Of a stretch of 64,000 bases of DNA, positions 1 through 64,000 are shown one piece after another. Position 1 is the stretch's first letter, and every line of letters starts with the position of its first letter. Position numbers and translations under genes: made by a program. The notes beneath the pieces are model-generated. The model did not search any database. It was given only the letters and a program-made list of their open reading frames with translations, and had not been told where the DNA came from. This DNA is from Desulfuromonadaceae bacterium (GTDB lineage: Bacteria > Desulfobacterota > Desulfuromonadia > Geobacterales > Pseudopelobacteraceae): NCBI GenBank assembly GCA_028683855.1, contig JAQUHA010000009.1:1-64000 (forward strand), read 5' to 3'.

Positions 1-86
1 CGGCAGAGGTATACTTCAACGGACTACTTGAACAAGCTGATCTTTCAAAGAACAAGGGGCATTCAACTGGGCTGAACCAAACTTAA
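1..86 (+). CDS. Possible 3' end of a gene entering from the left
   Basis: Reading frame 3 is open from the window edge to a TAA at 84-86 and gives 27 residues ending STGLNQT. The other two plus frames close earlier (frame 2) or at a TGA at about 73-75 (frame 1). The peptide is mixed hydrophilic and could be the C-terminus of a protein whose body lies outside the window. There is too little sequence to assign a family. Confidence 0.3.
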   Translation, partial: AEVYFNGLLEQADLSKNKGHSTGLNQT

Positions 87-114
87 TTTCATCATTTTTC
101 TGTCTTGACAACCG

Positions 115-381
115 TCAGTACCTTAATTCAACAACATACATCTCTTTGAGACCGTTATCATCCGTGACGTCAAATTTTTTTGTATAAGGTTTTACAGAAT
201 CCGTTTTCTCTACGACAACAGTGCCTACCCCCTTTTTCAGGGTTTTGGCTTCAAGAATAAGCGTTAGCGGTTTAAATGCGCTCAAATAAAAAGCGACAAC
301 AGCGACCAACAACGAAAAAAGAATCAGAAAAGACAGGTGAAGCTTTGACAGTTCCAGCCTGTTAGAATTATTTGCTGACAC
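115..381 (-). CDS. Small single-pass membrane protein, function unknown
   Basis: This is an 88-residue ORF. The start is GTG (381-379), preceded by a GAAGGAAT-like Shine-Dalgarno about 7 bases upstream. Residues about 15-35 are a single strongly hydrophobic segment, followed by a polar tail with many Lys, Val and Thr. The shape suggests a signal-anchor protein with a short periplasmic domain. It is divergent from the radical SAM gene at 563. I recognise no family. The clean start signal and the hydrophobic profile argue that it is real, but a chance ORF remains possible. Confidence 0.5.
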   Translation of the reverse strand: MSANNSNRLELSKLHLSFLILFSLLVAVVAFYLSAFKPLTLILEAKTLKKGVGTVVVEKTDSVKPYTKKFDVTDDNGLKEMYVVELRY

Positions 382-426
382 GAGTAATTCCTTCGATACT
401 TCACATTGTTTGAGTTTTACATATTC

Positions 427-432
427 TATAAT
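427..432 (+). promoter_or_regulatory. Possible -10 box upstream of the first radical SAM gene
   Basis: A perfect TATAAT hexamer lies 130 bases before the ATG at 563. The best -35 candidate is TTGTTT at 406-411 with a short 15-base spacer, so this is weaker overall than the promoter at 483-511. Confidence 0.25.
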
Positions 433-482
433 TCTATGTCACTTTAATGCCCCTGATTTTCTTTTTCAACTCTTCTCTACTA

Positions 483-511
483 TTGACGGACAATTTTTAG
501 GTGTATATTAC
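483..511 (+). promoter_or_regulatory. Probable sigma-70 promoter
   Basis: TTGACG (483-488), a 17-base spacer and TATTAC (506-511) make a good vegetative promoter. It is placed to start transcription about 45 bases before the ATG at 563. Its position inside the 5' extension of the open frame from 410 supports 563 as the true start codon. Confidence 0.5.
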
Positions 512-562
512 TTGGTGTCATCTCATATCTGTTTTTACTTAAAAAGAGGCTCCGACCTAAAC

Positions 563-2104
563 ATGGCACAAATTATACTTATTCAGCCGCTAACCGGCTC
601 TTGGGATGAAATGTCCATCCGTATGCCGGAGTCACTGCTTGCAGTGGCATCAGTACCCGTAGCGAAAGGTTATGACGTCCAGATTATCGACCAGAGATGC
701 TCAAGGGATTTCAATTCCGACATTGACGCTGCAGTTTGTGAAAACACCATCATTTTCGGTATAACTGCTATTACTGGTGAGCAGATAAGGCACGCACTTG
801 AAGTAACTCGACTGGTAAAAAGGCGACATCCGACTGTACCGGTATGCTGGGGGGGAGTTCATGCCACTCTTCTTCCTGAACAGACCATTGCCCATCCGAT
901 GATTGATTTTGTTGTGGTTGGTGATGGAGAGAATGTCTTCTGCGAATTGTTTGAGCGGTTAAGGGATGGCTTATGCCTCGACGGCCTGCATGGTCTTCTT
1001 TATAAAAAGGATGGCGAGATACTTTCAAGTGCCGGACGACTGGAAGTAAAACAAAATATCAAGGGGGGACGTTATTCCGTCAGCAGAAAAGATGGCATGG
1101 CGGATGTTATAACAGATATGGATTGCCTTCCTCCACTCCCGTATCACCTTCTGAACATGGATAATTATTCCGTATTCGATACCGATGACGGCACCAGATC
1201 TGCGACACTCAATACCTCAAGAGGGTGTCCACACTGCTGTACTTTCTGTGTTGATCCGATCATTAATGAGGGTATCTGGCGTGGTTTTTCTGCAGAACGT
1301 GTTCTTGAAAAAGTGAATCTTCTTTACGACACCTACCAGGTTCGTATGATTTATTTTCAGGATGACTATTTTCCGGGCTCCAAGCAACGCCTCCTGAATA
1401 TACTTAAAGGTCTTGAAGTATATGCGCGCAAACTTCTCTGGGGAACACTCGGAATCCGTGCCGACAGCCTGGCAGCACTTAATAATGAAGAACTGGATTT
1501 GCTCTATCGTTCTGGATGTCATTCACTGGAAATAGGTATAGAAACCGGCAGCACGCGTATCCTCAATATGCTTAACAAAGGTGAGACACTTGATGTGATG
1601 CGTTCCACTAACATGAGACTTGCCCGGTATGCCATAAAGGTCAAATACACCCTAATAATCGGATTTCCTGGAGAGACTAAAAGCGAGGTACTGGAGACTC
1701 TAAACTTTGCGGAAGAACTTGAACGTGTCAATCCTAATGCGTATTGTCTTATTTTTAATTTCCTGCCTATTGTAAATACCCCCTTCTTCAATGAGGCAGT
1801 ATCAAATGGTTTCGGTGCTCCAAAAAATTTAAGCGACTGGGAGCACATGAATTTTGATACCTGGATGAAACACTATCAAAACTGGGCATCACCATCAATG
1901 GTGGCATGGCTGCAAGCCATCAGTTTCGTATCTTATTTTCACAACAGGAACGTACGCTACAAGTTCAGCGGTTCTCTCTTGCTGCATATTGCATTCATTT
2001 GTTACCAGCCTGTAGCAGCGTGGCGCTTTCGCCACCGACTGTTCGGCTGGTTCATTGAGATGAAAGTAAAAAACTGGATTTTCGCTATAAAAAAGTTACT
2101 GTAG
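563..2104 (+). CDS. B12-binding radical SAM protein
   Basis: The N-terminal half has the Rossmann-like cobalamin-binding fold of class B radical SAM enzymes: MAQIILIQPLTG opening, then WGGVHATL and VVVGDGE at roughly residues 100-120. The radical SAM core follows, with the 4Fe-4S motif CPHCCTFC near residue 222 (CxxxCxxC). Such enzymes carry out methylation, ring formation or other radical chemistry, often on lipids, sugars or antibiotics; the substrate cannot be told from sequence. The frame is open from 410, but those extra 51 residues do not resemble the family and overlap a promoter, so I start at 563. A GT2 gene follows 79 bases downstream. It is one of four B12-type radical SAM proteins in the window. 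Confidence 0.85.
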   Translation: MAQIILIQPLTGSWDEMSIRMPESLLAVASVPVAKGYDVQIIDQRCSRDFNSDIDAAVCENTIIFGITAITGEQIRHALEVTRLVKRRHPTVPVCWGGVHATLLPEQTIAHPMIDFVVVGDGENVFCELFERLRDGLCLDGLHGLLYKKDGEILSSAGRLEVKQNIKGGRYSVSRKDGMADVITDMDCLPPLPYHLLNMDNYSVFDTDDGTRSATLNTSRGCPHCCTFCVDPIINEGIWRGFSAERVLEKVNLLYDTYQVRMIYFQDDYFPGSKQRLLNILKGLEVYARKLLWGTLGIRADSLAALNNEELDLLYRSGCHSLEIGIETGSTRILNMLNKGETLDVMRSTNMRLARYAIKVKYTLIIGFPGETKSEVLETLNFAEELERVNPNAYCLIFNFLPIVNTPFFNEAVSNGFGAPKNLSDWEHMNFDTWMKHYQNWASPSMVAWLQAISFVSYFHNRNVRYKFSGSLLLHIAFICYQPVAAWRFRHRLFGWFIEMKVKNWIFAIKKLL

Positions 2105-2183
2105 ACAAATACGGCAATGAAATCTTTAAGATGAAATTTAGACTTCAATTGTATACACTTACGAACACTGGAAACTCGGAAAT

Positions 2184-2909
2184 ATGACAACTATTAACAT
2201 AAATTTGGCATCTCAAGTATTATCTATTCAGGATTTAAGTATTATTATTCCTGCTTATAACGAACAGGAAAACATTAGACTCGCTGTTGATCAAGTACTT
2301 TCCGGATTACCCGCTGGCTTGCAACAATTTGAAATCATTATTGTGAATGACGGCAGTACTGATGCTACAAGTGAAATAATAAGTGAACTCACCAGCGAGC
2401 ATTCCAGTGTACGATCCATCATTCAAAACGGGAACAAGGGCAAGGGGGCGGCACTCAGCTCTGGTTTTTCTGCTGCTCGACACGAGTGGATACTGTTTAT
2501 AGACGCAGACCTCCAGATTGAATTCAGCGTATTGGAAGAGTTTGTACCCTACATGAAAACCTTCGATATTATTATAGGATTCAGGACGACCCGCGACGAC
2601 TCTCTCTACCGACGTTTTGCCTCAAGAGTATACAGTCTGCTAATCCGCCTGCTACTCGGCTTGAAACTGGCTGATATCAATTGCCCATTTAAGCTGTTCA
2701 GGAGAAAACTGCTGGACGGGATAGATCTGCGTTCCTCCGGCTTTTTCATAGACACTGAGCTCATGTATCATTTTTTGCAGAGAAAATATCCGGTGAAGGA
2801 GGTAGGAGTTGTCTCATTTGACCGCACAAGAGGGAATTCTTCTGTCAGGCTCCGTCACGTGAGGCATGTGCTTGCTGAACTATTCACACTTCTGAAACGA
2901 AAACAGTAA
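2184..2909 (+). CDS. Family 2 glycosyltransferase, DPM1/polyprenol-phosphate type
   Basis: This is a 241-residue GT-A enzyme with the usual order of motifs: SIIIPAYNEQENI, VNDGSTD near residue 55, and the metal-binding DADLQ near residue 112. The length and the INCPFKLF region after DADLQ fit dolichyl/polyprenyl-phosphate sugar transferases, which charge a lipid carrier with a sugar on the cytoplasmic face. No C-terminal membrane anchor is visible. The ArnT-like membrane transferase at 4235 could use such a lipid-linked sugar; that pairing is inferred from proximity and known pathways. Confidence 0.85.
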   Translation: MTTININLASQVLSIQDLSIIIPAYNEQENIRLAVDQVLSGLPAGLQQFEIIIVNDGSTDATSEIISELTSEHSSVRSIIQNGNKGKGAALSSGFSAARHEWILFIDADLQIEFSVLEEFVPYMKTFDIIIGFRTTRDDSLYRRFASRVYSLLIRLLLGLKLADINCPFKLFRRKLLDGIDLRSSGFFIDTELMYHFLQRKYPVKEVGVVSFDRTRGNSSVRLRHVRHVLAELFTLLKRKQ

Positions 2910-3067
2910 CAAGGCTTTTTTTTAAAAAACAGCATAATTCCGATAAATCGAGAGGCTGTTGCTCTATTAAACTGGGCGGATACTTTTACCAGTATTTTAC
3001 AGGAATTACTCCAGCTCAATTCACCAAAAGAATCTTGATCTGTTCTGCAATACAAATTTGCTTCCTT
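2910..3067. other. Gap between convergent genes, no gene supported
   Basis: This stretch of 158 bases separates the GT2 and SGNH genes. It begins with an A/T-rich run but has no clear hairpin. One plus-strand frame (about 2987-3046) reads GGYFYQYFTGITPAQFTKRI, which faintly recalls the end of an AraC-type DNA-binding domain. It has no start or intact upstream frame, so at most it is a relic. Confidence 0.3.
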
Positions 3068-4108
3068 TCAACGACTACTCTTCAACTGCTCCGGTGTTCT
3101 TAAAATATCGTATATAGTATCTCCCATAATGCGTCCTAATATGGCGTGCCCAAAATCGCTAAAATGCCAGATATCACTGAAGTATGTCTCTTTTTCTGAA
3201 TCAAATGCCTTTGAACAGTCGATAAAGTAAAGTTTGCCGGTTTGCGCCTGCGCTGACAAACCTTTACTGATTCCAGTATATGCATTGGTCAGTGCAGTTG
3301 ATGAAGAATGTGCTTCAAGAGTTAGATTGAGAAGCGTTTCTTCAACAGGTGTCCTCTTCGAACGTTCATTAAGCGAAGGCTGCAGCACAACCATAAAAAC
3401 AGCACCGTGTGACATGGCAATGTTTCGTGCATCCTCCATATTGCGGAGATAATCAGCTACCCTTTGATCATAGTCATGAGAATGATACAGCACCGTCCAT
3501 TGAGACCCATCATGGGTTGCAGCTGGCTCACCATAGAGCGTTTGCGACGTTGCCCCGTTAGTCAAGTCGTTTAAACCATCCAGAAAAACTACCAGATCAG
3601 GATTAAGCTCGCGTATATTATGCTTCAGCGCCCGCACCTCCTGAGAGGACTTCCATGCTCCGGCCGCAACTATAACTATTTCCACCGGCACTCCCCGACG
3701 TTCAAGCTCTTTTCCGAGGATGTTGAAATAGGTTGTCGAGATAGACGATGCATATGCTCCCCCCGCAACGCTGCCGCCAATAATCAGAATGCGATATTCC
3801 GGTTTTACAGAACTGCTGTACCTCTGTCTGCCAAACGCATCGATATCAATCTTACCGGCCAGATGAATCTCGGGTTCACGCCATATAGTTATATCATCTC
3901 CGACCTTGTTGCCAACTCTCGCTCCCCAGTAACCTTCGCGCGGCCCCGATTCCGGGACTGGCTGACCTCGTTCCAGATATGACGACTCCCATGCTTTTAC
4001 ATTGAGATCTTCACCACGATCCAGATAACTCCTCGTAACCTTCCAAACAAGTAAGAAGAAAACTGCCAACATAAGTACGAGAATCAAAGTGAATACTATT
4101 TTCTTCAA
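3068..4108 (-). CDS. Membrane-anchored SGNH/GDSL-type hydrolase
   Basis: From the TTG at 4108 the protein has 347 residues and begins with a clean signal-anchor helix (residues about 2-24). The SGNH blocks are visible: GGSVAGG for the nucleophile serine, FLDGLNDL for the Asn block, and DIWHFSDFGH for the catalytic Asp-His pair near the C-terminus. The family includes esterases and O-acetyl- or acyltransferases acting on envelope glycans, so a periplasmic modifying role is likely. An in-frame ATG at 4192 would add 28 residues, but it overlaps the divergent promoter at 4170-4197. The TTG has a GGGGGG tract 5 bases upstream. Confidence 0.75.
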   Translation of the reverse strand: MKKIVFTLILVLMLAVFFLLVWKVTRSYLDRGEDLNVKAWESSYLERGQPVPESGPREGYWGARVGNKVGDDITIWREPEIHLAGKIDIDAFGRQRYSSSVKPEYRILIIGGSVAGGAYASSISTTYFNILGKELERRGVPVEIVIVAAGAWKSSQEVRALKHNIRELNPDLVVFLDGLNDLTNGATSQTLYGEPAATHDGSQWTVLYHSHDYDQRVADYLRNMEDARNIAMSHGAVFMVVLQPSLNERSKRTPVEETLLNLTLEAHSSSTALTNAYTGISKGLSAQAQTGKLYFIDCSKAFDSEKETYFSDIWHFSDFGHAILGRIMGDTIYDILRTPEQLKSSR

Positions 4109-4169
4109 ATATCCCCCCGCTATGAGTACCCGACAAATATCCAAGTGTGAATTCTGTCCAGTGTAAACC

Positions 4170-4197
4170 TTGACATATTCAACCTTCAACATATATT
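4170..4197 (+). promoter_or_regulatory. Sigma-70 promoter for the ArnT-like gene
   Basis: A perfect TTGACA (4170-4175), a 16-base spacer and TATATT (4192-4197) lie 38 bases before the ATG at 4235. Confidence 0.6.
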
Positions 4198-4234
4198 CTT
4201 CATTACATGAGATTTAACCCGCTGGAAAACAACA

Positions 4235-5842
4235 ATGAATAATACAAAAACCTCCAGTTCCGGTTTGCCTACTCAGACAGTAGCCTGGACGGTACGCTTT
4301 GTTCTACCTGCCCTGCTCTGTACCATCATATTTACTATTATCATTGCCACCATTGCGGACTATGGACTCACCCAGGACGAACCATACTATATTGAAAATG
4401 CCAGGGCCATTGAGTACTGGTTTTCTCACGCAGCAGAATCAAGCTCGTCTTTCACCTACGACACCATATACAAGTATTGGCGCAGCGGAATACTGGACGA
4501 TAAATTATCCGGCAATGTACATCCCCCCTTTTTCAAGCTATCGGCCATCGCTTTCAGACATCTAATCGGTGTGCATATTTTTGACAACATTGTATTCCAG
4601 TACCGTATCTCAACCGCCTTCTGGACTGCCATGTTAGTCCTTTCACTCTTTCTGATAACCAGAAGGATGACTGGCAGCAGTCTGTGGGGGCTAATGGCCG
4701 GACTTTCATTCATCGCCGTTCCCCGTTTTTTTGCCGAAGCACATCTGTTCACTACCGATATGATGATCACTGCTCTCGGTTTCTGCGGCCTGACAGCATT
4801 CTTGCTCGCGAAATCATCCCGAGCAAAAATACTGCTGGGGGGAGCGCTGTTTGGAGCAGCCCTGGCGACAAAATTTACCGGTATTCTGGCAATCGCTATT
4901 GTTGCCCCCCTGGTCATGATCGCGGATAACCGAAAACGTTTTCTCTTGGACTACGCCTTAATGGTTCTCACAGCATGTGCCTTTTTCTGCTTTTTTAATT
5001 TCCCGATACTCTTTAATCCGCAGGAGGAACTCCGTTTTTATTTCGCAAATTTTTTTAGTCGAGAGAAGCTAGTCCCTCTGTCGACTCTCTATTTCGGCAC
5101 CCTTTACGGCTTTCGCGTACCATTTCATCACCCCTGGGTCATGCTCGGCATCACACTCCCACCGCTCACGATTTTCGCTGCGCTTCTCGGATTGTTTGCA
5201 GGAACGGCCGAATACATCAAGAAAAGAAACCGATTTGCATTTCTGGCGCTCGCACCTTTCCTTATCTGCATGTCCGCCTACATGCTGCCATCAACACCAA
5301 AGCACGACGGAATAAGGCTGTTCAGCACAGTCTGGCCTTTTATAATTCTGTTGGGAATTGTGGGATTGAGTAGAATCCAGAATCTGCTATCACCCAAGTT
5401 CAATGTCGGCATCATTGTCTGTTCAATGAGTATTTTTCTCGCACTCTTCCAGCTAATGCAGTTTCACCCACTGCAGCTAAGCTATTACAACTCATTTATC
5501 GGCGGGACAAAAGGAGCGGAAAGAAATGGGTTTGTTGTTGCCTACTGGCCCGAGTGCTTCAACAGGGATTTCTTCAGTAAGGCATTCAAAATACTGGGAG
5601 ATAAAGACGGTAAAATATTTTTATACCCCCCAACTTCAATGGTCACATACAACAAATCTTATGGACTCTTTACTACAAATCTGGAGAACACTTACAAACC
5701 GGAAGATGATTACCGCTATATGCTCATACTTAACCGCGTTCTCACTCCTGAAATGCTTCAGTTTCTTGAGACAAGAAAAAAACTGCTGGAAGTCAAAGCT
5801 CCTGACGGAAGTTTTATTGGCGGGTTGTTTGAGAACAGGTGA
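4235..5842 (+). CDS. Integral membrane glycosyltransferase, ArnT/PMT (GT-C) like
   Basis: The 535-residue protein has a run of about ten to eleven hydrophobic segments and a short soluble C-terminal domain. The first periplasmic loop reads YGLTQDEPYYIENA, with an acidic D-E pair where GT-C enzymes hold their catalytic aspartate. A FFAEAHLFTTDM stretch follows in the second loop. These enzymes transfer a sugar from a polyprenyl-phosphate donor to lipid A, a glycan or a protein on the periplasmic side. A GT2 able to make such a donor is encoded at 2184. The acceptor is unknown. The gene converges on the radical SAM gene at 5857 with a 14-base gap. Confidence 0.75.
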   Translation: MNNTKTSSSGLPTQTVAWTVRFVLPALLCTIIFTIIIATIADYGLTQDEPYYIENARAIEYWFSHAAESSSSFTYDTIYKYWRSGILDDKLSGNVHPPFFKLSAIAFRHLIGVHIFDNIVFQYRISTAFWTAMLVLSLFLITRRMTGSSLWGLMAGLSFIAVPRFFAEAHLFTTDMMITALGFCGLTAFLLAKSSRAKILLGGALFGAALATKFTGILAIAIVAPLVMIADNRKRFLLDYALMVLTACAFFCFFNFPILFNPQEELRFYFANFFSREKLVPLSTLYFGTLYGFRVPFHHPWVMLGITLPPLTIFAALLGLFAGTAEYIKKRNRFAFLALAPFLICMSAYMLPSTPKHDGIRLFSTVWPFIILLGIVGLSRIQNLLSPKFNVGIIVCSMSIFLALFQLMQFHPLQLSYYNSFIGGTKGAERNGFVVAYWPECFNRDFFSKAFKILGDKDGKIFLYPPTSMVTYNKSYGLFTTNLENTYKPEDDYRYMLILNRVLTPEMLQFLETRKKLLEVKAPDGSFIGGLFENR

Positions 5843-5856
5843 GAGTTTATATTAAC

Positions 5857-7359
5857 CTATATCATCAGTTTTTTTAACCACTCATACACGACATCCTCAA
5901 CAAGAAACCTGTAGATTCCGTATTTAAAACGGAACAGGGCGACAGGCTTGTAGATTCCAGCCAGCATTCTCACAATTCTACTTTTAATCCCTTTATCGGT
6001 TGAGAACTTGGATATCTTGTCGTCGATAAAGTACATACAAAGAAACATCATACGTATAAACTGGTCATGCTGTCGCGTGAGCCAGACAGGACGATAATCA
6101 GACGACTCCACGTCGTAACTCCCCCACTCTTCCAGTGCCTGCGGTGGAACATATCCATGCTGAAGAGCCAGTTCCATGAGAGCCGTACCGCCGAGTGGTC
6201 GCGGCTTATTGAGCGGGATGATAACGCAATTCGGGTTCTCCTCAATAAGCTGAAGGATCAGATCTCTGGTCATCATAGTCTCTTCAGGCGTCTCGGTGGG
6301 ATAACCGACGATAAAATTATAGAGCGGCGTCAGTTCGGGATGTTTTGCAAGTTTCCGGTTTGCGGCGATTGTCTGTGCCACGGTCACGTTCTTGCCCATA
6401 AGTGACAGAATACGATCAGAACCGGACTCGACTCCGATATGCATATTCATGGTTCCCACCGAGACCAGCTTCCTCAGAAACTCATCGCTCATTCCGAGAA
6501 TTTCATTGATGCGTGCCCCTCTGAAACCGAGCTTGATTTTTAATCCTGACTCCACGATCAGATCAATGATCGCTTCAACGTGAGAGACATCTACAAACGA
6601 GTCCTCGTCGATAAAGTATATAAAGGTCGCACCAAACTTTTCCTGTACCATTCTGATATGATCGACCACATCCCTGGGAGCAAGCGGCACCCATCTGGAG
6701 GCAAACCCGGCATACTGGGCAGGAGAGCTGCAGAAGGCACATCGATGAGGACACCCCATAACGCTGTACATTGGAAAGACCATCTCTTTACGGTCAACAT
6801 GATAGTAGACAGAGTAGTCCTCAATCAGGAAATAGGGTATGTCACGATAGTCGATAAACTCAAAACCGGTTTCAACTTCATTATGTACAACAGATTCTTC
6901 TTCAGTGCGCCAGGACAACCCGCTTATTTCACCCGGCCCGCCATGCCTCCCCGGTTCTTCAAGAAATTCAAGCAGTTTCAGAAACGGCTTCGCCCCGTAA
7001 CCCCTTACAAGAAAATCCACTGACTTTTCATCCAGAACCTCATCCGGGCTGAACGTTCCGTGAGAGCCCCCCCATACCACGGTAACCCACGGATATTTTC
7101 CCTTAACATACCGTGAGATAGAAAGGCTCTCCAGAATAGTGAATCCACTCATCACCGAAATCCCAACTACCTTCGTCGCTTCAGAAATAAGGGAATCCAG
7201 ATCACTGTTCCAGCGTTCCGGACGGATCCGGCAGTCAAGAATCCGGATGGTATGTCCCGATTTTACAGCACTGCTGGCAGCATAGAGAAGCCCCAGCGGG
7301 ATCATGCGTACAAGCGAACCGGTGAGAGAAGTGCGTGGCTGAACGAGAATGACCTCCAT
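5857..7359 (-). CDS. B12-binding radical SAM protein
   Basis: The 500-residue protein opens with the cobalamin-binding domain (MEVILVQPRTSLTG, then VVWGGSHGTFSPDE near residue 95). The radical SAM core carries CPHRCAFC near residue 203. The later GVESGSDRIL is typical of the MiaB/BchE-like branch. It is the last gene of a compact minus-strand operon and starts 2 bases after the stop of the SPASM protein upstream, so the two are likely translationally coupled. Alternating B12-type and SPASM-type radical SAM genes (5857, 7362, 8433, 10001) suggest successive steps on one substrate, but nothing here names that substrate. Confidence 0.85.
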   Translation of the reverse strand: MEVILVQPRTSLTGSLVRMIPLGLLYAASSAVKSGHTIRILDCRIRPERWNSDLDSLISEATKVVGISVMSGFTILESLSISRYVKGKYPWVTVVWGGSHGTFSPDEVLDEKSVDFLVRGYGAKPFLKLLEFLEEPGRHGGPGEISGLSWRTEEESVVHNEVETGFEFIDYRDIPYFLIEDYSVYYHVDRKEMVFPMYSVMGCPHRCAFCSSPAQYAGFASRWVPLAPRDVVDHIRMVQEKFGATFIYFIDEDSFVDVSHVEAIIDLIVESGLKIKLGFRGARINEILGMSDEFLRKLVSVGTMNMHIGVESGSDRILSLMGKNVTVAQTIAANRKLAKHPELTPLYNFIVGYPTETPEETMMTRDLILQLIEENPNCVIIPLNKPRPLGGTALMELALQHGYVPPQALEEWGSYDVESSDYRPVWLTRQHDQFIRMMFLCMYFIDDKISKFSTDKGIKSRIVRMLAGIYKPVALFRFKYGIYRFLVEDVVYEWLKKLMI

Positions 7360-7361
7360 CT

Positions 7362-8423
7362 TCAGCTCTCCCCGTCAAGTTTTTCAAGTGGAATAGGATT
7401 AGCCGGATGCTTGTCAATTCTGACCGGCACCGTCATTCCGGCCAGAGGTTTGATGTAGCGTTCAATATAATCAGGATCAGCACCGATCAGACAGTCCGGA
7501 CTTCTCCGTTTGAAATCCGGAAAGTTGCCCATACGTCTCCAGATATTCTCCAGAGGCTCTTCCCTGACATTGCCGAACGAGACATAGTTCATTCCGCATC
7601 CTGTGACATCTCCATAGCAGGAAATATTCAGCTTCTCCCGCCCGGCGGGGCACTCCTGACTGAGTGAAAAATTGATAGTCCAGTCGGAGCGGACTTCCGT
7701 GTTCAATTTCATGTAGTTCTGAACCTCTGTCCATTCGTCAGTGGTCAGCAGAACACCCTGTTCATCAGACCAGTTGCCGGAAACACAGGCAAGGGAAAAA
7801 ACTACTCCGACTTGCATCTCCTTTGCGAAACGGACCATCTCCCCCATCTTGTCAAGTCCACCATGCATGATAACAGTACTCAGATAAACGGCAAAGCCCA
7901 GCCTTTTTGCCTCTTCAATCGACTCAATAACCTTTAGAAAATGCCCTTCCGCACCCCTTATCTTATCATTGGCACTCTCATTCGTACTATCCAGACTGAA
8001 GTGAATCGTGGCAACACCGGCTTTTTTCAGATCAGTCAGAAACGAACGGTTCAGGGACAGTGAGTTGGTGACCAGAGCAAATATGGTTTTACGGGGTTCC
8101 ATAACGGCAATTATATCGAAGAGATCTTTCCGCAGAGTCGGCTCGCCGCCTGAGAGAATGGCAGAAAAAGCGCCAAGCCGCGAGGCCTGGCGCCAGAGGT
8201 CGCGATATTCATTAACCGTAAGGTAGGTGTCATCCTCCCGCTTCATCTTCGAGGCATAGCACATGACGCAGTTTGAGTTACATTCAGCCAGCAGGGCAAA
8301 CTCAACCGTGCGAAGCACCGTTCTGCCCAGAAGCAGGGTTTTTGCAAATCCGGATGCAATCCGCGGAAGAAGTGTAATGTTCCGTTTGATGACTCTGGAG
8401 TGGTAGAGAAGGTGTTTGAACAT
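7362..8423 (-). CDS. Radical SAM protein with SPASM-like C-terminus
   Basis: The 353 residues carry the radical SAM cluster motif at Cys48, Cys52 and Cys55 (CNSNCVMC), the glycine-rich GGEPTLR motif and a cysteine-bearing C-terminus (CPAG, SCYGDVTGCGMN, then FGNVREEPLENIW) that matches a SPASM/twitch auxiliary cluster domain. SPASM enzymes modify peptides, sugars or other small molecules; BtrN, PqqE and AlbA are characterised relatives. There is no PqqD-like chaperone beside it, so a peptide substrate is not specifically favoured. It lies 9 bases downstream of the next radical SAM gene. Confidence 0.85.
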   Translation of the reverse strand: MFKHLLYHSRVIKRNITLLPRIASGFAKTLLLGRTVLRTVEFALLAECNSNCVMCYASKMKREDDTYLTVNEYRDLWRQASRLGAFSAILSGGEPTLRKDLFDIIAVMEPRKTIFALVTNSLSLNRSFLTDLKKAGVATIHFSLDSTNESANDKIRGAEGHFLKVIESIEEAKRLGFAVYLSTVIMHGGLDKMGEMVRFAKEMQVGVVFSLACVSGNWSDEQGVLLTTDEWTEVQNYMKLNTEVRSDWTINFSLSQECPAGREKLNISCYGDVTGCGMNYVSFGNVREEPLENIWRRMGNFPDFKRRSPDCLIGADPDYIERYIKPLAGMTVPVRIDKHPANPIPLEKLDGES

Positions 8424-8432
8424 ATTTATCGT

Positions 8433-10001
8433 TTATCCCGTAAGTTTTGCCTTGAAAATCCTGTAGCGGTGATAAAGAGACATAAATTGCCATGGGAACG
8501 TACTGTAATCGCCGAATCGGGCCTGATTCAGAGCTCTGCGCAGCAGCATCAACCTGAAAAGGAGGGTCTTCAGCCCCGGATAGAGAGCCTCCTCACGCCC
8601 TTTGATTCCCCGGCGCAAAAGAGTGCCGAGCATCGCGGGTGGTTTGAACACCGCAAACAGGCTGATCAGGTTGTTAATCAATGTGGGGCGGTAGGAGAAC
8701 ATATACTCCTTGTCCATATGCTCCTCCACCAGACTGAAATCGGTAGTTTCCGAACTCAGAGCAGTCCCCGGCATAAACTGCAGCGAGAAGAGGCTAATGG
8801 TAAACGGGGGTGGAGTCTTCTCAAGGAAGTCAACGGTCTTATAGAGCTGTTCCAGAGTTTCATACGGATTGTCAACTATCATCTCGAAAGCCGGTGCAAC
8901 CATCTTTCCACCGAAGCAGCCAAGGATATCAGTGGCTCGGCTCAACTGTGCAACATTTACCGGCCTGTTGAACAGCCTGAGAATATCCTCGCTGGCAGAT
9001 TCAAAACCCATTTTGATCCTTACGAGTCCCCCCTCCAGCAGCACGGCTAACTTTTCCTCGGTTATGGAAGCCGGGTTTGTTCCGCTCAGGATCAGGCCAA
9101 GTCCGGTCTTTTTGAACAGCTTTGCAAACTCCGTCAACTCGGCAAGGCTTCTGCCGAGGAAATTGCTGTCGTAAAAAATGACGTAATCCAGCGGATAATT
9201 CGCCTGAACCTCCGCTATTTCCCTGATAATATACTCCGGTGATGGACCGCGATAGAGCGCGTAATCCCGGTCAAGCCCTATGAACGCCGCCTGAGAACAG
9301 AATTTGCAGGTATGGGGGCACCCCACGCTCCAGATGGTATTGTAGGTTGTGCCAAGATGCCGCATCAGGTCATCCCGTGTCATCTGCCTGAGTCTGCCGT
9401 GACGATAGCTGAAGATGAATTGCCCCTCGATGCCGTACTCCATAAACGGCATGCTCTCCATCTCCGCAGGGGTCAACAGCGGAATCCGGTGGTTTTTCAG
9501 AACCTCTCCCTCATTGATCACCCACGTATTAGGAAGTCCTCTGAAACCGTCACCCCGTCGTACCCGCTGCAAGAACTCTACAAAAGTGCGCTCACCCTCG
9601 CCAAGGCAGATTACGTCAGCAAAAGATAATGCATCATCCGGGAACAGTGTCGGGTGATACCCGCCGACAATGATCTTTATCGAGGGCTTGATCTGCCTGA
9701 GACGAAGGCAGAGCTTTCTGGCTATGTTTCGCTGGACACTCATGAGTGAGATTGCCAGCACATCTCCATCAGCAAGTTTGTCGGCAAGAGCTGAAATCGC
9801 AGCCTCATTTTCAACGTAATTGACCGAAAAGTTGTCGCCGGTTTTCTGCCTCCACCAACTTCCGGCAAAGGATGCCTCCAGGTCATCATCCAGAAAATAA
9901 ATCGAAGTGATGTCGAAACCGGCCGCTCTGGCAGAGGAGACAACTCTTCTGAACCCGATAGCAACAAGGTTCCTGTCCATGCTTACCGCATATACTCGCA
10001 T
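8433..10001 (-). CDS. B12-binding radical SAM protein
   Basis: At 522 residues it shows the cobalamin-binding domain (KIIVGGYHPTLFPDD near residue 112, VICLGEGE after it) and the radical SAM motif CPHTCKFC near residue 226. KMGFESASEDIL marks the later part of the barrel. The C-terminal 100 residues are basic and partly hydrophobic, as in other enzymes of this class acting on membrane lipids. Its ATG shares one base with the TAA of the upstream SPASM gene, so translation is probably coupled. The substrate is unknown. Confidence 0.85.
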   Translation of the reverse strand: MRVYAVSMDRNLVAIGFRRVVSSARAAGFDITSIYFLDDDLEASFAGSWWRQKTGDNFSVNYVENEAAISALADKLADGDVLAISLMSVQRNIARKLCLRLRQIKPSIKIIVGGYHPTLFPDDALSFADVICLGEGERTFVEFLQRVRRGDGFRGLPNTWVINEGEVLKNHRIPLLTPAEMESMPFMEYGIEGQFIFSYRHGRLRQMTRDDLMRHLGTTYNTIWSVGCPHTCKFCSQAAFIGLDRDYALYRGPSPEYIIREIAEVQANYPLDYVIFYDSNFLGRSLAELTEFAKLFKKTGLGLILSGTNPASITEEKLAVLLEGGLVRIKMGFESASEDILRLFNRPVNVAQLSRATDILGCFGGKMVAPAFEMIVDNPYETLEQLYKTVDFLEKTPPPFTISLFSLQFMPGTALSSETTDFSLVEEHMDKEYMFSYRPTLINNLISLFAVFKPPAMLGTLLRRGIKGREEALYPGLKTLLFRLMLLRRALNQARFGDYSTFPWQFMSLYHRYRIFKAKLTG

Positions 10002-11059
10002 TACTTCTCCACGCTCTTCGAAAACGAGAGGGTTTTTCGGGAGAGAAAACGGAGGCTGTTCAGTACCGCCTCCCCCCTCAACGTGAACAGCTGGTTGAAT
10101 TCAGTCGAGTTTGCGCAGTAGCGACAAGGCTTATCGGCCAGCTTTTGCCATGCTTCTTTAACCCCATTGTCCTTGATGGAGTGAGAAAAGCCATCCTGTC
10201 CATACCTTACCGCACATGGATGAAGCTGACCTTCGCTGTCAAGCCAGCAGACCAGGTTTCCCATTACGCACTCCGGATAGGCAGCCGAATTATTGTCATC
10301 CTTCCGGATGTAGCCACCACATGGATTTGCAGCAACCCAGTCAATAATATCGGCAATACCGCGACGCGTATTGTTTATCTTAGTATTTTTTTTCTTCTCT
10401 TCAAGTAGCATCTTATAAAACTCTACTAGATGCCCCCCCATCGCAACAGCTTTTCCCTCTGCCGCTCCGGTGGGGTTGGGAAAGCAGAAGTTGATATCTG
10501 CAGAATATCTATCCGCCAGCTCCAGAAGGGGAATCAGGGTGTTCTCCCTTGTTGAGCGATTGGTTAACACCGCATGGAGATGAAAGGGAATTTGATGCAG
10601 GCTGCATACATCCATAGCCCTCACTACCCCGTCATATACACCGGCACCTCTGTTGCTGTCGGTAACCTCCCGGTTGCCGTCAATACTTAACTGCACCTGA
10701 TCGACCTTTTTAAGAGATTCAAGGTGATCAGGAACGAAACTCCCGTTAGTTGTAACCGCGCAGTACATCCCCTTCTTTTTTACGAAACTGATAATCCGGT
10801 CAATTTCGGGGTGCAGCAACGGTTCCCCACCCTGCAGCATTATCACCCGGGTTCCCAGCTCATAAAACGCAGCCATGGTCTGGCAGATTTCATCGGCAGA
10901 AACATCCCTGGCATTCAGGTTATCTTCAGCTGAATAACAGTAGGAACACCTCAGATTGCACCTGCTTGTTACACTGATAGAGAGTACCAGAGGTTTTCTT
11001 CTGCCGCATAGTTTGTGAGCAATAACGTCACGGCCGATCGCTGCAAGTGTGGCGATCAT
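10001..11059 (-). CDS. Radical SAM protein with SPASM domain
   Basis: The cluster-binding cysteines are Cys34, Cys38 and Cys41 (CNLRCSYC), followed by LQGGEPLLHPEID. The C-terminal half has NPCGGYIR, PECVMGN, HPCAVRYG and a final CRYCANS, giving the cysteine pattern of a SPASM domain with auxiliary Fe-S clusters. I start at the ATG at 11059: an AAGGAGAGGG ribosome binding site sits just before it, whereas the 13-codon longer frame would overlap the upstream gene by 38 bases. It belongs to the tight operon 5857-17203. Confidence 0.85.
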   Translation of the reverse strand: MIATLAAIGRDVIAHKLCGRRKPLVLSISVTSRCNLRCSYCYSAEDNLNARDVSADEICQTMAAFYELGTRVIMLQGGEPLLHPEIDRIISFVKKKGMYCAVTTNGSFVPDHLESLKKVDQVQLSIDGNREVTDSNRGAGVYDGVVRAMDVCSLHQIPFHLHAVLTNRSTRENTLIPLLELADRYSADINFCFPNPTGAAEGKAVAMGGHLVEFYKMLLEEKKKNTKINNTRRGIADIIDWVAANPCGGYIRKDDNNSAAYPECVMGNLVCWLDSEGQLHPCAVRYGQDGFSHSIKDNGVKEAWQKLADKPCRYCANSTEFNQLFTLRGEAVLNSLRFLSRKTLSFSKSVEK

Positions 11060-11060
11060 C

Positions 11061-11951
11061 TTACACCCTCTCCTTGCGGACCAGAACAAGCATCTCACCG
11101 AAAGCGACTCTCACAGGCATCACCTGCAGGAAACCGGGCAGGAAACGCAACAGGCCGGAGAGCCGGGTAAGCAGGACAGATGAATTATCAGCGTCCAGAA
11201 TACTGAGGCAGTATCTTAATGTCAGACATTTACGCGCCACGGAAAGTCGTTTGATAACAAGGCCGGGTGGTAGGAGTCGCAACATATTTGAACGGTTAAA
11301 GTAGTAGAGGTGCTCTTTTTTATAGTGCGGCCAAGAGGATTTCATCAAGCGGCAGCTCCATGAATAGGTATCCGGCGTTGCTATGAGCAGAATCCCTCCC
11401 GGTTTGAGAAGTTTTTCAACTGTATCCAGAAATTCTACCGGTGTTTCCAGGTGTTCCAGTACATCACACATCGTCACCAGATCAAATGATTCATCCGGAA
11501 AATCACCTCTCACCAAAGGTTTTGACGTAATCCGCTCCTCTCCAAACTTGATTCGGCATCGTGCCACACCTTTTGGAGAGATCTCGATACCATGGACATA
11601 GTAGCCCATCTCGCTTGCTACAGAAAGGAGTTCACCGGTAGCGCACCCTACGTCGAGCAGATGCCCGGAAGGAACGTATTGTTTAACAGCTTCAAGATAT
11701 CCCCGGAAGGTCCTCATTTTCATCCTGGAGACCTCGTCTCCGGAGGCATCAATATCCCACGATCTGTAATAATCAGAATAAATAGATCTCAGTTCCTCCG
11801 TATCCGGTTGTGGATGAAGGAATTGTAAACCACATTTAGAGCATTTTTTGAGTGGGAAGCCCCCCTGGCTGGACATCTCCCCGATATCGGCTGAACCGCA
11901 AAGAGAGCAGAGCAAGTCAGCCTCCGCTTCAGACCCTGAAGTGCATCTCAT
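11061..11951 (-). CDS. SAM-dependent methyltransferase with N-terminal zinc ribbon
   Basis: The 296-residue protein begins with four cysteines in two CxxC pairs (Cys15/18 and Cys37/40), a zinc ribbon often found at the front of sugar or glycan methyltransferases. A class I methyltransferase domain follows, with LLDVGCATGELL as the SAM-binding motif I near residue 97 and VTMCDVLEHLETP as the acidic motif. A C-terminal hydrophobic stretch may lie against the membrane. It overlaps the GT9 gene by 4 bases (ATGA). A C- or O-methyltransferase acting on a nucleotide or lipid-linked sugar is plausible. Confidence 0.8.
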   Translation of the reverse strand: MRCTSGSEAEADLLCSLCGSADIGEMSSQGGFPLKKCSKCGLQFLHPQPDTEELRSIYSDYYRSWDIDASGDEVSRMKMRTFRGYLEAVKQYVPSGHLLDVGCATGELLSVASEMGYYVHGIEISPKGVARCRIKFGEERITSKPLVRGDFPDESFDLVTMCDVLEHLETPVEFLDTVEKLLKPGGILLIATPDTYSWSCRLMKSSWPHYKKEHLYYFNRSNMLRLLPPGLVIKRLSVARKCLTLRYCLSILDADNSSVLLTRLSGLLRFLPGFLQVMPVRVAFGEMLVLVRKERV

Positions 11952-13159
11952 AACTCAACCATTCCTGACGAACGGGAAAGAAACCTGTCCTCAATGGTTT
12001 GAAAAACCGCGTCGGGATCGATAGAGCGTAGACAGTCGTTATCCGGGCAGAGCTCGCCGTAAAGACACTTTTTACTGTCGTACACGCTTAGACAGGGTGA
12101 GCAGTAGTGCTTGCCAGAGTAAAAGACCAGAGAGTTACTATTTGTAGGACCATACACAATCGGTGTTTCGGGACCGTAAAAGCCGACAAGATTTTTCCGG
12201 TAGAGTGAAGCAATATGCAGCGGACCACTGTCGCAGCTTATAAAGAGAAATGCCGATTCAATAAGGGCGAACAACTCCGGCACCGTTGTCATTCCGGCGC
12301 AGTTAATCAGGTTATTATTATGACCTATCCTGCCGGCAATATTCTCTACGTACCTGAATTCGCTCTCCATTCCGACCAACAGATAGCAATATTCGGGATA
12401 ACTATCCACCAGCCTCTGTATCAGCCTGACAAAGTGTTCGGCAGGCCAGCGGCGGGACAGCGAGAGAGTGCCCACATTTACATTTACGACAATCAGTCGG
12501 GTATTATCCGGAATCGACAGCTTTGCCATCACCCTCTCCAGCACACCGGCATCCATATGCGGCAGTAGAGAGTCGAAAAATTCCGGACGTCTCGCAATGC
12601 CAACTGTTTCGGCGTAGGCAAAGTATATTTCGGAGATGTGTCGATAGTTATTGAAGAATACTTTATCTGTCAGGACTCCGCCGGGGCGGATCTTTTTCAT
12701 ATAGAGCCCGACCCGTCTGCGCGCTCCGCAAAGTACGGAAACAAAGAGGCTGAACTTAGAAAAGAACTCCAGGTCGATGCTGATATCAACCCGTTTTCTG
12801 AGCAGATAGAGCAGCGTCGAGGTAAGTTCTCGAAGAAAGATGAGAGGCGAGGAAGTGTCGATCGTACGCACCTCATCAGCTATGCGACAGAGCTCAACTA
12901 CCTCTCTGTTTGAGGGGAGCGTCATAAAAATGATAGAGGCATTTGGGTAGTGATAACGAAGGGCTTTGACCAGAGGAACGGCATGAAGAATGCTCCCGAG
13001 ACCGAAATATTTTTGACAGATGACAGTTCGCACCTCAAGACGGTCTACCTCAGCCGGCACCGGCACAACCAGCCTCTTGAGTATTATTCCGAATCTGAGC
13101 AGCCTGGTCAGAAAGGTCCCGACTGTCTCATCGATGTATCGCATCAGCGAAAGCTTCAT
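11948..13159 (-). CDS. Family 9 glycosyltransferase (heptosyltransferase-like)
   Basis: The 403 residues show the two-domain GT-B organisation of ADP-heptose:LPS heptosyltransferases. The C-terminal signature ISCDSGPLHIASL near residue 310 and GFYGPETPIVYGP after it bind the nucleotide sugar. A cysteine-containing tail (YCSPC, KKCLYGELCPDNDC) is common in this family. The expected role is addition of a heptose or related sugar to a lipopolysaccharide-type acceptor in the cytoplasm. It overlaps both neighbours by 4 bases, so it is co-translated with the methyltransferase and the YfhO-like protein. Confidence 0.85.
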   Translation of the reverse strand: MKLSLMRYIDETVGTFLTRLLRFGIILKRLVVPVPAEVDRLEVRTVICQKYFGLGSILHAVPLVKALRYHYPNASIIFMTLPSNREVVELCRIADEVRTIDTSSPLIFLRELTSTLLYLLRKRVDISIDLEFFSKFSLFVSVLCGARRRVGLYMKKIRPGGVLTDKVFFNNYRHISEIYFAYAETVGIARRPEFFDSLLPHMDAGVLERVMAKLSIPDNTRLIVVNVNVGTLSLSRRWPAEHFVRLIQRLVDSYPEYCYLLVGMESEFRYVENIAGRIGHNNNLINCAGMTTVPELFALIESAFLFISCDSGPLHIASLYRKNLVGFYGPETPIVYGPTNSNSLVFYSGKHYCSPCLSVYDSKKCLYGELCPDNDCLRSIDPDAVFQTIEDRFLSRSSGMVEL

Positions 13160-15348
13160 GCAGATCCTTTTGTCGGCTGATTATTGGCAGGCGCATTGCC
13201 GGATTTGTCTGTACGCCTTATTCGATAACCATAGCCCGAAAGCGCGATAATAGTAAACAGTGAGATAATCATTCCTGCAATTAAATTCGGGTCGTAATAA
13301 CTTATTCTGACTAAATGTTTTCCACTCGGCACTGATACTTTAATCTGTCTGCTATTGGCTTTTTCAAGCTTCACCTTTTCCCCGTCTATGACAGCCGAAA
13401 AGTAGGGGTTCCAGAGTACATTCAGTACCGCCACACCATCCGAGGGGCGGTTTGTATCAAGCTGAACCGAATTGGTCGAGAATTCGGAGACGATTCCGGA
13501 TTCAGCAGGTGAGTCACTCCAGAAAGCAAATGGGAGTCCACCGCTGTCATAGTAAATCGTTCTGGCTGCATCCCTGCTGAACAGCTTCAACCCGGCAACC
13601 TTGCTGACAGGAAAGGCTCCGTCTGCTATATACCACCTGACCCCCCAGAGTCTGAAATATTCAAGCGAGTTGTTCAGCTCTTCATCCAGAGTTGAGCCCT
13701 GCCTCACCTTGAACGTTGAGTCGTAATCAACCTCAAATACCGAGAAGTTCTCTTCGGGCACAAGCGAGTCGTGACCACCGATGTGATACAAGCCCCATAA
13801 GGTTGCGTAGTCATAGCCTATAAGCGGGGTCGTAAAACCCTCTGCCTTACCCAGAGAATTTTCATTGATATCTTTCTGAATAATGCTGACGATCCGCCCA
13901 TCGGACAAATCCACTTTCAGGGGTTCATCAAACGGCACCCTGTCCACAAATTTTGTAAAACTGTACTCTCGGGAAAAGGTGTGGATCCCGACAAGATTAA
14001 GAATGTGCAGAAGCAGAAGTAGCGGAACTGTAATTTGCAGCAGGTTTCTACCACCGGATTTCAGGGAGGCTAGCCTCCTGCTTATCAAATCAAAACCGAA
14101 TGCTGCGACGGCGATCATATAGAAGCTGGTGAATAACTGAAGTTTGAAGGGAAGTCTTAATTTGTTAAAAAGCGGAAGATAGTAAATCAGGCTAGTTACA
14201 AACGTATCTCCGGACCACATGAGAGCAAATGCGGCACAACCGGTGAAAACCAGCACTTGGTTTCTTGCCGGGGCACTACTCAGCAAGAGCAGAGCCGGAA
14301 TTATACATAATAGCGTCAGATAACCGATGTGTGAAATAAAATGCAGCTCATTCCAGGTTGAGATACCGGCTTCGTTGAAAGGGGCGACAAGCCCGTTCAG
14401 CCATAGTTTCAGATTGTAACTCTCGGCTATATACTTACCCCAATCCATAGCGGCCTTTCGCGTAAGCGACTTACCGGTCTGATCGAAGGCGAGAAGTATC
14501 AACGGCATAGATATCCCGAGCGTAGCTGCATGGCTGAGGATATAGAGCCGGATATTTCGCATATTGAACCCCGGCTTTACCGGTTCACTCCCCTCCTGTT
14601 TCGCATCATGCGATATACGGTTGGCAATCATAAGTGAAAAAACCGTTATAATTTCAAATGTTGCGATATAGACATACATCTGCGGATAACCCACCACCAG
14701 CAGCAGCACCCTGAGAACGACCAGAATCATGCAGGTGGCAAAACCTCCGGTATTTGAGAGTCTTATCCCGTACATTATTATCCATGGGAGATATGAAGCA
14801 CACTCGAGAACCGGAATCCAGGAGTTGCCGAATGTTACCAGATAACCGCTTGCAGCGTAGGCAAAGGCACCAAATAGACAACTGCTGTCTCCAAGATCAA
14901 ATGAACGCAGCATATAGAAGAAACCTAGACCGGCTATAAGAAGATGAATTAATGCCAGAAACTCCATTGCCCCCTGATAGTGACCGAGAAACAGGCTACT
15001 GAAAAGGAGCCCCAGATAATTAAACGGGTAAAAGGCAGCATTCTGGATTCCGACCCTGATTCCAAGAAACTGGTGGAAATTGAACAGGGGAAATTCTCCA
15101 TCCATAAGCGCACGAAGATTGTGAAAATAGAGAGGAAGATGCTGGACCCTGTTTTCATCCTGAAGGAAAAAGTAGGGAAATTTCAGCTCGATTGCCGCAA
15201 CCATGCAGCATACCAGAAAGCAGAGCAACAATGGAAAACTCCACTTTGATATCGCAGAGTCAGTCTTATCAATAATACTCATGCTCCGCCCACGCTTTTG
15301 AAGAAGTAAAGTCCACCCGGAGAAAGTTGATTCAAGGCTTAACGCCAT
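13156..15348 (-). CDS. YfhO-like polytopic membrane protein
   Basis: This 730-residue protein has about a dozen hydrophobic segments in its first 450 residues, an extracytoplasmic domain of about 230 residues, and a final transmembrane helix with a basic tail. The arrangement matches the YfhO family of GT-C-like glycosyltransferases, which decorate teichoic acids or other envelope glycans in better studied bacteria. The first loop contains FFLQDENRVQHLPLY, whose acidic residues could be catalytic. It overlaps the upstream TPR gene by 17 bases. Assignment to a GT-C fold is by resemblance of layout. Confidence 0.7.
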   Translation of the reverse strand: MALSLESTFSGWTLLLQKRGRSMSIIDKTDSAISKWSFPLLLCFLVCCMVAAIELKFPYFFLQDENRVQHLPLYFHNLRALMDGEFPLFNFHQFLGIRVGIQNAAFYPFNYLGLLFSSLFLGHYQGAMEFLALIHLLIAGLGFFYMLRSFDLGDSSCLFGAFAYAASGYLVTFGNSWIPVLECASYLPWIIMYGIRLSNTGGFATCMILVVLRVLLLVVGYPQMYVYIATFEIITVFSLMIANRISHDAKQEGSEPVKPGFNMRNIRLYILSHAATLGISMPLILLAFDQTGKSLTRKAAMDWGKYIAESYNLKLWLNGLVAPFNEAGISTWNELHFISHIGYLTLLCIIPALLLLSSAPARNQVLVFTGCAAFALMWSGDTFVTSLIYYLPLFNKLRLPFKLQLFTSFYMIAVAAFGFDLISRRLASLKSGGRNLLQITVPLLLLLHILNLVGIHTFSREYSFTKFVDRVPFDEPLKVDLSDGRIVSIIQKDINENSLGKAEGFTTPLIGYDYATLWGLYHIGGHDSLVPEENFSVFEVDYDSTFKVRQGSTLDEELNNSLEYFRLWGVRWYIADGAFPVSKVAGLKLFSRDAARTIYYDSGGLPFAFWSDSPAESGIVSEFSTNSVQLDTNRPSDGVAVLNVLWNPYFSAVIDGEKVKLEKANSRQIKVSVPSGKHLVRISYYDPNLIAGMIISLFTIIALSGYGYRIRRTDKSGNAPANNQPTKGSA

Positions 15349-17203
15349 ACAGTTGAAGAAGATTTTTAAATTTCGGATTACCTCTGAGAAGAGAAAGCTG
15401 CTTATCAGTCGTAATTTTCAGATAATCTCCATAACCTTTTTGAAGCGATTTTTCCAACCATTCAAGAGCCGCGTCCTGATTCCCTGACATAGATTCGACG
15501 CAAGCCTGATAATACTCATTTTCGGGGTTGTCCGGCACCTTTATAGCAACCTGATTATAGTAATGCCGCGCCTGCTCAAGCAGCCCCTGAATCCTTGCCA
15601 GATTTCCAAGAAGCAGAGATATCTGCCATGCATCCGGCTGCAGCGACTCGGCACGCTTGTAGGCTTTTTCTGCTTCTGCGTAGTTGCCCCGTTTCAAATA
15701 GTTGTTACCCAGGCTTGCCCAGCCTGTAACGTAGGATGGTTTTATTTCCACCAGCTTTGACAGTAGTGCAAGCCCTTTATCCAGTTCTCCCTCTTCTGTG
15801 TAAAGATCGCCAAGACTTGCCAAAGTATCTGCTCTGTTTGGATCAAGCAGAAGGCTTCGTTCGTACGCTTTCCGTGAGGCATCGATCTGTCCGGAAAATC
15901 GAAGTACATCCCCGTAACCCTGCCATGCCTTGTAGCTGTTGGGTTCTTTGGCAACAGCGTCGCTCCAGAGCGCCATATCATTACGCCATACAGGTAAACG
16001 CTGAAAAGAGGTTGCGGACAATACTAGTATCAGCAAGAGCGGGATAATATATGCGAATTTCAGACGACCTTTGCCAAGTACGTCTCTCAACCATACGGTA
16101 GCGCTTCCGGTCAGCGCGGCTACCGCCATCATCGGCAGATAGAGGTAGTGATCCTGCATCAGAAAAACCATAGGAATTATATTTGACACAGGCAGCAGAC
16201 TGACCCAGAAGAAGAATACCCAGAAACCGTAGCGTTTATCGCGTCGATACATGATCACTGTCACTATCGCCAATAGAATCAGTACAGCGGCTGACAACAG
16301 AACTTCAACATCAATAGTATGATGAACTGTAGGGGCGTATGCCGCGCTCAGCCCGACGGGCCAGATCAGCATACGCAGATAGCGGCAGAAAACCGTCAGC
16401 ATTGTCAGAAACGTACTCCACCGACTCCCCCCCTGATATGTTCCTACGCCGTTCTCGACACTCTCCGCGTAGATATTGACCGAGACAATTATCCCGGCAA
16501 GCAGGAAAAAAGGGATTTTATCCAGCAAGCATGATCGCCGTTTATCCTGACAAAAACAGTGATCGTAAGCGATGAGGATCGGGGGAAAAACAACAGACAT
16601 GACTTTTGAAAGGAGGGAGAGGAGATAGGCGGTTAGTGAAGCAAAGTAAGTAATACGCATCTGCGTCCGACAAGAGTCACAATAACGCCTGTACCCTTCA
16701 AATGCCAATAACATAAAGAACATAGAGAGCAGGGATTTTCGTTGCGATATCCAGACAACCGTCTCAACCTGGACAGGGTGTACTAAAAAGAGAGCAGCGC
16801 CTGTAAGCGCAAACAGACGATCTCCGTACCACTTACGGAACAGGTGATATATCAGCAGACCATTGGCTGAATGAATCAGAAGGTTGGTGAAGTGAAATCC
16901 ACCGGGTGACAGCCCCCATAAGGAGTAGTCAAACATATATGAAACAATCTGCAGCGGCAGATAGTGACTGACATAAAACCCGGTGAATGCTGCGCGTAGG
17001 TTATTCCATGTAACACCCCTGATCGCCTCGTTGTAAAGGACATACCAGTTATCGTCAAAATTGCTTTGAAATTCATACCCGATACTACTGCCATAAACAA
17101 TTGCAACCAGAATAACCAGCGCTAAAGAATCAACATACTGACGGTTAATGTACGGAACTCCTTTCAAGATATATGCTCCTGAATATTTTCTTTTAACAGC
17201 CAC
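15332..17203 (-). CDS. Membrane protein with C-terminal TPR repeats, TMTC/PMT-like
   Basis: Residues 1-410 hold about ten hydrophobic segments. The first loop reads FNDNWYVLYNEAIRGV and a later conserved loop reads HPVQVETVVWISQRKSLL. Residues about 415-590 are TPR units (for example AWQGYGDVLRFSG, GWASLGNNYLKRGNYAEA). The layout and these loops resemble eukaryotic TMTC O-mannosyltransferases and bacterial GT-C/TPR proteins, so transfer of a lipid-linked sugar to a protein or glycan is plausible but unproven. Three paralogues are at 23097, 24818 and 32455, and all share the HPxxVE-W-RK loop. It is the first gene of the 5857-17203 operon. Confidence 0.75.
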   Translation of the reverse strand: MAVKRKYSGAYILKGVPYINRQYVDSLALVILVAIVYGSSIGYEFQSNFDDNWYVLYNEAIRGVTWNNLRAAFTGFYVSHYLPLQIVSYMFDYSLWGLSPGGFHFTNLLIHSANGLLIYHLFRKWYGDRLFALTGAALFLVHPVQVETVVWISQRKSLLSMFFMLLAFEGYRRYCDSCRTQMRITYFASLTAYLLSLLSKVMSVVFPPILIAYDHCFCQDKRRSCLLDKIPFFLLAGIIVSVNIYAESVENGVGTYQGGSRWSTFLTMLTVFCRYLRMLIWPVGLSAAYAPTVHHTIDVEVLLSAAVLILLAIVTVIMYRRDKRYGFWVFFFWVSLLPVSNIIPMVFLMQDHYLYLPMMAVAALTGSATVWLRDVLGKGRLKFAYIIPLLLILVLSATSFQRLPVWRNDMALWSDAVAKEPNSYKAWQGYGDVLRFSGQIDASRKAYERSLLLDPNRADTLASLGDLYTEEGELDKGLALLSKLVEIKPSYVTGWASLGNNYLKRGNYAEAEKAYKRAESLQPDAWQISLLLGNLARIQGLLEQARHYYNQVAIKVPDNPENEYYQACVESMSGNQDAALEWLEKSLQKGYGDYLKITTDKQLSLLRGNPKFKNLLQLYGVKP

Positions 17204-17221
17204 TCTTTTACTATTGAATTA

Positions 17222-17539
17222 TCAACCATAGAGTACAATCGCTTCTTGAAAAATACTTTTCAGAAAAGGGTCCCCAAGTGAAAGACGATCCTTTACTTCG
17301 CATGGACGATAAACAAGATAATCTACAGGAAGATCAGTATCCATAATTCTGTAAAGCTCCCTTATTCGTTCCGTGCCGCTATGCGGGACATTGTCCTTGA
17401 TAATAAATAGATCTATATCGTTAATTTCAAATTTATCCTGAGTTGCAGAGCCGAATAATATAATCTTCTCTGCCGCATATACGCCGGACAACTGATTTTT
17501 CAGATTATCAATTTTATCAATTATTTCGAATCGCTTCAT
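17222..17539 (-). CDS. Minimal nucleotidyltransferase (MNT) domain protein
   Basis: The 105-residue protein has the pol-beta-type motif GSATQDKFEINDIDLF (GS followed by DxD) near residues 32-47, which binds Mg-NTP. Such stand-alone proteins are usually the AMPylating antitoxin half of HEPN/MNT pairs, but no HEPN-like partner is adjacent. I start at the ATG at 17539, which has GAGG seven bases upstream; the frame runs six codons further. It lies 18 bases upstream of the long glycan operon on the same strand. Orphan copies are common in accessory regions. Confidence 0.75.
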   Translation of the reverse strand: MKRFEIIDKIDNLKNQLSGVYAAEKIILFGSATQDKFEINDIDLFIIKDNVPHSGTERIRELYRIMDTDLPVDYLVYRPCEVKDRLSLGDPFLKSIFQEAIVLYG

Positions 17540-17557
17540 CAAGTTACCTCGTGACAA

Positions 17558-17720
17558 GACAAATATATCTTTGAGTAAGCATAACCATGCCAGCCCGGCA
17601 TACTAACATTATCAATAGTTATATATTATTTCAACTGGTTACAAACTTTGATATTGCATCTTATTAATTTCTTCTGCATTACACGCAGCAACAATCAATG
17701 AAGCTTTACTTATAAGCTAA
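17558..17720. other. Gap with no gene supported
   Basis: This AT-rich stretch of 163 bases lies upstream of the MNT gene. A short hairpin-like TGCC...GGCA occurs around 17587-17601, without a T-tract. I see no tRNA, no strong promoter and no ORF. Confidence 0.4.
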
Positions 17721-18566
17721 CTAATGCAACATCTTCCAGACTCTGCGAAACGCCAGATCCATGAAGAATCGTGCAGCAGAAAAAAAGTTTCGTGCGGTGA
17801 GAGCCTTTGACTCTCCGAATGGTCGTTCGCTACCGACAGCCGGAATTTCCAGATGGGATCGCCCGATACCAAGCAGCCTTGTAATAAGATTCGCCTGAAA
17901 ATCAAAGCCAGTACAGTTTACATGCCAACGCATAACATCATAACGCAGGTGGACTGAACAGGCATTGTAATACTTAATGTTGTATCCACTCAAAATATTA
18001 ACAACAAAGGTATATAACTTTGAGAGATATCTTCTGAAAAGTGTTCTCCCGCTCACTTCCGCATGATATGGAATCAGAATATCAGCTTCACCAATATGAC
18101 TGAGAATATTTGCGATCTGGCAACTGCTCTCAACATTGTCTCCATTAATAAGTCGGTAATACTTCCCTCTGCCCAAAAAGGCAGCCTCAATAAAATTCTG
18201 TGCAAGCCCCTGGTTTTCTTCCAGTGCAACAAGAAGCAGCGGTAGATGCTGGAATCGGAGCATATACTGTTTAACCAATTCCACTGAATTGTCGGTAGAG
18301 GCATCATCTATAACTATAACTTCCCATGAAAAATCAAGTTTGGACATCGCTTCTGCAACTGTTTCAAGGGTTCCGATTATATTTTCCGCTTCGTTATAAC
18401 AGGCAATGAAGATGGTAAGATCAAGACAGCATTTTTCGTGGGGGGGGAAACGGTTTGAGTTTGCTGTAAAGACGACAGAATGGCTGATCTGATCGATGGC
18501 AATCTGCTTAAGTGCTGTTTCGCCATTTCCGTTTGTGTCCATCCTGTTCAGACTCCTTTGACCCAA
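17721..18566 (-). CDS. Family 2 glycosyltransferase
   Basis: This 281-residue GT-A enzyme has TIFIACYNEAENI near residue 51, VIDDASTDNS near residue 86 and NGDNVE near residue 136, where the DxD-type metal site is expected (here GDN, a weaker form). The C-terminal third has an amphipathic/hydrophobic stretch (LYTFVVNILSG). It resembles dolichol-phosphate mannose synthase-like proteins, although the altered DxD makes the donor uncertain. It lies 34 bases downstream of the epimerase gene and probably shares its transcript. Confidence 0.8.
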   Translation of the reverse strand: MGQRSLNRMDTNGNGETALKQIAIDQISHSVVFTANSNRFPPHEKCCLDLTIFIACYNEAENIIGTLETVAEAMSKLDFSWEVIVIDDASTDNSVELVKQYMLRFQHLPLLLVALEENQGLAQNFIEAAFLGRGKYYRLINGDNVESSCQIANILSHIGEADILIPYHAEVSGRTLFRRYLSKLYTFVVNILSGYNIKYYNACSVHLRYDVMRWHVNCTGFDFQANLITRLLGIGRSHLEIPAVGSERPFGESKALTARNFFSAARFFMDLAFRRVWKMLH

Positions 18567-18600
18567 ATCATTAATTTTAAACGGTGAGTATAAATATGCT

Positions 18601-19470
18601 TCAAGAGATTAATGGCTTAACCGCAAACCTTCGGAGATTCGTAATTACATTTGAGGGGTTGTAGCCAAAATTATTAATCGCATAATCATTTGAAATCAGA
18701 AATGAATTGTCAGCGATCCCCTTATCTAATATTCTGGAACGAGAATCTAACCCGTTCACAATCTCACTTACAACCTCACGAATTGGAATCGGCTCTTTAG
18801 ATGCCAACGGGAATGCGTTGAATCCGGCAAAACCGTTATCAATGAGCATTAAGATAAAACATAGTAAATCTTCAGTGTGCAGAATATTGTTAAACAGCAT
18901 ATCAGCATTAAAAACATCGATATCTTCGCCACGTTCAGCCAAATATCTGACCTTTGTCAGCCAGTTAGCCCTTGAGTCTCTTCCAACCACTCCGCAAAGT
19001 CTCAGTGCAACTACGGGGAAATGCTCCGCATAACTTCTCAATAATTCTTCACTCAGAAATTTTGAAACCCCATACAATGTCGGGTTAACCCTGGCTGAAT
19101 GCTCAGTAAGCAACCCGCAACTTATTTTGCCATGAAGCGAAATGCTGGAAGCAAAAATGACACCTTTAACACCAGCACTTTTAGCATAAACAGCTACACT
19201 GTCGGTAATTGCAAGGTTGGTCTCAATATAATCTTTTACAGGAATCCCATCAGACGTATCGATTCCTGCACAATGTATAACAAAATCAACCGGTTCGTCC
19301 AAAGTGATTTTGTCTGTCAAATCGCACTGCAACGTCTTCAAGCAAGGGGCAATAAGCCCGATTTTTTTTTTGTGATACAGCCCAACCACCTGATATTTTT
19401 CACTCGCAATAAACCCCTTAAGCAGAGAATTACCAATGAAACCACCAGCACCGGTAACGAGTAATCTCAT
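18601..19470 (-). CDS. NAD-dependent epimerase/dehydratase (extended SDR)
   Basis: The 289 residues begin with the dinucleotide-binding VTGAGGFIG. The active-site pair YGVSK (YxxxK) is near residue 133, with an upstream serine in ASSISLHG. These are the hallmarks of nucleotide-sugar epimerases, dehydratases or reductases such as GalE and RmlD relatives. Together with the split transketolase and aminotransferase nearby it suggests synthesis of an unusual sugar. It begins 43 bases after the radical SAM gene at 19514. Confidence 0.85.
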   Translation of the reverse strand: MRLLVTGAGGFIGNSLLKGFIASEKYQVVGLYHKKKIGLIAPCLKTLQCDLTDKITLDEPVDFVIHCAGIDTSDGIPVKDYIETNLAITDSVAVYAKSAGVKGVIFASSISLHGKISCGLLTEHSARVNPTLYGVSKFLSEELLRSYAEHFPVVALRLCGVVGRDSRANWLTKVRYLAERGEDIDVFNADMLFNNILHTEDLLCFILMLIDNGFAGFNAFPLASKEPIPIREVVSEIVNGLDSRSRILDKGIADNSFLISNDYAINNFGYNPSNVITNLRRFAVKPLIS

Positions 19471-19513
19471 CTCGCGACTGATCCTCCAAAATTGGGCAAG
19501 CTGCTATGAATTC

Positions 19514-20584
19514 TCATACAAAATCAAGATGATCAGGATCTGCATCCAGATATTCCAGAATCTGCAGGTTACTGGAATCAACTACACAGTGGTGGTTACA
19601 TACAGAGGCGGGGTCAATAGAGAAGAATCTGGATTTGTCCGAAAACCAGAACTCCTTGAAGCGCATATCTTTAAGAGACCCCAGAACACCCTCGCCAAGA
19701 TTGTAAGCCTTGTCATGACAGGAATAGACGTTCAGGTCGGCTCCGATCACCGGGCTTATCTGCAGATATGGGCACCAGTGGTGAGACTTGCTAAACGTTG
19801 CCAGCTGGGTGTGATATGAATCAAAAATTTCGAATTTGTTACCCTCTAATTCATTTACAGCCCTTGCCGTCTGCTCCTTAACAACCGTAAAAATTTGCTC
19901 GTGATACATATTGTTTTCTGCGCCGCTGTTACTTACGATGCATGGCGAAAGCTTGACACTGTCGACCCCTGCCTCGTGCAATCTCTTGATCAAATCGTAT
20001 ATATGACTGCAGTTACCTTTATCAACAACAATACAAACACCGAGATAACAGTTGCCCCCATACTTCCTGAACGCCTCCATATTGGCAAGGATGCGGCTGA
20101 ATTCACCACCAGGACATCCACGGTATCTTGTATAGCTCTCATCATCCCAGCCATCCATTGAAATCCTGATCCAGGTGGCATGGAGGGAAAAAAGTTCGGC
20201 AAGCCTTCCTGTAAGTCGGGAACCGTTTGTAAGCGCCGCAAAGCGGATTTTTGTCTCTGCCAGTCGTTCAACAGTATCCTGCAGATAAGGATAACAGAAC
20301 GGATCACCCCCACCACTAAAGGTAACTGCGCGAACCCCCATTTCTGCAAGATCATCCACAATTTCCAGCATTTTATCGCGAGGAATAAAATCTTTCCGAA
20401 CCATGTCCTTTCCAAGCTGAAGATGATCAACACGATACGCGCAGTAGCTGCAGTTGTGGTTACAGGCATTTGTGGGCTTAATTCTGACATTTACAGGTGG
20501 TAGTATAAGCTCAGACTCACGACGTAAAGAGTCCAGTTTTTCGCTGAAATGAAAGATTTTCATCCGGGTATAAAGAAGACCCAT
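19514..20584 (-). CDS. Radical SAM protein with SPASM-like C-terminus
   Basis: The 356-residue protein holds the cluster motif at Cys41, Cys45 and Cys48 (CNHNCSYC), then TFSGGGDPFCYP, the usual GGEP region in altered form. The C-terminal half has CPYLQISPVIGADLNVYSC and a final VCNHHC, which may ligate an auxiliary Fe-S cluster. The start ATG is preceded by GGAG at a good distance. It sits between the epimerase and a small methyltransferase, so it may modify the sugar or intermediate made by the transketolase pair. Confidence 0.8.
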   Translation of the reverse strand: MGLLYTRMKIFHFSEKLDSLRRESELILPPVNVRIKPTNACNHNCSYCAYRVDHLQLGKDMVRKDFIPRDKMLEIVDDLAEMGVRAVTFSGGGDPFCYPYLQDTVERLAETKIRFAALTNGSRLTGRLAELFSLHATWIRISMDGWDDESYTRYRGCPGGEFSRILANMEAFRKYGGNCYLGVCIVVDKGNCSHIYDLIKRLHEAGVDSVKLSPCIVSNSGAENNMYHEQIFTVVKEQTARAVNELEGNKFEIFDSYHTQLATFSKSHHWCPYLQISPVIGADLNVYSCHDKAYNLGEGVLGSLKDMRFKEFWFSDKSRFFSIDPASVCNHHCVVDSSNLQILEYLDADPDHLDFV

Positions 20585-20607
20585 ACTAAACTCCGTACAC
20601 TTTACTA

Positions 20608-21270
20608 CTATTCAAAATAGATAAATTCGTAATCACCGCTGTAGCCGAACTCTGCGAATAACCAGACCCATTCTTCAGGTCTGAAGAATGATTCACAGGT
20701 TAACGCCCAGCACTGCAGATTAAAAAGTTCCGCTTCATTTCGATACCCCTCCACAACGAGGTATTTACTCCTGCCGACCCGCTCAATCTCCTGAAGTGCA
20801 GACTTCAGTTCGGGCAGCTGCAGGTTATGCAGAGTTGTAAGTGAAATAACCAGATCAAATTCATTTTCTGCAAACGGATATTCATCCTGGGCGCGGTGCA
20901 AAATCAGACTCTCCCTGATCTCAGTTTTGGCATCTGATATAGCGTAATCAGAAATATCCAGACCACAGACTCTCGATTCCGGGAGTAACTGCTTCAGTTC
21001 GTACAGAAGGAAACCTTTTCCGCACCCCACATCAAGAATAGATGCATCGGGAGGAAGATTGTAGTTTTTTACAAGTTTTTCAGCGACCTCTTTCCATCTA
21101 CCGTCATATTTAAATCCACCGTAACCGTATCTGCGGTTTCCATCCCAGAAATCTAAATCAAAACGCCTTGCGATCTGCATACATTCAACTTTATCATCCT
21201 GCATACGAGATAGATAATCACGTTCCGTAATTTTGTGAAGCGACGTTACCAGTTCTAAACATTCTCCCAT
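20608..21270 (-). CDS. Class I SAM-dependent methyltransferase
   Basis: At 220 residues it has the SAM-binding motif ILDVGCGKGFLLYEL near residue 79 and the acidic motif CGLDIS after it. The region DLVISLTTLHNL is the usual post-III segment. The start codon directly follows the stop codon of the transketolase C-terminal gene, indicating coupled translation. N-, O- or C-methylation of a sugar or polyketide-like intermediate would fit the context; the substrate is unknown. Confidence 0.8.
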   Translation of the reverse strand: MGECLELVTSLHKITERDYLSRMQDDKVECMQIARRFDLDFWDGNRRYGYGGFKYDGRWKEVAEKLVKNYNLPPDASILDVGCGKGFLLYELKQLLPESRVCGLDISDYAISDAKTEIRESLILHRAQDEYPFAENEFDLVISLTTLHNLQLPELKSALQEIERVGRSKYLVVEGYRNEAELFNLQCWALTCESFFRPEEWVWLFAEFGYSGDYEFIYFE

Positions 21271-22191
21271 CTAATGCGCTCCGCTGATTGAGGTTACTGT
21301 ACGGATAATCTCCGAAGCAGAAATTCCGTAAAACGAACGTAGATATTCACAATTTCCAACCTCATGTATAAATCCGTAAGGCACTCCCATGAGTGTCAGT
21401 CCCCACTGTGCAGACTGCTCAGTTTTCAAACGGGCAAGCATACTGCCGAGACCGGAATTGACAAAGTGCTCCTCCACACAAACCACATGATCCACTTTTG
21501 ACAGGATGCTTATAACCCCGGCAGCATCGAGAGGCTGAAGCGTAGGAACTGAAACAAGAAGCGGAGCGATCCCGCTGTTTTTTAAAGATTCATAAGCCTC
21601 AAGCACCTCATCTGAAATAGATCCATGAAAGACTACTGCTATCCACTCACCATCCCGAACTATTCGAGGAGCCGTTATATCAAAAGTGCTGTCGTTAAAA
21701 ATAACCGGTTCACCACGTTTTGCCAGTCGAATATAAACAGGCTTTTCGCTGTTTAGTGAATAAACAGCTGCAGCTCTTGCCTCTACAGGATCCATCGGAG
21801 ATATTGTCACAAGATTCGGCAGAGTCTGTATCAACCCTATATCTTCCACAGAGTAGTGAGTCATTCCCATTGGGGCATAAGTTATACCGCTTCCAACCCC
21901 CACAAGAACAATCGGAAGCTCCTGATAACAGATATCGTTTCTAACCTGCTCATAACAACGGTAAAAGAGGAAGGGGATTATATTGTAAACAAATACTTTG
22001 TAGCCGGAAAGTGCAAGACCTGACGCGAAACTGATGGTATTCTGTTCGGCAATCCCCATATTTCGGAAACGGTCAGGATGCTTTTCTTTAAACTGGTCGA
22101 ACACCCCTAATCCGGCATCTCCGCTCAGGATAAAAATATCTTCGCGCTCACTGCAGGCATCGATAATTGTATCAATAAATGCGTTTCTCAT
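21271..22191 (-). CDS. Transketolase, C-terminal subunit (split form)
   Basis: The 306 residues match the pyrimidine-binding and C-terminal domains of transketolase: the glutamate-bearing NMGIAEQN near residue 45, PFLFYRCYEQVRNDIC, then THYSVEDIGLIQTLPN and the C-terminal domain. The partner carrying the thiamine diphosphate diphosphate-binding domain is the overlapping gene upstream. Split transketolases outside central metabolism are often found in sugar or natural-product clusters, where they transfer a two-carbon unit to a keto sugar or similar acceptor. That role is inference here. Confidence 0.85.
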   Translation of the reverse strand: MRNAFIDTIIDACSEREDIFILSGDAGLGVFDQFKEKHPDRFRNMGIAEQNTISFASGLALSGYKVFVYNIIPFLFYRCYEQVRNDICYQELPIVLVGVGSGITYAPMGMTHYSVEDIGLIQTLPNLVTISPMDPVEARAAAVYSLNSEKPVYIRLAKRGEPVIFNDSTFDITAPRIVRDGEWIAVVFHGSISDEVLEAYESLKNSGIAPLLVSVPTLQPLDAAGVISILSKVDHVVCVEEHFVNSGLGSMLARLKTEQSAQWGLTLMGVPYGFIHEVGNCEYLRSFYGISASEIIRTVTSISGAH

Positions 22192-22979
22192 TGCAGCTCT
22201 TCCAAAGCGCGGAGCCTATGTTCCGCAGTTACGATGTAATAGTGCCAGATCAACTGATTCTCCATAAATGATACGCCCTTGCCTTTAACCGTCCTTGCTA
22301 TAATCATTTTTGGTTTTCCGCAGCTATCCTCAGCTAATGCCCTGAGAATGCTGTTATGATCATGCCCGTCAATCTCACAGACATACCAGCCGAATGCCGA
22401 CCATTTTGAGGCGACCGGCTCAAAACAGCATATTTCAGAAGGAGATCCATACCCTTGAAGATCATTGTAATCCATTATGGCTGTAAAGTTATCAAGCCCC
22501 ATAGTTGGCGCAAAAAGCGCCCCTTCCCAGACAGACCCCTCCTGAGCCTCACCATCTCCGATGAGGACAAACACCCGACGAGTTGATCCGCGCTGTTTAA
22601 AACCTGACGCAACTCCAAGACCTATATTGAATCCATGACCAAGAGAACCGGCAGAGCACTCTATCCCCCTGCCGCTGAAACGATCAAGATGGGCAGGCAG
22701 CCTCCCCCCTTCCTGACAGTACGTTTCAAGCAGATCAGGCGACATTATCCCCTTTGAAACCAGTGTAGAGTAAAGAGCCATCGCGGCATGAGCCTTGCTT
22801 AGTATGAAAATATCCCGCTCTTCCCAATTTTCCAGCTGCATTATTTTATGATAAAGAGCTGCAAGGATATCAACACACGACAGAGCCCCCCCGACATGAG
22901 GTCCTCCTGAGCGAAAAGCCATCTCAATGACATCGCGACGAATCTGACTTGCTGCCTGCTTAATCTGTTTAACAACCAT
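22188..22979 (-). CDS. Transketolase, N-terminal subunit (split form)
   Basis: This is the diphosphate-binding half of transketolase, 264 residues from the ATG at 22979, which has GGAG nine bases upstream. The longer open frame to 23024 has no such signal. The thiamine diphosphate motif GDGEAQEGSVWE is near residue 144 and runs to the Asn in MDYNDLQG. It also shows SKAHAAMALY. It overlaps the C-terminal subunit by 4 bases (ATGA), so the two are made in equal amounts. The pair heads the sub-operon 17721-22979. Confidence 0.85.
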   Translation of the reverse strand: MVVKQIKQAASQIRRDVIEMAFRSGGPHVGGALSCVDILAALYHKIMQLENWEERDIFILSKAHAAMALYSTLVSKGIMSPDLLETYCQEGGRLPAHLDRFSGRGIECSAGSLGHGFNIGLGVASGFKQRGSTRRVFVLIGDGEAQEGSVWEGALFAPTMGLDNFTAIMDYNDLQGYGSPSEICCFEPVASKWSAFGWYVCEIDGHDHNSILRALAEDSCGKPKMIIARTVKGKGVSFMENQLIWHYYIVTAEHRLRALEELQ

Positions 22980-23096
22980 TATTCCAACTCCGCTGTATAG
23001 GCAGTAAACAGTACCTGTATGCAACCACGCACTATATACAAATCACCACTAAACAACAAACATTACGTTTAGATAAAAAACTATATCGAGAACGGA

Positions 23097-24779
23097 CTAC
23101 TTTAGCTCCTGCCATTCAATCGGCTCTCTATGCCCCTCTGCCCGAATAAAATCGGTCTCCGCATCTTTCACTCTGCCGAGTCTATTCAAGACAACTCCTC
23201 TGTGATAGTAATAATTTGGATACGGCTTAATATTAATTGCATTTGTAAATTCGCAGACAGCATCCTCGTCCCGCCCCGCTTTATCAAGTGCATCCGCTCG
23301 CAGAGCGTGAAGGTTATACATCATCGTGTAACCTGCCCTCCTCCCCATCTCTATTGACTTAAGCAGATCATCTGCAGCCTCAATATATCTCCCCTTCTGA
23401 AGATAATAATCCGCACGCAGATAGTAGGCTCTACCTATTGGAGTTATGGCAATTACTCGTGACCAGAGAGTTTCAGAATTTTTCCATGAGGCAATATGGA
23501 GTTCTGTGATAGCGGTATAAGTGAGAAGCAAAGCACCGGTTAAAGCAACCGCCATAAATTGCTTAAAACGCAAACCCGACTTACCTGCAAAACTATAGAA
23601 GCAGGCTAAAAGTACGGCGCTGCAAATACTGAAAGCTATGCCGGGAAGATAGGTAAAACGGGCCGCATGAGACTGTGCACCATTCTGAAAAAAGCCAAGC
23701 ACCGGCAGAAGAGGCAATGTGAAAGCAATCAGAGTTGCCGGTAGCCATCGGTTTTTCTTGTACCGCCAAAGACAGAACAGAATGAATACCGCTATTACTA
23801 TGGACTTTAAAGTATAAGAAGGTGGAAACGGCCACGGCAGAAGATAGATATGAACGATATCGACTGGATAAACGGACATTTTTAAATATTCAAACAGTGA
23901 ATTCCCGGCCAGTAGAAAGCGGCTGGAGAGCGGAATATTCTGATAGGAAACAAGAATACTGTTTCCGGAAGCAGAGTAAATTGTCAAAAACGAAACGATA
24001 CCTACCAGAATAACAAACGGGATTTTTTCAAGAAGTATCTGCCTGATCTTTCCGCTCTGAAACCGACCTGAAGGATACCAGTCAGCCAGTAGAAACAGTG
24101 CAGGGATAACGACACTTACAGGTTTTGACATCAGTGAAAGCAACAGAAAAAACAGCGACAACAGCAGGTTAATAATAACCGGTTTAGAATACCCGCTTAC
24201 GTCCTTCAATTTTGCAAAACGCAAATAGCAGATAAATGCAAGCAGAGAAAAAAAACCGTTCAGAACATCCTTGCGCTCTGTCACCCATGCGACAGATTCG
24301 ACACGGAGCGGATGAAGTGCCCAGAAGAGGCTGGCTAGAAGGAGGGTTGCGGGATAAAGATTTGTTGAGAGTTGAGAGTTTATGGTTGAGAACTCCCCTA
24401 TACCTTCGCTCAACACCCCCCCCTCAACACTCAACAGCTTTTCATTCAGCAACTCATCCGCCACCAGTACAACCAACCCTGCGTTAAGTGAATGCAGGAC
24501 GATATTAGTTACATGATAGCCAAACGGATTGAGACCCCAAATCTGATAATCCAGGGAAAAAGAGATCCAGGTAAGCGGCATCCACCAGCCAAGATAGGAT
24601 GTAGTAAAAGCCTCCCTGATAAATTGCAGATCCAGCAGCCTGATTCCGGTATTTTCTATGACATAGAGCGGATCGTCCCAGTTTACAAAGTCGCAAAAGA
24701 GCGCCGGCAGGTAAACCAGCAGACAGACAACTACTGCGACAAACGCAACTGTGGGTGTTTTTCTGTTCGATAGATTCAA
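23097..24779 (-). CDS. Membrane protein with C-terminal TPR repeats, TMTC/PMT-like
   Basis: This is a 560-residue paralogue of the proteins at 15332, 24818 and 32455. The first loop reads FVNWDDPLYVIENTGIRLL, with the Asp-Asp pair that GT-C enzymes use for catalysis, and the HPLRVESVAWVTERKDVL loop follows near residue 155. About ten hydrophobic segments are followed by short TPR-like units after residue 445. Residues about 114-138 are a hydrophilic insertion encoded by GTTGAGA-type heptamer repeats (24364-24438), absent from the two closer paralogues. A protein or glycan O-glycosyltransferase role is inferred from fold and loops. Confidence 0.75.
   Translation of the reverse strand: MNLSNRKTPTVAFVAVVVCLLVYLPALFCDFVNWDDPLYVIENTGIRLLDLQFIREAFTTSYLGWWMPLTWISFSLDYQIWGLNPFGYHVTNIVLHSLNAGLVVLVADELLNEKLLSVEGGVLSEGIGEFSTINSQLSTNLYPATLLLASLFWALHPLRVESVAWVTERKDVLNGFFSLLAFICYLRFAKLKDVSGYSKPVIINLLLSLFFLLLSLMSKPVSVVIPALFLLADWYPSGRFQSGKIRQILLEKIPFVILVGIVSFLTIYSASGNSILVSYQNIPLSSRFLLAGNSLFEYLKMSVYPVDIVHIYLLPWPFPPSYTLKSIVIAVFILFCLWRYKKNRWLPATLIAFTLPLLPVLGFFQNGAQSHAARFTYLPGIAFSICSAVLLACFYSFAGKSGLRFKQFMAVALTGALLLTYTAITELHIASWKNSETLWSRVIAITPIGRAYYLRADYYLQKGRYIEAADDLLKSIEMGRRAGYTMMYNLHALRADALDKAGRDEDAVCEFTNAINIKPYPNYYYHRGVVLNRLGRVKDAETDFIRAEGHREPIEWQELK
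24364..24438. repeat. Heptamer repeats inside a coding region
   Basis: Forward GTTGAGA-type units (24364-24393) are followed by inverted units (CTCAACA, 24409-24438) on either side of a C-rich run. They encode the loop containing STINSQLST in the TPR membrane protein. Similar units occur at 28183-28251, 29784-29803, 30939-30964 and 31397-31417. Confidence 0.6.
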
Positions 24780-24817
24780 AATCAGTCCATACCTAAAGGT
24801 TTACTGAAAATCTGGCT

Positions 24818-26686
24818 TCAGCGTCTTGCTTCCTCTTCAGGAAAATACTGTTGCATAAGATAACCGAATCGTGGGCTGTTCCAAAGCGTTGTCAGCTCCA
24901 TATTTGTGTTAAGTGTATAATAATCCGGATAGCCTCGATAGAGTGCTTTCTCAAGCCACTCCGCTGCAACATCGGCCCGACCGGCAAGAGACTCTACCCG
25001 CACCATCTGATAGGCATTTTCCGCAAGCTTCCATTTTCTTGGATCTGCTTCTATGATACCGAACTGTCTGCGAGCCTCATCATATTTTTTTTCAACAATA
25101 GCAAGCTTACCAAGCAGATTATTAACCTGTACAGCCTCGGGTTGAATAGAGAGGGCCTTGTTATACATCTCTCTTGCTTTGCTGTACTCTTTTTGATCCA
25201 GCGCAATATTCCCCCTCGTTGCCCACCCCATCACATAATCCGGGTTAATCTTGAAAAGCCGTTTCAGGTAATCTTCTGCAATTTCAAGTTCCTTCTTTTC
25301 AGAATGAAGCTGAGCCAAGCCCCAGAGAACATCTGTGCTGTCAGGCTTAAGCTTCAGGCTCCTTTCAAGGGCAACTCTTGAAGCTTCATTATTGCCGTAA
25401 TATCTATGAACCTCACCAAGCGCTTCCCATACTCTGGCGCCATGTGGTGACTTGGTTGTTGCATCCGAGAACAGCGTAAGTGAGTTCTCCCAGACAGGCA
25501 CCCGCTGATATGACGTAATAGAAAGCACAATCATCCAAATAACAATCAGGGGGTAAAGAAAATGTGATGCTGCTTTGGGGATCTTTTCCCTGATCGTGCT
25601 GACACCGTATCCAACCAGAGCGCCGATACCGATAATGGGCATATAAAGATAATGCTCGTACATCATAAGTATTTGAGGAATAATTTGTGAAACCGGCAGA
25701 AGGCCTATCCAGAAGAATAACACCCAGAATCCGAATTTACGGTTACATATAAAAAGACGATAAGATGCATACGCCATAACGCTTAAAAGCAGAAATGCGG
25801 CAACTACCGGAATATCGGGGGAGCGGTAAACAGGCGGTAGGTGTTCAACATTTAGACCGGATGGCCAGAGCAGCAGCCTGAAATAACGGCAGAAAACCGT
25901 AAGCATGGTATAGAACGTTGCTACCGGACTCCCGCCATGATAGCCGACCGTAGCACCGCCGGTCTTTGACTGCCCCAGATAGATCTCTATAGCAGAGAAA
26001 ATGCCTGCTGCTATGAAATAAGGGATTTTATCCTTCAGTCGCAACCGACTGTCTTTTCTGCCGAAACAGAAGTCGTAAAGCAGTAGAATCACCGGCAAGA
26101 TAACACCGGCTGACTTTGCAAGCAGTGAAAGAGTAAAGGATAGTACCGACACTCCATAGAGAAGCTTCCCGCGACTATTATCTGCATCACGGTAACGACA
26201 GTAAGATTCCCATGAAATCAACATAAAAAATAATGATAATAAACCTTTACGCTCAGAAATCCATCCAACCGATTCTACCTGAACCGGATGGAGGAGAAAA
26301 ATAGCCGTAGCAAGCAGCGCAATAAGCCGCTCTCCGTGGAGTCGGAGCAGGAGACGGTAGACCAGCAGACCGTTTAACAAATGAACAACTATATTAGTAA
26401 GGTGATACCCCTCTGGATTAAGTCCCCGCCAGATTGTAAAGTCCAACATGAAGGAGAGCATTGAAAGAGGATTATACTGACCGATAGGCTTGTTTGCCGT
26501 AATATTAAATGCCGCCCTGACATTATCCCAGCTAAAACCAAAGGAGATGGGATTATTCATGATGTAGATATTATCATCCAGCGCCGTCTGAAAACTGTAC
26601 CCTGCAAGCCTTCCATAAACAGCAACGACTGCTGCAAGCAGAATCAAAGCATCAAGCATATAATAGAGGTATTTCTTCAATTTCAT
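24818..26686 (-). CDS. Membrane protein with C-terminal TPR repeats, TMTC/PMT-like
   Basis: The 622-residue protein is most like the paralogue at 15332 in length and order. The first loop is LDDNIYIMNNPISFGF, a DD pair; HPVQVESVGWISERKGLL follows; then about ten membrane segments and five or so TPR units from residue 420 (VWEALGEVHRYYGNNEA, GWATRGNIALDQKEYSKA). The TPR part would face the periplasm or cytoplasm depending on helix number, which I cannot fix. Its ATG is one base after the stop of the radical SAM gene upstream, so they are coupled. Confidence 0.75.
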   Translation of the reverse strand: MKLKKYLYYMLDALILLAAVVAVYGRLAGYSFQTALDDNIYIMNNPISFGFSWDNVRAAFNITANKPIGQYNPLSMLSFMLDFTIWRGLNPEGYHLTNIVVHLLNGLLVYRLLLRLHGERLIALLATAIFLLHPVQVESVGWISERKGLLSLFFMLISWESYCRYRDADNSRGKLLYGVSVLSFTLSLLAKSAGVILPVILLLYDFCFGRKDSRLRLKDKIPYFIAAGIFSAIEIYLGQSKTGGATVGYHGGSPVATFYTMLTVFCRYFRLLLWPSGLNVEHLPPVYRSPDIPVVAAFLLLSVMAYASYRLFICNRKFGFWVLFFWIGLLPVSQIIPQILMMYEHYLYMPIIGIGALVGYGVSTIREKIPKAASHFLYPLIVIWMIVLSITSYQRVPVWENSLTLFSDATTKSPHGARVWEALGEVHRYYGNNEASRVALERSLKLKPDSTDVLWGLAQLHSEKKELEIAEDYLKRLFKINPDYVMGWATRGNIALDQKEYSKAREMYNKALSIQPEAVQVNNLLGKLAIVEKKYDEARRQFGIIEADPRKWKLAENAYQMVRVESLAGRADVAAEWLEKALYRGYPDYYTLNTNMELTTLWNSPRFGYLMQQYFPEEEARR

Positions 26687-26687
26687 A

Positions 26688-28163
26688 TCAGCGCCCCAGC
26701 AACTTCATCGCCCCGTTAAGCTTGGACGTGAACTCGTGCCAGCTGCAGGTTGCTATCATGCTGCGCCAGATGTAGCGCGGACGGAGATAAAACTTTCGGT
26801 ATGACTCACGCTGAAGTTTGAGCAGCTCGCTTAAAGGGATGGATTCTTCCCAATGATCCACATAAAAATCTTTTGAAGGAGCAGAGGCAAAGCGGCTCCA
26901 TCTGGCGGGATCGATTAATCCAAGCTGCGCCGCATCGTGATAAATCTCGGTATTGGGAAATAGTGAAAGTATGGAAAACTGGGCATAGTCAGGATCAAGT
27001 TCCAGCAGGAAATCAACATTTCGCCTTACATCCACCGCTGACTTCTCAAATGGAAGCCCAATCATAAAATCGGCAATGGTAAGTATACCAAGTTCACGAC
27101 ACCACTTGAACACGTTGCGGATCTGTTCCGTAGTAGTGTTTTTTTTGAGTAGCCGCAGCCCCTCGTCACTGCCGGTCTCTACTCCAAATGAAATCATCCG
27201 GCAACCTGCAGCTTTGGCGCGCTGCAGAGATTCGCGGGTAACCGTGTTGACGCGTCCACGAAAATCCCAATCAAACCTGTATCCACGACTGTTCATCTCG
27301 TTACAGAAAGCAATAACCCGTTCCGGAGTTATGTTGAAAAGATCGTCATAGAAATGAACTTCAGTATAACCACTGTCCAGACAATCTCTTATTTCATCAG
27401 CCACCGAAGATATCGAACGCTGACGATACTTTTTGAATGGAACATCGCAGTAAGTACATTGGCAGGGGCATCCGCGACTGCTTATCATCGTTGCAAGATG
27501 ACTTGAAGCTCCGACAATGCTTCGATATTTAAGGTGAGAAATTGCGCTTCGGTCAGGAGGGGGCAGACAATCTATGTTTTCAATGTACGCCGGCGGAACC
27601 ATAACTGAAGTAAGAAATCGAGGGTCTGCTGACTTCTTATCGCTGTAACTGCGGATGGATTCCTTTGTATACACTCCGGTTATGAGGGTGAAATCCGTTC
27701 CTGCTTCCAACGCTTTTACAAGTGCGGGAAAGGCATCTTCGCCCTCACCCACGACAATTGAATCAAACTCGGGAAGCCCCGCAGCCTCAAGCGGAAAAGC
27801 TATCGGATGATGCCCCCCCAGACATATATGTACATCTGGCAACGCTGAACGAATATTTCTGGCAGCAAGACAAACATCGTACAAAGCCATCGTGAAACTT
27901 GTAATTCCAACCACGGCGGGATTAATTCCAACGATTCTGCTCTGCAGCTCTTTTTGTCCGATATGTTCTGCAACACAGTCCAGAAAAACGACTTCATGCT
28001 CCGGCGCTTTCTGTTTAAGGGAAGCCATAATGTACAAAAGACCAAGCGGAGGAAAGAGACCAAAATCCTCAACCTCAACAGCTCCGTCATCAGAGTCACC
28101 CGACTTTGCAGCATATTCAGCTACAGTATTTTCAGCAGGGGGATTGAGGAGTAATATACGCAT
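26688..28163 (-). CDS. B12-binding radical SAM protein
   Basis: The 491-residue enzyme opens MRILLLNPPAE, the common start of class B radical SAM proteins. The cobalamin domain shows HICLGGHHPIAFPLEA near residue 108, then VVGEGEDAFP. The radical SAM motif CPCQCTYC is near residue 231, and MISFGVETGSDEGL later. The C-terminus is basic. The hopanoid methylase HpnP and related lipid or sugar modifying enzymes share this layout, but I cannot choose a substrate. It precedes a TMTC-like gene with a one-base gap. Confidence 0.85.
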   Translation of the reverse strand: MRILLLNPPAENTVAEYAAKSGDSDDGAVEVEDFGLFPPLGLLYIMASLKQKAPEHEVVFLDCVAEHIGQKELQSRIVGINPAVVGITSFTMALYDVCLAARNIRSALPDVHICLGGHHPIAFPLEAAGLPEFDSIVVGEGEDAFPALVKALEAGTDFTLITGVYTKESIRSYSDKKSADPRFLTSVMVPPAYIENIDCLPPPDRSAISHLKYRSIVGASSHLATMISSRGCPCQCTYCDVPFKKYRQRSISSVADEIRDCLDSGYTEVHFYDDLFNITPERVIAFCNEMNSRGYRFDWDFRGRVNTVTRESLQRAKAAGCRMISFGVETGSDEGLRLLKKNTTTEQIRNVFKWCRELGILTIADFMIGLPFEKSAVDVRRNVDFLLELDPDYAQFSILSLFPNTEIYHDAAQLGLIDPARWSRFASAPSKDFYVDHWEESIPLSELLKLQRESYRKFYLRPRYIWRSMIATCSWHEFTSKLNGAMKLLGR

Positions 28164-28182
28164 TATTAATTCCTAGGAGGCT

Positions 28183-28251
28183 TTGAGGATGGAATGTCGA
28201 GGGATGAAGGTTGAGAGAGTAGATAAAGCCTCTCATCTCTCATCCTTCAAC
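28183..28251. repeat. Heptamer repeats at a gene junction, with an inverted repeat
   Basis: Units of the GGATGAA / GTTGAGA type run forward (28185-28218) and GATGAGA-type units run on the other strand (28231-28251). They are framed by an 8-base perfect inverted repeat GAGGCTTT (28177-28184) and AAAGCCTC (28225-28232). The minus-strand units encode the final residues LKDER and the stop codon of the methyltransferase at 28233. Confidence 0.55.
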
Positions 28252-28982
28252 TGCCTCTTCCTACCAAGTATCTCTACAGAAAGCCCAAACGGCAAACCAA
28301 AACGACCTGCAATCTGAGCCTCCAGAGCAAACCACAATATCACCAGAGAGTTAAGAGGCTTCCATGTCTTTGAGACCTCTGCCCCCGGTGCTTCTTCAAC
28401 CTTAAACAACTCTTTCAGGCGGCGAACCAACCATACAATCGGTAGCAATAGAGAATAGGCATACGTTGAATGAATAATTTCAAAACCGGCAAGCTCTAAA
28501 GTTTCAACAAGTGCCTCTTTATCGAAACGCCTGGCACCATGTGCTGCTCGGTCGTGTGCCGAAAAACAGGCAGAATAAGCAGAATCCACCACCACAAAAT
28601 GCCCACCCGGTTTCAATACCCGCGCACATTCATTCACAGCATTCTGAACATCTGCAATATTTTTATGGTAAAGAACCTCAAAAGCGGCAACAAGGGAGAA
28701 CTCTCCATCTGAAAAGGGGAGATGAGTGCAATCCCCCTCAAGCAATTTCCCTGAAAAGTGCGTCCTTGCCATTTCAAGAGCTGGTGGATAGCTGTCTACG
28801 CCGGTAACTTCACCATACCTGCCAAGGTAATGCAGCATGGAACCGGGTCCACACCCGACGTCCAGAACTGAACCACGCTTCGGAATATTTCGCAGCAAAA
28901 CATCAAGAAAACGCATACGGCTGAAATACCACCAGTGGGTACTCTGCAAGCTGAAGACACGTTCGTACATTGCCGGTTCCAA
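28233..28982 (-). CDS. Class I SAM-dependent methyltransferase
   Basis: This 249-residue protein has motif I as VLDVGCGPGSMLHYL near residue 40, and AAFEVLYHKNIAD in place of the usual motif. The N-terminal HWWYFSRMRFLDVLL is frequent in methyltransferases of glycan loci. A hydrophobic stretch (LLLPIVWLVRRL) near residue 178 may contact the membrane. Its last codons and TGA come from the heptamer repeat block. The GT2 at 28993 lies 10 bases upstream, so they share a transcript. Confidence 0.8.
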   Translation of the reverse strand: MEPAMYERVFSLQSTHWWYFSRMRFLDVLLRNIPKRGSVLDVGCGPGSMLHYLGRYGEVTGVDSYPPALEMARTHFSGKLLEGDCTHLPFSDGEFSLVAAFEVLYHKNIADVQNAVNECARVLKPGGHFVVVDSAYSACFSAHDRAAHGARRFDKEALVETLELAGFEIIHSTYAYSLLLPIVWLVRRLKELFKVEEAPGAEVSKTWKPLNSLVILWFALEAQIAGRFGLPFGLSVEILGRKRQLKDER

Positions 28983-28992
28983 TTGTCGCCCC

Positions 28993-29736
28993 TTAAAGGT
29001 GAAGCCGCAATCGTATGATTGTCATCAAATATTTGCGACCACGTTTTATGAACTGAAAGAGGTTTGAGCCGGTTTTTGACTCGCCGCTCCGACGTGGCTT
29101 CATGATGTATGGCAATTCACACACCTTGTAGGCGGTATCTCGAAGCACTCGATAAATAAAATCTATGAAATACTCACCATAATCCCCACGAAGCTTCATC
29201 TTGCTGAATACTTCACGGCGCACTGCGACAAATCCGCTGGTATAGTCAAAAAAAGTATCATCCAAAAGCAGGCGGAGAACGCCGTTGAGGCGTCTGCTCA
29301 AATAGAGCTGGAGAGCGCCCCCCTTGCCTGTTCGGGCTTCACCACCACCCAGAACATAGCGGGAATTCACGACGACATCGAATCCCTCGGTTATCATGTA
29401 CAGCATCTGCGGAATTTTTTCAGGGGGCTGCGAAAAATCACAATCAAACCAGATGATAATCTCATTTTTAGCAGCGGCAATTCCTTCGTTTAAAGAGGCT
29501 GTCAAACCATGGTTATCCATCCGCCTTATAACCTTTAGCTCGGCATCAGCACAGCAGGTTTCAGTAGCGATTTTCCACGTCTGATCCGGAGAATCATCAT
29601 CAACTACTATAACCTCAACCTCGGTAACTCCGAACCGCCTTATATGTGCAACTGATTCAAGTATAAGGTCGGAAACATTACCAGCCTCGTTAAATGTCGG
29701 CATTATTATTGACACACTTTTTAAGCTATTGTTCAT
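28993..29736 (-). CDS. Polyprenol-phosphate-type GT2 glycosyltransferase
   Basis: The 247 residues contain SIIMPTFNEAGNV, VVDDDSPDQTWKIA near residue 45 and DCDFSQPPEKI near residue 97, the diagnostic motifs of dolichol-phosphate mannose synthases. DYTSGFVAVRREVF later fits the same subgroup. It would load a sugar onto undecaprenyl phosphate for use by membrane GT-C enzymes such as the TMTC-like proteins; that link is inference from known pathways and proximity. Confidence 0.85.
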   Translation of the reverse strand: MNNSLKSVSIIMPTFNEAGNVSDLILESVAHIRRFGVTEVEVIVVDDDSPDQTWKIATETCCADAELKVIRRMDNHGLTASLNEGIAAAKNEIIIWFDCDFSQPPEKIPQMLYMITEGFDVVVNSRYVLGGGEARTGKGGALQLYLSRRLNGVLRLLLDDTFFDYTSGFVAVRREVFSKMKLRGDYGEYFIDFIYRVLRDTAYKVCELPYIMKPRRSGESKTGSNLFQFIKRGRKYLMTIIRLRLHL

Positions 29737-29783
29737 TGTTTAATCCTATATTGGGAAAAGAAAAACTGTTGAGAGAGCTGGAC

Positions 29784-29803
29784 TCATCTCTCATCCCTCA
29801 TCC
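29784..29803 (-). repeat. Heptamer repeats forming a gene end
   Basis: Tandem GGATGAG, GGATGAG and AGATGA units on the minus strand encode the last residues MRDER and the stop of the aminotransferase. The same units recur at four other junctions in this part of the window. Confidence 0.6.
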
Positions 29804-30941
29804 GCCTCTCCTCAACCGCCTTACGCACAATTGATGCTACGTTTTCAATCTGTTCAGACTCAAGCGCCATTCCGCTGGGAATATAAAAACCTCTGCGCGC
29901 AAGTCTTTCAGCTACCGGATAAGCCTTTTCGGAATCAAGACCCATGCGCATCAATACAGGCTGTTCATGCATCGGCCAAAAAAAAGGACGTGTTCCGATA
30001 CCAAACTCGCCAAGACGTTTCATCATAGCTTCCGCATCAATGTCCAGCTCATCTTTTAAGATAATGCCGTAAACCCAGTATATATTTTCTGCATATTCAG
30101 TGCTGGCAAGCGGCAATTCAATGCCTTCACAATCAGCAAGCAGTTCTGTATAGAGGTTTCCCATCCTGCGCTTACGCATTACAAACTCATCAAGCCGCTC
30201 AAGCTGGGCAACGCCAATTGCCGCCTGCATATTGGTCATGCGGAAATTGTAGCCGAGCTCTTCATGGACAAATCTCTTTTGCGTCTGAAAGCAGAGGTTA
30301 CGCAGACTCCTGCAACGCTCCGCAAGTATGTCATCATCTGTAACAAGCATTCCACCTTCGCCGCAGGTTATATGCTTGTTGGGATAAAAGCTGAAAGTGC
30401 TTACATCCCCAAAGCTGCCGCATGGACGCCCCCTGTATGTTTGACCATGCATCTCCGCAGCATCTTCTATAATTTTCAGACCATAGCGTTCAGCCAATTC
30501 AAGAACTGGATCCATATCCACAGGCAAACCATAGATATGAACCACCATAATGGCTTTCAGTTTAAGGTTACCCTTATTCTCGATTTCATCTTTCAAAAGA
30601 TCGCCAAGCTTGTTTATATCAATATTCCATGTCGCTGGATCACTGTCAACAAACAGAGGAATACAACTGTTTTTTAATACGGCAGCGGCACACGAAATAA
30701 TTGTAAAGGTAGGCATTGCAACCTGATCACCAACCTCAAGTCCTAAAGCCGCCACAGCACACTCAAGAGCCGCTGTGCCGTTACAGACAGCAATTGCGTG
30801 TTTTCGCCCTGTAAGCGCAGCCATCCCCGCTTCAAAGCGCTCTACAAAGGAACCTTCAGACGATATCCAGCCAGAAGATATGCACTCTTGAAGATATGTT
30901 CCTTCGTTACCGTCAAGTAACGGCTGGTTTACCGGTATCAT
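29784..30941 (-). CDS. DegT/DnrJ/EryC1/StrS family sugar aminotransferase
   Basis: The 385-residue PLP enzyme has the fold of nucleotide-sugar aminotransferases: ISSGWISSEG near the start, the cofactor-binding IIEDAAEMHG near residue 160, and the Schiff-base lysine in FYPNKHITCGEGGM near residue 190. It would transfer an amino group from glutamate to a 3- or 4-keto sugar. The cupin gene just upstream could supply the ketosugar isomerase step, as in FdtA/FdtB-type pathways. Both its start ATG and its stop lie in the heptamer repeats. Confidence 0.85.
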   Translation of the reverse strand: MIPVNQPLLDGNEGTYLQECISSGWISSEGSFVERFEAGMAALTGRKHAIAVCNGTAALECAVAALGLEVGDQVAMPTFTIISCAAAVLKNSCIPLFVDSDPATWNIDINKLGDLLKDEIENKGNLKLKAIMVVHIYGLPVDMDPVLELAERYGLKIIEDAAEMHGQTYRGRPCGSFGDVSTFSFYPNKHITCGEGGMLVTDDDILAERCRSLRNLCFQTQKRFVHEELGYNFRMTNMQAAIGVAQLERLDEFVMRKRRMGNLYTELLADCEGIELPLASTEYAENIYWVYGIILKDELDIDAEAMMKRLGEFGIGTRPFFWPMHEQPVLMRMGLDSEKAYPVAERLARRGFYIPSGMALESEQIENVASIVRKAVEERRMRDER

Positions 30942-30964
30942 CCCTCATCCCTCATCCCTCATCC
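30939..30964 (-). repeat. Heptamer repeats supplying stop and start codons
   Basis: Tandem copies of GGATGAG on the minus strand bridge the cupin and aminotransferase genes. They provide the cupin TGA stop, a GAGGG ribosome-binding-like sequence and the ATG of the aminotransferase. Confidence 0.65.
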
Positions 30965-31386
30965 GCCCTTAAAAACCGCGTCTTATCGTTATCTCCGCAA
31001 TACGGTCCCTGTTTCACTTCAATCATTTCAAGCTCTTCCAGAACTTCAAAGCCATGACCACCGTCCGCAAGCAGAATGACATCTCCAGCGTTAAGTATCC
31101 TGAATTCAAGATACTTTCTATCATCACCATAGAAATCCACTCTAAGCGAGCCTTTCTTTATTAAAAGAACTTCCTGGGTATAAAGAACTTCTCTCGAAAC
31201 CGGATTATGACAATGGGGATCTATAAGCTTACCGGAAGGGTGCTGAATGTAGGCCAACTGCTGTGAGAGATTATCAGGAGTAATAAAATTAACGCCGGTA
31301 GCAGCAAAATCACGAGGTATAATGATGGCGAGCAGCTTTTGCCCTGAAAAAATCTGTTCTATGGCGAATCCAGAAGTATTATTCAA
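30952..31386 (-). CDS. Cupin protein, possible sugar ketoisomerase or WxcM-like
   Basis: The 144-residue protein has cupin-fold features: DPHCHNPVSREV (metal- or substrate-binding His pair near residue 59), LLIKKGSLRVDFYG, and a second half with LNAGDVILLADGGHGFEVL. Such proteins next to a DegT aminotransferase are often 3,4-ketoisomerases of dTDP-sugars, but that subgroup has other conserved His residues that I cannot verify. It starts at a TTG (31386) with GGGGAG upstream, partly from the heptamer repeats. Confidence 0.6.
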   Translation of the reverse strand: MNNTSGFAIEQIFSGQKLLAIIIPRDFAATGVNFITPDNLSQQLAYIQHPSGKLIDPHCHNPVSREVLYTQEVLLIKKGSLRVDFYGDDRKYLEFRILNAGDVILLADGGHGFEVLEELEMIEVKQGPYCGDNDKTRFLRADEG

Positions 31387-31396
31387 ATGTATCTCC

Positions 31397-31417
31397 CCTC
31401 AACTCTCAACTCTCAAC
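31397..31417 (-). repeat. Heptamer repeats before the cupin gene
   Basis: Three GTTGAGA/GTTGAGG units run on the minus strand between the ankyrin stop and the cupin start. The last unit leads into the GGGGAG that serves as ribosome binding site. Confidence 0.6.
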
Positions 31418-31421
31418 AGCC

Positions 31422-32423
31422 TCACCTAAACATGCTGATTATATTCTCATTCCCTCTGACAACGGCAATATCAAGCGCTGTTTTACCATTATCAGTTATA
31501 ACGGAGCGGTCTGCATTCTTCTCGAGCAGAAGACGAACCATCTCCTCATTGCTCTCGGAAACTGCAATAAGAAGAGCTGTAAATCCAAACTTGTTCTTAA
31601 TATTTACCTTTGCTCCGGCGTTTATCAAAAGGCGTGCAACATCGGCGTGATCTCTGGAGAGTGCAAACATCAAGGCAGTGTCACCCTCCTTGTGTTGCAA
31701 ATTCGTGTCTGCTTTAGCAGCCAACAGACATTTCACCACATCAACGTGACCATTCGCCGCTGCATTCATCAATGGTGTAACATCATCAGCATCCTGATTG
31801 TTAATATAAGCACCACTCTTTACTAACAATTTAACTATCTTGATATTTCCAGTAATAGCAGCAAACCATAACGGAGTGACTGCTACACTATTCATATAAT
31901 TGACCCAAGCGCCAGCATTTATCAAAAGCTTAACCATTTCATAATTTGACGCAGTAACTGCGGACATGAGCGGAGTCCAGTCGTCAACGTAGCTTTTATC
32001 GGAAATTGGCATTCGCTCGGCATAATTAACGTCCGCTTTTTTCTTGATAAGGCTTTTAACTTTTTTCAGGTCACCGGCTCGAACAGCATCTTGCAATTCG
32101 CCATTGATCGAGCGCCTCTTCGACTGGCCAATAATTTCCCAATTACTTATAATAACCTCATAATAGCCATCACGGGTAGAGCCGGCCTCCCGGCAATTAT
32201 TGTAATCTCCGCTGAACAGCGTCGCATTATCCATCGGAGAAATGGTGATTGTCTTCTTCCCGCCATACATGCAGGAAAAAGTTTTGCCATTATTACTCTC
32301 CTGAACCTCAGGAGAACCCAGGTCATCAAGCATACGCTGCGCTTCAACCGGCAGTTCCTCCGCATAAGCTTGCATAGCAATGAAAATAGACAGGACAGAA
32401 CACATAATTTGCAACATCTTCAT
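31422..32423 (-). CDS. Exported ankyrin-repeat protein
   Basis: The 333-residue protein starts with a signal peptide (residues 1 to about 22, ending QAYAEE). After an N-terminal segment of about 90 residues (with two Cys, in FSCMYGG and NNCREAG), five to six ankyrin repeats fill the rest, each with the T-P/A-L-M/W-x-A pattern (WTPLMSAVTASNYEMVKLLI, TPLWFAAITGNIKIVKLL, TALMFALSRDHADVARLL). Ankyrin arrays are protein-binding modules; the partner is unknown. The location is probably periplasmic or extracellular. It lies downstream of a TMTC-like gene. Confidence 0.8.
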   Translation of the reverse strand: MKMLQIMCSVLSIFIAMQAYAEELPVEAQRMLDDLGSPEVQESNNGKTFSCMYGGKKTITISPMDNATLFSGDYNNCREAGSTRDGYYEVIISNWEIIGQSKRRSINGELQDAVRAGDLKKVKSLIKKKADVNYAERMPISDKSYVDDWTPLMSAVTASNYEMVKLLINAGAWVNYMNSVAVTPLWFAAITGNIKIVKLLVKSGAYINNQDADDVTPLMNAAANGHVDVVKCLLAAKADTNLQHKEGDTALMFALSRDHADVARLLINAGAKVNIKNKFGFTALLIAVSESNEEMVRLLLEKNADRSVITDNGKTALDIAVVRGNENIISMFR

Positions 32424-32454
32424 AAAACCTCCGAAACATCAAAAGACAAAAGCA

Positions 32455-34110
32455 TTATCTGTAGGAACTTAATGTACCATCATCTTGGATATGATTTAAA
32501 CGTAAAAGTTCCTTCTGCAACCGCAACACATCATCTGGAGGAGAAATCACTGACATTGATAAACCCCACTCCATCATGTTTAAAGCCTCTGCATATCGAC
32601 CAAGATTCCTTAAAATAGCCGTATACTCAAATGCAATTGTAGCATATGTACGCTTCATCCCTCTCCGCAAAGATATTTTCATTGCTTCTGTAATATCTGA
32701 CAAAGCATCCTCATAACGTCCAGTTTCATTTCTGTAAATTGCCCTGGCAAGATATGGAGTGCCGGACATGTGAGGCGATTCGTCTATAATTCTGCTAGCC
32801 AGAGTCTCGGTATTTTTCCACACTGAAATCTGACGCACCGTTTGCCCGGCATAAACAATCAGCAAGAGCCCCGCAAGAAAAATACTCACCCATAGCAGTC
32901 TAAAATATTTTCTCATTACAGTTTCAAGTACTAACCGGGCAAAGCCTGCGGCAACGAGCAACGAAATACCAAGTGACGGCAGATAACTGTAACGGTCAGC
33001 TGCCCACTGACCACCAACCTGTATCAGACCGATCATTGGTAGAAGTGTAATCACATAAAACAGCCATAATGCCAGCCATAACCTCGTAGAGCGGACACTC
33101 CATAAAGCAGTTGCAGAAATGATAAGTATAACAAACAGGTACATCAGGTATTCAAAAAGTCTGCTATACACAACATTACCGGGATGTATATAAAACGCAG
33201 TCAAACCGGTGGGCATAATCGTTTTAACTACATAAAAAAGAAGTGCTTTACACGCAACCAGCAGTCTAGATGCCAGATTTACATCTGGTGCATTAATCAT
33301 AGCAATCTGTTGCGCCATCAGAGTCAAAACAGTTGAAATTGCAGAAAGCACTAAAAAAGGCCACTTTTCTAAAAAGGACTTAAAAAATGATTGCATATCA
33401 GAGATTCGTTTCAGCGGAAACCAATCCAACAATATAAGTATGACAGGTAAACTTACCGCAGCAGGCTTGCTCAAAAAAGCACATGCGGCAAAGAACAGCG
33501 CACATGGGAAATAAAGATAATGGCGGCTTGAACCGGAAGAATCAGAAGAACATTTGGTGTAATTCATCACATACATAAGCAGTGAAGCAACGATAAAAAA
33601 CAGGCAGAGTACATCTTTTCGTTCGCTTGCCCAGACTACAGATTCAACTCGTAGTGGATGAATAGCATAAAAAAGTGAACCAACACTACTACCAATAACT
33701 AAGGGAAGACCGCACTGTGTACCTGCCATATTTTCTATATTATCGGTATGTTGATAATATACCGGGCTCTGTAGCAGTTTAATGAACAAAAGATACACAA
33801 GATATGTTGTACAACTGTGAATACAGATATTGGTGAGATGGTAACCGAACGGATTTAATCCCCAGACAGATCTATCGACAGCAAGTGAAAGCATTGCCAA
33901 AGGGTGCCAGTTTCCTTCATAAAATGAGCTGAAACACCAGAAAACGGTCTTCAGATTAAATGAAGATATATTTGGATTATTAATGATATAGGCAAAATCA
34001 TCAAGTGCTACAAATTGATTAGCAGTTGAGCTGAAGAATACAGCAAAAGTTATCAATGCAGCCAATACAGCTCCACTCTGCACATATTTAGCCGCCGGTC
34101 TGCAGTTCAA
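32455..34110 (-). CDS. Membrane protein with C-terminal TPR repeats, TMTC/PMT-like
   Basis: This fourth paralogue has 551 residues, a TTG start (34110) and a strong GGGAGG six bases upstream. The first loop reads VALDDFAYIINNPNISSF, with the DD pair, and HPLRVESVVWASERKDVL comes near residue 150, after a longer loop than in the 15332 and 24818 copies. TPR-like units follow residue 430. It lies downstream of the tandem terminators at 34183-34250 and so starts a separate transcript with the ankyrin gene. Confidence 0.75.
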   Translation of the reverse strand: MNCRPAAKYVQSGAVLAALITFAVFFSSTANQFVALDDFAYIINNPNISSFNLKTVFWCFSSFYEGNWHPLAMLSLAVDRSVWGLNPFGYHLTNICIHSCTTYLVYLLFIKLLQSPVYYQHTDNIENMAGTQCGLPLVIGSSVGSLFYAIHPLRVESVVWASERKDVLCLFFIVASLLMYVMNYTKCSSDSSGSSRHYLYFPCALFFAACAFLSKPAAVSLPVILILLDWFPLKRISDMQSFFKSFLEKWPFLVLSAISTVLTLMAQQIAMINAPDVNLASRLLVACKALLFYVVKTIMPTGLTAFYIHPGNVVYSRLFEYLMYLFVILIISATALWSVRSTRLWLALWLFYVITLLPMIGLIQVGGQWAADRYSYLPSLGISLLVAAGFARLVLETVMRKYFRLLWVSIFLAGLLLIVYAGQTVRQISVWKNTETLASRIIDESPHMSGTPYLARAIYRNETGRYEDALSDITEAMKISLRRGMKRTYATIAFEYTAILRNLGRYAEALNMMEWGLSMSVISPPDDVLRLQKELLRLNHIQDDGTLSSYR

Positions 34111-34182
34111 AAATATCCTCCCGCTGAAAGTCCATACATATCCTTGGTGTGTGATACACGATATCTACATGATTTAAACAAA

Positions 34183-34213
34183 AATGCCCTCTGCCGATAC
34201 CGGTAGAAGGCAT
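34183..34213 (-). terminator. Second intrinsic terminator of the cytochrome operon
   Basis: The minus strand folds ATGCC-x-TCT-x-CCG, loop GTAT, CGG-x-AGA-x-GGCAT, followed by TTTTTG. It lies just beyond the stronger terminator at 34218-34250, so the pair is a tandem stop. Confidence 0.65.
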
Positions 34214-34217
34214 AATC

Positions 34218-34250
34218 AAAAAAATGGGCAAGCGCAGAGTGCGCTTGCCC
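34218..34250 (-). terminator. Intrinsic terminator of the cytochrome operon
   Basis: A perfect 11-base stem (GGGCAAGCGCA / TGCGCTTGCCC) with a 3-base loop is followed on the minus strand by ATTTTTTTG. It lies 17 bases after the stop of the 19-codon ORF. Confidence 0.85.
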
Positions 34251-34266
34251 TAAGAAACAGAATCAA

Positions 34267-34326
34267 TTAGCAAGGATGAACATCAGCAGAACCAACTACA
34301 CGAGGTTTAATATAAGTTCTTTTCAT
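34267..34326 (-). CDS. 19-residue micropeptide ending VHPC
   Basis: The ORF encodes MKRTYIKPRVVGSADVHPC. It is too short for normal gene finders, but it has one of the best ribosome binding sites in the window (AAAGGAG, followed by ATGATTAA before the ATG). It lies 91 bases after the cytochrome stop and 17 bases before an intrinsic terminator, which makes it the last gene of the cytochrome operon or its own short transcript. The basic N-terminal part with KP, then a Gly-Ser and a terminal Cys, resembles a short ribosomal natural-product precursor or a substrate peptide for a radical SAM maturase, but it has no hydrophobic leader. The function is unknown. Confidence comes from the signals around it. 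Confidence 0.6.
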   Translation of the reverse strand: MKRTYIKPRVVGSADVHPC

Positions 34327-34374
34327 TTAATCATCTCCTTTCCGCATGTCAAGCATGCACGCTTTAGATTTATA

Positions 34375-34403
34375 CTACCCCTACCATACAACAGCAGGGG
34401 TAG
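34375..34403 (-). other. Inverted repeat between cytochrome gene and micropeptide
   Basis: CTACCCCT (34375-34382) and AGGGGTAG (34396-34403) form an 8-base perfect stem with a 13-base loop. There is no T-tract after it, so it may be a processing or stability element that separates the cytochrome and micropeptide messages. Confidence 0.4.
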
Positions 34404-34417
34404 TCCAGATTATTAAA

Positions 34418-37400
34418 TTACCAGAGAGACTTAGTATTCCACTGCTCAACCGTACCGGCAGCGTCAAATGTCGTTCCGCCGGCAGTTGCGGCATCGTGAC
34501 ATGCAGGAGAAACTGCAGATCCGGCTGTACCAAAGAACCAAGGTCCAGGATACGATGATCGCGATCCGGAAATAGCGTAAGCACCACCGCCAGGGAAGCG
34601 ACCTAATCCGTTGCCAGATGAGTTAGAACCGGAGAAAGGCCCAATAATAGTAGCTGTTGGTGTAGTATTTGTAACACGGTTTTTATGTCTTGCATCAAGA
34701 CAGTTTGTTACCAGAAGTCTTGGCAGATTTGAGTTGTGCGGTGAATGGCACTTGGAGCAGGTGTAAGCGTGCTTGGTGTTACCTTGATTGCCACCACCTG
34801 TAGCGGCCCAGCCATCAACAGAGTTGTGAATTCTGGTCATAGTTTTCCAGTTGGTAGTTGATGGCGTGGCAGTACTGTTTATCGAAGCTTTAGCATGGCA
34901 CTTCATGCAAAGACCGGCGAATTGAGTATCTGCTAATGTGTTCAAAGTTGTAGCTGAAGTGCCAAAGTTCCAAGCAATACCAGTCGTAGTAACTGCTATA
35001 GTAGCTGCCTGCATTGTGTTCTGATCTATATGATAACCAGCAGTTGCAGCAGCAGCCAAAGGAGTAATTAAGCTACCACCGCCGTGTGCATAATTTACAG
35101 ATGCAGCATCCTGCTTGTATGGTGAAGTAACAAAAGTCTCTTTCAGCATAGGAACAGCATACTGACGATTTGCAGTCAGAATTCCGGGTGATACTCCATG
35201 TGGGTCATGACAAGGAGTACAGAGCCCACCAATAGTAAGGTTATTAACTATTACAGTACCCAACCCAGATGAGGCACCAAAGTGACCACCCTGATTCGCA
35301 CCCATATTTTTGCCAAGATTATAAGTGCCGGGAGATGTAGCAGTTACATTAATATAAGGATAGGTCGTTAGCTTCGGAAATGGCTGCCCTGCCTTACCAA
35401 AGTAAGCTGAATCGTTATAACCAATAATAGCCTGAGTTGCACCATAAGTACCGTACCCCCATGGAGTAGAACCACCACCAGCATCAGTAGCAGTAGCAGC
35501 AGCCAAATTATTATGGCAGTCAAAACAGAGAGCAGCACCGTTATTGTATAGGTTTTTAGCTCCCGCTGAACCACCGTCAGTTGGTTTATAAGTAACAGAA
35601 TAACCACCCTTATTAGCAGTAGTCTGCTTTAAAATACCACCCTTTTTAATACCGGTAGCACTGTCATAGCTTGTTGTGGCAACTACACCTGTTAAATCTG
35701 AACCGTGTGAATTGTGGCAGTCAAAGCAGAGAACCTGGCTTGTGGCAGTAGATCCGCTGGTATTAGGATAGTTGGCAACTGTAACAGAGTCTTGTGCATT
35801 TTCTGCCAGAGTGTTCCAACCGCGCTGATTGCTTGCAGCATTACCGTGAGCTGAGTAAGCTTTTGTCTGCGAGTTTTTAGTGTTTGTGTAGTTTCCGGTA
35901 AATTTGCCCCAGAGAGTTGTAGTTGGATCAGAATATTTCGCAGCAATACTCTGTGCAGTGCCGCCCAAACCACCAAGAGTAGTAGCAAGAGCCTCCCATG
36001 AATATTTTACAGGAGTATTTGTATCACCTAGTGCAGAGAAAGGTGTTATTCCCTTATTTCCATCATTATGACACCCGATGCAGTGACTATTTATCTTCGC
36101 AAGTTCGGTACGAAGCGAATCGGTTGCTCCACCACTGGTATAGGCAACACCAGTAGAGACAGTATATGTAGGGCCAATAGGACGCGTAGTTGCATTCCAG
36201 ATAACAAGGTCAACCACACCGCCAGCAGTACCCTGATGGTAAGAAGTTGTACCGCCTGTTGCATCAGATTCCCAGTGACACTGGTAACAAACAGTACCAT
36301 CTACCGCAGCAGCACCCTGATAATGATGTGAATACCCTGCACCAAACTGAGGAGTAATTGCTAAACGGTTACCTTTAGCTCCATCACCACCAGTATCATG
36401 GCAGCCTGTACATGAACCACCTTCTACAGTGCCGTTTATATGGAGCGTGTTGTCAAAGAAAATATTGTTAAACGCAGTAGGTGCCTCATTTATAGTCGGA
36501 TGACAGCCTGTTCCTGTGCCATTCGAAGAGCAGGTTGATAATCCAGCAAAATTTGTCACCGCAGAAACAGAATGTGAAGCTGGTGGGAGATCATGACAAA
36601 TCAAACAGTCATCAATAGAACCGGTGATAGTTACAGCCCAGGTTGGTACTTTTGTTCTATGGCAAGCAGTAGCAGAAGAACAGGTTGTTCCGTTATAACC
36701 GGCGACTGAAGCCTCAGCAGGTAGTGCAGTGTCATTATGACCAGCAGCATCAACAGTCCCAGGAACTGCATGACAGTCAGCACAAGTAATAACTTTTGTA
36801 GTAATTGCATGAGTATTATTCAAGTGGCTGACATGAATTGTAGAACTTGCGGAATTAGTCGTTCTTGCAGTTGTTGTAAAAGTAGCTTTATCTGAGACGT
36901 CACTGTGACAAATTGCACATTCTGCTCCACCACTTACTGATCCCCATGTTGGGCTTAAAGTACCGTGGCAGTTAGTAGTGTTGCAGGTGCCTGGCGTAAA
37001 TGCGTCATTATTAACTGCAAAACCCGATGGTCTTGAATAAGAACCACCACTGATTGATCCAGCCATATCAATAGTTCCGGATGAGTGATCAAACGTTGTA
37101 TTTGAGGAATGGCAGAGTGTGCAGGTTGTCCCATGTGAAGCAACTGAGTGCGAACCGGGGAATGAACCGGTTGAACCACCTACACGAGTAGCACTGTCTG
37201 TCAAAGAGGGATAACCATTATGGCACTGATTGCAGTTTGTGATTGTTGAGGCAGCCTGCGCGGTTATAGTGTAAGTGTGCGTAGCCGTTCCCAAAGTGGA
37301 GTTAACAGGCGTTGTGAGTGTAATTACAAATGTTCCGCCGTTACTTGATGCAGAAACGGGTACATTAATAGTACCGGAGGTTGAGAGAGCAGGAATGTTA

Positions 37401-38620
37401 AGAGTACCGCTTATTGCGGTATAATCAACACCGGCAGTAGCAGTGCCGTTTGAAGTTGCATAATTTACAGCAGTAGCTTGCCCTGATGCAGCAGATAGTT
37501 GAACAGTGAAAACTGCAGGAGTTACTGATTTATTACCGGTAGAAGTTGATGAAATAAATCCGATAGTAGGAGTTCCATCATCATCGGTAATTGTAACAGT
37601 TTGAGTTGCAGTGCCAAGTGTTGCACCGTTAGTAGCATTTGATAGCGTAACAGTAAATGTTTCGCTACCTTCATCGTATGAATCATTTAAAATTGGAACG
37701 GTAATGGTTTTAGCTGCAGCATCGCCATCAGCCCAGCTTAATGTACCGGATGTAGATGTATAGTCCTGGCTAGCAGTTCCTGTTCCGTCAGCAGTCGTAT
37801 AATCAACTGTAACGGCACCCGTAGAACCACCGGTACGATTTACGGTGATTGTTGCATTACCCACCGCTTCAGCAACAGTCTGTGTTGTTGCAGAAACTGC
37901 AAGTGAACCAGCGGTGGCAGCAGCAGTTTCCGTAACAGTGAAGTTGGTTGAAGTAGCAGTACCGGTAATACCAAAATAAAAACGAACACCGGCCGTACCA
38001 CGATAAGTATAGGATGTTTCAATCAGCAAGCTATGGCCACTCGCAACCCGACCAGTACCATTAATTGTGAAATCTCCAGCCGCCCAGGTTGTCTGTGCTG
38101 TAGTCCCGGCAGTACCAAGCGTCTTGGTTGCGCCAGTTGCAACAAGAGTTTTATTTCCGGCGGTGCCGGCAGGATCATAATCATATAATGAAACACTGAC
38201 TGCTTCATTTGTCGCTGCCGGTCTTATAGCCATACTGGCACTTATATTTGATATATCCATGGCTGAGGCATACACAGGAGCATACAATCTCTCAACAATA
38301 TAGGTCGAGCCACTGGTTGTAAAACCTGCCGGATAATATCTTGAACCTGTACCGGTTTCTGCGGTACCAAGAACCGTTTTAGCAGGATAACCGGTAAAAG
38401 AAGATGGAGAACCAGCAGGTAGATTGGCCGGGCTATCAACACCTATTGTTGAGGCAGTGCTTGCCTGCATATAATAAGTTATCACTGCAGCCTTGGCATC
38501 TTTTGGCTGATACCATCCCTGATACATAAACACTGTGGTTGCCATCGTGAGGAGGAGAACCAGACTGGTTTTCATCCACCAGCTCATTCCATTCAATTTT
38601 TTCTTAATTACTTGTCCCAT
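34418..38620 (-). CDS. Calx-beta/multihaem c-type cytochrome hybrid
   Basis: From the ATG at 38620 (GGGAGGAG six bases upstream) the protein has 1400 residues; the frame runs 47 codons further without signals. Residues 17-33 are a hydrophobic export or anchor segment. Two Calx-beta-like domains lie at about 235-350 and 350-450, with the DYTSTSGTLSW and SYDEGSETFTVTL motifs. From about residue 460 I count 13 CxxCH sites (first CNQCH, last CSKCH), plus CNTTNCH (CxxxxCH) paired with CAICH as in Geobacter tandem haem domains, and longer spaced Cys-His motifs that may not bind haem. It is likely an outer-surface electron carrier with an adhesive or structural front part. Confidence 0.8.
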   Translation of the reverse strand: MGQVIKKKLNGMSWWMKTSLVLLLTMATTVFMYQGWYQPKDAKAAVITYYMQASTASTIGVDSPANLPAGSPSSFTGYPAKTVLGTAETGTGSRYYPAGFTTSGSTYIVERLYAPVYASAMDISNISASMAIRPAATNEAVSVSLYDYDPAGTAGNKTLVATGATKTLGTAGTTAQTTWAAGDFTINGTGRVASGHSLLIETSYTYRGTAGVRFYFGITGTATSTNFTVTETAAATAGSLAVSATTQTVAEAVGNATITVNRTGGSTGAVTVDYTTADGTGTASQDYTSTSGTLSWADGDAAAKTITVPILNDSYDEGSETFTVTLSNATNGATLGTATQTVTITDDDGTPTIGFISSTSTGNKSVTPAVFTVQLSAASGQATAVNYATSNGTATAGVDYTAISGTLNIPALSTSGTINVPVSASSNGGTFVITLTTPVNSTLGTATHTYTITAQAASTITNCNQCHNGYPSLTDSATRVGGSTGSFPGSHSVASHGTTCTLCHSSNTTFDHSSGTIDMAGSISGGSYSRPSGFAVNNDAFTPGTCNTTNCHGTLSPTWGSVSGGAECAICHSDVSDKATFTTTARTTNSASSTIHVSHLNNTHAITTKVITCADCHAVPGTVDAAGHNDTALPAEASVAGYNGTTCSSATACHRTKVPTWAVTITGSIDDCLICHDLPPASHSVSAVTNFAGLSTCSSNGTGTGCHPTINEAPTAFNNIFFDNTLHINGTVEGGSCTGCHDTGGDGAKGNRLAITPQFGAGYSHHYQGAAAVDGTVCYQCHWESDATGGTTSYHQGTAGGVVDLVIWNATTRPIGPTYTVSTGVAYTSGGATDSLRTELAKINSHCIGCHNDGNKGITPFSALGDTNTPVKYSWEALATTLGGLGGTAQSIAAKYSDPTTTLWGKFTGNYTNTKNSQTKAYSAHGNAASNQRGWNTLAENAQDSVTVANYPNTSGSTATSQVLCFDCHNSHGSDLTGVVATTSYDSATGIKKGGILKQTTANKGGYSVTYKPTDGGSAGAKNLYNNGAALCFDCHNNLAAATATDAGGGSTPWGYGTYGATQAIIGYNDSAYFGKAGQPFPKLTTYPYINVTATSPGTYNLGKNMGANQGGHFGASSGLGTVIVNNLTIGGLCTPCHDPHGVSPGILTANRQYAVPMLKETFVTSPYKQDAASVNYAHGGGSLITPLAAAATAGYHIDQNTMQAATIAVTTTGIAWNFGTSATTLNTLADTQFAGLCMKCHAKASINSTATPSTTNWKTMTRIHNSVDGWAATGGGNQGNTKHAYTCSKCHSPHNSNLPRLLVTNCLDARHKNRVTNTTPTATIIGPFSGSNSSGNGLGRFPGGGAYAISGSRSSYPGPWFFGTAGSAVSPACHDAATAGGTTFDAAGTVEQWNTKSLW

Positions 38621-38639
38621 TGTATCTCTCCTCCCGCGC

Positions 38640-41600
38640 TTAGTACGTAGACCAAATTGGTGTAGTGAAGTAGTGACAGCTAATATTTGAACAGGTCTTT
38701 GGTGTATCAGCAGAAGACCCACCCGCTGTACCGCTGTAAAGAGTAGAGCCTGTTGTGCCAAACAGATATGTAGATGATATATTTACGTCAACCGAATTTG
38801 ACATATGAGTACCACCTGTATGACATACACCGCAAACATTTGTCCATGAAGGATTTACAGATCCATAAGTATCGCTTGCAGGTGACAATGTAACCGTAAA
38901 GCGATTTGTTGTCAAATATGTTATGTGGGCTTCGTGAGCACCCTTGCCTTCAGGATTAATTGCAATAGCTGCATCCCATGATCCTGATTCATAACCATGA
39001 CATCCATTGCAAGACCCGCCTGATGACTGAACTATACCGTCAATATGAAGGCGACGATTTGTTTCATTGTCAAAACCACCAGTGGCATTAAAGTGACTAT
39101 GACAGGTTGTACATGAAGTAGTAGGATCAGCCGAGCCATGTGATCCAGCAACTGATGCCGGTGGGTTGCCATGGCACATAGCACAGTCCGTCAGCTTAGT
39201 ACCAGTCATAAGATTTGCTGACCAGCTTGGCGTTCTGTTAGTTCCGGTCGTGTCGCCATTTTTCAGACTTGCACCGTGACAGTAAGTTGTACATGTACCG
39301 TTAACATCTGTACCTGACCAAGCAGCTGCAACACTATTATCCGTAGCAGTAGATGCATTAGTGAAAACAACATTAACAATATTACCATTCATATGGTCTG
39401 TGAAAGTCACCGTTGCAGAACTGTTATGGCACTCTGAGCAAGTCAACTCACGCGAGTAGCCGTAAGAAGTGACTCCATTAACGTGCGCCTGGTGAGCACC
39501 GATTGCCGGTGCCATATTAGCATTTGTTGCAGAAGCTGCAGGTGTACCGTGACACTTTGTACAGAGTGCATTGCCTGTGCTGGCACCCCAGGTAGGTGGA
39601 TTATAAGTACCGTGACATGAAGCAGTTGCACAGGTTGTGTAAGGAGAGCCCTTTGTTTTCTCAAGTGAGTAGCCAACATTTGCTACGTCGATGTTACCGT
39701 CTGCATGACCATTGGCAAAGGTCGCAGCGGTTGTTGCCGTTGTACCTGTTGCATGACATTGTATGCATACTGCACCGGAAATTGCCATATGTAATGTATG
39801 ACTTCCAGTATTCGGTCCACTTGCAGTGATTACTTTATTGATTCCTGTGTGGCATGCCGCACAACCTGTAGAAGTTGCGCTCCAGGAAGGTGTAATTACA
39901 AGACCACCAACACTGTATGGGTCAGCATGGCAGGTAGCTGTCGAACAGGTCAGAACAGATGACGTTGAATGCTTAGTAATGTTTGTGGTGCCACTGGTGT
40001 TTTTGGTACCAATTACATCTATGTCAGCATCTATATGACCGCTTACAAGCGATGGTGCAGTTGTAGCAGTTGTGCCAGTCGCGTGACAGTCTGTACATAC
40101 ACCGGTGACTCCACCAACCATTGTAGTAACCATATGTTTAGCATGAGCGCCTGTTGCAGGACCGGTAGCTGTGATTGCGTTTCCACCAACATGACACGCT
40201 GCACAACCTGTAGAAGTTGCGCTCCAGGAAGGTGTAATTACAAGACCACCAACACTGTATGGGTCAGCATGGCAGGTAGCTGTCGAACAGGTCAGAACAG
40301 ATGGCGTTGAATGCTTAGTAATGTTTGTGATGACAATGGTATTTTTGGTACCAACAACATCTATATTTGTGTCTATATGACCATTTGCAAATGTAGGTGC
40401 TGCTGTTGCTGTTGTACCGGTTGCATGACAGTCAGTACAAACTTTTGTTGTAAGCATTGTGGATGTCATATGTTTGTTGTGAGCACCTGTTGCAGGACCG
40501 GTAGCTGTAATTACGTTTCCACCAGTATGACACGCTGCACATCCTGTAGAAGTTGCACTCCAGGAAGGTGTAACTACAAGACCACCAACACTGTACGGGT
40601 CAGCATGGCAGGTAGCTGTCGAACAGGTCAACGTAGAAGCAGATGAGTGCTTGGTTATATCTGTTGTGCCTCCGGTATTTTTTGTACCAATAACATCAAT
40701 ATCACCATCCGCATGACCATTTAATAGTGTGGCAGATGTTGATGATGTTGTTCCGGTAGCATGACAATCTGTACAGCCCCCTGTAACACCGCCAATCATT
40801 GTAGATGACATATGTTTATTATGGGCACCAGTTGCAGGCCCTGTTACTGAAATAGAGTAAGCACTATGGCAGGCATTACAACCGGAGGCTGAAGTACCCC
40901 AAGTTGGTGGTGCAGGCGTGTCGGTACTGTATGGATCAGCATGACAGCTTGCACATGCAGTTGGGCTATCAACGTTTACTGTTCCATTTACATGGTTAGC
41001 GCCTGTTTCAGTATAACCAACATGGCAGGTTGTACAACTGGAGTTATTTACATCGCTAAGTTGTACAAAGTGAGTTGCATGTGATGTGTTTGTATATCCG
41101 GCAGGTGCAGTGGCAGTTGCATGACAAGAGCCGCAAGCTGCTGTGCCACCCCAGGTTGGATCGCTGAATGCGCCCTTACCATTACTGTGACAGTAAACAG
41201 CCGAGCAACTTGACCCAGAAATTGTTGGATTAGTACCCGAAAAGCTTATGTCTTTAACTGCGTTGACGTGTTTTCCTCCTGCAATGTTTACTGTTGAATT
41301 GTCAATTGCAGTTGTTGAGTGACAAGTTACGCATCCATATCCCCTAGAAGAGATGGTGGTTATGTGGAAAGTGTGTGAACCAGTATCAGGAACCGATGCA
41401 TGACAAGCATCACAAGTACTAATAGTTCCAAGACCACCAGCCCATGTTACAGTTTTTGGTGAACCAAGTGTTGTTGTTGATGTGCCGTCACTATGGCAGT
41501 AAATATTTGAACAGTCTGTTCCGTTGTAACTGGCATTGGATCCAGCCAAAACATCAGAGGATACTGGCACTTTTGTAACAAACTCACCGTTACTGAAATT

Positions 41601-42965
41601 TCCGTCATTATGTGTGTCTCCAGTACCTTCTGAACCATTATGGCACTGTTTACAATTAAATGAGTAGTTAGTATGACTTATGTGAGGCGTTGTATCTTCA
41701 TTTATGGCATAACCAGAAGCTTTATTAGCTTCAGTTGGCGGATAACCGTGGCAAGTATCACAAGCACCAGCACCTGGACGGAAAGAGCCAGTTACTTCGT
41801 TGTGTTTATGACAAGCTGCACAGTCAACCCTGGTTAGAGTAGTACCGTCTATATCAAAGTGAGTCGGAGTTAGATTGTGGCAGCTTTGGCATACACCACC
41901 ACCACCTGCTGTGTAATATTTTTTATTCACAGCATCGTTGAATATAATTCTCTTCGAGACGCGACCAGCAGATGAATATGTGAGATAACGACGTACCAGA
42001 TAAACGTTTGGTATATCTGAAGTGTCACCGGCATTAGCGGCAGCATCAAACTCAACATGACCAGAGTGGCAGTCATTACACTGAACACCATGATTTGACA
42101 ATACAGTGGTATTGTGTGCCGTTTTATTCGTGTGACAGTTTGTACAGATATTTGTATCATTTGCTGTAGCACCAAAAGGGCTTACACGAAGAAGATGACC
42201 TTTTGCATTTGGTGTCTGAGCTGAGGTAAATGAATCGAATGTTGAAGAGTCAGAGTCAGAATTATGAACACCGTGACAGGTTGAACAGACAACCAGACCA
42301 TTTACAAGTTTAACCTGTGCAGTCGGATTAACTGTGTTAGTCAAAGGGGCACTAAGATAATTACTTGAGTTGTTGCTGTAAGCTGTAGCATAACTGACAT
42401 TTACCGGATGAGTACCAAGAGTATGAGTTGGCAAATCCCGAGGTGCATGGCAATTACGGCACATCTGATCAGAGGCTTTATTGTCGGCACGAAGGTACGG
42501 AGTTGTCAGAGACTCCACATTGCCTGATGTTCCATGAACACTATGGCAACGACCACAGGAAAGATAATCCTTATAGCCAGTCCAGAGAAGTCCTTTTGCA
42601 CGCGGATCCAAGGTAGGTTTCTGGGCTCCTGCAGCTGGAACAACATCAGTACCAAACCACTTATGAGAATTCATGACCGGAGCATCCTGAGTCACCGTAA
42701 CTGTGGTGCCAAATGGATTGGCAAAGTCGTCCTTAACAAAATTCTTTGTAGATTCAACGCTGGAGGAGTTGTGGCAGACCAAACATACGTTCTGACTGTA
42801 TGTTACATCTCTGTTGCCAATAGTTTTACCGAGTATGTGGCACGACCCACAATTATACCCGAAACTTCCTGTGATTGAGTTGTGTGAACCTTGATTTGCA
42901 AAAACCAGGTTTGGAACCACCAACAACAGTGTTACAGCAAGATACTTCAAAAATTGTTTGTTCAT
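38640..42965 (-). CDS. Giant multihaem c-type cytochrome, about 38 haem motifs
   Basis: This 1441-residue protein has a signal peptide (cleavage about residue 23, after VFA). By eye I count 30 CxxCH sites, seven CxxxxCH (CSNIYCH, CSAVYCH, three CSTATCH, CATASCH, CSNISCH) and one CxxxCH (CTTYCH). CxxxxCH followed by CxxCH is a hallmark of Geobacter-type haem domains. Three near-identical units of about 113 residues, each with CSTATCH, CAACH and CTDCH-type sites, occupy roughly residues 700-1040. A role as an extracellular or outer-membrane electron conduit is expected. Maturation would need the periplasmic haem lyase, not encoded here. Confidence 0.85.
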   Translation of the reverse strand: MNKQFLKYLAVTLLLVVPNLVFANQGSHNSITGSFGYNCGSCHILGKTIGNRDVTYSQNVCLVCHNSSSVESTKNFVKDDFANPFGTTVTVTQDAPVMNSHKWFGTDVVPAAGAQKPTLDPRAKGLLWTGYKDYLSCGRCHSVHGTSGNVESLTTPYLRADNKASDQMCRNCHAPRDLPTHTLGTHPVNVSYATAYSNNSSNYLSAPLTNTVNPTAQVKLVNGLVVCSTCHGVHNSDSDSSTFDSFTSAQTPNAKGHLLRVSPFGATANDTNICTNCHTNKTAHNTTVLSNHGVQCNDCHSGHVEFDAAANAGDTSDIPNVYLVRRYLTYSSAGRVSKRIIFNDAVNKKYYTAGGGGVCQSCHNLTPTHFDIDGTTLTRVDCAACHKHNEVTGSFRPGAGACDTCHGYPPTEANKASGYAINEDTTPHISHTNYSFNCKQCHNGSEGTGDTHNDGNFSNGEFVTKVPVSSDVLAGSNASYNGTDCSNIYCHSDGTSTTTLGSPKTVTWAGGLGTISTCDACHASVPDTGSHTFHITTISSRGYGCVTCHSTTAIDNSTVNIAGGKHVNAVKDISFSGTNPTISGSSCSAVYCHSNGKGAFSDPTWGGTAACGSCHATATAPAGYTNTSHATHFVQLSDVNNSSCTTCHVGYTETGANHVNGTVNVDSPTACASCHADPYSTDTPAPPTWGTSASGCNACHSAYSISVTGPATGAHNKHMSSTMIGGVTGGCTDCHATGTTSSTSATLLNGHADGDIDVIGTKNTGGTTDITKHSSASTLTCSTATCHADPYSVGGLVVTPSWSATSTGCAACHTGGNVITATGPATGAHNKHMTSTMLTTKVCTDCHATGTTATAAPTFANGHIDTNIDVVGTKNTIVITNITKHSTPSVLTCSTATCHADPYSVGGLVITPSWSATSTGCAACHVGGNAITATGPATGAHAKHMVTTMVGGVTGVCTDCHATGTTATTAPSLVSGHIDADIDVIGTKNTSGTTNITKHSTSSVLTCSTATCHADPYSVGGLVITPSWSATSTGCAACHTGINKVITASGPNTGSHTLHMAISGAVCIQCHATGTTATTAATFANGHADGNIDVANVGYSLEKTKGSPYTTCATASCHGTYNPPTWGASTGNALCTKCHGTPAASATNANMAPAIGAHQAHVNGVTSYGYSRELTCSECHNSSATVTFTDHMNGNIVNVVFTNASTATDNSVAAAWSGTDVNGTCTTYCHGASLKNGDTTGTNRTPSWSANLMTGTKLTDCAMCHGNPPASVAGSHGSADPTTSCTTCHSHFNATGGFDNETNRRLHIDGIVQSSGGSCNGCHGYESGSWDAAIAINPEGKGAHEAHITYLTTNRFTVTLSPASDTYGSVNPSWTNVCGVCHTGGTHMSNSVDVNISSTYLFGTTGSTLYSGTAGGSSADTPKTCSNISCHYFTTPIWSTY
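39859..40880 (-). repeat. Tandem repeats of about 340 bases inside the giant cytochrome
   Basis: The segment beginning GCACAACCTGTAGAAG recurs at 39859, 40201 and 40537 (the third with small changes), spacings of 342 and 336 bases. A fourth, weaker unit follows. Each unit encodes three haem sites, so copy number changes the haem count in frame. Confidence 0.8.
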
Positions 42966-43000
42966 AATGCACTCCTAACAAAGCATGAAAATGTTTGCAA

Positions 43001-43810
43001 TTATTTATCGTGACAGGAAAGACAGAGAGCACTACCTGTATTACTGGTTACAAGAAAAGGCTTATAGCTTATATCTGAACTTGTATCAACATGAGGATCA
43101 TGACATGTAGAGCATTCTACTCTATTGTTGCTACCAAAAAACCTCGCTCCAGCAGACTTTGCAGAAACAACGTCATGCAAACCCACAGGGTCGTCTGCAT
43201 AGACATCAGAGTAACTGAAGTTAATAGGATGGTCGTTTGTCAGATCTGTACCAGATGTTCCACCAATGTTCATCGATGGCCCTACTAAACCCGTAAAAAG
43301 ATCAGGTTCCGGTGATGGCATAATTAAGGGCGTAAGCCCGCCAGTTGTCGTATCTATAAGCAATGTTCCAGCAGGGTAACTGAACGGAGTTGCATCAATA
43401 GCTGTTGGTGACGAAGCAGTATGAAGTATATTCATTGCAGTCTTGCCATCATGACAACTAAGACAGAGAAGAGATGGTGAATCTTCCGGAAACGGAAGAG
43501 CTGATTGGGTAGTTGTGATGTTTGATAATGTACCGGACGATGTGTAAAGTCTGAATGCCGTATTCCCGCCGGAAGCCTTGTTCCAAAGCAACTTGGCTTG
43601 TCCCGGGTTGTGAGGTGTATGACAGAACACACATACCTGTGTCATCCCCGAGGAGGCGGTGGCTTTGTAAACACTTGAAAGTCCAGTTGTCGAGAAATTA
43701 TGCACAGTATTTGCGACATTGCTTGGAACAGCGGCAACAGAAGCAGTAGTTACAAGAACTGCAGATGCTAACGATGCCAGTAATAAATATTTTTTTGAAA
43801 TTAACTTCAT
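43001..43810 (-). CDS. Exported tetrahaem c-type cytochrome
   Basis: The 269-residue protein has a signal peptide of about 27 residues (ending SVAAV) and four CxxCH sites: CVFCH at residue 60, CLSCH near 114, CSTCH near 236 and CLSCH at 263. The last haem His is the third residue from the C-terminus. CHTPHNP and STCHDPHV resemble doubled CxxCHxxH sites in small Geobacter cytochromes, where the second His can be the distal ligand. The gene sits between the NHL protein and the giant cytochrome in the same direction, with short gaps, so it belongs to the same operon and probably passes electrons to it. Confidence 0.85.
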   Translation of the reverse strand: MKLISKKYLLLASLASAVLVTTASVAAVPSNVANTVHNFSTTGLSSVYKATASSGMTQVCVFCHTPHNPGQAKLLWNKASGGNTAFRLYTSSGTLSNITTTQSALPFPEDSPSLLCLSCHDGKTAMNILHTASSPTAIDATPFSYPAGTLLIDTTTGGLTPLIMPSPEPDLFTGLVGPSMNIGGTSGTDLTNDHPINFSYSDVYADDPVGLHDVVSAKSAGARFFGSNNRVECSTCHDPHVDTSSDISYKPFLVTSNTGSALCLSCHDK

Positions 43811-43852
43811 AATATGCCCTTTATATTGGATATTTTATTACTATTAAAAGAG

Positions 43853-46438
43853 TCAATCTCTATGATTCTCATCTCTCAAGGTCCTGGTAGTCGAGTTACC
43901 AGCGGCATCAGTAGCAACTATTGAAAGTCTGTTTTTGTTATACTCGACCCTGCTAAGATCAACTGACCACGCTGTCCCATTGACCACTACATTGGCTTTT
44001 CTCAAACTTCTACCATTATCTTTAATTTCTACTGTAGCATCCTGCTCAACAGTACCGGTCAACAGACCTCTTCTACTTAACCCGTCAACTGTAAGCTTAG
44101 GTGAAACCGTATCATAAATCAAAGTACGAGTTGCAGTGCTAACAGCGCCCGATGGGTTTTCAACGCTTACAATTATCGGATAAACGCCATCTTTCTCAAA
44201 CTCTGCCTTAAAGCTGAATTTACCATTCCTTATTTTTGTTGTGCTTTCAATCCCATTTATCGAATAAGTAGCAACTTTTGCGTCACTATCATCAACAGTA
44301 CCATATATCTTTATTTCCTTATTTACAGCAATATCCTGAACAGGTGAAGATATAGCTAAAAGAGCTTTTGCAGCGTCGTACACAATAGAACGCTTTAAAG
44401 TAGAGCTGTTACCAAACAGGTCTGTAGCAACAACTTCAATTGTATTAAGTCCCGGCTGAAGAGTTAAATCAGCCGTCCAGATATTATTATTAATAGATGC
44501 CTGAATTCCAGAAACTGTAACAACTGAGTTCTCGTCAACAGTCCCGGCAATCTGAACCTGAGGAATGTTAGTAACTGAATTGTCCATTGGGGCTGTAACA
44601 GCAATAACCGGAGCAGTTGCGTCAAAATTTACTGTACGTGTATTCAGCACCGCGTTGCCAGCCAAATCGACCGCTGAGACTGTTATCGTATTTGCACCCG
44701 AAACAAGTGACACCGGAGTAGTAAATGAGTTATCGAGCAGCGCAACAGACAATCCGTTAACAAGTACTGACACAAGATTTGCGTCAACTACGTTACCAGA
44801 AATATTCTGAACCTGTGTACCAGTGCTACTTCCGTCTGCTATTGCCGACACATTCAAGACCGGTGCAACTGAATCCAAAACAGATGAAACTGTCAAGGAT
44901 GCCTTTTCACTATACTCTTTTTGAGCAACCACCGAAATATTGTTTAAACCCTCAGCCAGAGCAACTGTATATGACCATTCAGTACCAGTGACTGCAGCGA
45001 AACCGGATATCGCTGTAGAACCATTAGTTACGCTTACGGATGCTCCCTGATCAACAGTACCCGTAAGAACTAAAGCAGAATTATTTGTCTGACCAGGAAT
45101 CTCGGCATCAACAGCAAGAGCAGGAGCCGGCGTAATATACGAAGTTGTCAGGGTTATCGGCTGCGAAGAGTTGCCGGCTGCGTCCTTAGCAACAACAGAG
45201 ATCGTGTTTAGACCAGGACTCAACGCGGTTATTTGAGCTTTCCATTCCGATGCTGATACATATTCAACCGGACTAACAAGAGAACCGGAATCTGCCGATA
45301 CTGCAACCACAGCACCGACTTCAACACTACCGGTAACCATAACTGTCGGAGTACTTATTGTTGCAATAACGGGGTTTACCGAAAGCGAGGGAGGGGTTCT
45401 GTCAACATAAACCGGAGTAGTGCCGCCATCTATTCCGTATACACCTACGCGACTAAGCGAACCATCTACAACAAACAGACGACTATTATCTGCATCGAAC
45501 GCAAGATCAACCGGACTCATTAACTGTCCATTTGCAGTACCCGGAGTCCCCAGATAATTTTTTGAAGTACCTGCAACCAGAAGCGGTGTATCGGTCGCTG
45601 CATCAATCACGTGTACTATAGAGAGATATGCGTCAGAGATATAAATTCTCTCTAGAACCGGTGTTGAAGTTTTGCTGTACTGAAAAGCTATCGCCGTAGG
45701 CAGCACAAACTGCATCATCTGAACAGGAAGCGACGAATAAGTAGTATTTGTACCAGGAAGCGGGATTCCAATACTCTTAACAAAATTACCATCTACATCA
45801 AAGAACTGAACCCTATGGCTCAATGTATCTGCCACCACAAGGCGACGCGACACCCTCTCAAAGGAGATGCCGGTTGGACCTGACAACATACCAACAGGAT
45901 TGGAGACTGTCGTGCCATTAGCATCCGCTTTCACACCCTTTGCAAACGCTTTAACAAAGACACCCGAAGCTGTATACATCTCAATCTGATTTGCCTTTGT
46001 ATCAACAACATAAATATAACCGGTCTGGTCGTCAACAGCCACGCTACATGGCTTTTGAAGCTGCCCACCAACCAGACGTGTCAACTCTTCACCAGTAGCA
46101 ACGTCATAACGAGCAACAAAAGAACCCTGAGCAACAAGTAGCGAACCATCCTGCGCAAATGCCATTCCGGATGGAGCTTCCGATGTCTTAATAACCCCGA
46201 GAAGTTCAGTACCGGACGGATCATAGTGACTAACCCCATGCAACCTGACATCGGCAACATAAACGTCATTATTAGCATCCAGCACTAATCTGACTGGCGA
46301 CAGAACCCCCTTTGTCAATGGATTTTGCACCGTCACTGTCGGCGAAGTAGCCGAATAAGAAACTACAGGTAGCGATATAGCCACTACTGCCACTACCATC
46401 ATACATTTTGCTACAGCCTGTTTCACTTGTCTAAGCAT
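43853..46438 (-). CDS. Exported NHL-repeat/Ig-like domain protein
   Basis: The 861-residue protein has a signal peptide (residues 1 to about 29). Residues about 38-340 form an NHL-type beta-propeller (for example LVLDANNDVYVADVRLHGVSHY, VAVDDQTGYIYVVDTKANQI). The rest is a row of about six Ig-like domains with the NTISVVAKDAAGNSS-type repeat end. No haem motif is present. NHL proteins commonly accompany large cytochromes in Geobacter-like genomes and may act as a surface scaffold. It is the first gene after the sigma-54 promoter, with GGAGG seven bases before its ATG. Confidence 0.8.
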   Translation of the reverse strand: MLRQVKQAVAKCMMVVAVVAISLPVVSYSATSPTVTVQNPLTKGVLSPVRLVLDANNDVYVADVRLHGVSHYDPSGTELLGVIKTSEAPSGMAFAQDGSLLVAQGSFVARYDVATGEELTRLVGGQLQKPCSVAVDDQTGYIYVVDTKANQIEMYTASGVFVKAFAKGVKADANGTTVSNPVGMLSGPTGISFERVSRRLVVADTLSHRVQFFDVDGNFVKSIGIPLPGTNTTYSSLPVQMMQFVLPTAIAFQYSKTSTPVLERIYISDAYLSIVHVIDAATDTPLLVAGTSKNYLGTPGTANGQLMSPVDLAFDADNSRLFVVDGSLSRVGVYGIDGGTTPVYVDRTPPSLSVNPVIATISTPTVMVTGSVEVGAVVAVSADSGSLVSPVEYVSASEWKAQITALSPGLNTISVVAKDAAGNSSQPITLTTSYITPAPALAVDAEIPGQTNNSALVLTGTVDQGASVSVTNGSTAISGFAAVTGTEWSYTVALAEGLNNISVVAQKEYSEKASLTVSSVLDSVAPVLNVSAIADGSSTGTQVQNISGNVVDANLVSVLVNGLSVALLDNSFTTPVSLVSGANTITVSAVDLAGNAVLNTRTVNFDATAPVIAVTAPMDNSVTNIPQVQIAGTVDENSVVTVSGIQASINNNIWTADLTLQPGLNTIEVVATDLFGNSSTLKRSIVYDAAKALLAISSPVQDIAVNKEIKIYGTVDDSDAKVATYSINGIESTTKIRNGKFSFKAEFEKDGVYPIIVSVENPSGAVSTATRTLIYDTVSPKLTVDGLSRRGLLTGTVEQDATVEIKDNGRSLRKANVVVNGTAWSVDLSRVEYNKNRLSIVATDAAGNSTTRTLRDENHRD

Positions 46439-46530
46439 CTCTATGCCTCCGTTATTGTGGAGTTTTTTAAACTTCTTTCAAAGAATCTAATCTTTGTCAA
46501 CAAAATAACCATAACTTTCGGGATTTATAT

Positions 46531-46547
46531 GAGCAAAATAAGTGCCA
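46531..46547 (-). promoter_or_regulatory. Sigma-54 promoter of the cytochrome operon
   Basis: On the minus strand TGGCAC (46547-46542), five bases and TTGCTC (46536-46531) match the -24/-12 consensus, with GG and GC ten bases apart. The predicted start of transcription is near 46521, about 80 bases before the NHL ATG. Direct repeats AAACACT at 46547-46553 and 46560-46566 lie just upstream and could be activator contacts. The gene for an NtrC-type activator ends 18 bases away. Confidence 0.8.
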
Positions 46548-46564
46548 AACACTCCATATAAACA

Positions 46565-47938
46565 CTATTTTAAATATCCAAATTTTTTCATTCTGTAGCG
46601 AAACGCATCAATCCCAAGTTTTAGCTTCTTTGCTGCTTTCGACTGATTCCACTCAGTACAGTCTAATGCCTGCTTTATTAATTCTCTCTCAACTTCCTCA
46701 ATATCTATACCATCTGCCGGCAAGCGAAATGACGCAGCCGGGGTTTCATGCACCGGACCCGTAGTTGCAACCAACTCAAGTGGAAGATGGTCCAGTAGAA
46801 GAGTTTCATCATTTCCAAGAATAATTGCGCGCTCTATAACATTTTTAAGTTCACGAACATTGCCTGGCCAGGCATACTGCTTCATAATCTGCCCTGCTTC
46901 GCTTGCAATCCCCTGCACTCTCTTATTAAAGTCCTTATTGTACATATTTATAAAATGTGTCGCCAGTGGTATTATATCTTCTTTTCTCTCTCTGAGTGAC
47001 GGCAGAAATATCGGTATCACTTGCAACCTGTAATACAGGTCATTTCGAAAGGTTTTTTCTTCTATTGATTTTTGAAGGTCTTTATTAGTTGCTGATATTA
47101 TTCTTACATCAACTGTAAAAACGCGCCCTCCTCCAATACGCCTGAATGAGCGATCCTCAAGGAAACGGAGTAACTTTGCCTGCATCCCCATTTCCATGTC
47201 GCCAATTTCGTCAAGAAAGACCGTTCCACCGTCAGCCATCTCAAATAAGCCTTTTTTTGATGCTTTTGCATCTGTAAAAGCTCCCTTTTCATGTCCAAAA
47301 AGCTCACTTTCCAACAGAGTAGCAGGAACAGCGGCGCAATTTATTGCAATAAAAGGTTTTTCAGACCTGTTAGAACTATAGTGTATCCACTTGGCAACCA
47401 ATTCCTTTCCTGTTCCTGATTCACCCTGAACCAATACTGTCGATGCTTCACTTCTTGCCACTTTTTCAAGAACTTCCATTAAATACTTTATCTGTGGACT
47501 CTGACCTATTATGTTCGGTGCCCCATCCTTTTTTGTTTCAGTTCGCAGACGAACCACTTCTTGTTTTAATTCCGATGTTTCTAACGCTTTTTTAACCGTT
47601 ATTGACAATTCATCCAGATTAAACGGCTTATTTATATAATCAAACGCCCCTAAACGCATTGCACTTACGGCGTTTTCGAGAGCGCTGTTTGCAGTAACCA
47701 TTATTACAATAATATCATCATCAATATCTTTAATCTTCTCAAGCACGTCAATTCCGCTTATTCCAGGCAGTTGTATATCAAGCAGAAGAAGGTCTGGCTG
47801 TTCTTCTCTAACCAGACGCAACGCATCTTCGCCTGTGCCCGCTGTAACTACTTCATATCCCTGTTTTTTAAGATTCTGCTCCAATGACCAACGAATAAGA
47901 TGTTCATCATCTACTACTAATATTTTGTTTCTCTTCAC
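46565..47938 (-). CDS. Sigma-54-dependent response regulator (NtrC family)
   Basis: The 457 residues have a receiver domain (phospho-acceptor Asp54 in LLLLDIQLPG), an AAA+ domain (Walker A GESGTGKE, Walker B-type GTVFLDEIGDM) and a Fis-type helix-turn-helix at the end (QSKAAKKLKLGIDAFRYRMKK). The sigma-54 contact loop reads GAFTDA rather than GAFTGA. Its ATG shares one base with the stop of the kinase gene upstream, so the two form a two-component pair. The sigma-54 promoter just downstream makes the cytochrome operon the likely target. Confidence 0.9.
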   Translation of the reverse strand: MKRNKILVVDDEHLIRWSLEQNLKKQGYEVVTAGTGEDALRLVREEQPDLLLLDIQLPGISGIDVLEKIKDIDDDIIVIMVTANSALENAVSAMRLGAFDYINKPFNLDELSITVKKALETSELKQEVVRLRTETKKDGAPNIIGQSPQIKYLMEVLEKVARSEASTVLVQGESGTGKELVAKWIHYSSNRSEKPFIAINCAAVPATLLESELFGHEKGAFTDAKASKKGLFEMADGGTVFLDEIGDMEMGMQAKLLRFLEDRSFRRIGGGRVFTVDVRIISATNKDLQKSIEEKTFRNDLYYRLQVIPIFLPSLRERKEDIIPLATHFINMYNKDFNKRVQGIASEAGQIMKQYAWPGNVRELKNVIERAIILGNDETLLLDHLPLELVATTGPVHETPAASFRLPADGIDIEEVERELIKQALDCTEWNQSKAAKKLKLGIDAFRYRMKKFGYLK

Positions 47939-49425
47939 TATTTTACCCCTCTTCCGTTCTGCTCTGACAGGTTATACGCTGGCAATTCAACTGAGAATGT
48001 CGTACCATCGTTGTTGCTTGTGACTCGAATATCGCCATTATGCAGCCTCAATAGTTTTTTACATATTGGCAATCCCAAGCCGGTACCTTGAGCCTTTGTT
48101 GTATAAAATGGCGTAAATATTTTTTCAAGTATTTGTTGCGGGATACCTGTACCGCTATCAGTAAAATCTATTTCAATATAATCGACACCACCCTTTTGCA
48201 TAATATATGAGTGTATTATTAATTTTCCACCTTTAGGCATAGCCTGATATGCGTTAAGCAGGATGTTCAGAAAGACCTGTTGCAAATGTTTGGCATCGGC
48301 ATAAACAGGTGGTAGATCCGGTTGAAATTTTATATGTTTATCAATAACCGCGCCTGTGCTTAGCTGAGTTGCAAACATCAGAGTGGTATTCAATATGGAA
48401 TTTATATCCAGTACGGTAGGCTCGGGCGGTGATGGTTTTCCAAAAAAGAGCAGATCATTAACTGTTCGATCAAGACGTTTTACCTGATCAACTACCTCGG
48501 AAAGAATAATTGCCCTCTGATCGTCAGGAGACATATCATCTTTTATGATAGTAACAGCTGCAGATATCCCAGCCAGTGGATTTTTTATTTCATGGGCTAT
48601 CCCTGCAGCCATCTCTCCTATTGAAGCTAATCTGTCAGCTCGTTCCAACTGTTGGAGATGCAGATGTTCCAGCTCTTTTTGAGCGATATCCAATCGATCA
48701 ACCATTGAATTGAAGCTCTCAATAAGGCGCCCGATCTCATCTTTACCCTTGTACTCAATTCTTGCAGCAAAATCCCCTTTTTCAACTTTTGACATGGTGT
48801 CGACCATCTTATCAAGCGGATTTTTGAAAAATTTCAAGAACAGAAAAGAGATAGTAAGCGCCAGAAACACAGTAATTACAGCAGATGAAATAATAAATAT
48901 TCGGGATGCATCCAGCATCTGCATTTTTGTACGATTTAGTGAATAATTAACATTCAAAACACCGATAACCCGTGCTTTACTACCATGACAGGCGTGGCAG
49001 GCTGATTCGTTATATATTGGCTTGATCATACTAAGAACTTCGCCATGCGACGGAATAGTAAATATGCTGAAGTCCTTGGCGCTCTGATATATTTTATAAT
49101 CATCGGGGCTAACTGATCTACCCACTTCACTCGGCACTGAAGATCGGAGAATTATGCCATGTGGATGAAATATTCTTACACCTACCAGCTGATTATGCTG
49201 CCCTACCATAGATAGAATTGACCCGACATCCTGAACATTGCCGAGATGCATAGTATTGTAGATACTGCTTTCAACCGTGTGCAAAAGCAACTCGGTACTT
49301 TCACGGGCAGACTCAATAAGCATATTATGCTGATGCTTGACGTTAAAGGTTGTATATATGAATATTCCGGTAACCAGAAGTGAGATAGTAGTGGCAATTA
49401 CGCGCGTCGTCAGACTACGAAACAT
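47938..49425 (-). CDS. Sensor histidine kinase with periplasmic haem c motif
   Basis: The 495-residue protein has transmembrane helices at about 8-27 and 172-195, with a periplasmic sensor between them that contains CHACH (Cys143, Cys146, His147), a c-type haem site. A HAMP-like segment, the phospho-acceptor in MAAGIAHEIKNPLAG near residue 276, and an ATPase domain (GTGIPQQILEKIF, GTGLGLPICKKLL) follow. Haem-binding sensors of this kind are known in Geobacter and probably read redox state. It is coupled to the response regulator at 46565. Confidence 0.85.
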   Translation of the reverse strand: MFRSLTTRVIATTISLLVTGIFIYTTFNVKHQHNMLIESARESTELLLHTVESSIYNTMHLGNVQDVGSILSMVGQHNQLVGVRIFHPHGIILRSSVPSEVGRSVSPDDYKIYQSAKDFSIFTIPSHGEVLSMIKPIYNESACHACHGSKARVIGVLNVNYSLNRTKMQMLDASRIFIISSAVITVFLALTISFLFLKFFKNPLDKMVDTMSKVEKGDFAARIEYKGKDEIGRLIESFNSMVDRLDIAQKELEHLHLQQLERADRLASIGEMAAGIAHEIKNPLAGISAAVTIIKDDMSPDDQRAIILSEVVDQVKRLDRTVNDLLFFGKPSPPEPTVLDINSILNTTLMFATQLSTGAVIDKHIKFQPDLPPVYADAKHLQQVFLNILLNAYQAMPKGGKLIIHSYIMQKGGVDYIEIDFTDSGTGIPQQILEKIFTPFYTTKAQGTGLGLPICKKLLRLHNGDIRVTSNNDGTTFSVELPAYNLSEQNGRGVK

Positions 49426-49432
49426 TATAAGG

Positions 49433-49444
49433 TAACCTTGGTTA
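49433..49444. promoter_or_regulatory. 12-base palindrome before the kinase gene
   Basis: TAACCTTGGTTA is a perfect palindrome whose near edge is 8 bases upstream of the kinase start codon. It could be an operator or simply overlap the translation start; no ribosome binding site stands out next to it. Confidence 0.3.
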
Positions 49445-49467
49445 ACATAAGATATATTATCAGACAG

Positions 49468-49971
49468 TCAGTTCCCACGAGAGCCAAAAAAAGAAAGAAT
49501 TGCGTCATCAAGATTAACGGTTTTATTTTTAGCATCTATTTCATCAGATTTATCCGAATCTTTTTCGTCTGACCGGGGTGAAAGATCAAATAACATTGAA
49601 ACATTAACTTTTGATGACGCTCCAGTTGATGGTGCTGATGAAAAAATATCTGCAATCGGGTCTGCTTCAAGGGTGGGGATTTCGTAGTTTTCTATCAACT
49701 GCGGTTTAAATGAAAAAGCCTTTTCATCATATTCGCCTGATTTCAAGCGCCTCATCATCTCCTTATGCTGCTCTTTCATTAACTCTTCTACCACTACTTC
49801 CAGATTTTCCATTTTAAGGATATCTGAATAGCTGGTTTTCTTCGAACTGATTATAACTCCTCCACGATATAGAAGGGTTATAATATGCGGATTAGCCACA
49901 CCGCTGTCCTCAGTCTGAACGTGGAACACTTCACCTTTATAAATAAGATTGTGATTAAACCCAAGAACCAT
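49468..49971 (-). CDS. Conserved hypothetical protein
   Basis: The 167-residue soluble protein begins with a compact beta-rich domain (FNHNLIYKGEVFHVQTEDSG, then ITLLYRGGVIISSKK) followed by a helical segment rich in Glu, Lys and Met (residues about 50-80) and a polar C-terminal half with Asp and Ser. I recognise no family with confidence. It lacks a signal peptide, so it is probably cytoplasmic. It lies 42 bases upstream of the kinase gene on the same strand and may share a transcript with it. Confidence 0.6.
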   Translation of the reverse strand: MVLGFNHNLIYKGEVFHVQTEDSGVANPHIITLLYRGGVIISSKKTSYSDILKMENLEVVVEELMKEQHKEMMRRLKSGEYDEKAFSFKPQLIENYEIPTLEADPIADIFSSAPSTGASSKVNVSMLFDLSPRSDEKDSDKSDEIDAKNKTVNLDDAILSFFGSRGN

Positions 49972-50022
49972 CTCTATACCCTAAAATCAAATCAACTGCC
50001 TTCGCGAGCAATATAACACTTT

Positions 50023-50038
50023 GGCAAAATGCAATCCA
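50023..50038 (-). promoter_or_regulatory. Possible sigma-54 promoter upstream of the hypothetical gene
   Basis: On the minus strand TGGATTGCATTTTGCC has GG and GC exactly ten bases apart and a good TTGC -12 box. The -24 box (TGGATTG) departs from TGGCACG, so this is a weak candidate. Confidence 0.3.
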
Positions 50039-50095
50039 GCTAAAAGCAAGAACAACTTATGATAAAACAACCGGCAGATGCACAATTATTGGGCA

Positions 50096-50116
50096 CGCAT
50101 ATTTGCCTTATATGCG
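50096..50116. other. Inverted repeat in the gap 49972-50206
   Basis: CGCATAT and ATATGCG form a 7-base perfect stem with a 7-base loop. It lies between the hypothetical gene and the GerMN gene (both minus strand) without a T-tract, so it could be an operator or an RNA hairpin. The rest of the 235-base gap is AT-rich and shows no gene. Confidence 0.35.
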
Positions 50117-50206
50117 ACAAAAAACTATATACTAATAGAACGACCTTCTTTTTTATCGCTTTGCCCTCAAATCGCTTATTTTAGTGTTTGCAGCCGGTAT
50201 CTCAAT

Positions 50207-50797
50207 TTATTTTATTTTCTCCCCTGGATTCTGGGTATAACCTTGCTCCAGTGAATAGTCAGGCGACAAGGGTTCAGATAAATCAAGATGACGCAATACA
50301 GTCATCGGGTTTCCTCCAACATTTAATTTAACCCTTTGTATATTTGGAAAGTTAAAAGCAGTTGTGTTAACGATTGAGTATACAGCAAGCATCTCGGCAG
50401 AACTCCCCGCAGCAAGTGCTTCATAGAAATTGACATTTATTTCTATAGTTGCCAGACCTCCCTTAATAGAAACCGAGTCAATGACCGTACCCTCAGGTAT
50501 TGCTGCATTAAGCTGACTTATCGGACCATTTAACAACTCTTCAAGAATTCTTTTAAGACAGGTATCAGGATCGTTACATGGTTCAATATTACGCACTTCT
50601 TTAGATAACTGTTGGTCGTTATTTGCAAAATATAGTGCAATCTGACGACGACCATCTGTCTGTTTTATTTCTGGTGAAGCTGAAAGTTCCTGGGTTGAAC
50701 GGTATTTTTGCCATATCAAAATAGAGAAGATGGTTAATATGACCAGGAACGGGATTACAACATTTATGGATTTTTTCTTTCGAACCGGCACAGTCAT
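50207..50797 (-). CDS. GerMN-domain membrane-anchored protein
   Basis: The 196-residue protein has an N-terminal basic stretch and a signal-anchor helix (residues about 11-29), followed by a GerMN domain (IALYFANNDQQLSKEVR, LNAAIPEGTVIDSVSIKGGLATIEINVNF). The GerMN fold was named from Bacillus GerM and is found in envelope proteins of many bacteria that do not sporulate; its function here is not known. The domain lies outside the membrane. Its start overlaps the stop of murI by one base, so the two are co-translated. Confidence 0.8.
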   Translation of the reverse strand: MTVPVRKKKSINVVIPFLVILTIFSILIWQKYRSTQELSASPEIKQTDGRRQIALYFANNDQQLSKEVRNIEPCNDPDTCLKRILEELLNGPISQLNAAIPEGTVIDSVSIKGGLATIEINVNFYEALAAGSSAEMLAVYSIVNTTAFNFPNIQRVKLNVGGNPMTVLRHLDLSEPLSPDYSLEQGYTQNPGEKIK

Positions 50798-51615
50798 CAG
50801 GGAGACACCTCATCTTCTTCGAGGCTTACCTGAAATACATCTCCGAGCTTTTCGCCCAGAAATCTGCCCCCGACCCTAACGAAACCGGCTGGTATATCAC
50901 TAACGTAGTAACTATGATTTCCGGACTCCGAAGATGGGCGGAGCTCTGCTCTCTCTACAAGAATTTCCTTGACAGTTAGTGCTGTCTCTTCTGCCGAATC
51001 GACCAATGTAACAGCGGGTCCCATTACTTCAGCAATAATCTTTTTAAGCAGAGGATAATGGGTGCATCCGAGAACAAGCGTATCTATTGGAGACTCTTTT
51101 AAACCACTTAGATATATTTCGGCTGTTAGTCTGGCTACGTTATTGTCTGTCCACCCCTCTTCAGCGAGCGGAACAAAAAGCGGACACGCACAAGTAAGCA
51201 CCTCTGCATCTGGTTTAAGACGTTTAATTGCTCGAGTGTAAGCACTGCTCCCAATAGTACCGGCAGTACCTATCACTCCAATCTTCCCCGAACGAGTTAC
51301 CTGAACTGCACGCCGAGCCCCCGGCTCTATAACACCTACAACTGGAATAGAAAAATGGCTGTTCAGAAGGGGCAGAGCAACAGAGGAGGCTGTATTACAG
51401 GCAACAACCAATAATTTTATATCCCGCTTTACCAGAAATGAAGCGATCTCGTCGGCATATCTCGCAACCGTTTCGGGAGACTTCGTTCCGTAAGGCACTC
51501 TGGCTGTATCCCCAAAATAGAGAGTATCCTCCTGAGGAAGAAGATGCATTATTTCCCGCAGAACCGTTAGTCCACCAACTCCGGAGTCAAAAATTCCAAT
51601 TGATTTCCAAGCCAC
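50797..51615 (-). CDS. murI: Glutamate racemase
   Basis: The enzyme interconverts L- and D-glutamate for peptidoglycan synthesis in the cytoplasm. The 272-residue length and motifs fit: IGIFDSGVGGLTV near residue 6, the two catalytic cysteines in LVVACNTASS near residue 73 and LVLGCTHYPLL near residue 184. It is the first gene of a minus-strand pair with the GerMN protein and faces glgC across a divergent gap of about 190 bases. Confidence 0.95.
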   Translation of the reverse strand: MAWKSIGIFDSGVGGLTVLREIMHLLPQEDTLYFGDTARVPYGTKSPETVARYADEIASFLVKRDIKLLVVACNTASSVALPLLNSHFSIPVVGVIEPGARRAVQVTRSGKIGVIGTAGTIGSSAYTRAIKRLKPDAEVLTCACPLFVPLAEEGWTDNNVARLTAEIYLSGLKESPIDTLVLGCTHYPLLKKIIAEVMGPAVTLVDSAEETALTVKEILVERAELRPSSESGNHSYYVSDIPAGFVRVGGRFLGEKLGDVFQVSLEEDEVSP

Positions 51616-51688
51616 AGTTACATCACCTCAAAATAAAAATACATTCAGCGCACACTACTATATACTTTTCAGCAATATTGAGGCAAGG

Positions 51689-51716
51689 CATTAACCGTAC
51701 TCGAACAAGATATAAT
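51689..51716 (+). promoter_or_regulatory. Probable promoter of glgC
   Basis: A perfect TATAAT (51711-51716) with a weak -35 (CATTAA, 51689-51694, 16-base spacer) lies 93 bases before the ATG at 51809. It overlaps the first of two copies of TAATGAGyTACTCTC at 51713 and 51758, which might be a regulator site. Confidence 0.45.
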
Positions 51717-51808
51717 GAGTTACTCTCATAATTCTTTTTTTTATTTTATTCTGCTCTGTAATGAGCTACTCTCTTGAAAATTTAATTCCTTTTATGAGGG
51801 AGGTTTTT

Positions 51809-53050
51809 ATGTATTCAATGGACAATATCGGAAAAAACACCATAGCGATGGTTCTTGCGGGTGGTAAAGGCGAACGTCTCAGTCCGCTGACAATAAGAAG
51901 AGCCAAACCCAGTGTTTCTTTTGGCGGTAAATACAAAATAATAGATTTTGTGCTAAGCAATATGTTCAACTCCGGGATTAAAAAAGTATATATTCTGACC
52001 CAGTACCGCGCATACTCATTAAATAAACATATAAGAGAATCGTGGGGTAAGTGGACAGGACTTGGGGAGTTTTTTGTTGATATTTCTCCGGAAACAAGCA
52101 GCGAGGGGGAGGAGTGGTTTAAGGGAACGGCGGACGCGATCCTCCAGTATCTTCGCTTTGTAGAATCTTCTGATGCTGACTATGTCGCAGTTTTTGGAGG
52201 AGATCATATATACAAAATGGACATAACACAGATGATCTATTTCCATAGAATGAACAGAGCGGACATAACTATTGCTGCCCTTGAAGTTCCAGTAGATGAG
52301 GCTAGCCGATTTGGAATATTCTCAGTAGATGACGATGCAAGAGTGACTGCATTTAACGAAAAACCCGATAAGCCTGAAACAATACCCGGGCGCGATACAT
52401 GTTTCGCTTCAATGGGCAACTATATATTTCCGACCAAAAAACTGATAGAGGTGCTGCTTGAAGGCAAAAAACTGCATGAAGACCTGGATTTTGGCAAACA
52501 CGTTATTCCTATGATGCTCAAAAACTCTGATCGCGTTTTTGCCTATAACTTTAACGACAATATGATACCTGGCATGAGAGCTGAGGAGCGCGGTTACTGG
52601 AAAGATGTCGGCACAATCGAGGCTTATTATGAAGCTAATATGGACTTAATAGATGTATCTCCGCAGCTAAATCTCTATAATTATAAGTGGCCAATCCTGA
52701 CTAACCAGGGGAATTTGCCACCGGCAAAAACCGTTTTTGATGACGGTGACAGACGTGGGATAAATCTGGACTCATACGTTTGCGCTGGCTGCATAACCAG
52801 TGGAAGTACCGTAAAAAGGTCAATACTCGGACCGCTTTGCAAAGTAAACAGTTACAGTCTGGTAGAAGAATCCATATTATTCGAGAATGTAACAGTAGGA
52901 AGACATGTGAAGATCAGGCGGGCTATTATTGACAAAGGCGTAGTAATACAGGATGGTTCTACAATCGGATATGACAGAGAGTCCGATCTTGCCAACGGTT
53001 ACACAGTAACCGAATCAGGAATTGTTGTCGTACCTCGTAAAGACAAATGA
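51809..53050 (+). CDS. glgC: Glucose-1-phosphate adenylyltransferase
   Basis: GlgC makes ADP-glucose from ATP and glucose-1-phosphate, the committed step of bacterial glycogen synthesis. The 413-residue protein has the nucleotide-binding VLAGGKGERLSPLT near residue 14, RRAKPSVSFGGKYKIIDF just after it, VFGGDHIYKMD near residue 130, and a C-terminal left-handed beta-helix (TVKRSILGPLCKVNSYSLVEE). I start at 51809 because GAGGGAGG precedes that ATG by five T residues; the frame opens 16 codons earlier at 51761. Confidence 0.95.
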   Translation: MYSMDNIGKNTIAMVLAGGKGERLSPLTIRRAKPSVSFGGKYKIIDFVLSNMFNSGIKKVYILTQYRAYSLNKHIRESWGKWTGLGEFFVDISPETSSEGEEWFKGTADAILQYLRFVESSDADYVAVFGGDHIYKMDITQMIYFHRMNRADITIAALEVPVDEASRFGIFSVDDDARVTAFNEKPDKPETIPGRDTCFASMGNYIFPTKKLIEVLLEGKKLHEDLDFGKHVIPMMLKNSDRVFAYNFNDNMIPGMRAEERGYWKDVGTIEAYYEANMDLIDVSPQLNLYNYKWPILTNQGNLPPAKTVFDDGDRRGINLDSYVCAGCITSGSTVKRSILGPLCKVNSYSLVEESILFENVTVGRHVKIRRAIIDKGVVIQDGSTIGYDRESDLANGYTVTESGIVVVPRKDK

Positions 53051-53056
53051 TCAGAG

Positions 53057-53097
53057 ACTCCCCGCGTACAAAGGATATCAAATCGTACGCGGGGAGT
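53057..53097. terminator. Bidirectional hairpin between glgC and the cobD-like gene
   Basis: ACTCCCCGCGTAC (53057-53069) and GTACGCGGGGAGT (53085-53097) make a perfect 13-base GC-rich stem with a 15-base loop. TGATCA copies lie on both sides. There is no strong T-tract, but its place between convergent genes suggests a transcription stop for both. Confidence 0.65.
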
Positions 53098-53126
53098 GTA
53101 TGATCAGGAAAACATATAATTCAAAT

Positions 53127-54203
53127 TCACCTGAAAATTTTTCCAAGACAATCCAGTAGAATTTTGTTCTCTTCCTTAGTTCTCACTGCAACCCTGAAAA
53201 AGTTGACTGTTAACCCCATAAAACTACTGCAGTCCCTTATTAGGATCCTATGTGGCAACAGACATTCTTTTAATTCCCTAGAACTGATCCCCTTAATTAT
53301 TTCTACCAGTATATAATTGGTACTTGATGCGTATAACCTGAACTGCGAAAACTTAGCGAGTTCCTCAAAAAAAGAACGTCTCTCCTGTCTTACATATTCA
53401 AGAGTTTTCTGATTGTACTGAGCATCCTGTAGAGCAGCCGTACCTGCTGCAAGGGCTAAGGTATTGACACTCCACGGTCCCCCCATAGAATCCAGTCGTT
53501 CTGCAAGAGTGGCATTACTTATTGCATAACCCAGACGAAGACCCGGAATACCATAAAATTTAGTCATTGAGCGGAGTATAATCGCGTTGTCACTATGCAC
53601 TATAGTACGTTTAGCTGAAGCCTCTTCACAGAAATCCATGAAAGCTTCATCAAGCACCATGAATGTTCCTGCAGCAATACATAAACTATATATCTCTTCT
53701 ATTACCCTTTTTGGATAGAGGGTTCCGCTCGGATTAGCCGGATTACTTATAAAGAGCGCATTGAAACCTTTTTCAAGAGCTTTCGCCAACTTAACCGTAT
53801 CAATTGAAAAATTATTTTCCGGAGTAAGTATAAAATGCTCCGTCTCCCAATGATTCTGATTTAGCGCACGAACATATTCGCTAAAAGACGGAGATATTAT
53901 CAGAGCTTTTTCCCCTGGTAACATTGCCGGAATGTTATAAATAAGTTCGGTTGAACCGTTGGCGACTGTAAAATGGGCTGTGGGAATTGAATGATGTTTG
54001 GCTAAAGCCTGTTTAAAATCTTTATGATTTGTGTCTGGATAATGAACAAGGGTATCAAGTGAGCAGATCAATGATTTTCTGACCATTGAAGACATACCGA
54101 GCGGATTTATACTTGCAGAGAAATCAACTATCTGATCCGGACTGACCCCCAAACCCCTCGATACAGTAAATATGTTACCGCCATGATCATAAGAATGGGA
54201 CAC
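53127..54203 (-). CDS. cobD: Threonine-phosphate decarboxylase / HisC-like aminotransferase
   Basis: This 358-residue PLP enzyme belongs to the histidinol-phosphate aminotransferase-like group used for cobalamin. SYDHGGNIF at the start, VDFSASINPLGM near residue 27, VANGSTELIYNIP near residue 80, and LRSMTKFYGIPGLRLGYA near residue 210, with the Schiff-base lysine, support it. L-threonine-O-phosphate decarboxylation would give aminopropanol phosphate for the nucleotide loop. It overlaps the cbiB gene by 17 bases, and the two act at adjoining steps. A true HisC cannot be excluded from sequence alone, but the context favours cobalamin. Confidence 0.8.
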   Translation of the reverse strand: MSHSYDHGGNIFTVSRGLGVSPDQIVDFSASINPLGMSSMVRKSLICSLDTLVHYPDTNHKDFKQALAKHHSIPTAHFTVANGSTELIYNIPAMLPGEKALIISPSFSEYVRALNQNHWETEHFILTPENNFSIDTVKLAKALEKGFNALFISNPANPSGTLYPKRVIEEIYSLCIAAGTFMVLDEAFMDFCEEASAKRTIVHSDNAIILRSMTKFYGIPGLRLGYAISNATLAERLDSMGGPWSVNTLALAAGTAALQDAQYNQKTLEYVRQERRSFFEELAKFSQFRLYASSTNYILVEIIKGISSRELKECLLPHRILIRDCSSFMGLTVNFFRVAVRTKEENKILLDCLGKIFR

Positions 54204-55158
54204 AAAAACCTCTCAAAACAAAAGTGGCGAATACACAGATTAAAGTCATTAGTATGGTTGAGATGTACATAAGCTTTATCATACTTTGATATGCACTTTC
54301 GTCAAGCGGTCTTAAGTCATCACCAAGATATTTTTTAAATGATATTGTACCGCCGTAAGTGGTGTCACCCCCTAGTCGTACACCTAATGCACCGGCAGCA
54401 GCAGCTTCAGGGTGTCCACTGTTAGGTGATGAATGATTAAAACGATCCCTTAGAGTTATCCTGAATGCTCCAGAGGTTGAGACACCAGCCAAAGGTGAAG
54501 CTAAGATTAAAAGAAGTGCTGTCAAACGCGCCGGAATAAAGTTGAGAAGATCATCCATTCGAGCCGAAGCCCATCCCATATTTATATACCGGTCATTTTT
54601 ATAACCAACCATTGAGTCCAATGTGCTTACAGCCTTAAATGCCATCCCAGAAACCGGTCCGCCGATTGAGAGCCAGAAAAGTGGTGCAATAATGCCATCC
54701 GAGGTATTTTCAGCTACGGTTTCAACCACCGCTCGCCAGATTTCTGTTTCAGTAAGTTTCTGAGTATCACGTCCGACTATATAGGAGAGGTATATTCTAG
54801 CCTGTTCTATATCACCGGATCTAAGAGTGGAAACAACCAGTGCGGATTCCTTATGAAGAGAACGTGCAGCAAGGCAGGTGTATGAAACAAATACGGCGGC
54901 AATACATCCGGCATAGATTGAAAATATGGCTAAGAAATAAATGAAAAACCAGGTTATACCGATAGTGACGAAAAGAACAAGTATTAGAAGCAGAACACCG
55001 GCGACCCGTTCATTCAACCAGCTACGGCGCAGGTTTTTATCCAAATAGAGTACCAAACGACCGATTGCAACCACGGGGTGCGGCAAAGAGCGTGGGTCTC
55101 CGAGAGCAAAATCCAATAGTAGTGCGGCAAAGATAATCAGAGGATCAGGGTGTATCAA
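54187..55158 (-). CDS. cbiB: Adenosylcobinamide-phosphate synthase
   Basis: This integral membrane protein joins aminopropanol phosphate to adenosylcobyric acid. From the TTG at 55158 it has 323 residues, the usual family length, and begins with the diagnostic IIFAALLLDFALGDPRSLPHPV. AENTSDGIIAPLFWLSIGGP near residue 150 and NSGHPEAAAAGALGVRLGG near residue 265 are conserved segments. The open frame continues 76 codons upstream, but that part lies inside the CobQ gene in another frame, so I reject it. The start overlaps the CobQ stop. Confidence 0.88.
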   Translation of the reverse strand: MIHPDPLIIFAALLLDFALGDPRSLPHPVVAIGRLVLYLDKNLRRSWLNERVAGVLLLILVLFVTIGITWFFIYFLAIFSIYAGCIAAVFVSYTCLAARSLHKESALVVSTLRSGDIEQARIYLSYIVGRDTQKLTETEIWRAVVETVAENTSDGIIAPLFWLSIGGPVSGMAFKAVSTLDSMVGYKNDRYINMGWASARMDDLLNFIPARLTALLLILASPLAGVSTSGAFRITLRDRFNHSSPNSGHPEAAAAGALGVRLGGDTTYGGTISFKKYLGDDLRPLDESAYQSMIKLMYISTILMTLICVFATFVLRGFCVPFL

Positions 55159-57481
55159 TGCCAAGTCCGCAGATCGCCATAATACGCGGCATATCAAGAT
55201 ATTTCTCAAGTTGTTCGGAAAGCTGGTCAAAAGGGTCACGCAACGACTGTTTTTCTCCTCCGCGACGCAATGGCATCCCCTTCTCAAGCCGTATTCTGTT
55301 GAGATAAATCTCGCGAAAACGGGAATTTTCAAAAACACCGTGGAGATATGTGCCAAAAATTCGTCCGTCGTTTGAAACAGCACCATCTTCTATTGAAACG
55401 GAAGTGTTGCCACGTCGGAATATGCGTGAAAAGGGCTGAACACCCTTGCCAAGCGTGGTTTCACCCATATGTATTTCATAACCTGTCATGACGCCATTGC
55501 AATCAGGAGCTACTGTCAAACCGGCTTCATCCAGATAGGTCAACACCTGATGAGTCTCTTTTTCACGTAGCAGAACAGTAGTCGAAGGGAGCAGATCAAG
55601 AGCCTGCGCCTCTTTTATTGAAGACTCAACGCCGTCAGGATCAAACACTACAGTTCCAAGCATCTGAAAACCACCACATATACCTACTATGTGACCTTTA
55701 AAATCTTGAATTGAATTGTACAGTCCACGCTCCATAAGAAAATATAGATCAGCAATAGTAGACTTACTACCTGGAATAATAAGTATATCCAGCCCTTGTA
55801 TCTGTTCTGGCACCTCAACATAGCTAAGATGTACATCAGGTTCTTTTTCAAGCGGATCAAAATCAGTAAAGTTGGATATTCGTGGTAACTTTATTACTCC
55901 AATATTTATCTTCTTAATTCCAGCAATTATACTGACAACTTTTGAGCGTTGTCCAAGAGCTACACTATCCTCCGCCGGAAGATTGATATCTGAAAACCAC
56001 GGAAGTACTCCAAGCACGGGAATTCCTATACGCTGCTCGATAAATTCAATCCCAGGCTTCAGAATTTCAATATCACCTCTAAACTTGTTGATTATAACAC
56101 CTTTAATATATGAGCGTTCAAGGGGATCAAGAAGTTCCACCGTGCCTACGATCTGTGCAAAAACTCCACCTCTATCAATATCTGCGACCAGTATCACCGG
56201 GCAACGTGCCATTTCAGCAATTTTCAAATTGGCGATATCGTTCTTTTTTAAATTTATTTCTGCAATACTCCCGGCACCTTCAATAACAATGAACTCGTAT
56301 GCTTGATGCAAACGATCAAAACTCTCCCATATTTTCTCATAAGCCGTCGTTTTATAAACATCATACTCGGCAATCGACATAGTGCCTACCGGTCGCCCCT
56401 GTACAACTATCTGACTTCCTGTATCAGAGTTTGGCTTAAGAAGAATCGGATTCATATCTGTATGAGGGTTGATATCACACGCTTGAGCCTGCACCGCCTG
56501 AGCGCGACCGATTTCACCACCTTCATGTGTAACGTAAGAGTTCAGAGACATATTCTGGGATTTAAAGGGGGCTACAGCCATTCCGTGTTTAACAAGATAG
56601 CGGCAGAAACCGGCTGTAACAACAGATTTCCCTACATCAGACGCCGTCCCGCAAAACATTACCGCTCCCGAATGAGATAAAGGTGGCTGCTCTGCAATTT
56701 TTTCCTTTTCCAGAATTCCTGAACCATATTTACCGGTGTAACCCCTTGGAGTTACGATTCTGCCTTCGGCATCTATAAATGTGCTGGCATTACCTATTAA
56801 TACAACCGTACTCATATCTATCTCATGATCCAGCAGCTGCCCAAGTGTTGTCACTACGACATTCTGCCCGTCACGATAAGCATTACGGACAATTCCTGCC
56901 GGTGTTTCCGGCAGCCTGTATTTAAGAATTATCTTCTGCGCCTCCTGAATCTGCGTTTGACGACTTTTGCTACGTGGATTGTATAATGAAATTACAAAAT
57001 CGGCACGAGCTGCAGCATCCAACCTGCATTTTATGAGTTCCCAAGGAGTCAGCAGATCAGATAGCGAAATCACGGCGAAATCATGCATTAGTGGTGCGCC
57101 AAGCAGAGCTGCAGCAGCCTGAACCGCAGAAATACCAGGCACTATCTTTACATCCAGATGTGTAGCAGCAGGATCCTGCCTTAGATCAAGCTCAATCAGC
57201 TCAAGCAGTAAACCTGCCATACCATAAATTCCAGAATCACCGCCCGAAACAATAGCAACAGAGCTACCGGTGCGAGCCAACCTGATAGCTTCCCGACATC
57301 GCTGCACCTCCTGCATCATACCGGTTGATACAATCTGTTTCCCGGCAAGAAGTGGACGCACCAACTCAACATAATTATCATAACCGACTATAATATCAGA
57401 ATCCTGAATAGCCAGTTTTGCGGCATCTGTCAGATGTAAGGGTGCACCTGGGCCTGTACCTACAATATAAAGTGAAGCCAT
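55145..57481 (-). CDS. cobJ-cobQ: Fused CobJ/CbiH methyltransferase and CobQ/CbiP cobyric acid synthase
   Basis: The 778-residue protein joins two cobalamin enzymes. Residues 1 to about 245 are a precorrin/cobalt-precorrin C17-methyltransferase (LYIVGTGPGAPLHLT, IVSGGDSGIYGMAG, IPGISAVQAAAALLG). Residues about 265-770 are a cobyric acid synthase with a P-loop-like TASDVGKSVVTAGFC, KSQNMSLNSYVT, and a class I glutamine amidotransferase part (GICGGFQMLG with the catalytic Cys, then TYLHGVFEN with the His). The steps are not adjacent in the pathway, so the fusion is more than a simple neighbour join. It begins 30 bases after the lytic transglycosylase stop. Confidence 0.85.
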   Translation of the reverse strand: MASLYIVGTGPGAPLHLTDAAKLAIQDSDIIVGYDNYVELVRPLLAGKQIVSTGMMQEVQRCREAIRLARTGSSVAIVSGGDSGIYGMAGLLLELIELDLRQDPAATHLDVKIVPGISAVQAAAALLGAPLMHDFAVISLSDLLTPWELIKCRLDAAARADFVISLYNPRSKSRQTQIQEAQKIILKYRLPETPAGIVRNAYRDGQNVVVTTLGQLLDHEIDMSTVVLIGNASTFIDAEGRIVTPRGYTGKYGSGILEKEKIAEQPPLSHSGAVMFCGTASDVGKSVVTAGFCRYLVKHGMAVAPFKSQNMSLNSYVTHEGGEIGRAQAVQAQACDINPHTDMNPILLKPNSDTGSQIVVQGRPVGTMSIAEYDVYKTTAYEKIWESFDRLHQAYEFIVIEGAGSIAEINLKKNDIANLKIAEMARCPVILVADIDRGGVFAQIVGTVELLDPLERSYIKGVIINKFRGDIEILKPGIEFIEQRIGIPVLGVLPWFSDINLPAEDSVALGQRSKVVSIIAGIKKINIGVIKLPRISNFTDFDPLEKEPDVHLSYVEVPEQIQGLDILIIPGSKSTIADLYFLMERGLYNSIQDFKGHIVGICGGFQMLGTVVFDPDGVESSIKEAQALDLLPSTTVLLREKETHQVLTYLDEAGLTVAPDCNGVMTGYEIHMGETTLGKGVQPFSRIFRRGNTSVSIEDGAVSNDGRIFGTYLHGVFENSRFREIYLNRIRLEKGMPLRRGGEKQSLRDPFDQLSEQLEKYLDMPRIMAICGLGIDTP

Positions 57482-57511
57482 AAAAGTTGCCTCTCAGACA
57501 AAACTTACAAA

Positions 57512-58333
57512 TTAAACATTATATGAATCATATAACTGCCTGACTCGCGCCTGATAGTTACGGGTTTCTCTGGGAAGCTCATCAGGACGTCTGTCGACAT
57601 TACCAGGCCCCCAATTGTAGGCTGCCAATGCAGAATCAAGATTGCCACCATAACGAGTCAGCATATCTTTTAAAAAGCGGGTGCCAGCCATAACATTCTG
57701 TTCCGGATCGAATGAATCCGTTACACCTAGAGATCTGGCTGTAGCCGGCATAAGCTGCATAAGACCGGCTGCGCCGGCATGCGAGACGGCATGGGGATTA
57801 AAGTTGCTCTCAGCCTTTATTACAGCCCTTATTAAAGCGGGCTCAACACCATACTGTCGCGATGCTTTAGAAATAATCGGAGCTAACCAATCAGTTTCGG
57901 TATGCCTATCTGATGGTGACACTTTTTGCGAATAAGGGGGGGCAGTAACAGCCGATGGCTTTGTCTGTTCCGATAAATCTGAAGTTACAGCAGGTGATAA
58001 TTGATTTTCAAGAAGCGGCATATTTGCTCTATATGAGCGAATATAATTACTTACAGATGAAAACTGATTAGAATATGAAAGCTTTGTATTGTCGTTATCG
58101 GAGTCAGCTGACAGATCAAGAGAGCTCTGCATCATCTGAACCGTAAGCACTTCCGCAATTTCCCTTGCACTCCTGGTAGAGTTCGCATCCGGTTTTTCAT
58201 CAACACCAAGTGCTTTATTAAACTTTTCGGCAAAGCCTTTAGACGCGGTAGCAGTATTATCACTCTGCTTACCGTTTTGGGGAAATAAACCGGACAAAGA
58301 AACTTTTTCAACAGGTATAGACATAAGAATCAA
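57512..58333 (-). CDS. Lytic transglycosylase (SLT domain) with long N-terminal region
   Basis: The C-terminal 115 residues of this 273-residue protein form an SLT lysozyme-like domain: catalytic Glu in IRAVIKAESNFNPHAVS, then GAAGLMQLMPATARSLG and LAAYNWGPGNVDR. The first 150 residues are low-complexity, polar and without a clear signal peptide, so export may use a non-standard route (for example a flagellar one). Cleavage of peptidoglycan is the expected activity. It overlaps the upstream activator gene by 4 bases. Confidence 0.8.
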   Translation of the reverse strand: MILMSIPVEKVSLSGLFPQNGKQSDNTATASKGFAEKFNKALGVDEKPDANSTRSAREIAEVLTVQMMQSSLDLSADSDNDNTKLSYSNQFSSVSNYIRSYRANMPLLENQLSPAVTSDLSEQTKPSAVTAPPYSQKVSPSDRHTETDWLAPIISKASRQYGVEPALIRAVIKAESNFNPHAVSHAGAAGLMQLMPATARSLGVTDSFDPEQNVMAGTRFLKDMLTRYGGNLDSALAAYNWGPGNVDRRPDELPRETRNYQARVRQLYDSYNV

Positions 58334-59736
58334 TCCTCGTTAAAAACAAGGTTCTTTTTTTTCAGCTTTTCAATTAGCGTTGTTCGTTTTAGATTGAGCA
58401 GCAAGGCTGCCTCTTTTTTATTACCACCTGCACGTACAAGTGCCTGCATAATAAGATTATTCTCAAACTCATCAACAGCTGAATTGAGGCATATACCATC
58501 TTTGGGGAGAACATTATCCGCCTGCAATGTGACAGACTGAACCGGTACTGCAGATGGCTGTTTACCGGACAGGTATTTCTCCGGCAAATCATCCGGTACT
58601 ATAAGACCACTCCCCTTGAGTATAACGAGACGTTCAACGAGGTTTTCAAGCTCTCTGACATTGCCCGGCCAAACATAATTGCAGAGGATTCCAAGGGCAT
58701 CGCGCGAAAAACCTTTTACAGCATGCCTTTTGTCATCGTTGAAACGTGTAAGAAATGTATGTATCAAAAGGGGTATATCCTCACTTCTTTCACGCAACGG
58801 CGGGATTGTTATAGGAATAACAGATAGACGGTAATACAGGTCTTCACGAAAATCCCGGCTAACTACCAACTCTTCAAGATTTTTATTAGTGGCAGCTATA
58901 ATTCTTACATCAACTTTTTGCGATTTTGAGGCACCCACCGGTTCAAATTCTCTATTTTGCAGAACACGCAGCAGCTTTACCTGAAGGTTAGCCTTCATGT
59001 CACCTATTTCATCCAGGAAGAGTGTACCCTTGTCTGCCATCTCAAAACGCCCGATCCGGTTTGCGTAAGCACCGGTAAAGGAACCCTTCACATGTCCGAA
59101 AAGCTCACTTTCAAGAAGATCGTCAGGAATAGCAGCACAGTTAACAGGTACAAAGTTTTTTGTATGGCGATCGCTCAACTGATGTATCGCCCTTGCCGCA
59201 AGTTCTTTACCTGTACCGGATTCACCCTGAATAAGAACTGTGGCATTTGATGCGGCAACCTTGGTAATCATCTCGAACAGTTCCTGCATCGGAGAACTTT
59301 TACCAATCATAGTGCCTGATAAAAACTTGTTGTTGGCTACACACCCAGTCGAACTGTCGTATATCTTCATAGACTGGTATTCACGCGCCCTCAAAACGAG
59401 GCTTTCAAGTTCATCAAGGTTCAGAGGTTTGGGGAGATTGAAAACGGTTTCACTTGAATGCTGTTTAAGCTCAGAAGCAGTTACATCACCATATCCGATA
59501 AGCACAAGCAGTGGATTAAGCAACTGACTCTTATCTCCAAAATCCGGAGCGACTTTCCTTAAATAGCCTGTATCTGCTATAACAATATCTACATTATTCT
59601 TTTCCAACGCGTCAAAAAACGGGAGGTTTGGCTCCGGTGCAGCGATATTATGCCCCTGATATGTCAAAAAAGCGGACACCAGGTCGCGCGTCTTGGCATC
59701 GCTGTCCGCTATAAAAATAGTGCCGTTCTCGTACAT
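58330..59736 (-). CDS. Sigma-54-dependent transcriptional activator (FlrC/NtrC type)
   Basis: At 468 residues it has a receiver-like N-terminal domain (DSD acidic pair near residue 12, VIADTGYL near residue 55), an AAA+ domain (GESGTGKE, GTLFLDEIGDMK) and a Fis-type helix-turn-helix (NKKEAALLLNLKRTTLIEKLKKKNL). The sigma-54 contact loop is GSFTGA. No kinase gene is adjacent. Its promoter is divergent from the chemotaxis operon, and its first partner downstream is a lytic transglycosylase, so control of motility or cell-wall genes is plausible but not shown. Confidence 0.85.
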   Translation of the reverse strand: MYENGTIFIADSDAKTRDLVSAFLTYQGHNIAAPEPNLPFFDALEKNNVDIVIADTGYLRKVAPDFGDKSQLLNPLLVLIGYGDVTASELKQHSSETVFNLPKPLNLDELESLVLRAREYQSMKIYDSSTGCVANNKFLSGTMIGKSSPMQELFEMITKVAASNATVLIQGESGTGKELAARAIHQLSDRHTKNFVPVNCAAIPDDLLESELFGHVKGSFTGAYANRIGRFEMADKGTLFLDEIGDMKANLQVKLLRVLQNREFEPVGASKSQKVDVRIIAATNKNLEELVVSRDFREDLYYRLSVIPITIPPLRERSEDIPLLIHTFLTRFNDDKRHAVKGFSRDALGILCNYVWPGNVRELENLVERLVILKGSGLIVPDDLPEKYLSGKQPSAVPVQSVTLQADNVLPKDGICLNSAVDEFENNLIMQALVRAGGNKKEAALLLNLKRTTLIEKLKKKNLVFNED

Positions 59737-59773
59737 AATCGTACGTCACCCCCAATATATGTATCCTTACGGC

Positions 59774-59801
59774 ATTTTACATATTTTACAACAAATGTCA
59801 A
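59774..59801 (-). promoter_or_regulatory. Sigma-70 promoter of the activator-cobalamin operon
   Basis: On the minus strand a perfect TTGACA (59801-59796), a 16-base spacer and TAAAAT (59779-59774) lie about 38 bases before the activator ATG at 59736. Confidence 0.6.
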
Positions 59802-59886
59802 TAAAATGACTGTATCATTTTTTTAATAATTTAAGAAAGAAAGGGTTCGTTGTGGTTTTTTTTGACTGTTTTTTATTGTATGTTGC

Positions 59887-59915
59887 TTGATATAGATTTA
59901 TATGCGTGATAGATT
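59887..59915 (+). promoter_or_regulatory. Possible sigma-70 promoter of the chemotaxis operon
   Basis: TTGATA (59887-59892), a 17-base spacer and TAGATT (59910-59915) form a moderate match about 88 bases before cheW. No sigma-28 (FliA-type) consensus is apparent in this AT-rich 266-base gap. Confidence 0.35.
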
Positions 59916-60002
59916 GCGGATTATTTTTTTATAAAATACTTTACATAGACTGCAAATTAAAAATAATAGTTATCATCAATTTTGATCGAGGAGAACTAAT
60001 CG

Positions 60003-60497
60003 ATGCAGAATGCACTAGTACCAGCAAAGTCTGACGGTATTCACGATGAACTTATCCAACTGGTAAGCTTTAACCTTGATCAGGAGGAGTACGGAGTCGA
60101 CGTTCTGAGAGTTCGCGAGATTATTCGTATGCCGATTGTAACCCGTGTCCCAAACACCCCCCATTACGTCGAGGGTGTTATAAACCTCCGTGGCAAAGTA
60201 GTTCCAATTATATGCATGAGGAAAAAATTCGGGCTGTTTGAGTCAGAGAACGACAAGCAGACCAGAATAATGGTCATGGATATGGACGGGGAGTTAATGG
60301 GCTTCATTGTAGACGCCGTATCTGAAGTAATCAGAATCTCCGGAAGCGAAATACAACCATCTCCGGCTATGGTAGCCGGTGGCATTGATCAGGAGTGCAT
60401 CGCAGGAGTTATCAATCAGTCTGAACGTCTGCTTGTACTGCTTAATCTGGAGAAAATGTTTTCCCGTGACGAAAAGAATTCATTCATAGGAATGTAA
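60003..60497 (+). CDS. cheW: Chemotaxis coupling protein CheW
   Basis: CheW links chemoreceptors to CheA. The 164 residues form a single CheW domain: LVSFNLDQEEYGVDVLRVREI near residue 21, VPNTPHYVEGVINLRGKVVPI near residue 50, and the late GVINQSERLLVLLNLEKM. A GAGGAG ribosome binding site precedes the ATG. It is the first of four co-directional genes (cheW, cheA, cheR and an HDOD protein). Confidence 0.95.
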   Translation: MQNALVPAKSDGIHDELIQLVSFNLDQEEYGVDVLRVREIIRMPIVTRVPNTPHYVEGVINLRGKVVPIICMRKKFGLFESENDKQTRIMVMDMDGELMGFIVDAVSEVIRISGSEIQPSPAMVAGGIDQECIAGVINQSERLLVLLNLEKMFSRDEKNSFIGM

Positions 60498-60536
60498 CCT
60501 ATAAATCTCCATTAAATTTTTCAGGAGTTACGCGCT

Positions 60537-62387
60537 ATGCCACCCATTGATTGCGAAGATCAGGAATTATTAGACGGTTTTCTTGCCGAAACGACAGAGC
60601 TGCTTGAAAAACTCGATGATGACCTTATAAACCTTGAGAAATCTTCCGATGACACTGAGTTAATGAATCGGATTTTTCGATCCATACATACCATAAAAGG
60701 TGCTTCCAGTTTCCTTGGTTTTGATCTCCTGGTCAAGGTGGCTCACAAAACAGAAGATGTGCTGAATAGACTTCGCAAAGGCGAACTTTCTGTAACTCCT
60801 GAAATAATGGACGTAATACTTGAAGCAACAGACTTGGTAAAGCTTCTCGTAAGCGATATAAAAGCAGGTGAAATTCAGGAGCGTGAAACAGAAGGAACTA
60901 TAAGCAAATTATTGCCATTCCTTCTGGAGAGCTCACCCTCTCCGCAACCTGCCCCCTCGCCTGCCCAAAAACCAGCTGCTCCGCTTCCTGCAGAGTCAAA
61001 TGAATCCGGTGTGACAGAGGAGACTGTGCAGCAGACTGCTGAATATACAAACGCTTCAGAACAGAATACTGCAACTGCAGCCAACACGGAAACTATCCCC
61101 GCTGCCGCTCCGGCTCCAACCCCTTCACCAAAACAGGCTGTTGCACAAAAAAAAGTTGCTGCACCTCCAAAGCAGGCAGGAGGGGGAGGCGACGACCTCT
61201 CCGATAACACAACCGTAAGAGTCGATGTAAAACGCCTCGATGATTTAATGAATCAGGTTGGCGAACTTGTTTTGGAACGTAATCGCATGATCCAGATAAA
61301 TCAGGATTTACAACAAAACGATGTAAATCGCCCTGATTTTAACGAGGATTTTGGCAAACTGACGAAAAGAATGAGTTTTGTAACATCCGAGTTGCAGATG
61401 CAGGTATTAAAAATGCGTATGTTGCCCGTAGACAAGGTCTTTAAAAAATTCCCCCGTATTGTACGCAGTATGTCGCGTGATTTAGGGAAAGAGGTGGACC
61501 TTCAGATAGTTGGCGAGGAGACTGAACTTGACCGTTCAGTTGTAGATGAGATCGGTGATCCGTTGATTCACCTTATCCGGAATGCCATGGACCATGGGCT
61601 TGAAACACCGGAAGAGAGGGTTGAAGCAGGCAAATCGCGCACAGGAACTCTTGTTTTAGCAGCAATCCATGAAGGCAATCAGATAATTATAAGCATTAAA
61701 GATGACGGGCGCGGAATCGATACCGAAAGAGTCGGCCGGAAAGCGATTGAAAAGGGGTTAATCACTGAAGATCAGTATGCCGCTATGAGTCAGAGAGAAA
61801 TGTTTGATCTCCTCTTCCTCCCGGGCTTCTCTACAAAAGACAAGGCTACAGACCTCTCGGGGCGCGGAGTCGGCATGGATGTTGTCAAAACAAACATCAA
61901 AAAACTTAACGGACTTATTGAAATAAAGAGTACTAAAGGGGTCGGTTCAGAATTTATTCTCCGTTTACCGCTGACTCTTGCTATTATTCAGTCACTGCTT
62001 GTTGAAGTTGAAGGGGAGATCTACTCCATTCCACTCTCCTCGGTTTTAGAAACCATTCGCGTTGACCAGCGCCAGTTTCATCAGATTGGAGGTCAGGAAG
62101 TACTTAAACTTCGTGATATTGTCCTCCCGCTTATTCGACTGCAGAAAGTTTTTAATGTTCAGTCACGTGGAGAATCAGATGATTTCTGTTATGTTGTTGT
62201 AGTAGGTGCTGCAGAAAAAAGAATGGGTCTTGTTGTAACCCGTCTGGTTGGGCAGCAGGAAGTTGCAATTAAATCGCTAGGCAACTACCTTGCAAACATA
62301 CCGGGCATCGCAGGTTCCACAATTCTTGGCGACGGAAGGGTCGCCCTGATAATTGATCCTGTTGCAATGTCTGAGGTCTGCGAATAG
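60537..62387 (+). CDS. cheA: Chemotaxis histidine kinase CheA
   Basis: The 616-residue kinase has an N-terminal phosphotransfer domain with the phospho-acceptor His51 (SIHTIKGASSFLGF). A long Pro/Ala/Gln-rich linker at about 135-215 stands where a P2 response-regulator-binding domain is expected, so P2 seems missing or unrecognisable. The dimerisation domain, the ATPase domain (NAMDHGLETPEER near residue 350, DLSGRGVGMDVV near residue 440) and a C-terminal CheW-like domain follow. It phosphorylates CheY/CheB partners that are not encoded in the window. Confidence 0.95.
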   Translation: MPPIDCEDQELLDGFLAETTELLEKLDDDLINLEKSSDDTELMNRIFRSIHTIKGASSFLGFDLLVKVAHKTEDVLNRLRKGELSVTPEIMDVILEATDLVKLLVSDIKAGEIQERETEGTISKLLPFLLESSPSPQPAPSPAQKPAAPLPAESNESGVTEETVQQTAEYTNASEQNTATAANTETIPAAAPAPTPSPKQAVAQKKVAAPPKQAGGGGDDLSDNTTVRVDVKRLDDLMNQVGELVLERNRMIQINQDLQQNDVNRPDFNEDFGKLTKRMSFVTSELQMQVLKMRMLPVDKVFKKFPRIVRSMSRDLGKEVDLQIVGEETELDRSVVDEIGDPLIHLIRNAMDHGLETPEERVEAGKSRTGTLVLAAIHEGNQIIISIKDDGRGIDTERVGRKAIEKGLITEDQYAAMSQREMFDLLFLPGFSTKDKATDLSGRGVGMDVVKTNIKKLNGLIEIKSTKGVGSEFILRLPLTLAIIQSLLVEVEGEIYSIPLSSVLETIRVDQRQFHQIGGQEVLKLRDIVLPLIRLQKVFNVQSRGESDDFCYVVVVGAAEKRMGLVVTRLVGQQEVAIKSLGNYLANIPGIAGSTILGDGRVALIIDPVAMSEVCE

Positions 62388-62434
62388 ATAGTATAAAACT
62401 GTAAGCTAATGCAATGACGCCCAAGGAGTGAAAC

Positions 62435-63262
62435 GTGGCAATCAGTGATAAAGATTTTGAACAACTGCGTGACTTTATTTACAACATCTGTGGTATGTAC
62501 TTCCACACTACTAAAAAATACTTTCTGGAGAGCCGACTGACAAGACGTATGGAGGCTACCAGCGCTAAAACCTATCAGGACTATTATCTTCTGCTTAAAT
62601 CCTCACGCGGCTCCGAAGAACTTAAATTTTTAATGGATGAAATAACTACCAATGAGACCTATTTCTTCAGAAACATTCCACAATTAACCGCTCTTGAAAC
62701 AAAACTGCTGCCCGAAATTGTTGAGAAGAAAAACAAAATGGGGTTCAGAAAACTGCGTATATGGAGTGCAGCCTCCTCGTCTGGAGAAGAAGCTTATACG
62801 ATGGCAATGATCCTTTTAGAGAAGCGCCCTACCCTGCTTAAAGACTGGATAATTGAAATTGTGGGCACGGACATTAACGAGACCGTGATAGCTCAGGCAA
62901 AAGAGGGTATCTACAACGCCTATTCCGTGCGTAATATCCCGGATATGTACAAACGCAAATACATTAAAGAGGATAACGGCAAATACATACTTGCCCCCGA
63001 AGTGAAGAAGTTTGTAACCTTCAACAAACTGAATCTCTACGAGGATTCCAAGATGATTTTCATGAAAAGCTTTGACTTCATCTTTTGTGCAAACGTATTG
63101 ATATATTTTGACACCGCTTCAAAATCAAAGGTTGTTCAACACTTCTATAATAATCTGCAACCTTATGGATACTTTTTTGTAGGGCAGTCAGAATCGCTTC
63201 ACGGTGTAAACGATAAATTCAAAACAATTCACTTTCCCGGTGGTTTCGGCTACAGCAAATAG
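62435..63262 (+). CDS. cheR: Chemotaxis protein methyltransferase CheR
   Basis: CheR methylates glutamates on chemoreceptors. The 275-residue protein starts at a GTG with AAGGAG seven bases upstream. The N-terminal helical domain and the SAM-binding domain are visible: MDEITTNETYFFRN near residue 68, RIWSAASSSGEEAYTMAM near residue 108, EIVGTDINETVIAQA near residue 145 and FDFIFCANVLIYFD near residue 212. Confidence 0.95.
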   Translation: MAISDKDFEQLRDFIYNICGMYFHTTKKYFLESRLTRRMEATSAKTYQDYYLLLKSSRGSEELKFLMDEITTNETYFFRNIPQLTALETKLLPEIVEKKNKMGFRKLRIWSAASSSGEEAYTMAMILLEKRPTLLKDWIIEIVGTDINETVIAQAKEGIYNAYSVRNIPDMYKRKYIKEDNGKYILAPEVKKFVTFNKLNLYEDSKMIFMKSFDFIFCANVLIYFDTASKSKVVQHFYNNLQPYGYFFVGQSESLHGVNDKFKTIHFPGGFGYSK

Positions 63263-63279
63263 CCCGAGAGGTTTTCAAT

Positions 63280-64000
63280 ATGGATAAGAATCAGATGGTT
63301 GAAAGAGCCGAGATTTTAGTTGGAGCGGTTGATGACCTTCCAACCATACCAATTGTTGCGACAAAAGTACTCCAGCTTCTGGATGATCCTGATGTCAGCG
63401 TAGAAGAGATAGCTGACCTCATGCTTACGGATCAGGTTATGACAGCCAGGATAATGAAGCTCCTGAACTCACCGGTTTATAAACCTACGCAGGAGATCAC
63501 CTCCCTTAAACGAGCTCTTATTTACCTTGGTTTGCGTCACGTCAGAGAGTTAGCCCTTACAACATCGGTTATAAATGCTTTTGACGGCACTTCCGGAGCT
63601 CTTGAGCTGAATGCTTTTTGGGAGCACTCTTTCGGGGTTGGCATGGTTTCGAAAATAATTGCTCAAAAAACCGGCTATCAGGATTTAGAGAAGGCTTATA
63701 TATCCGGAATCATACATGATCTAGGCGAAGTTTTTCTCAGTAACTTCCTACGCGATCCCTTTATGGAGGTTCTGGAACATATTAAAACCCACCCTGTAAA
63801 ACTTGTTGATGCCGAAGCCCTGCTTCTTGGAACTACTCACTGCGAAATTGGACTAAGCATGGCACACAAATGGAATTTTCCCGATGCATACTGCGATGTA
63901 ATTGCCTATCACCACAACCCGGGAGAAGCCATGGTAGATCCTATTCTTTGCGCGATTGTTAACATTGCAGACCTCTTCTGCACAGTACGTGGTTTGAACT
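63280..64000 (+). CDS. HDOD-domain signalling protein (3' end beyond the window)
   Basis: The ATG at 63280 (17 bases after cheR) opens a frame that runs to the window edge, 240 codons without a stop. The sequence fits an HDOD domain: DDLPTIPIVATKVLQLLDDP near the start, LMLTDQVMTARIMKLLNSP, ALIYLGLRHVRELALT, then YISGIIHDLGEVFLSN and AYHHNPGEA. HDOD proteins are HD-related and frequently lack catalytic residues; they often act in signalling next to chemotaxis genes. The C-terminus is missing, so other domains cannot be excluded. Confidence 0.85.
   Translation, partial: MDKNQMVERAEILVGAVDDLPTIPIVATKVLQLLDDPDVSVEEIADLMLTDQVMTARIMKLLNSPVYKPTQEITSLKRALIYLGLRHVRELALTTSVINAFDGTSGALELNAFWEHSFGVGMVSKIIAQKTGYQDLEKAYISGIIHDLGEVFLSNFLRDPFMEVLEHIKTHPVKLVDAEALLLGTTHCEIGLSMAHKWNFPDAYCDVIAYHHNPGEAMVDPILCAIVNIADLFCTVRGLN

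Follow-up and report, generated by a model that had tools for sequence, protein, structure and literature searches.

A conserved short peptide ending in Pro-Cys, encoded behind giant multihaem cytochromes, as the probable precursor of the GeoRSP system

The peptide gene and its genomic context

The window, a 64,000-nucleotide stretch of a Desulfuromonadaceae genome, carries on its minus strand a gene series that ends in a very short open reading frame (ORF). The series begins with an NHL/Ig-repeat secreted protein (43853..46438), followed by a tetrahaem cytochrome (43001..43810), a 30-haem cytochrome of the CxxxxCH/CxxCH type (38640..42965) and, in the same operon as the latter, a giant multihaem cytochrome (34418..38761) with 13 CXXCH motifs in its ORF and Calx-beta domains. 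The TTG start listed for the giant cytochrome overlaps the preceding gene, and its true start probably lies at about 38620. Directly downstream, separated from the cytochrome stop codon (34418) by 91 nt, lies the peptide gene (34267..34326, minus strand). Read from 34326 to 34267, it gives exactly MKRTYIKPRVVGSADVHPC-stop, a peptide of 19 residues with a leader-like YIKPRV segment (YxxPx[VI]) and a C-terminal VHPC.

The first-pass annotation had described this ORF as having a good ribosome binding site, a hairpin with an 8-base stem before it and two tandem terminators after it. The ORF, ribosome binding site and terminators were borne out by direct inspection, and the hairpin proved stronger than claimed. 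The ribosome binding site, AAAGGAG (34335..34341, minus strand), stands 8 nt 5' of the ATG. An intrinsic terminator with an 11-bp stem and a T7 tail (34226..34250, minus strand; -22 kcal/mol, z -5.2) follows the peptide gene, which is the last ORF upstream of it, and a second, terminator-like hairpin with a T5 tail lies beyond (34184..34213, minus strand; -18.3 kcal/mol, z -4.2). Because a fold of unusual stability occurs just 3' of the peptide in 82% of 104 homologous loci, the peptide gene typically ends its transcription unit. The stable hairpin between the cytochrome stop codon and the peptide (34374..34404, minus strand) has 14 pairs and no T-run (-21.2 kcal/mol, z -4.2). It is not kept in the family, with an unusually stable fold at that place in only 12% of the 104 loci.

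Elsewhere in the window, the genes at 23097-24779, 24818-26686 and 32455-34110 specify TMTC-like polytopic membrane proteins that resemble one another and bear TPR-like repeats at their C-termini; look-alikes also occur near peptide or GeoRSP loci in other genomes (L062 465-2192; L073 17220-18890). The window also holds four radical SAM genes in series (5857-11110), which are MoaA-like or B12-binding.

A conserved peptide family under selection

The peptide belongs to a real and undescribed family. Its members, with at least 74 distinct sequences of 17-21 residues, share the consensus MKK-x(1-3)-YVxP[KR][VI]VGSA[DNVSAT]VHPC-stop and nearly always have a good ribosome binding site. Two search patterns, both derived from positive genomes, were applied to 98 related genomes: a strict pattern places the peptide in 19 of them, and the looser Y-x2-P-x-[VI]-x5-[VILF]-[HY]-P-C-stop finds 73 copies in 29. 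The reversed looser pattern, used as a control, gives zero matches in the same 98 genomes, in keeping with the earlier view that such signals are rarely this good by chance. Short homologous ORFs were likewise found behind related cytochrome genes; their absence would, by the first-pass annotation, have refuted it. Among about 85,000 species, the hosts are Geobacterales/Desulfuromonadales and, unexpectedly, many Nitrospirota. Geomobilimonas luticola and Pelotalea chapellei are among the culturable carriers. One variant (L088 10889-10990, in G045), behind a 27-haem cytochrome, ends in VYPC in place of VHPC.

Known models do not cover the family. No NCBIfam precursor model, TIGR02107 included, matches the peptide (0 families at E 10, with PqqA found as a control), and no Pfam model for it was found. 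A selenopeptide test was also negative: the Cys codon is TGY, followed by TAA, TGA or TAG, with no in-frame TGA read as Sec.

Positions fixed by a search pattern prove nothing alone, and selection was therefore measured in the eight free codons. There, in-frame pN/pS ranges from 0.25 (close pairs) up to 0.44, vs 1.4-2.8 in shifted frames; synonymous and nonsynonymous sites thus vary unequally, whereas equal variation would, by the first-pass annotation, have refuted its view. The DNA flanking the peptide is close to random on both sides. Together, the low in-frame ratio and the random flanks show that selection preserves the peptide itself. Moreover, a search free of the Cys and stop positions returned 64 matches, all of which (64/64) end in Pro-Cys-stop anyway; this invariant terminal Cys is the residue that the first-pass annotation had put forward as a putative thioether, lipid or metal site. 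The sequence is nearly identical across all paralogues and two phyla.

These data bear on the reading of the ORF as a regulatory leader, an attenuator or a chance ORF. Although a hairpin and terminators flank it, as such a reading would have it, the ORF sits at the 3' end of its gene series, the upstream hairpin is not conserved and the family spans two phyla. In addition, its amino acids are conserved, whereas third codon positions and flanks vary freely. This reading is accordingly highly improbable.

Co-occurrence with the GeoRSP system

The YxxPx[VI] segment suggested a system with an RRE/PqqD component, and GeoRSP was considered for that reason. GeoRSP is an unassigned RRE/PqqD system present in Geobacter and represented in NCBIfam by TIGR04302 (PqqD-like protein), TIGR04303 (radical SAM/SPASM protein) and TIGR04304 (SPASM protein). 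Its radical SAM enzyme was scored as present where TIGR04303 exceeded the curated cut-off of 400 bits, which is the case in 27/98 related genomes. Peptide and enzyme occur together in 25 of the 98, the peptide alone in 4, the enzyme alone in 2 and neither in 67 (Fisher 5e-17). The peptide thus tracks the GeoRSP radical SAM/SPASM enzyme, which answers a suggestion of the first-pass annotation that co-occurrence with SPASM genes be checked.

Related genomes are not independent, and kinship was addressed by a within-genus test and by a second phylum. The highest overlap in 20,000 within-genus permutations was 23, vs 25 observed, and the window's own genus alone gives 9 genomes with both, 2 with the peptide only, 1 with the enzyme only and 27 with neither. 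The corresponding counts for the 47 genomes of a Nitrospirota order taken without selection are 15/0/1/31 (p 2e-11), where a GeoRSP gene divided between two contigs is counted as present. Of 20 Nitrospirota genomes picked for the peptide, 18 have GeoRSP above the cut-off, and in a nineteenth the gene is broken across contig ends.

The exceptions are few. Three of the four peptide-only genomes are 66-81% complete; G007, which is 97% complete, has a peptide without GeoRSP, and its peptide contig may be misassigned. Conversely, G018 and G070 have GeoRSP and no recognisable peptide, and none was found near GeoRSP there either.

Other candidate enzymes were rejected. The maturase of geopeptides (TIGR04280), used as a control, shows no association with the peptide (p 0.66) and has no match above its cut-off in the window's own genome. 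The radical SAM genes of the window, the series of four included, are not GeoRSP, scoring at best 86 bits against the cut-off of 400. The earlier proposal that a nearby radical SAM enzyme modifies the peptide therefore stands in part: the peptide behaves as a radical SAM/SPASM substrate, but the enzyme lies outside the window, on contig C62.

The GeoRSP gene cluster

In the window's genome, the GeoRSP radical SAM enzyme (C62:85035-86009) scores 600 bits against the cut-off of 400 and belongs to a full triad of PqqD-like, radical SAM and SPASM proteins. Genes for NosD-like beta-helix, carboxypeptidase-regulatory, OpuAC-like and ResB-like proteins and an ArsP/SO_0444-like permease lie 5' of the triad; FmdE-like, PhnD-like, TPR and YedE-type selenium/sulfur transporter genes lie 3' of it. 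The same core recurs in Nitrospirota GeoRSP clusters, with the addition of a cupin. Clusters L062, L267, L268 and L270 carry a TIGR04112 YedE-type transporter, an ArsP/SO_0444-like permease, and ResB-like and NosD-like beta-helix proteins.

Many genomes carry a peptide copy 6-12 kb from the radical SAM gene. In several Geobacterales, and in Nitrospirota as well, that copy immediately precedes the cluster's NosD-like first gene, an arrangement not seen in the window's own genome. Proximity of peptide and GeoRSP is above chance on contigs longer than 300 kb (p 4e-5), while shorter contigs give no judgement. In the window's own genus, most peptide genes lie apart from the GeoRSP cluster, yet the two still co-occur, which argues against mere hitch-hiking. 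No second peptide was found in the GeoRSP cluster of the window's genome. Two peptide copies adjoin further radical SAM genes: that of G005 lies next to a BchE-like B12 enzyme (L076 9724-11238), and that of G087 has a HemN/HutW-like enzyme 96 nt downstream (L067 9901-11253).

Recognition and modification of the peptide

The GeoRSP PqqD-like protein is modelled as a winged helix whose best solved match is the complex of TbiB1 with a lasso leader (TM up to 0.83), followed by PqqD. Lasso RREs recognise [Y/W]xxPx[L/V/I/F/A] (PMC13381572; PMC12710340). The YxxPx[VI] segment of the peptide agrees with this RRE type, its Y and P being set by the search pattern. By sequence, the closest solved relatives of the GeoRSP radical SAM enzyme are PqqE and SkfB; by family score, AhbD, NirJ2 and MftC come next. 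The model of the SPASM protein, of modest confidence (pLDDT 70), shows a radical-SAM-like barrel whose nearest matches are PqqE and SuiB. Taken together, the RRE model, the relatives of the radical SAM enzyme and the SPASM model suggest that GeoRSP likely modifies the VHPC end of the peptide. As to the bond formed, a thioether or, at the C-terminus, a decarboxylation can be guessed at by analogy with related systems.

Client proteins and a shared C-terminal domain

Among the proteins encoded before 110 non-redundant peptide copies, 39 have at least four haems and nine are giant non-haem proteins with, where tested, fibronectin-III and DUF2341 repeats. Many further copies lie behind secreted proteins of about 270 residues, and others are not judgeable because of contig ends. 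The earlier suggestion of a small partner of surface cytochromes is therefore right in tying the peptide to them and too narrow, given the copies behind fibronectin-III and 270-residue secreted proteins. Several giant non-haem proteins (L066 101-9886, L067 3356-9649, L145, L160 and L268 82-2562), with fibronectin-III repeats where tested, end in ...TPxYxxGDxTC[NPRQ], with a lone Cys at or near the C-terminus.

The upstream cytochromes share a C-terminal domain, LPRLxVTNCLDxxHRGRxxSGG...GRFPxGGG...CHD..AGG...WNxKTPW-stop, with two invariant Cys outside CXXCH, spaced as C-X(47-84)-CH. In the window, it forms the end of the giant cytochrome (34418..34726, minus strand; stop codon 34418-34420; profile match at G000:C26:34421-34726), reading LPRLLVTNCLDARH...GRFPGGG...CHD..AGG...WNTKSLW-stop and likewise holding two Cys outside CXXCH. 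The idea of a lone Cys in the cytochrome tail was rejected on account of the two invariant Cys, between which a disulfide is possible. The domain (TNCLDxxH...CH...WNxKTPW-stop) is undescribed, and searches of Pfam, NCBIfam and the PDB returned no match specific to it.

A domain profile built from sequences of positive genomes, with no use of the peptide, identifies 107 proteins in 29/98 genomes. Domain and peptide occur together in 28 genomes, the domain alone in 1, the peptide alone in 1 and neither in 68; for domain and GeoRSP, the counts are 26/3/1/68. The domain is absent from all 67 genomes that lack both peptide and GeoRSP. Many domain proteins have no adjoining peptide, and the co-occurrence is consequently more than operon linkage. 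Five genomes of the tested Nitrospirota order have the same tail, all of them (5/5) with peptide and GeoRSP. G018, with no recognised peptide, still has a cytochrome tail ending in WNQKTTW.

Three further readings would assign the peptide or the domain other roles. One holds that the GeoRSP product diffuses freely as a signal or metallophore, the cytochrome neighbourhood reflecting only co-regulation with metal respiration. A C-terminal His and Cys could bind metal, and the GeoRSP cluster supplies PhnD-like and OpuAC-like substrate-binding proteins, an ArsP-type permease and a YedE-type transporter. Against this, the near-identity of the sequence in paralogues and two phyla is unlike signals or antibiotics, near one-to-one co-occurrence with the cytochrome domain would not be expected, and the genes adjoining the peptide showed no receptor, no regulator and no dedicated peptidase. 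A free product is thus unlikely.

On another reading, the two Cys of the domain would hold an atypical haem, or some other centre, that GeoRSP matures with the peptide as a scaffold or chaperone rather than as part of the product. Haem sites of atypical kind may depend on maturation factors of their own, for example SirE for SirA (PMC6976685), a precedent that suits this reading, as do the invariant Cys outside CXXCH (one of them as CH), the ResB-like protein of the cluster and the next-best scores of the GeoRSP enzyme against AhbD and NirJ2, both haem-tailoring radical SAM enzymes. However, the wide variation in the spacing of the two Cys fits a disulfide equally, the PqqD-like RRE implies a peptide substrate, and giant non-haem proteins precede peptide copies too, leaving this reading rather improbable.

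In the third, the C-terminal domain would be a sorting or anchoring signal to which the modified peptide is attached, or at which it triggers processing, following a PEP-CTERM/exosortase-like logic. The C-terminal position, the conserved last residues WNxKTPW, the occurrence of several tagged proteins in one genome and their restriction to genomes with the enzyme system are as this would predict. It is nevertheless doubtful, since no transmembrane helix or basic tail follows the motif, no sortase- or exosortase-like gene was identified in the cluster and the other peptide-linked giants end differently.

Proposed role and significance

The reading preferred here is that the peptide is a GeoRSP RiPP precursor whose modified VHPC end serves giant surface cytochromes, to which a probability of roughly three in four is given. 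Judged from sequence and models, the first part, that the peptide is the GeoRSP precursor, is very probable; service to giant surface cytochromes with the new domain is the moderately favoured continuation. The peptide would be translated along with the giant surface cytochrome, and its YxxPx[VI] segment would be bound by the GeoRSP PqqD-like protein, acting as the RRE. The radical SAM/SPASM enzyme and its radical-SAM-like SPASM partner would then modify the invariant VHPC. The product may serve giant surface proteins, foremost the domain-bearing multihaem cytochromes, as a ligand, cofactor or attachment group. A more specific version is offered tentatively: the output of GeoRSP would be a prosthetic group or ligand, derived from the peptide and installed in a dedicated C-terminal domain of giant extracellular cytochromes and of other giant surface proteins. 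If true, it would be a new post-translational maturation of the extracellular electron-transfer machinery, common to Geobacterales and Nitrospirota.

GeoRSP has so far been an enzyme system with a name and no assignment; the peptide is probably the substrate it lacked, and an apparent client is supplied too in the undescribed domain on giant surface cytochromes. Short ORFs of such size normally escape annotation, which would explain why the link between peptide and GeoRSP has been missed so far. Should the peptide become a cofactor or attachment group, metal reducers would rely in their extracellular electron transfer on a peptide-derived part that nobody has sought. With one domain protein (the cytochrome at 34418-38761), one peptide and one GeoRSP cluster, the window's genome is an ideal test case.

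Comparison with known systems

GeoRSP itself is the nearest system, as it is found in the genomes of the peptide and a peptide copy often heads its cluster. Its PqqD-like protein implies a peptide substrate. The family libraries and literature searched describe no GeoRSP precursor peptide, and no paper on GeoRSP or TIGR04303 was found in that literature, which mostly left out subscription journals. Most peptide copies, however, are dispersed behind genes for giant surface proteins.

Lasso peptides resemble the peptide in leader-RRE recognition only, through the YxxPx[VI] motif and an RRE model closest to TbiB1. The peptide is too short for a leader plus a lasso core, and the lasso candidate was rejected because neither cyclase nor protease is among the annotated genes of the clusters read. 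Sactipeptides and ranthipeptides share an SkfB-related SPASM maturase and a conserved Cys as a potential thioether site; here, however, the Cys is single and at the very C-terminus, and the peptide is conserved rather than antibiotic-like. In PEP-CTERM/exosortase systems, too, a C-terminal domain shared by several proteins is restricted to genomes with one enzyme system, but the present system has no membrane anchor segment or sortase, and its enzyme set would modify a peptide.

Mycofactocin (MftA/MftB/MftC) and PQQ (PqqA/PqqD/PqqE) likewise combine an RRE protein and a related SPASM enzyme with a short precursor whose C-terminus is extremely conserved. Mycofactocin was first recognised by the genome co-occurrence of a short conserved peptide, a SPASM enzyme and redox partner proteins (PMC3023750). 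This logic recurs here with different components, and the peptide too co-occurs with many redox partner proteins. Unlike both systems, the present peptide has a VHPC core without Tyr, a length of 17-21 residues and several dispersed copies, and its partners are giant multihaem cytochromes rather than dehydrogenases.
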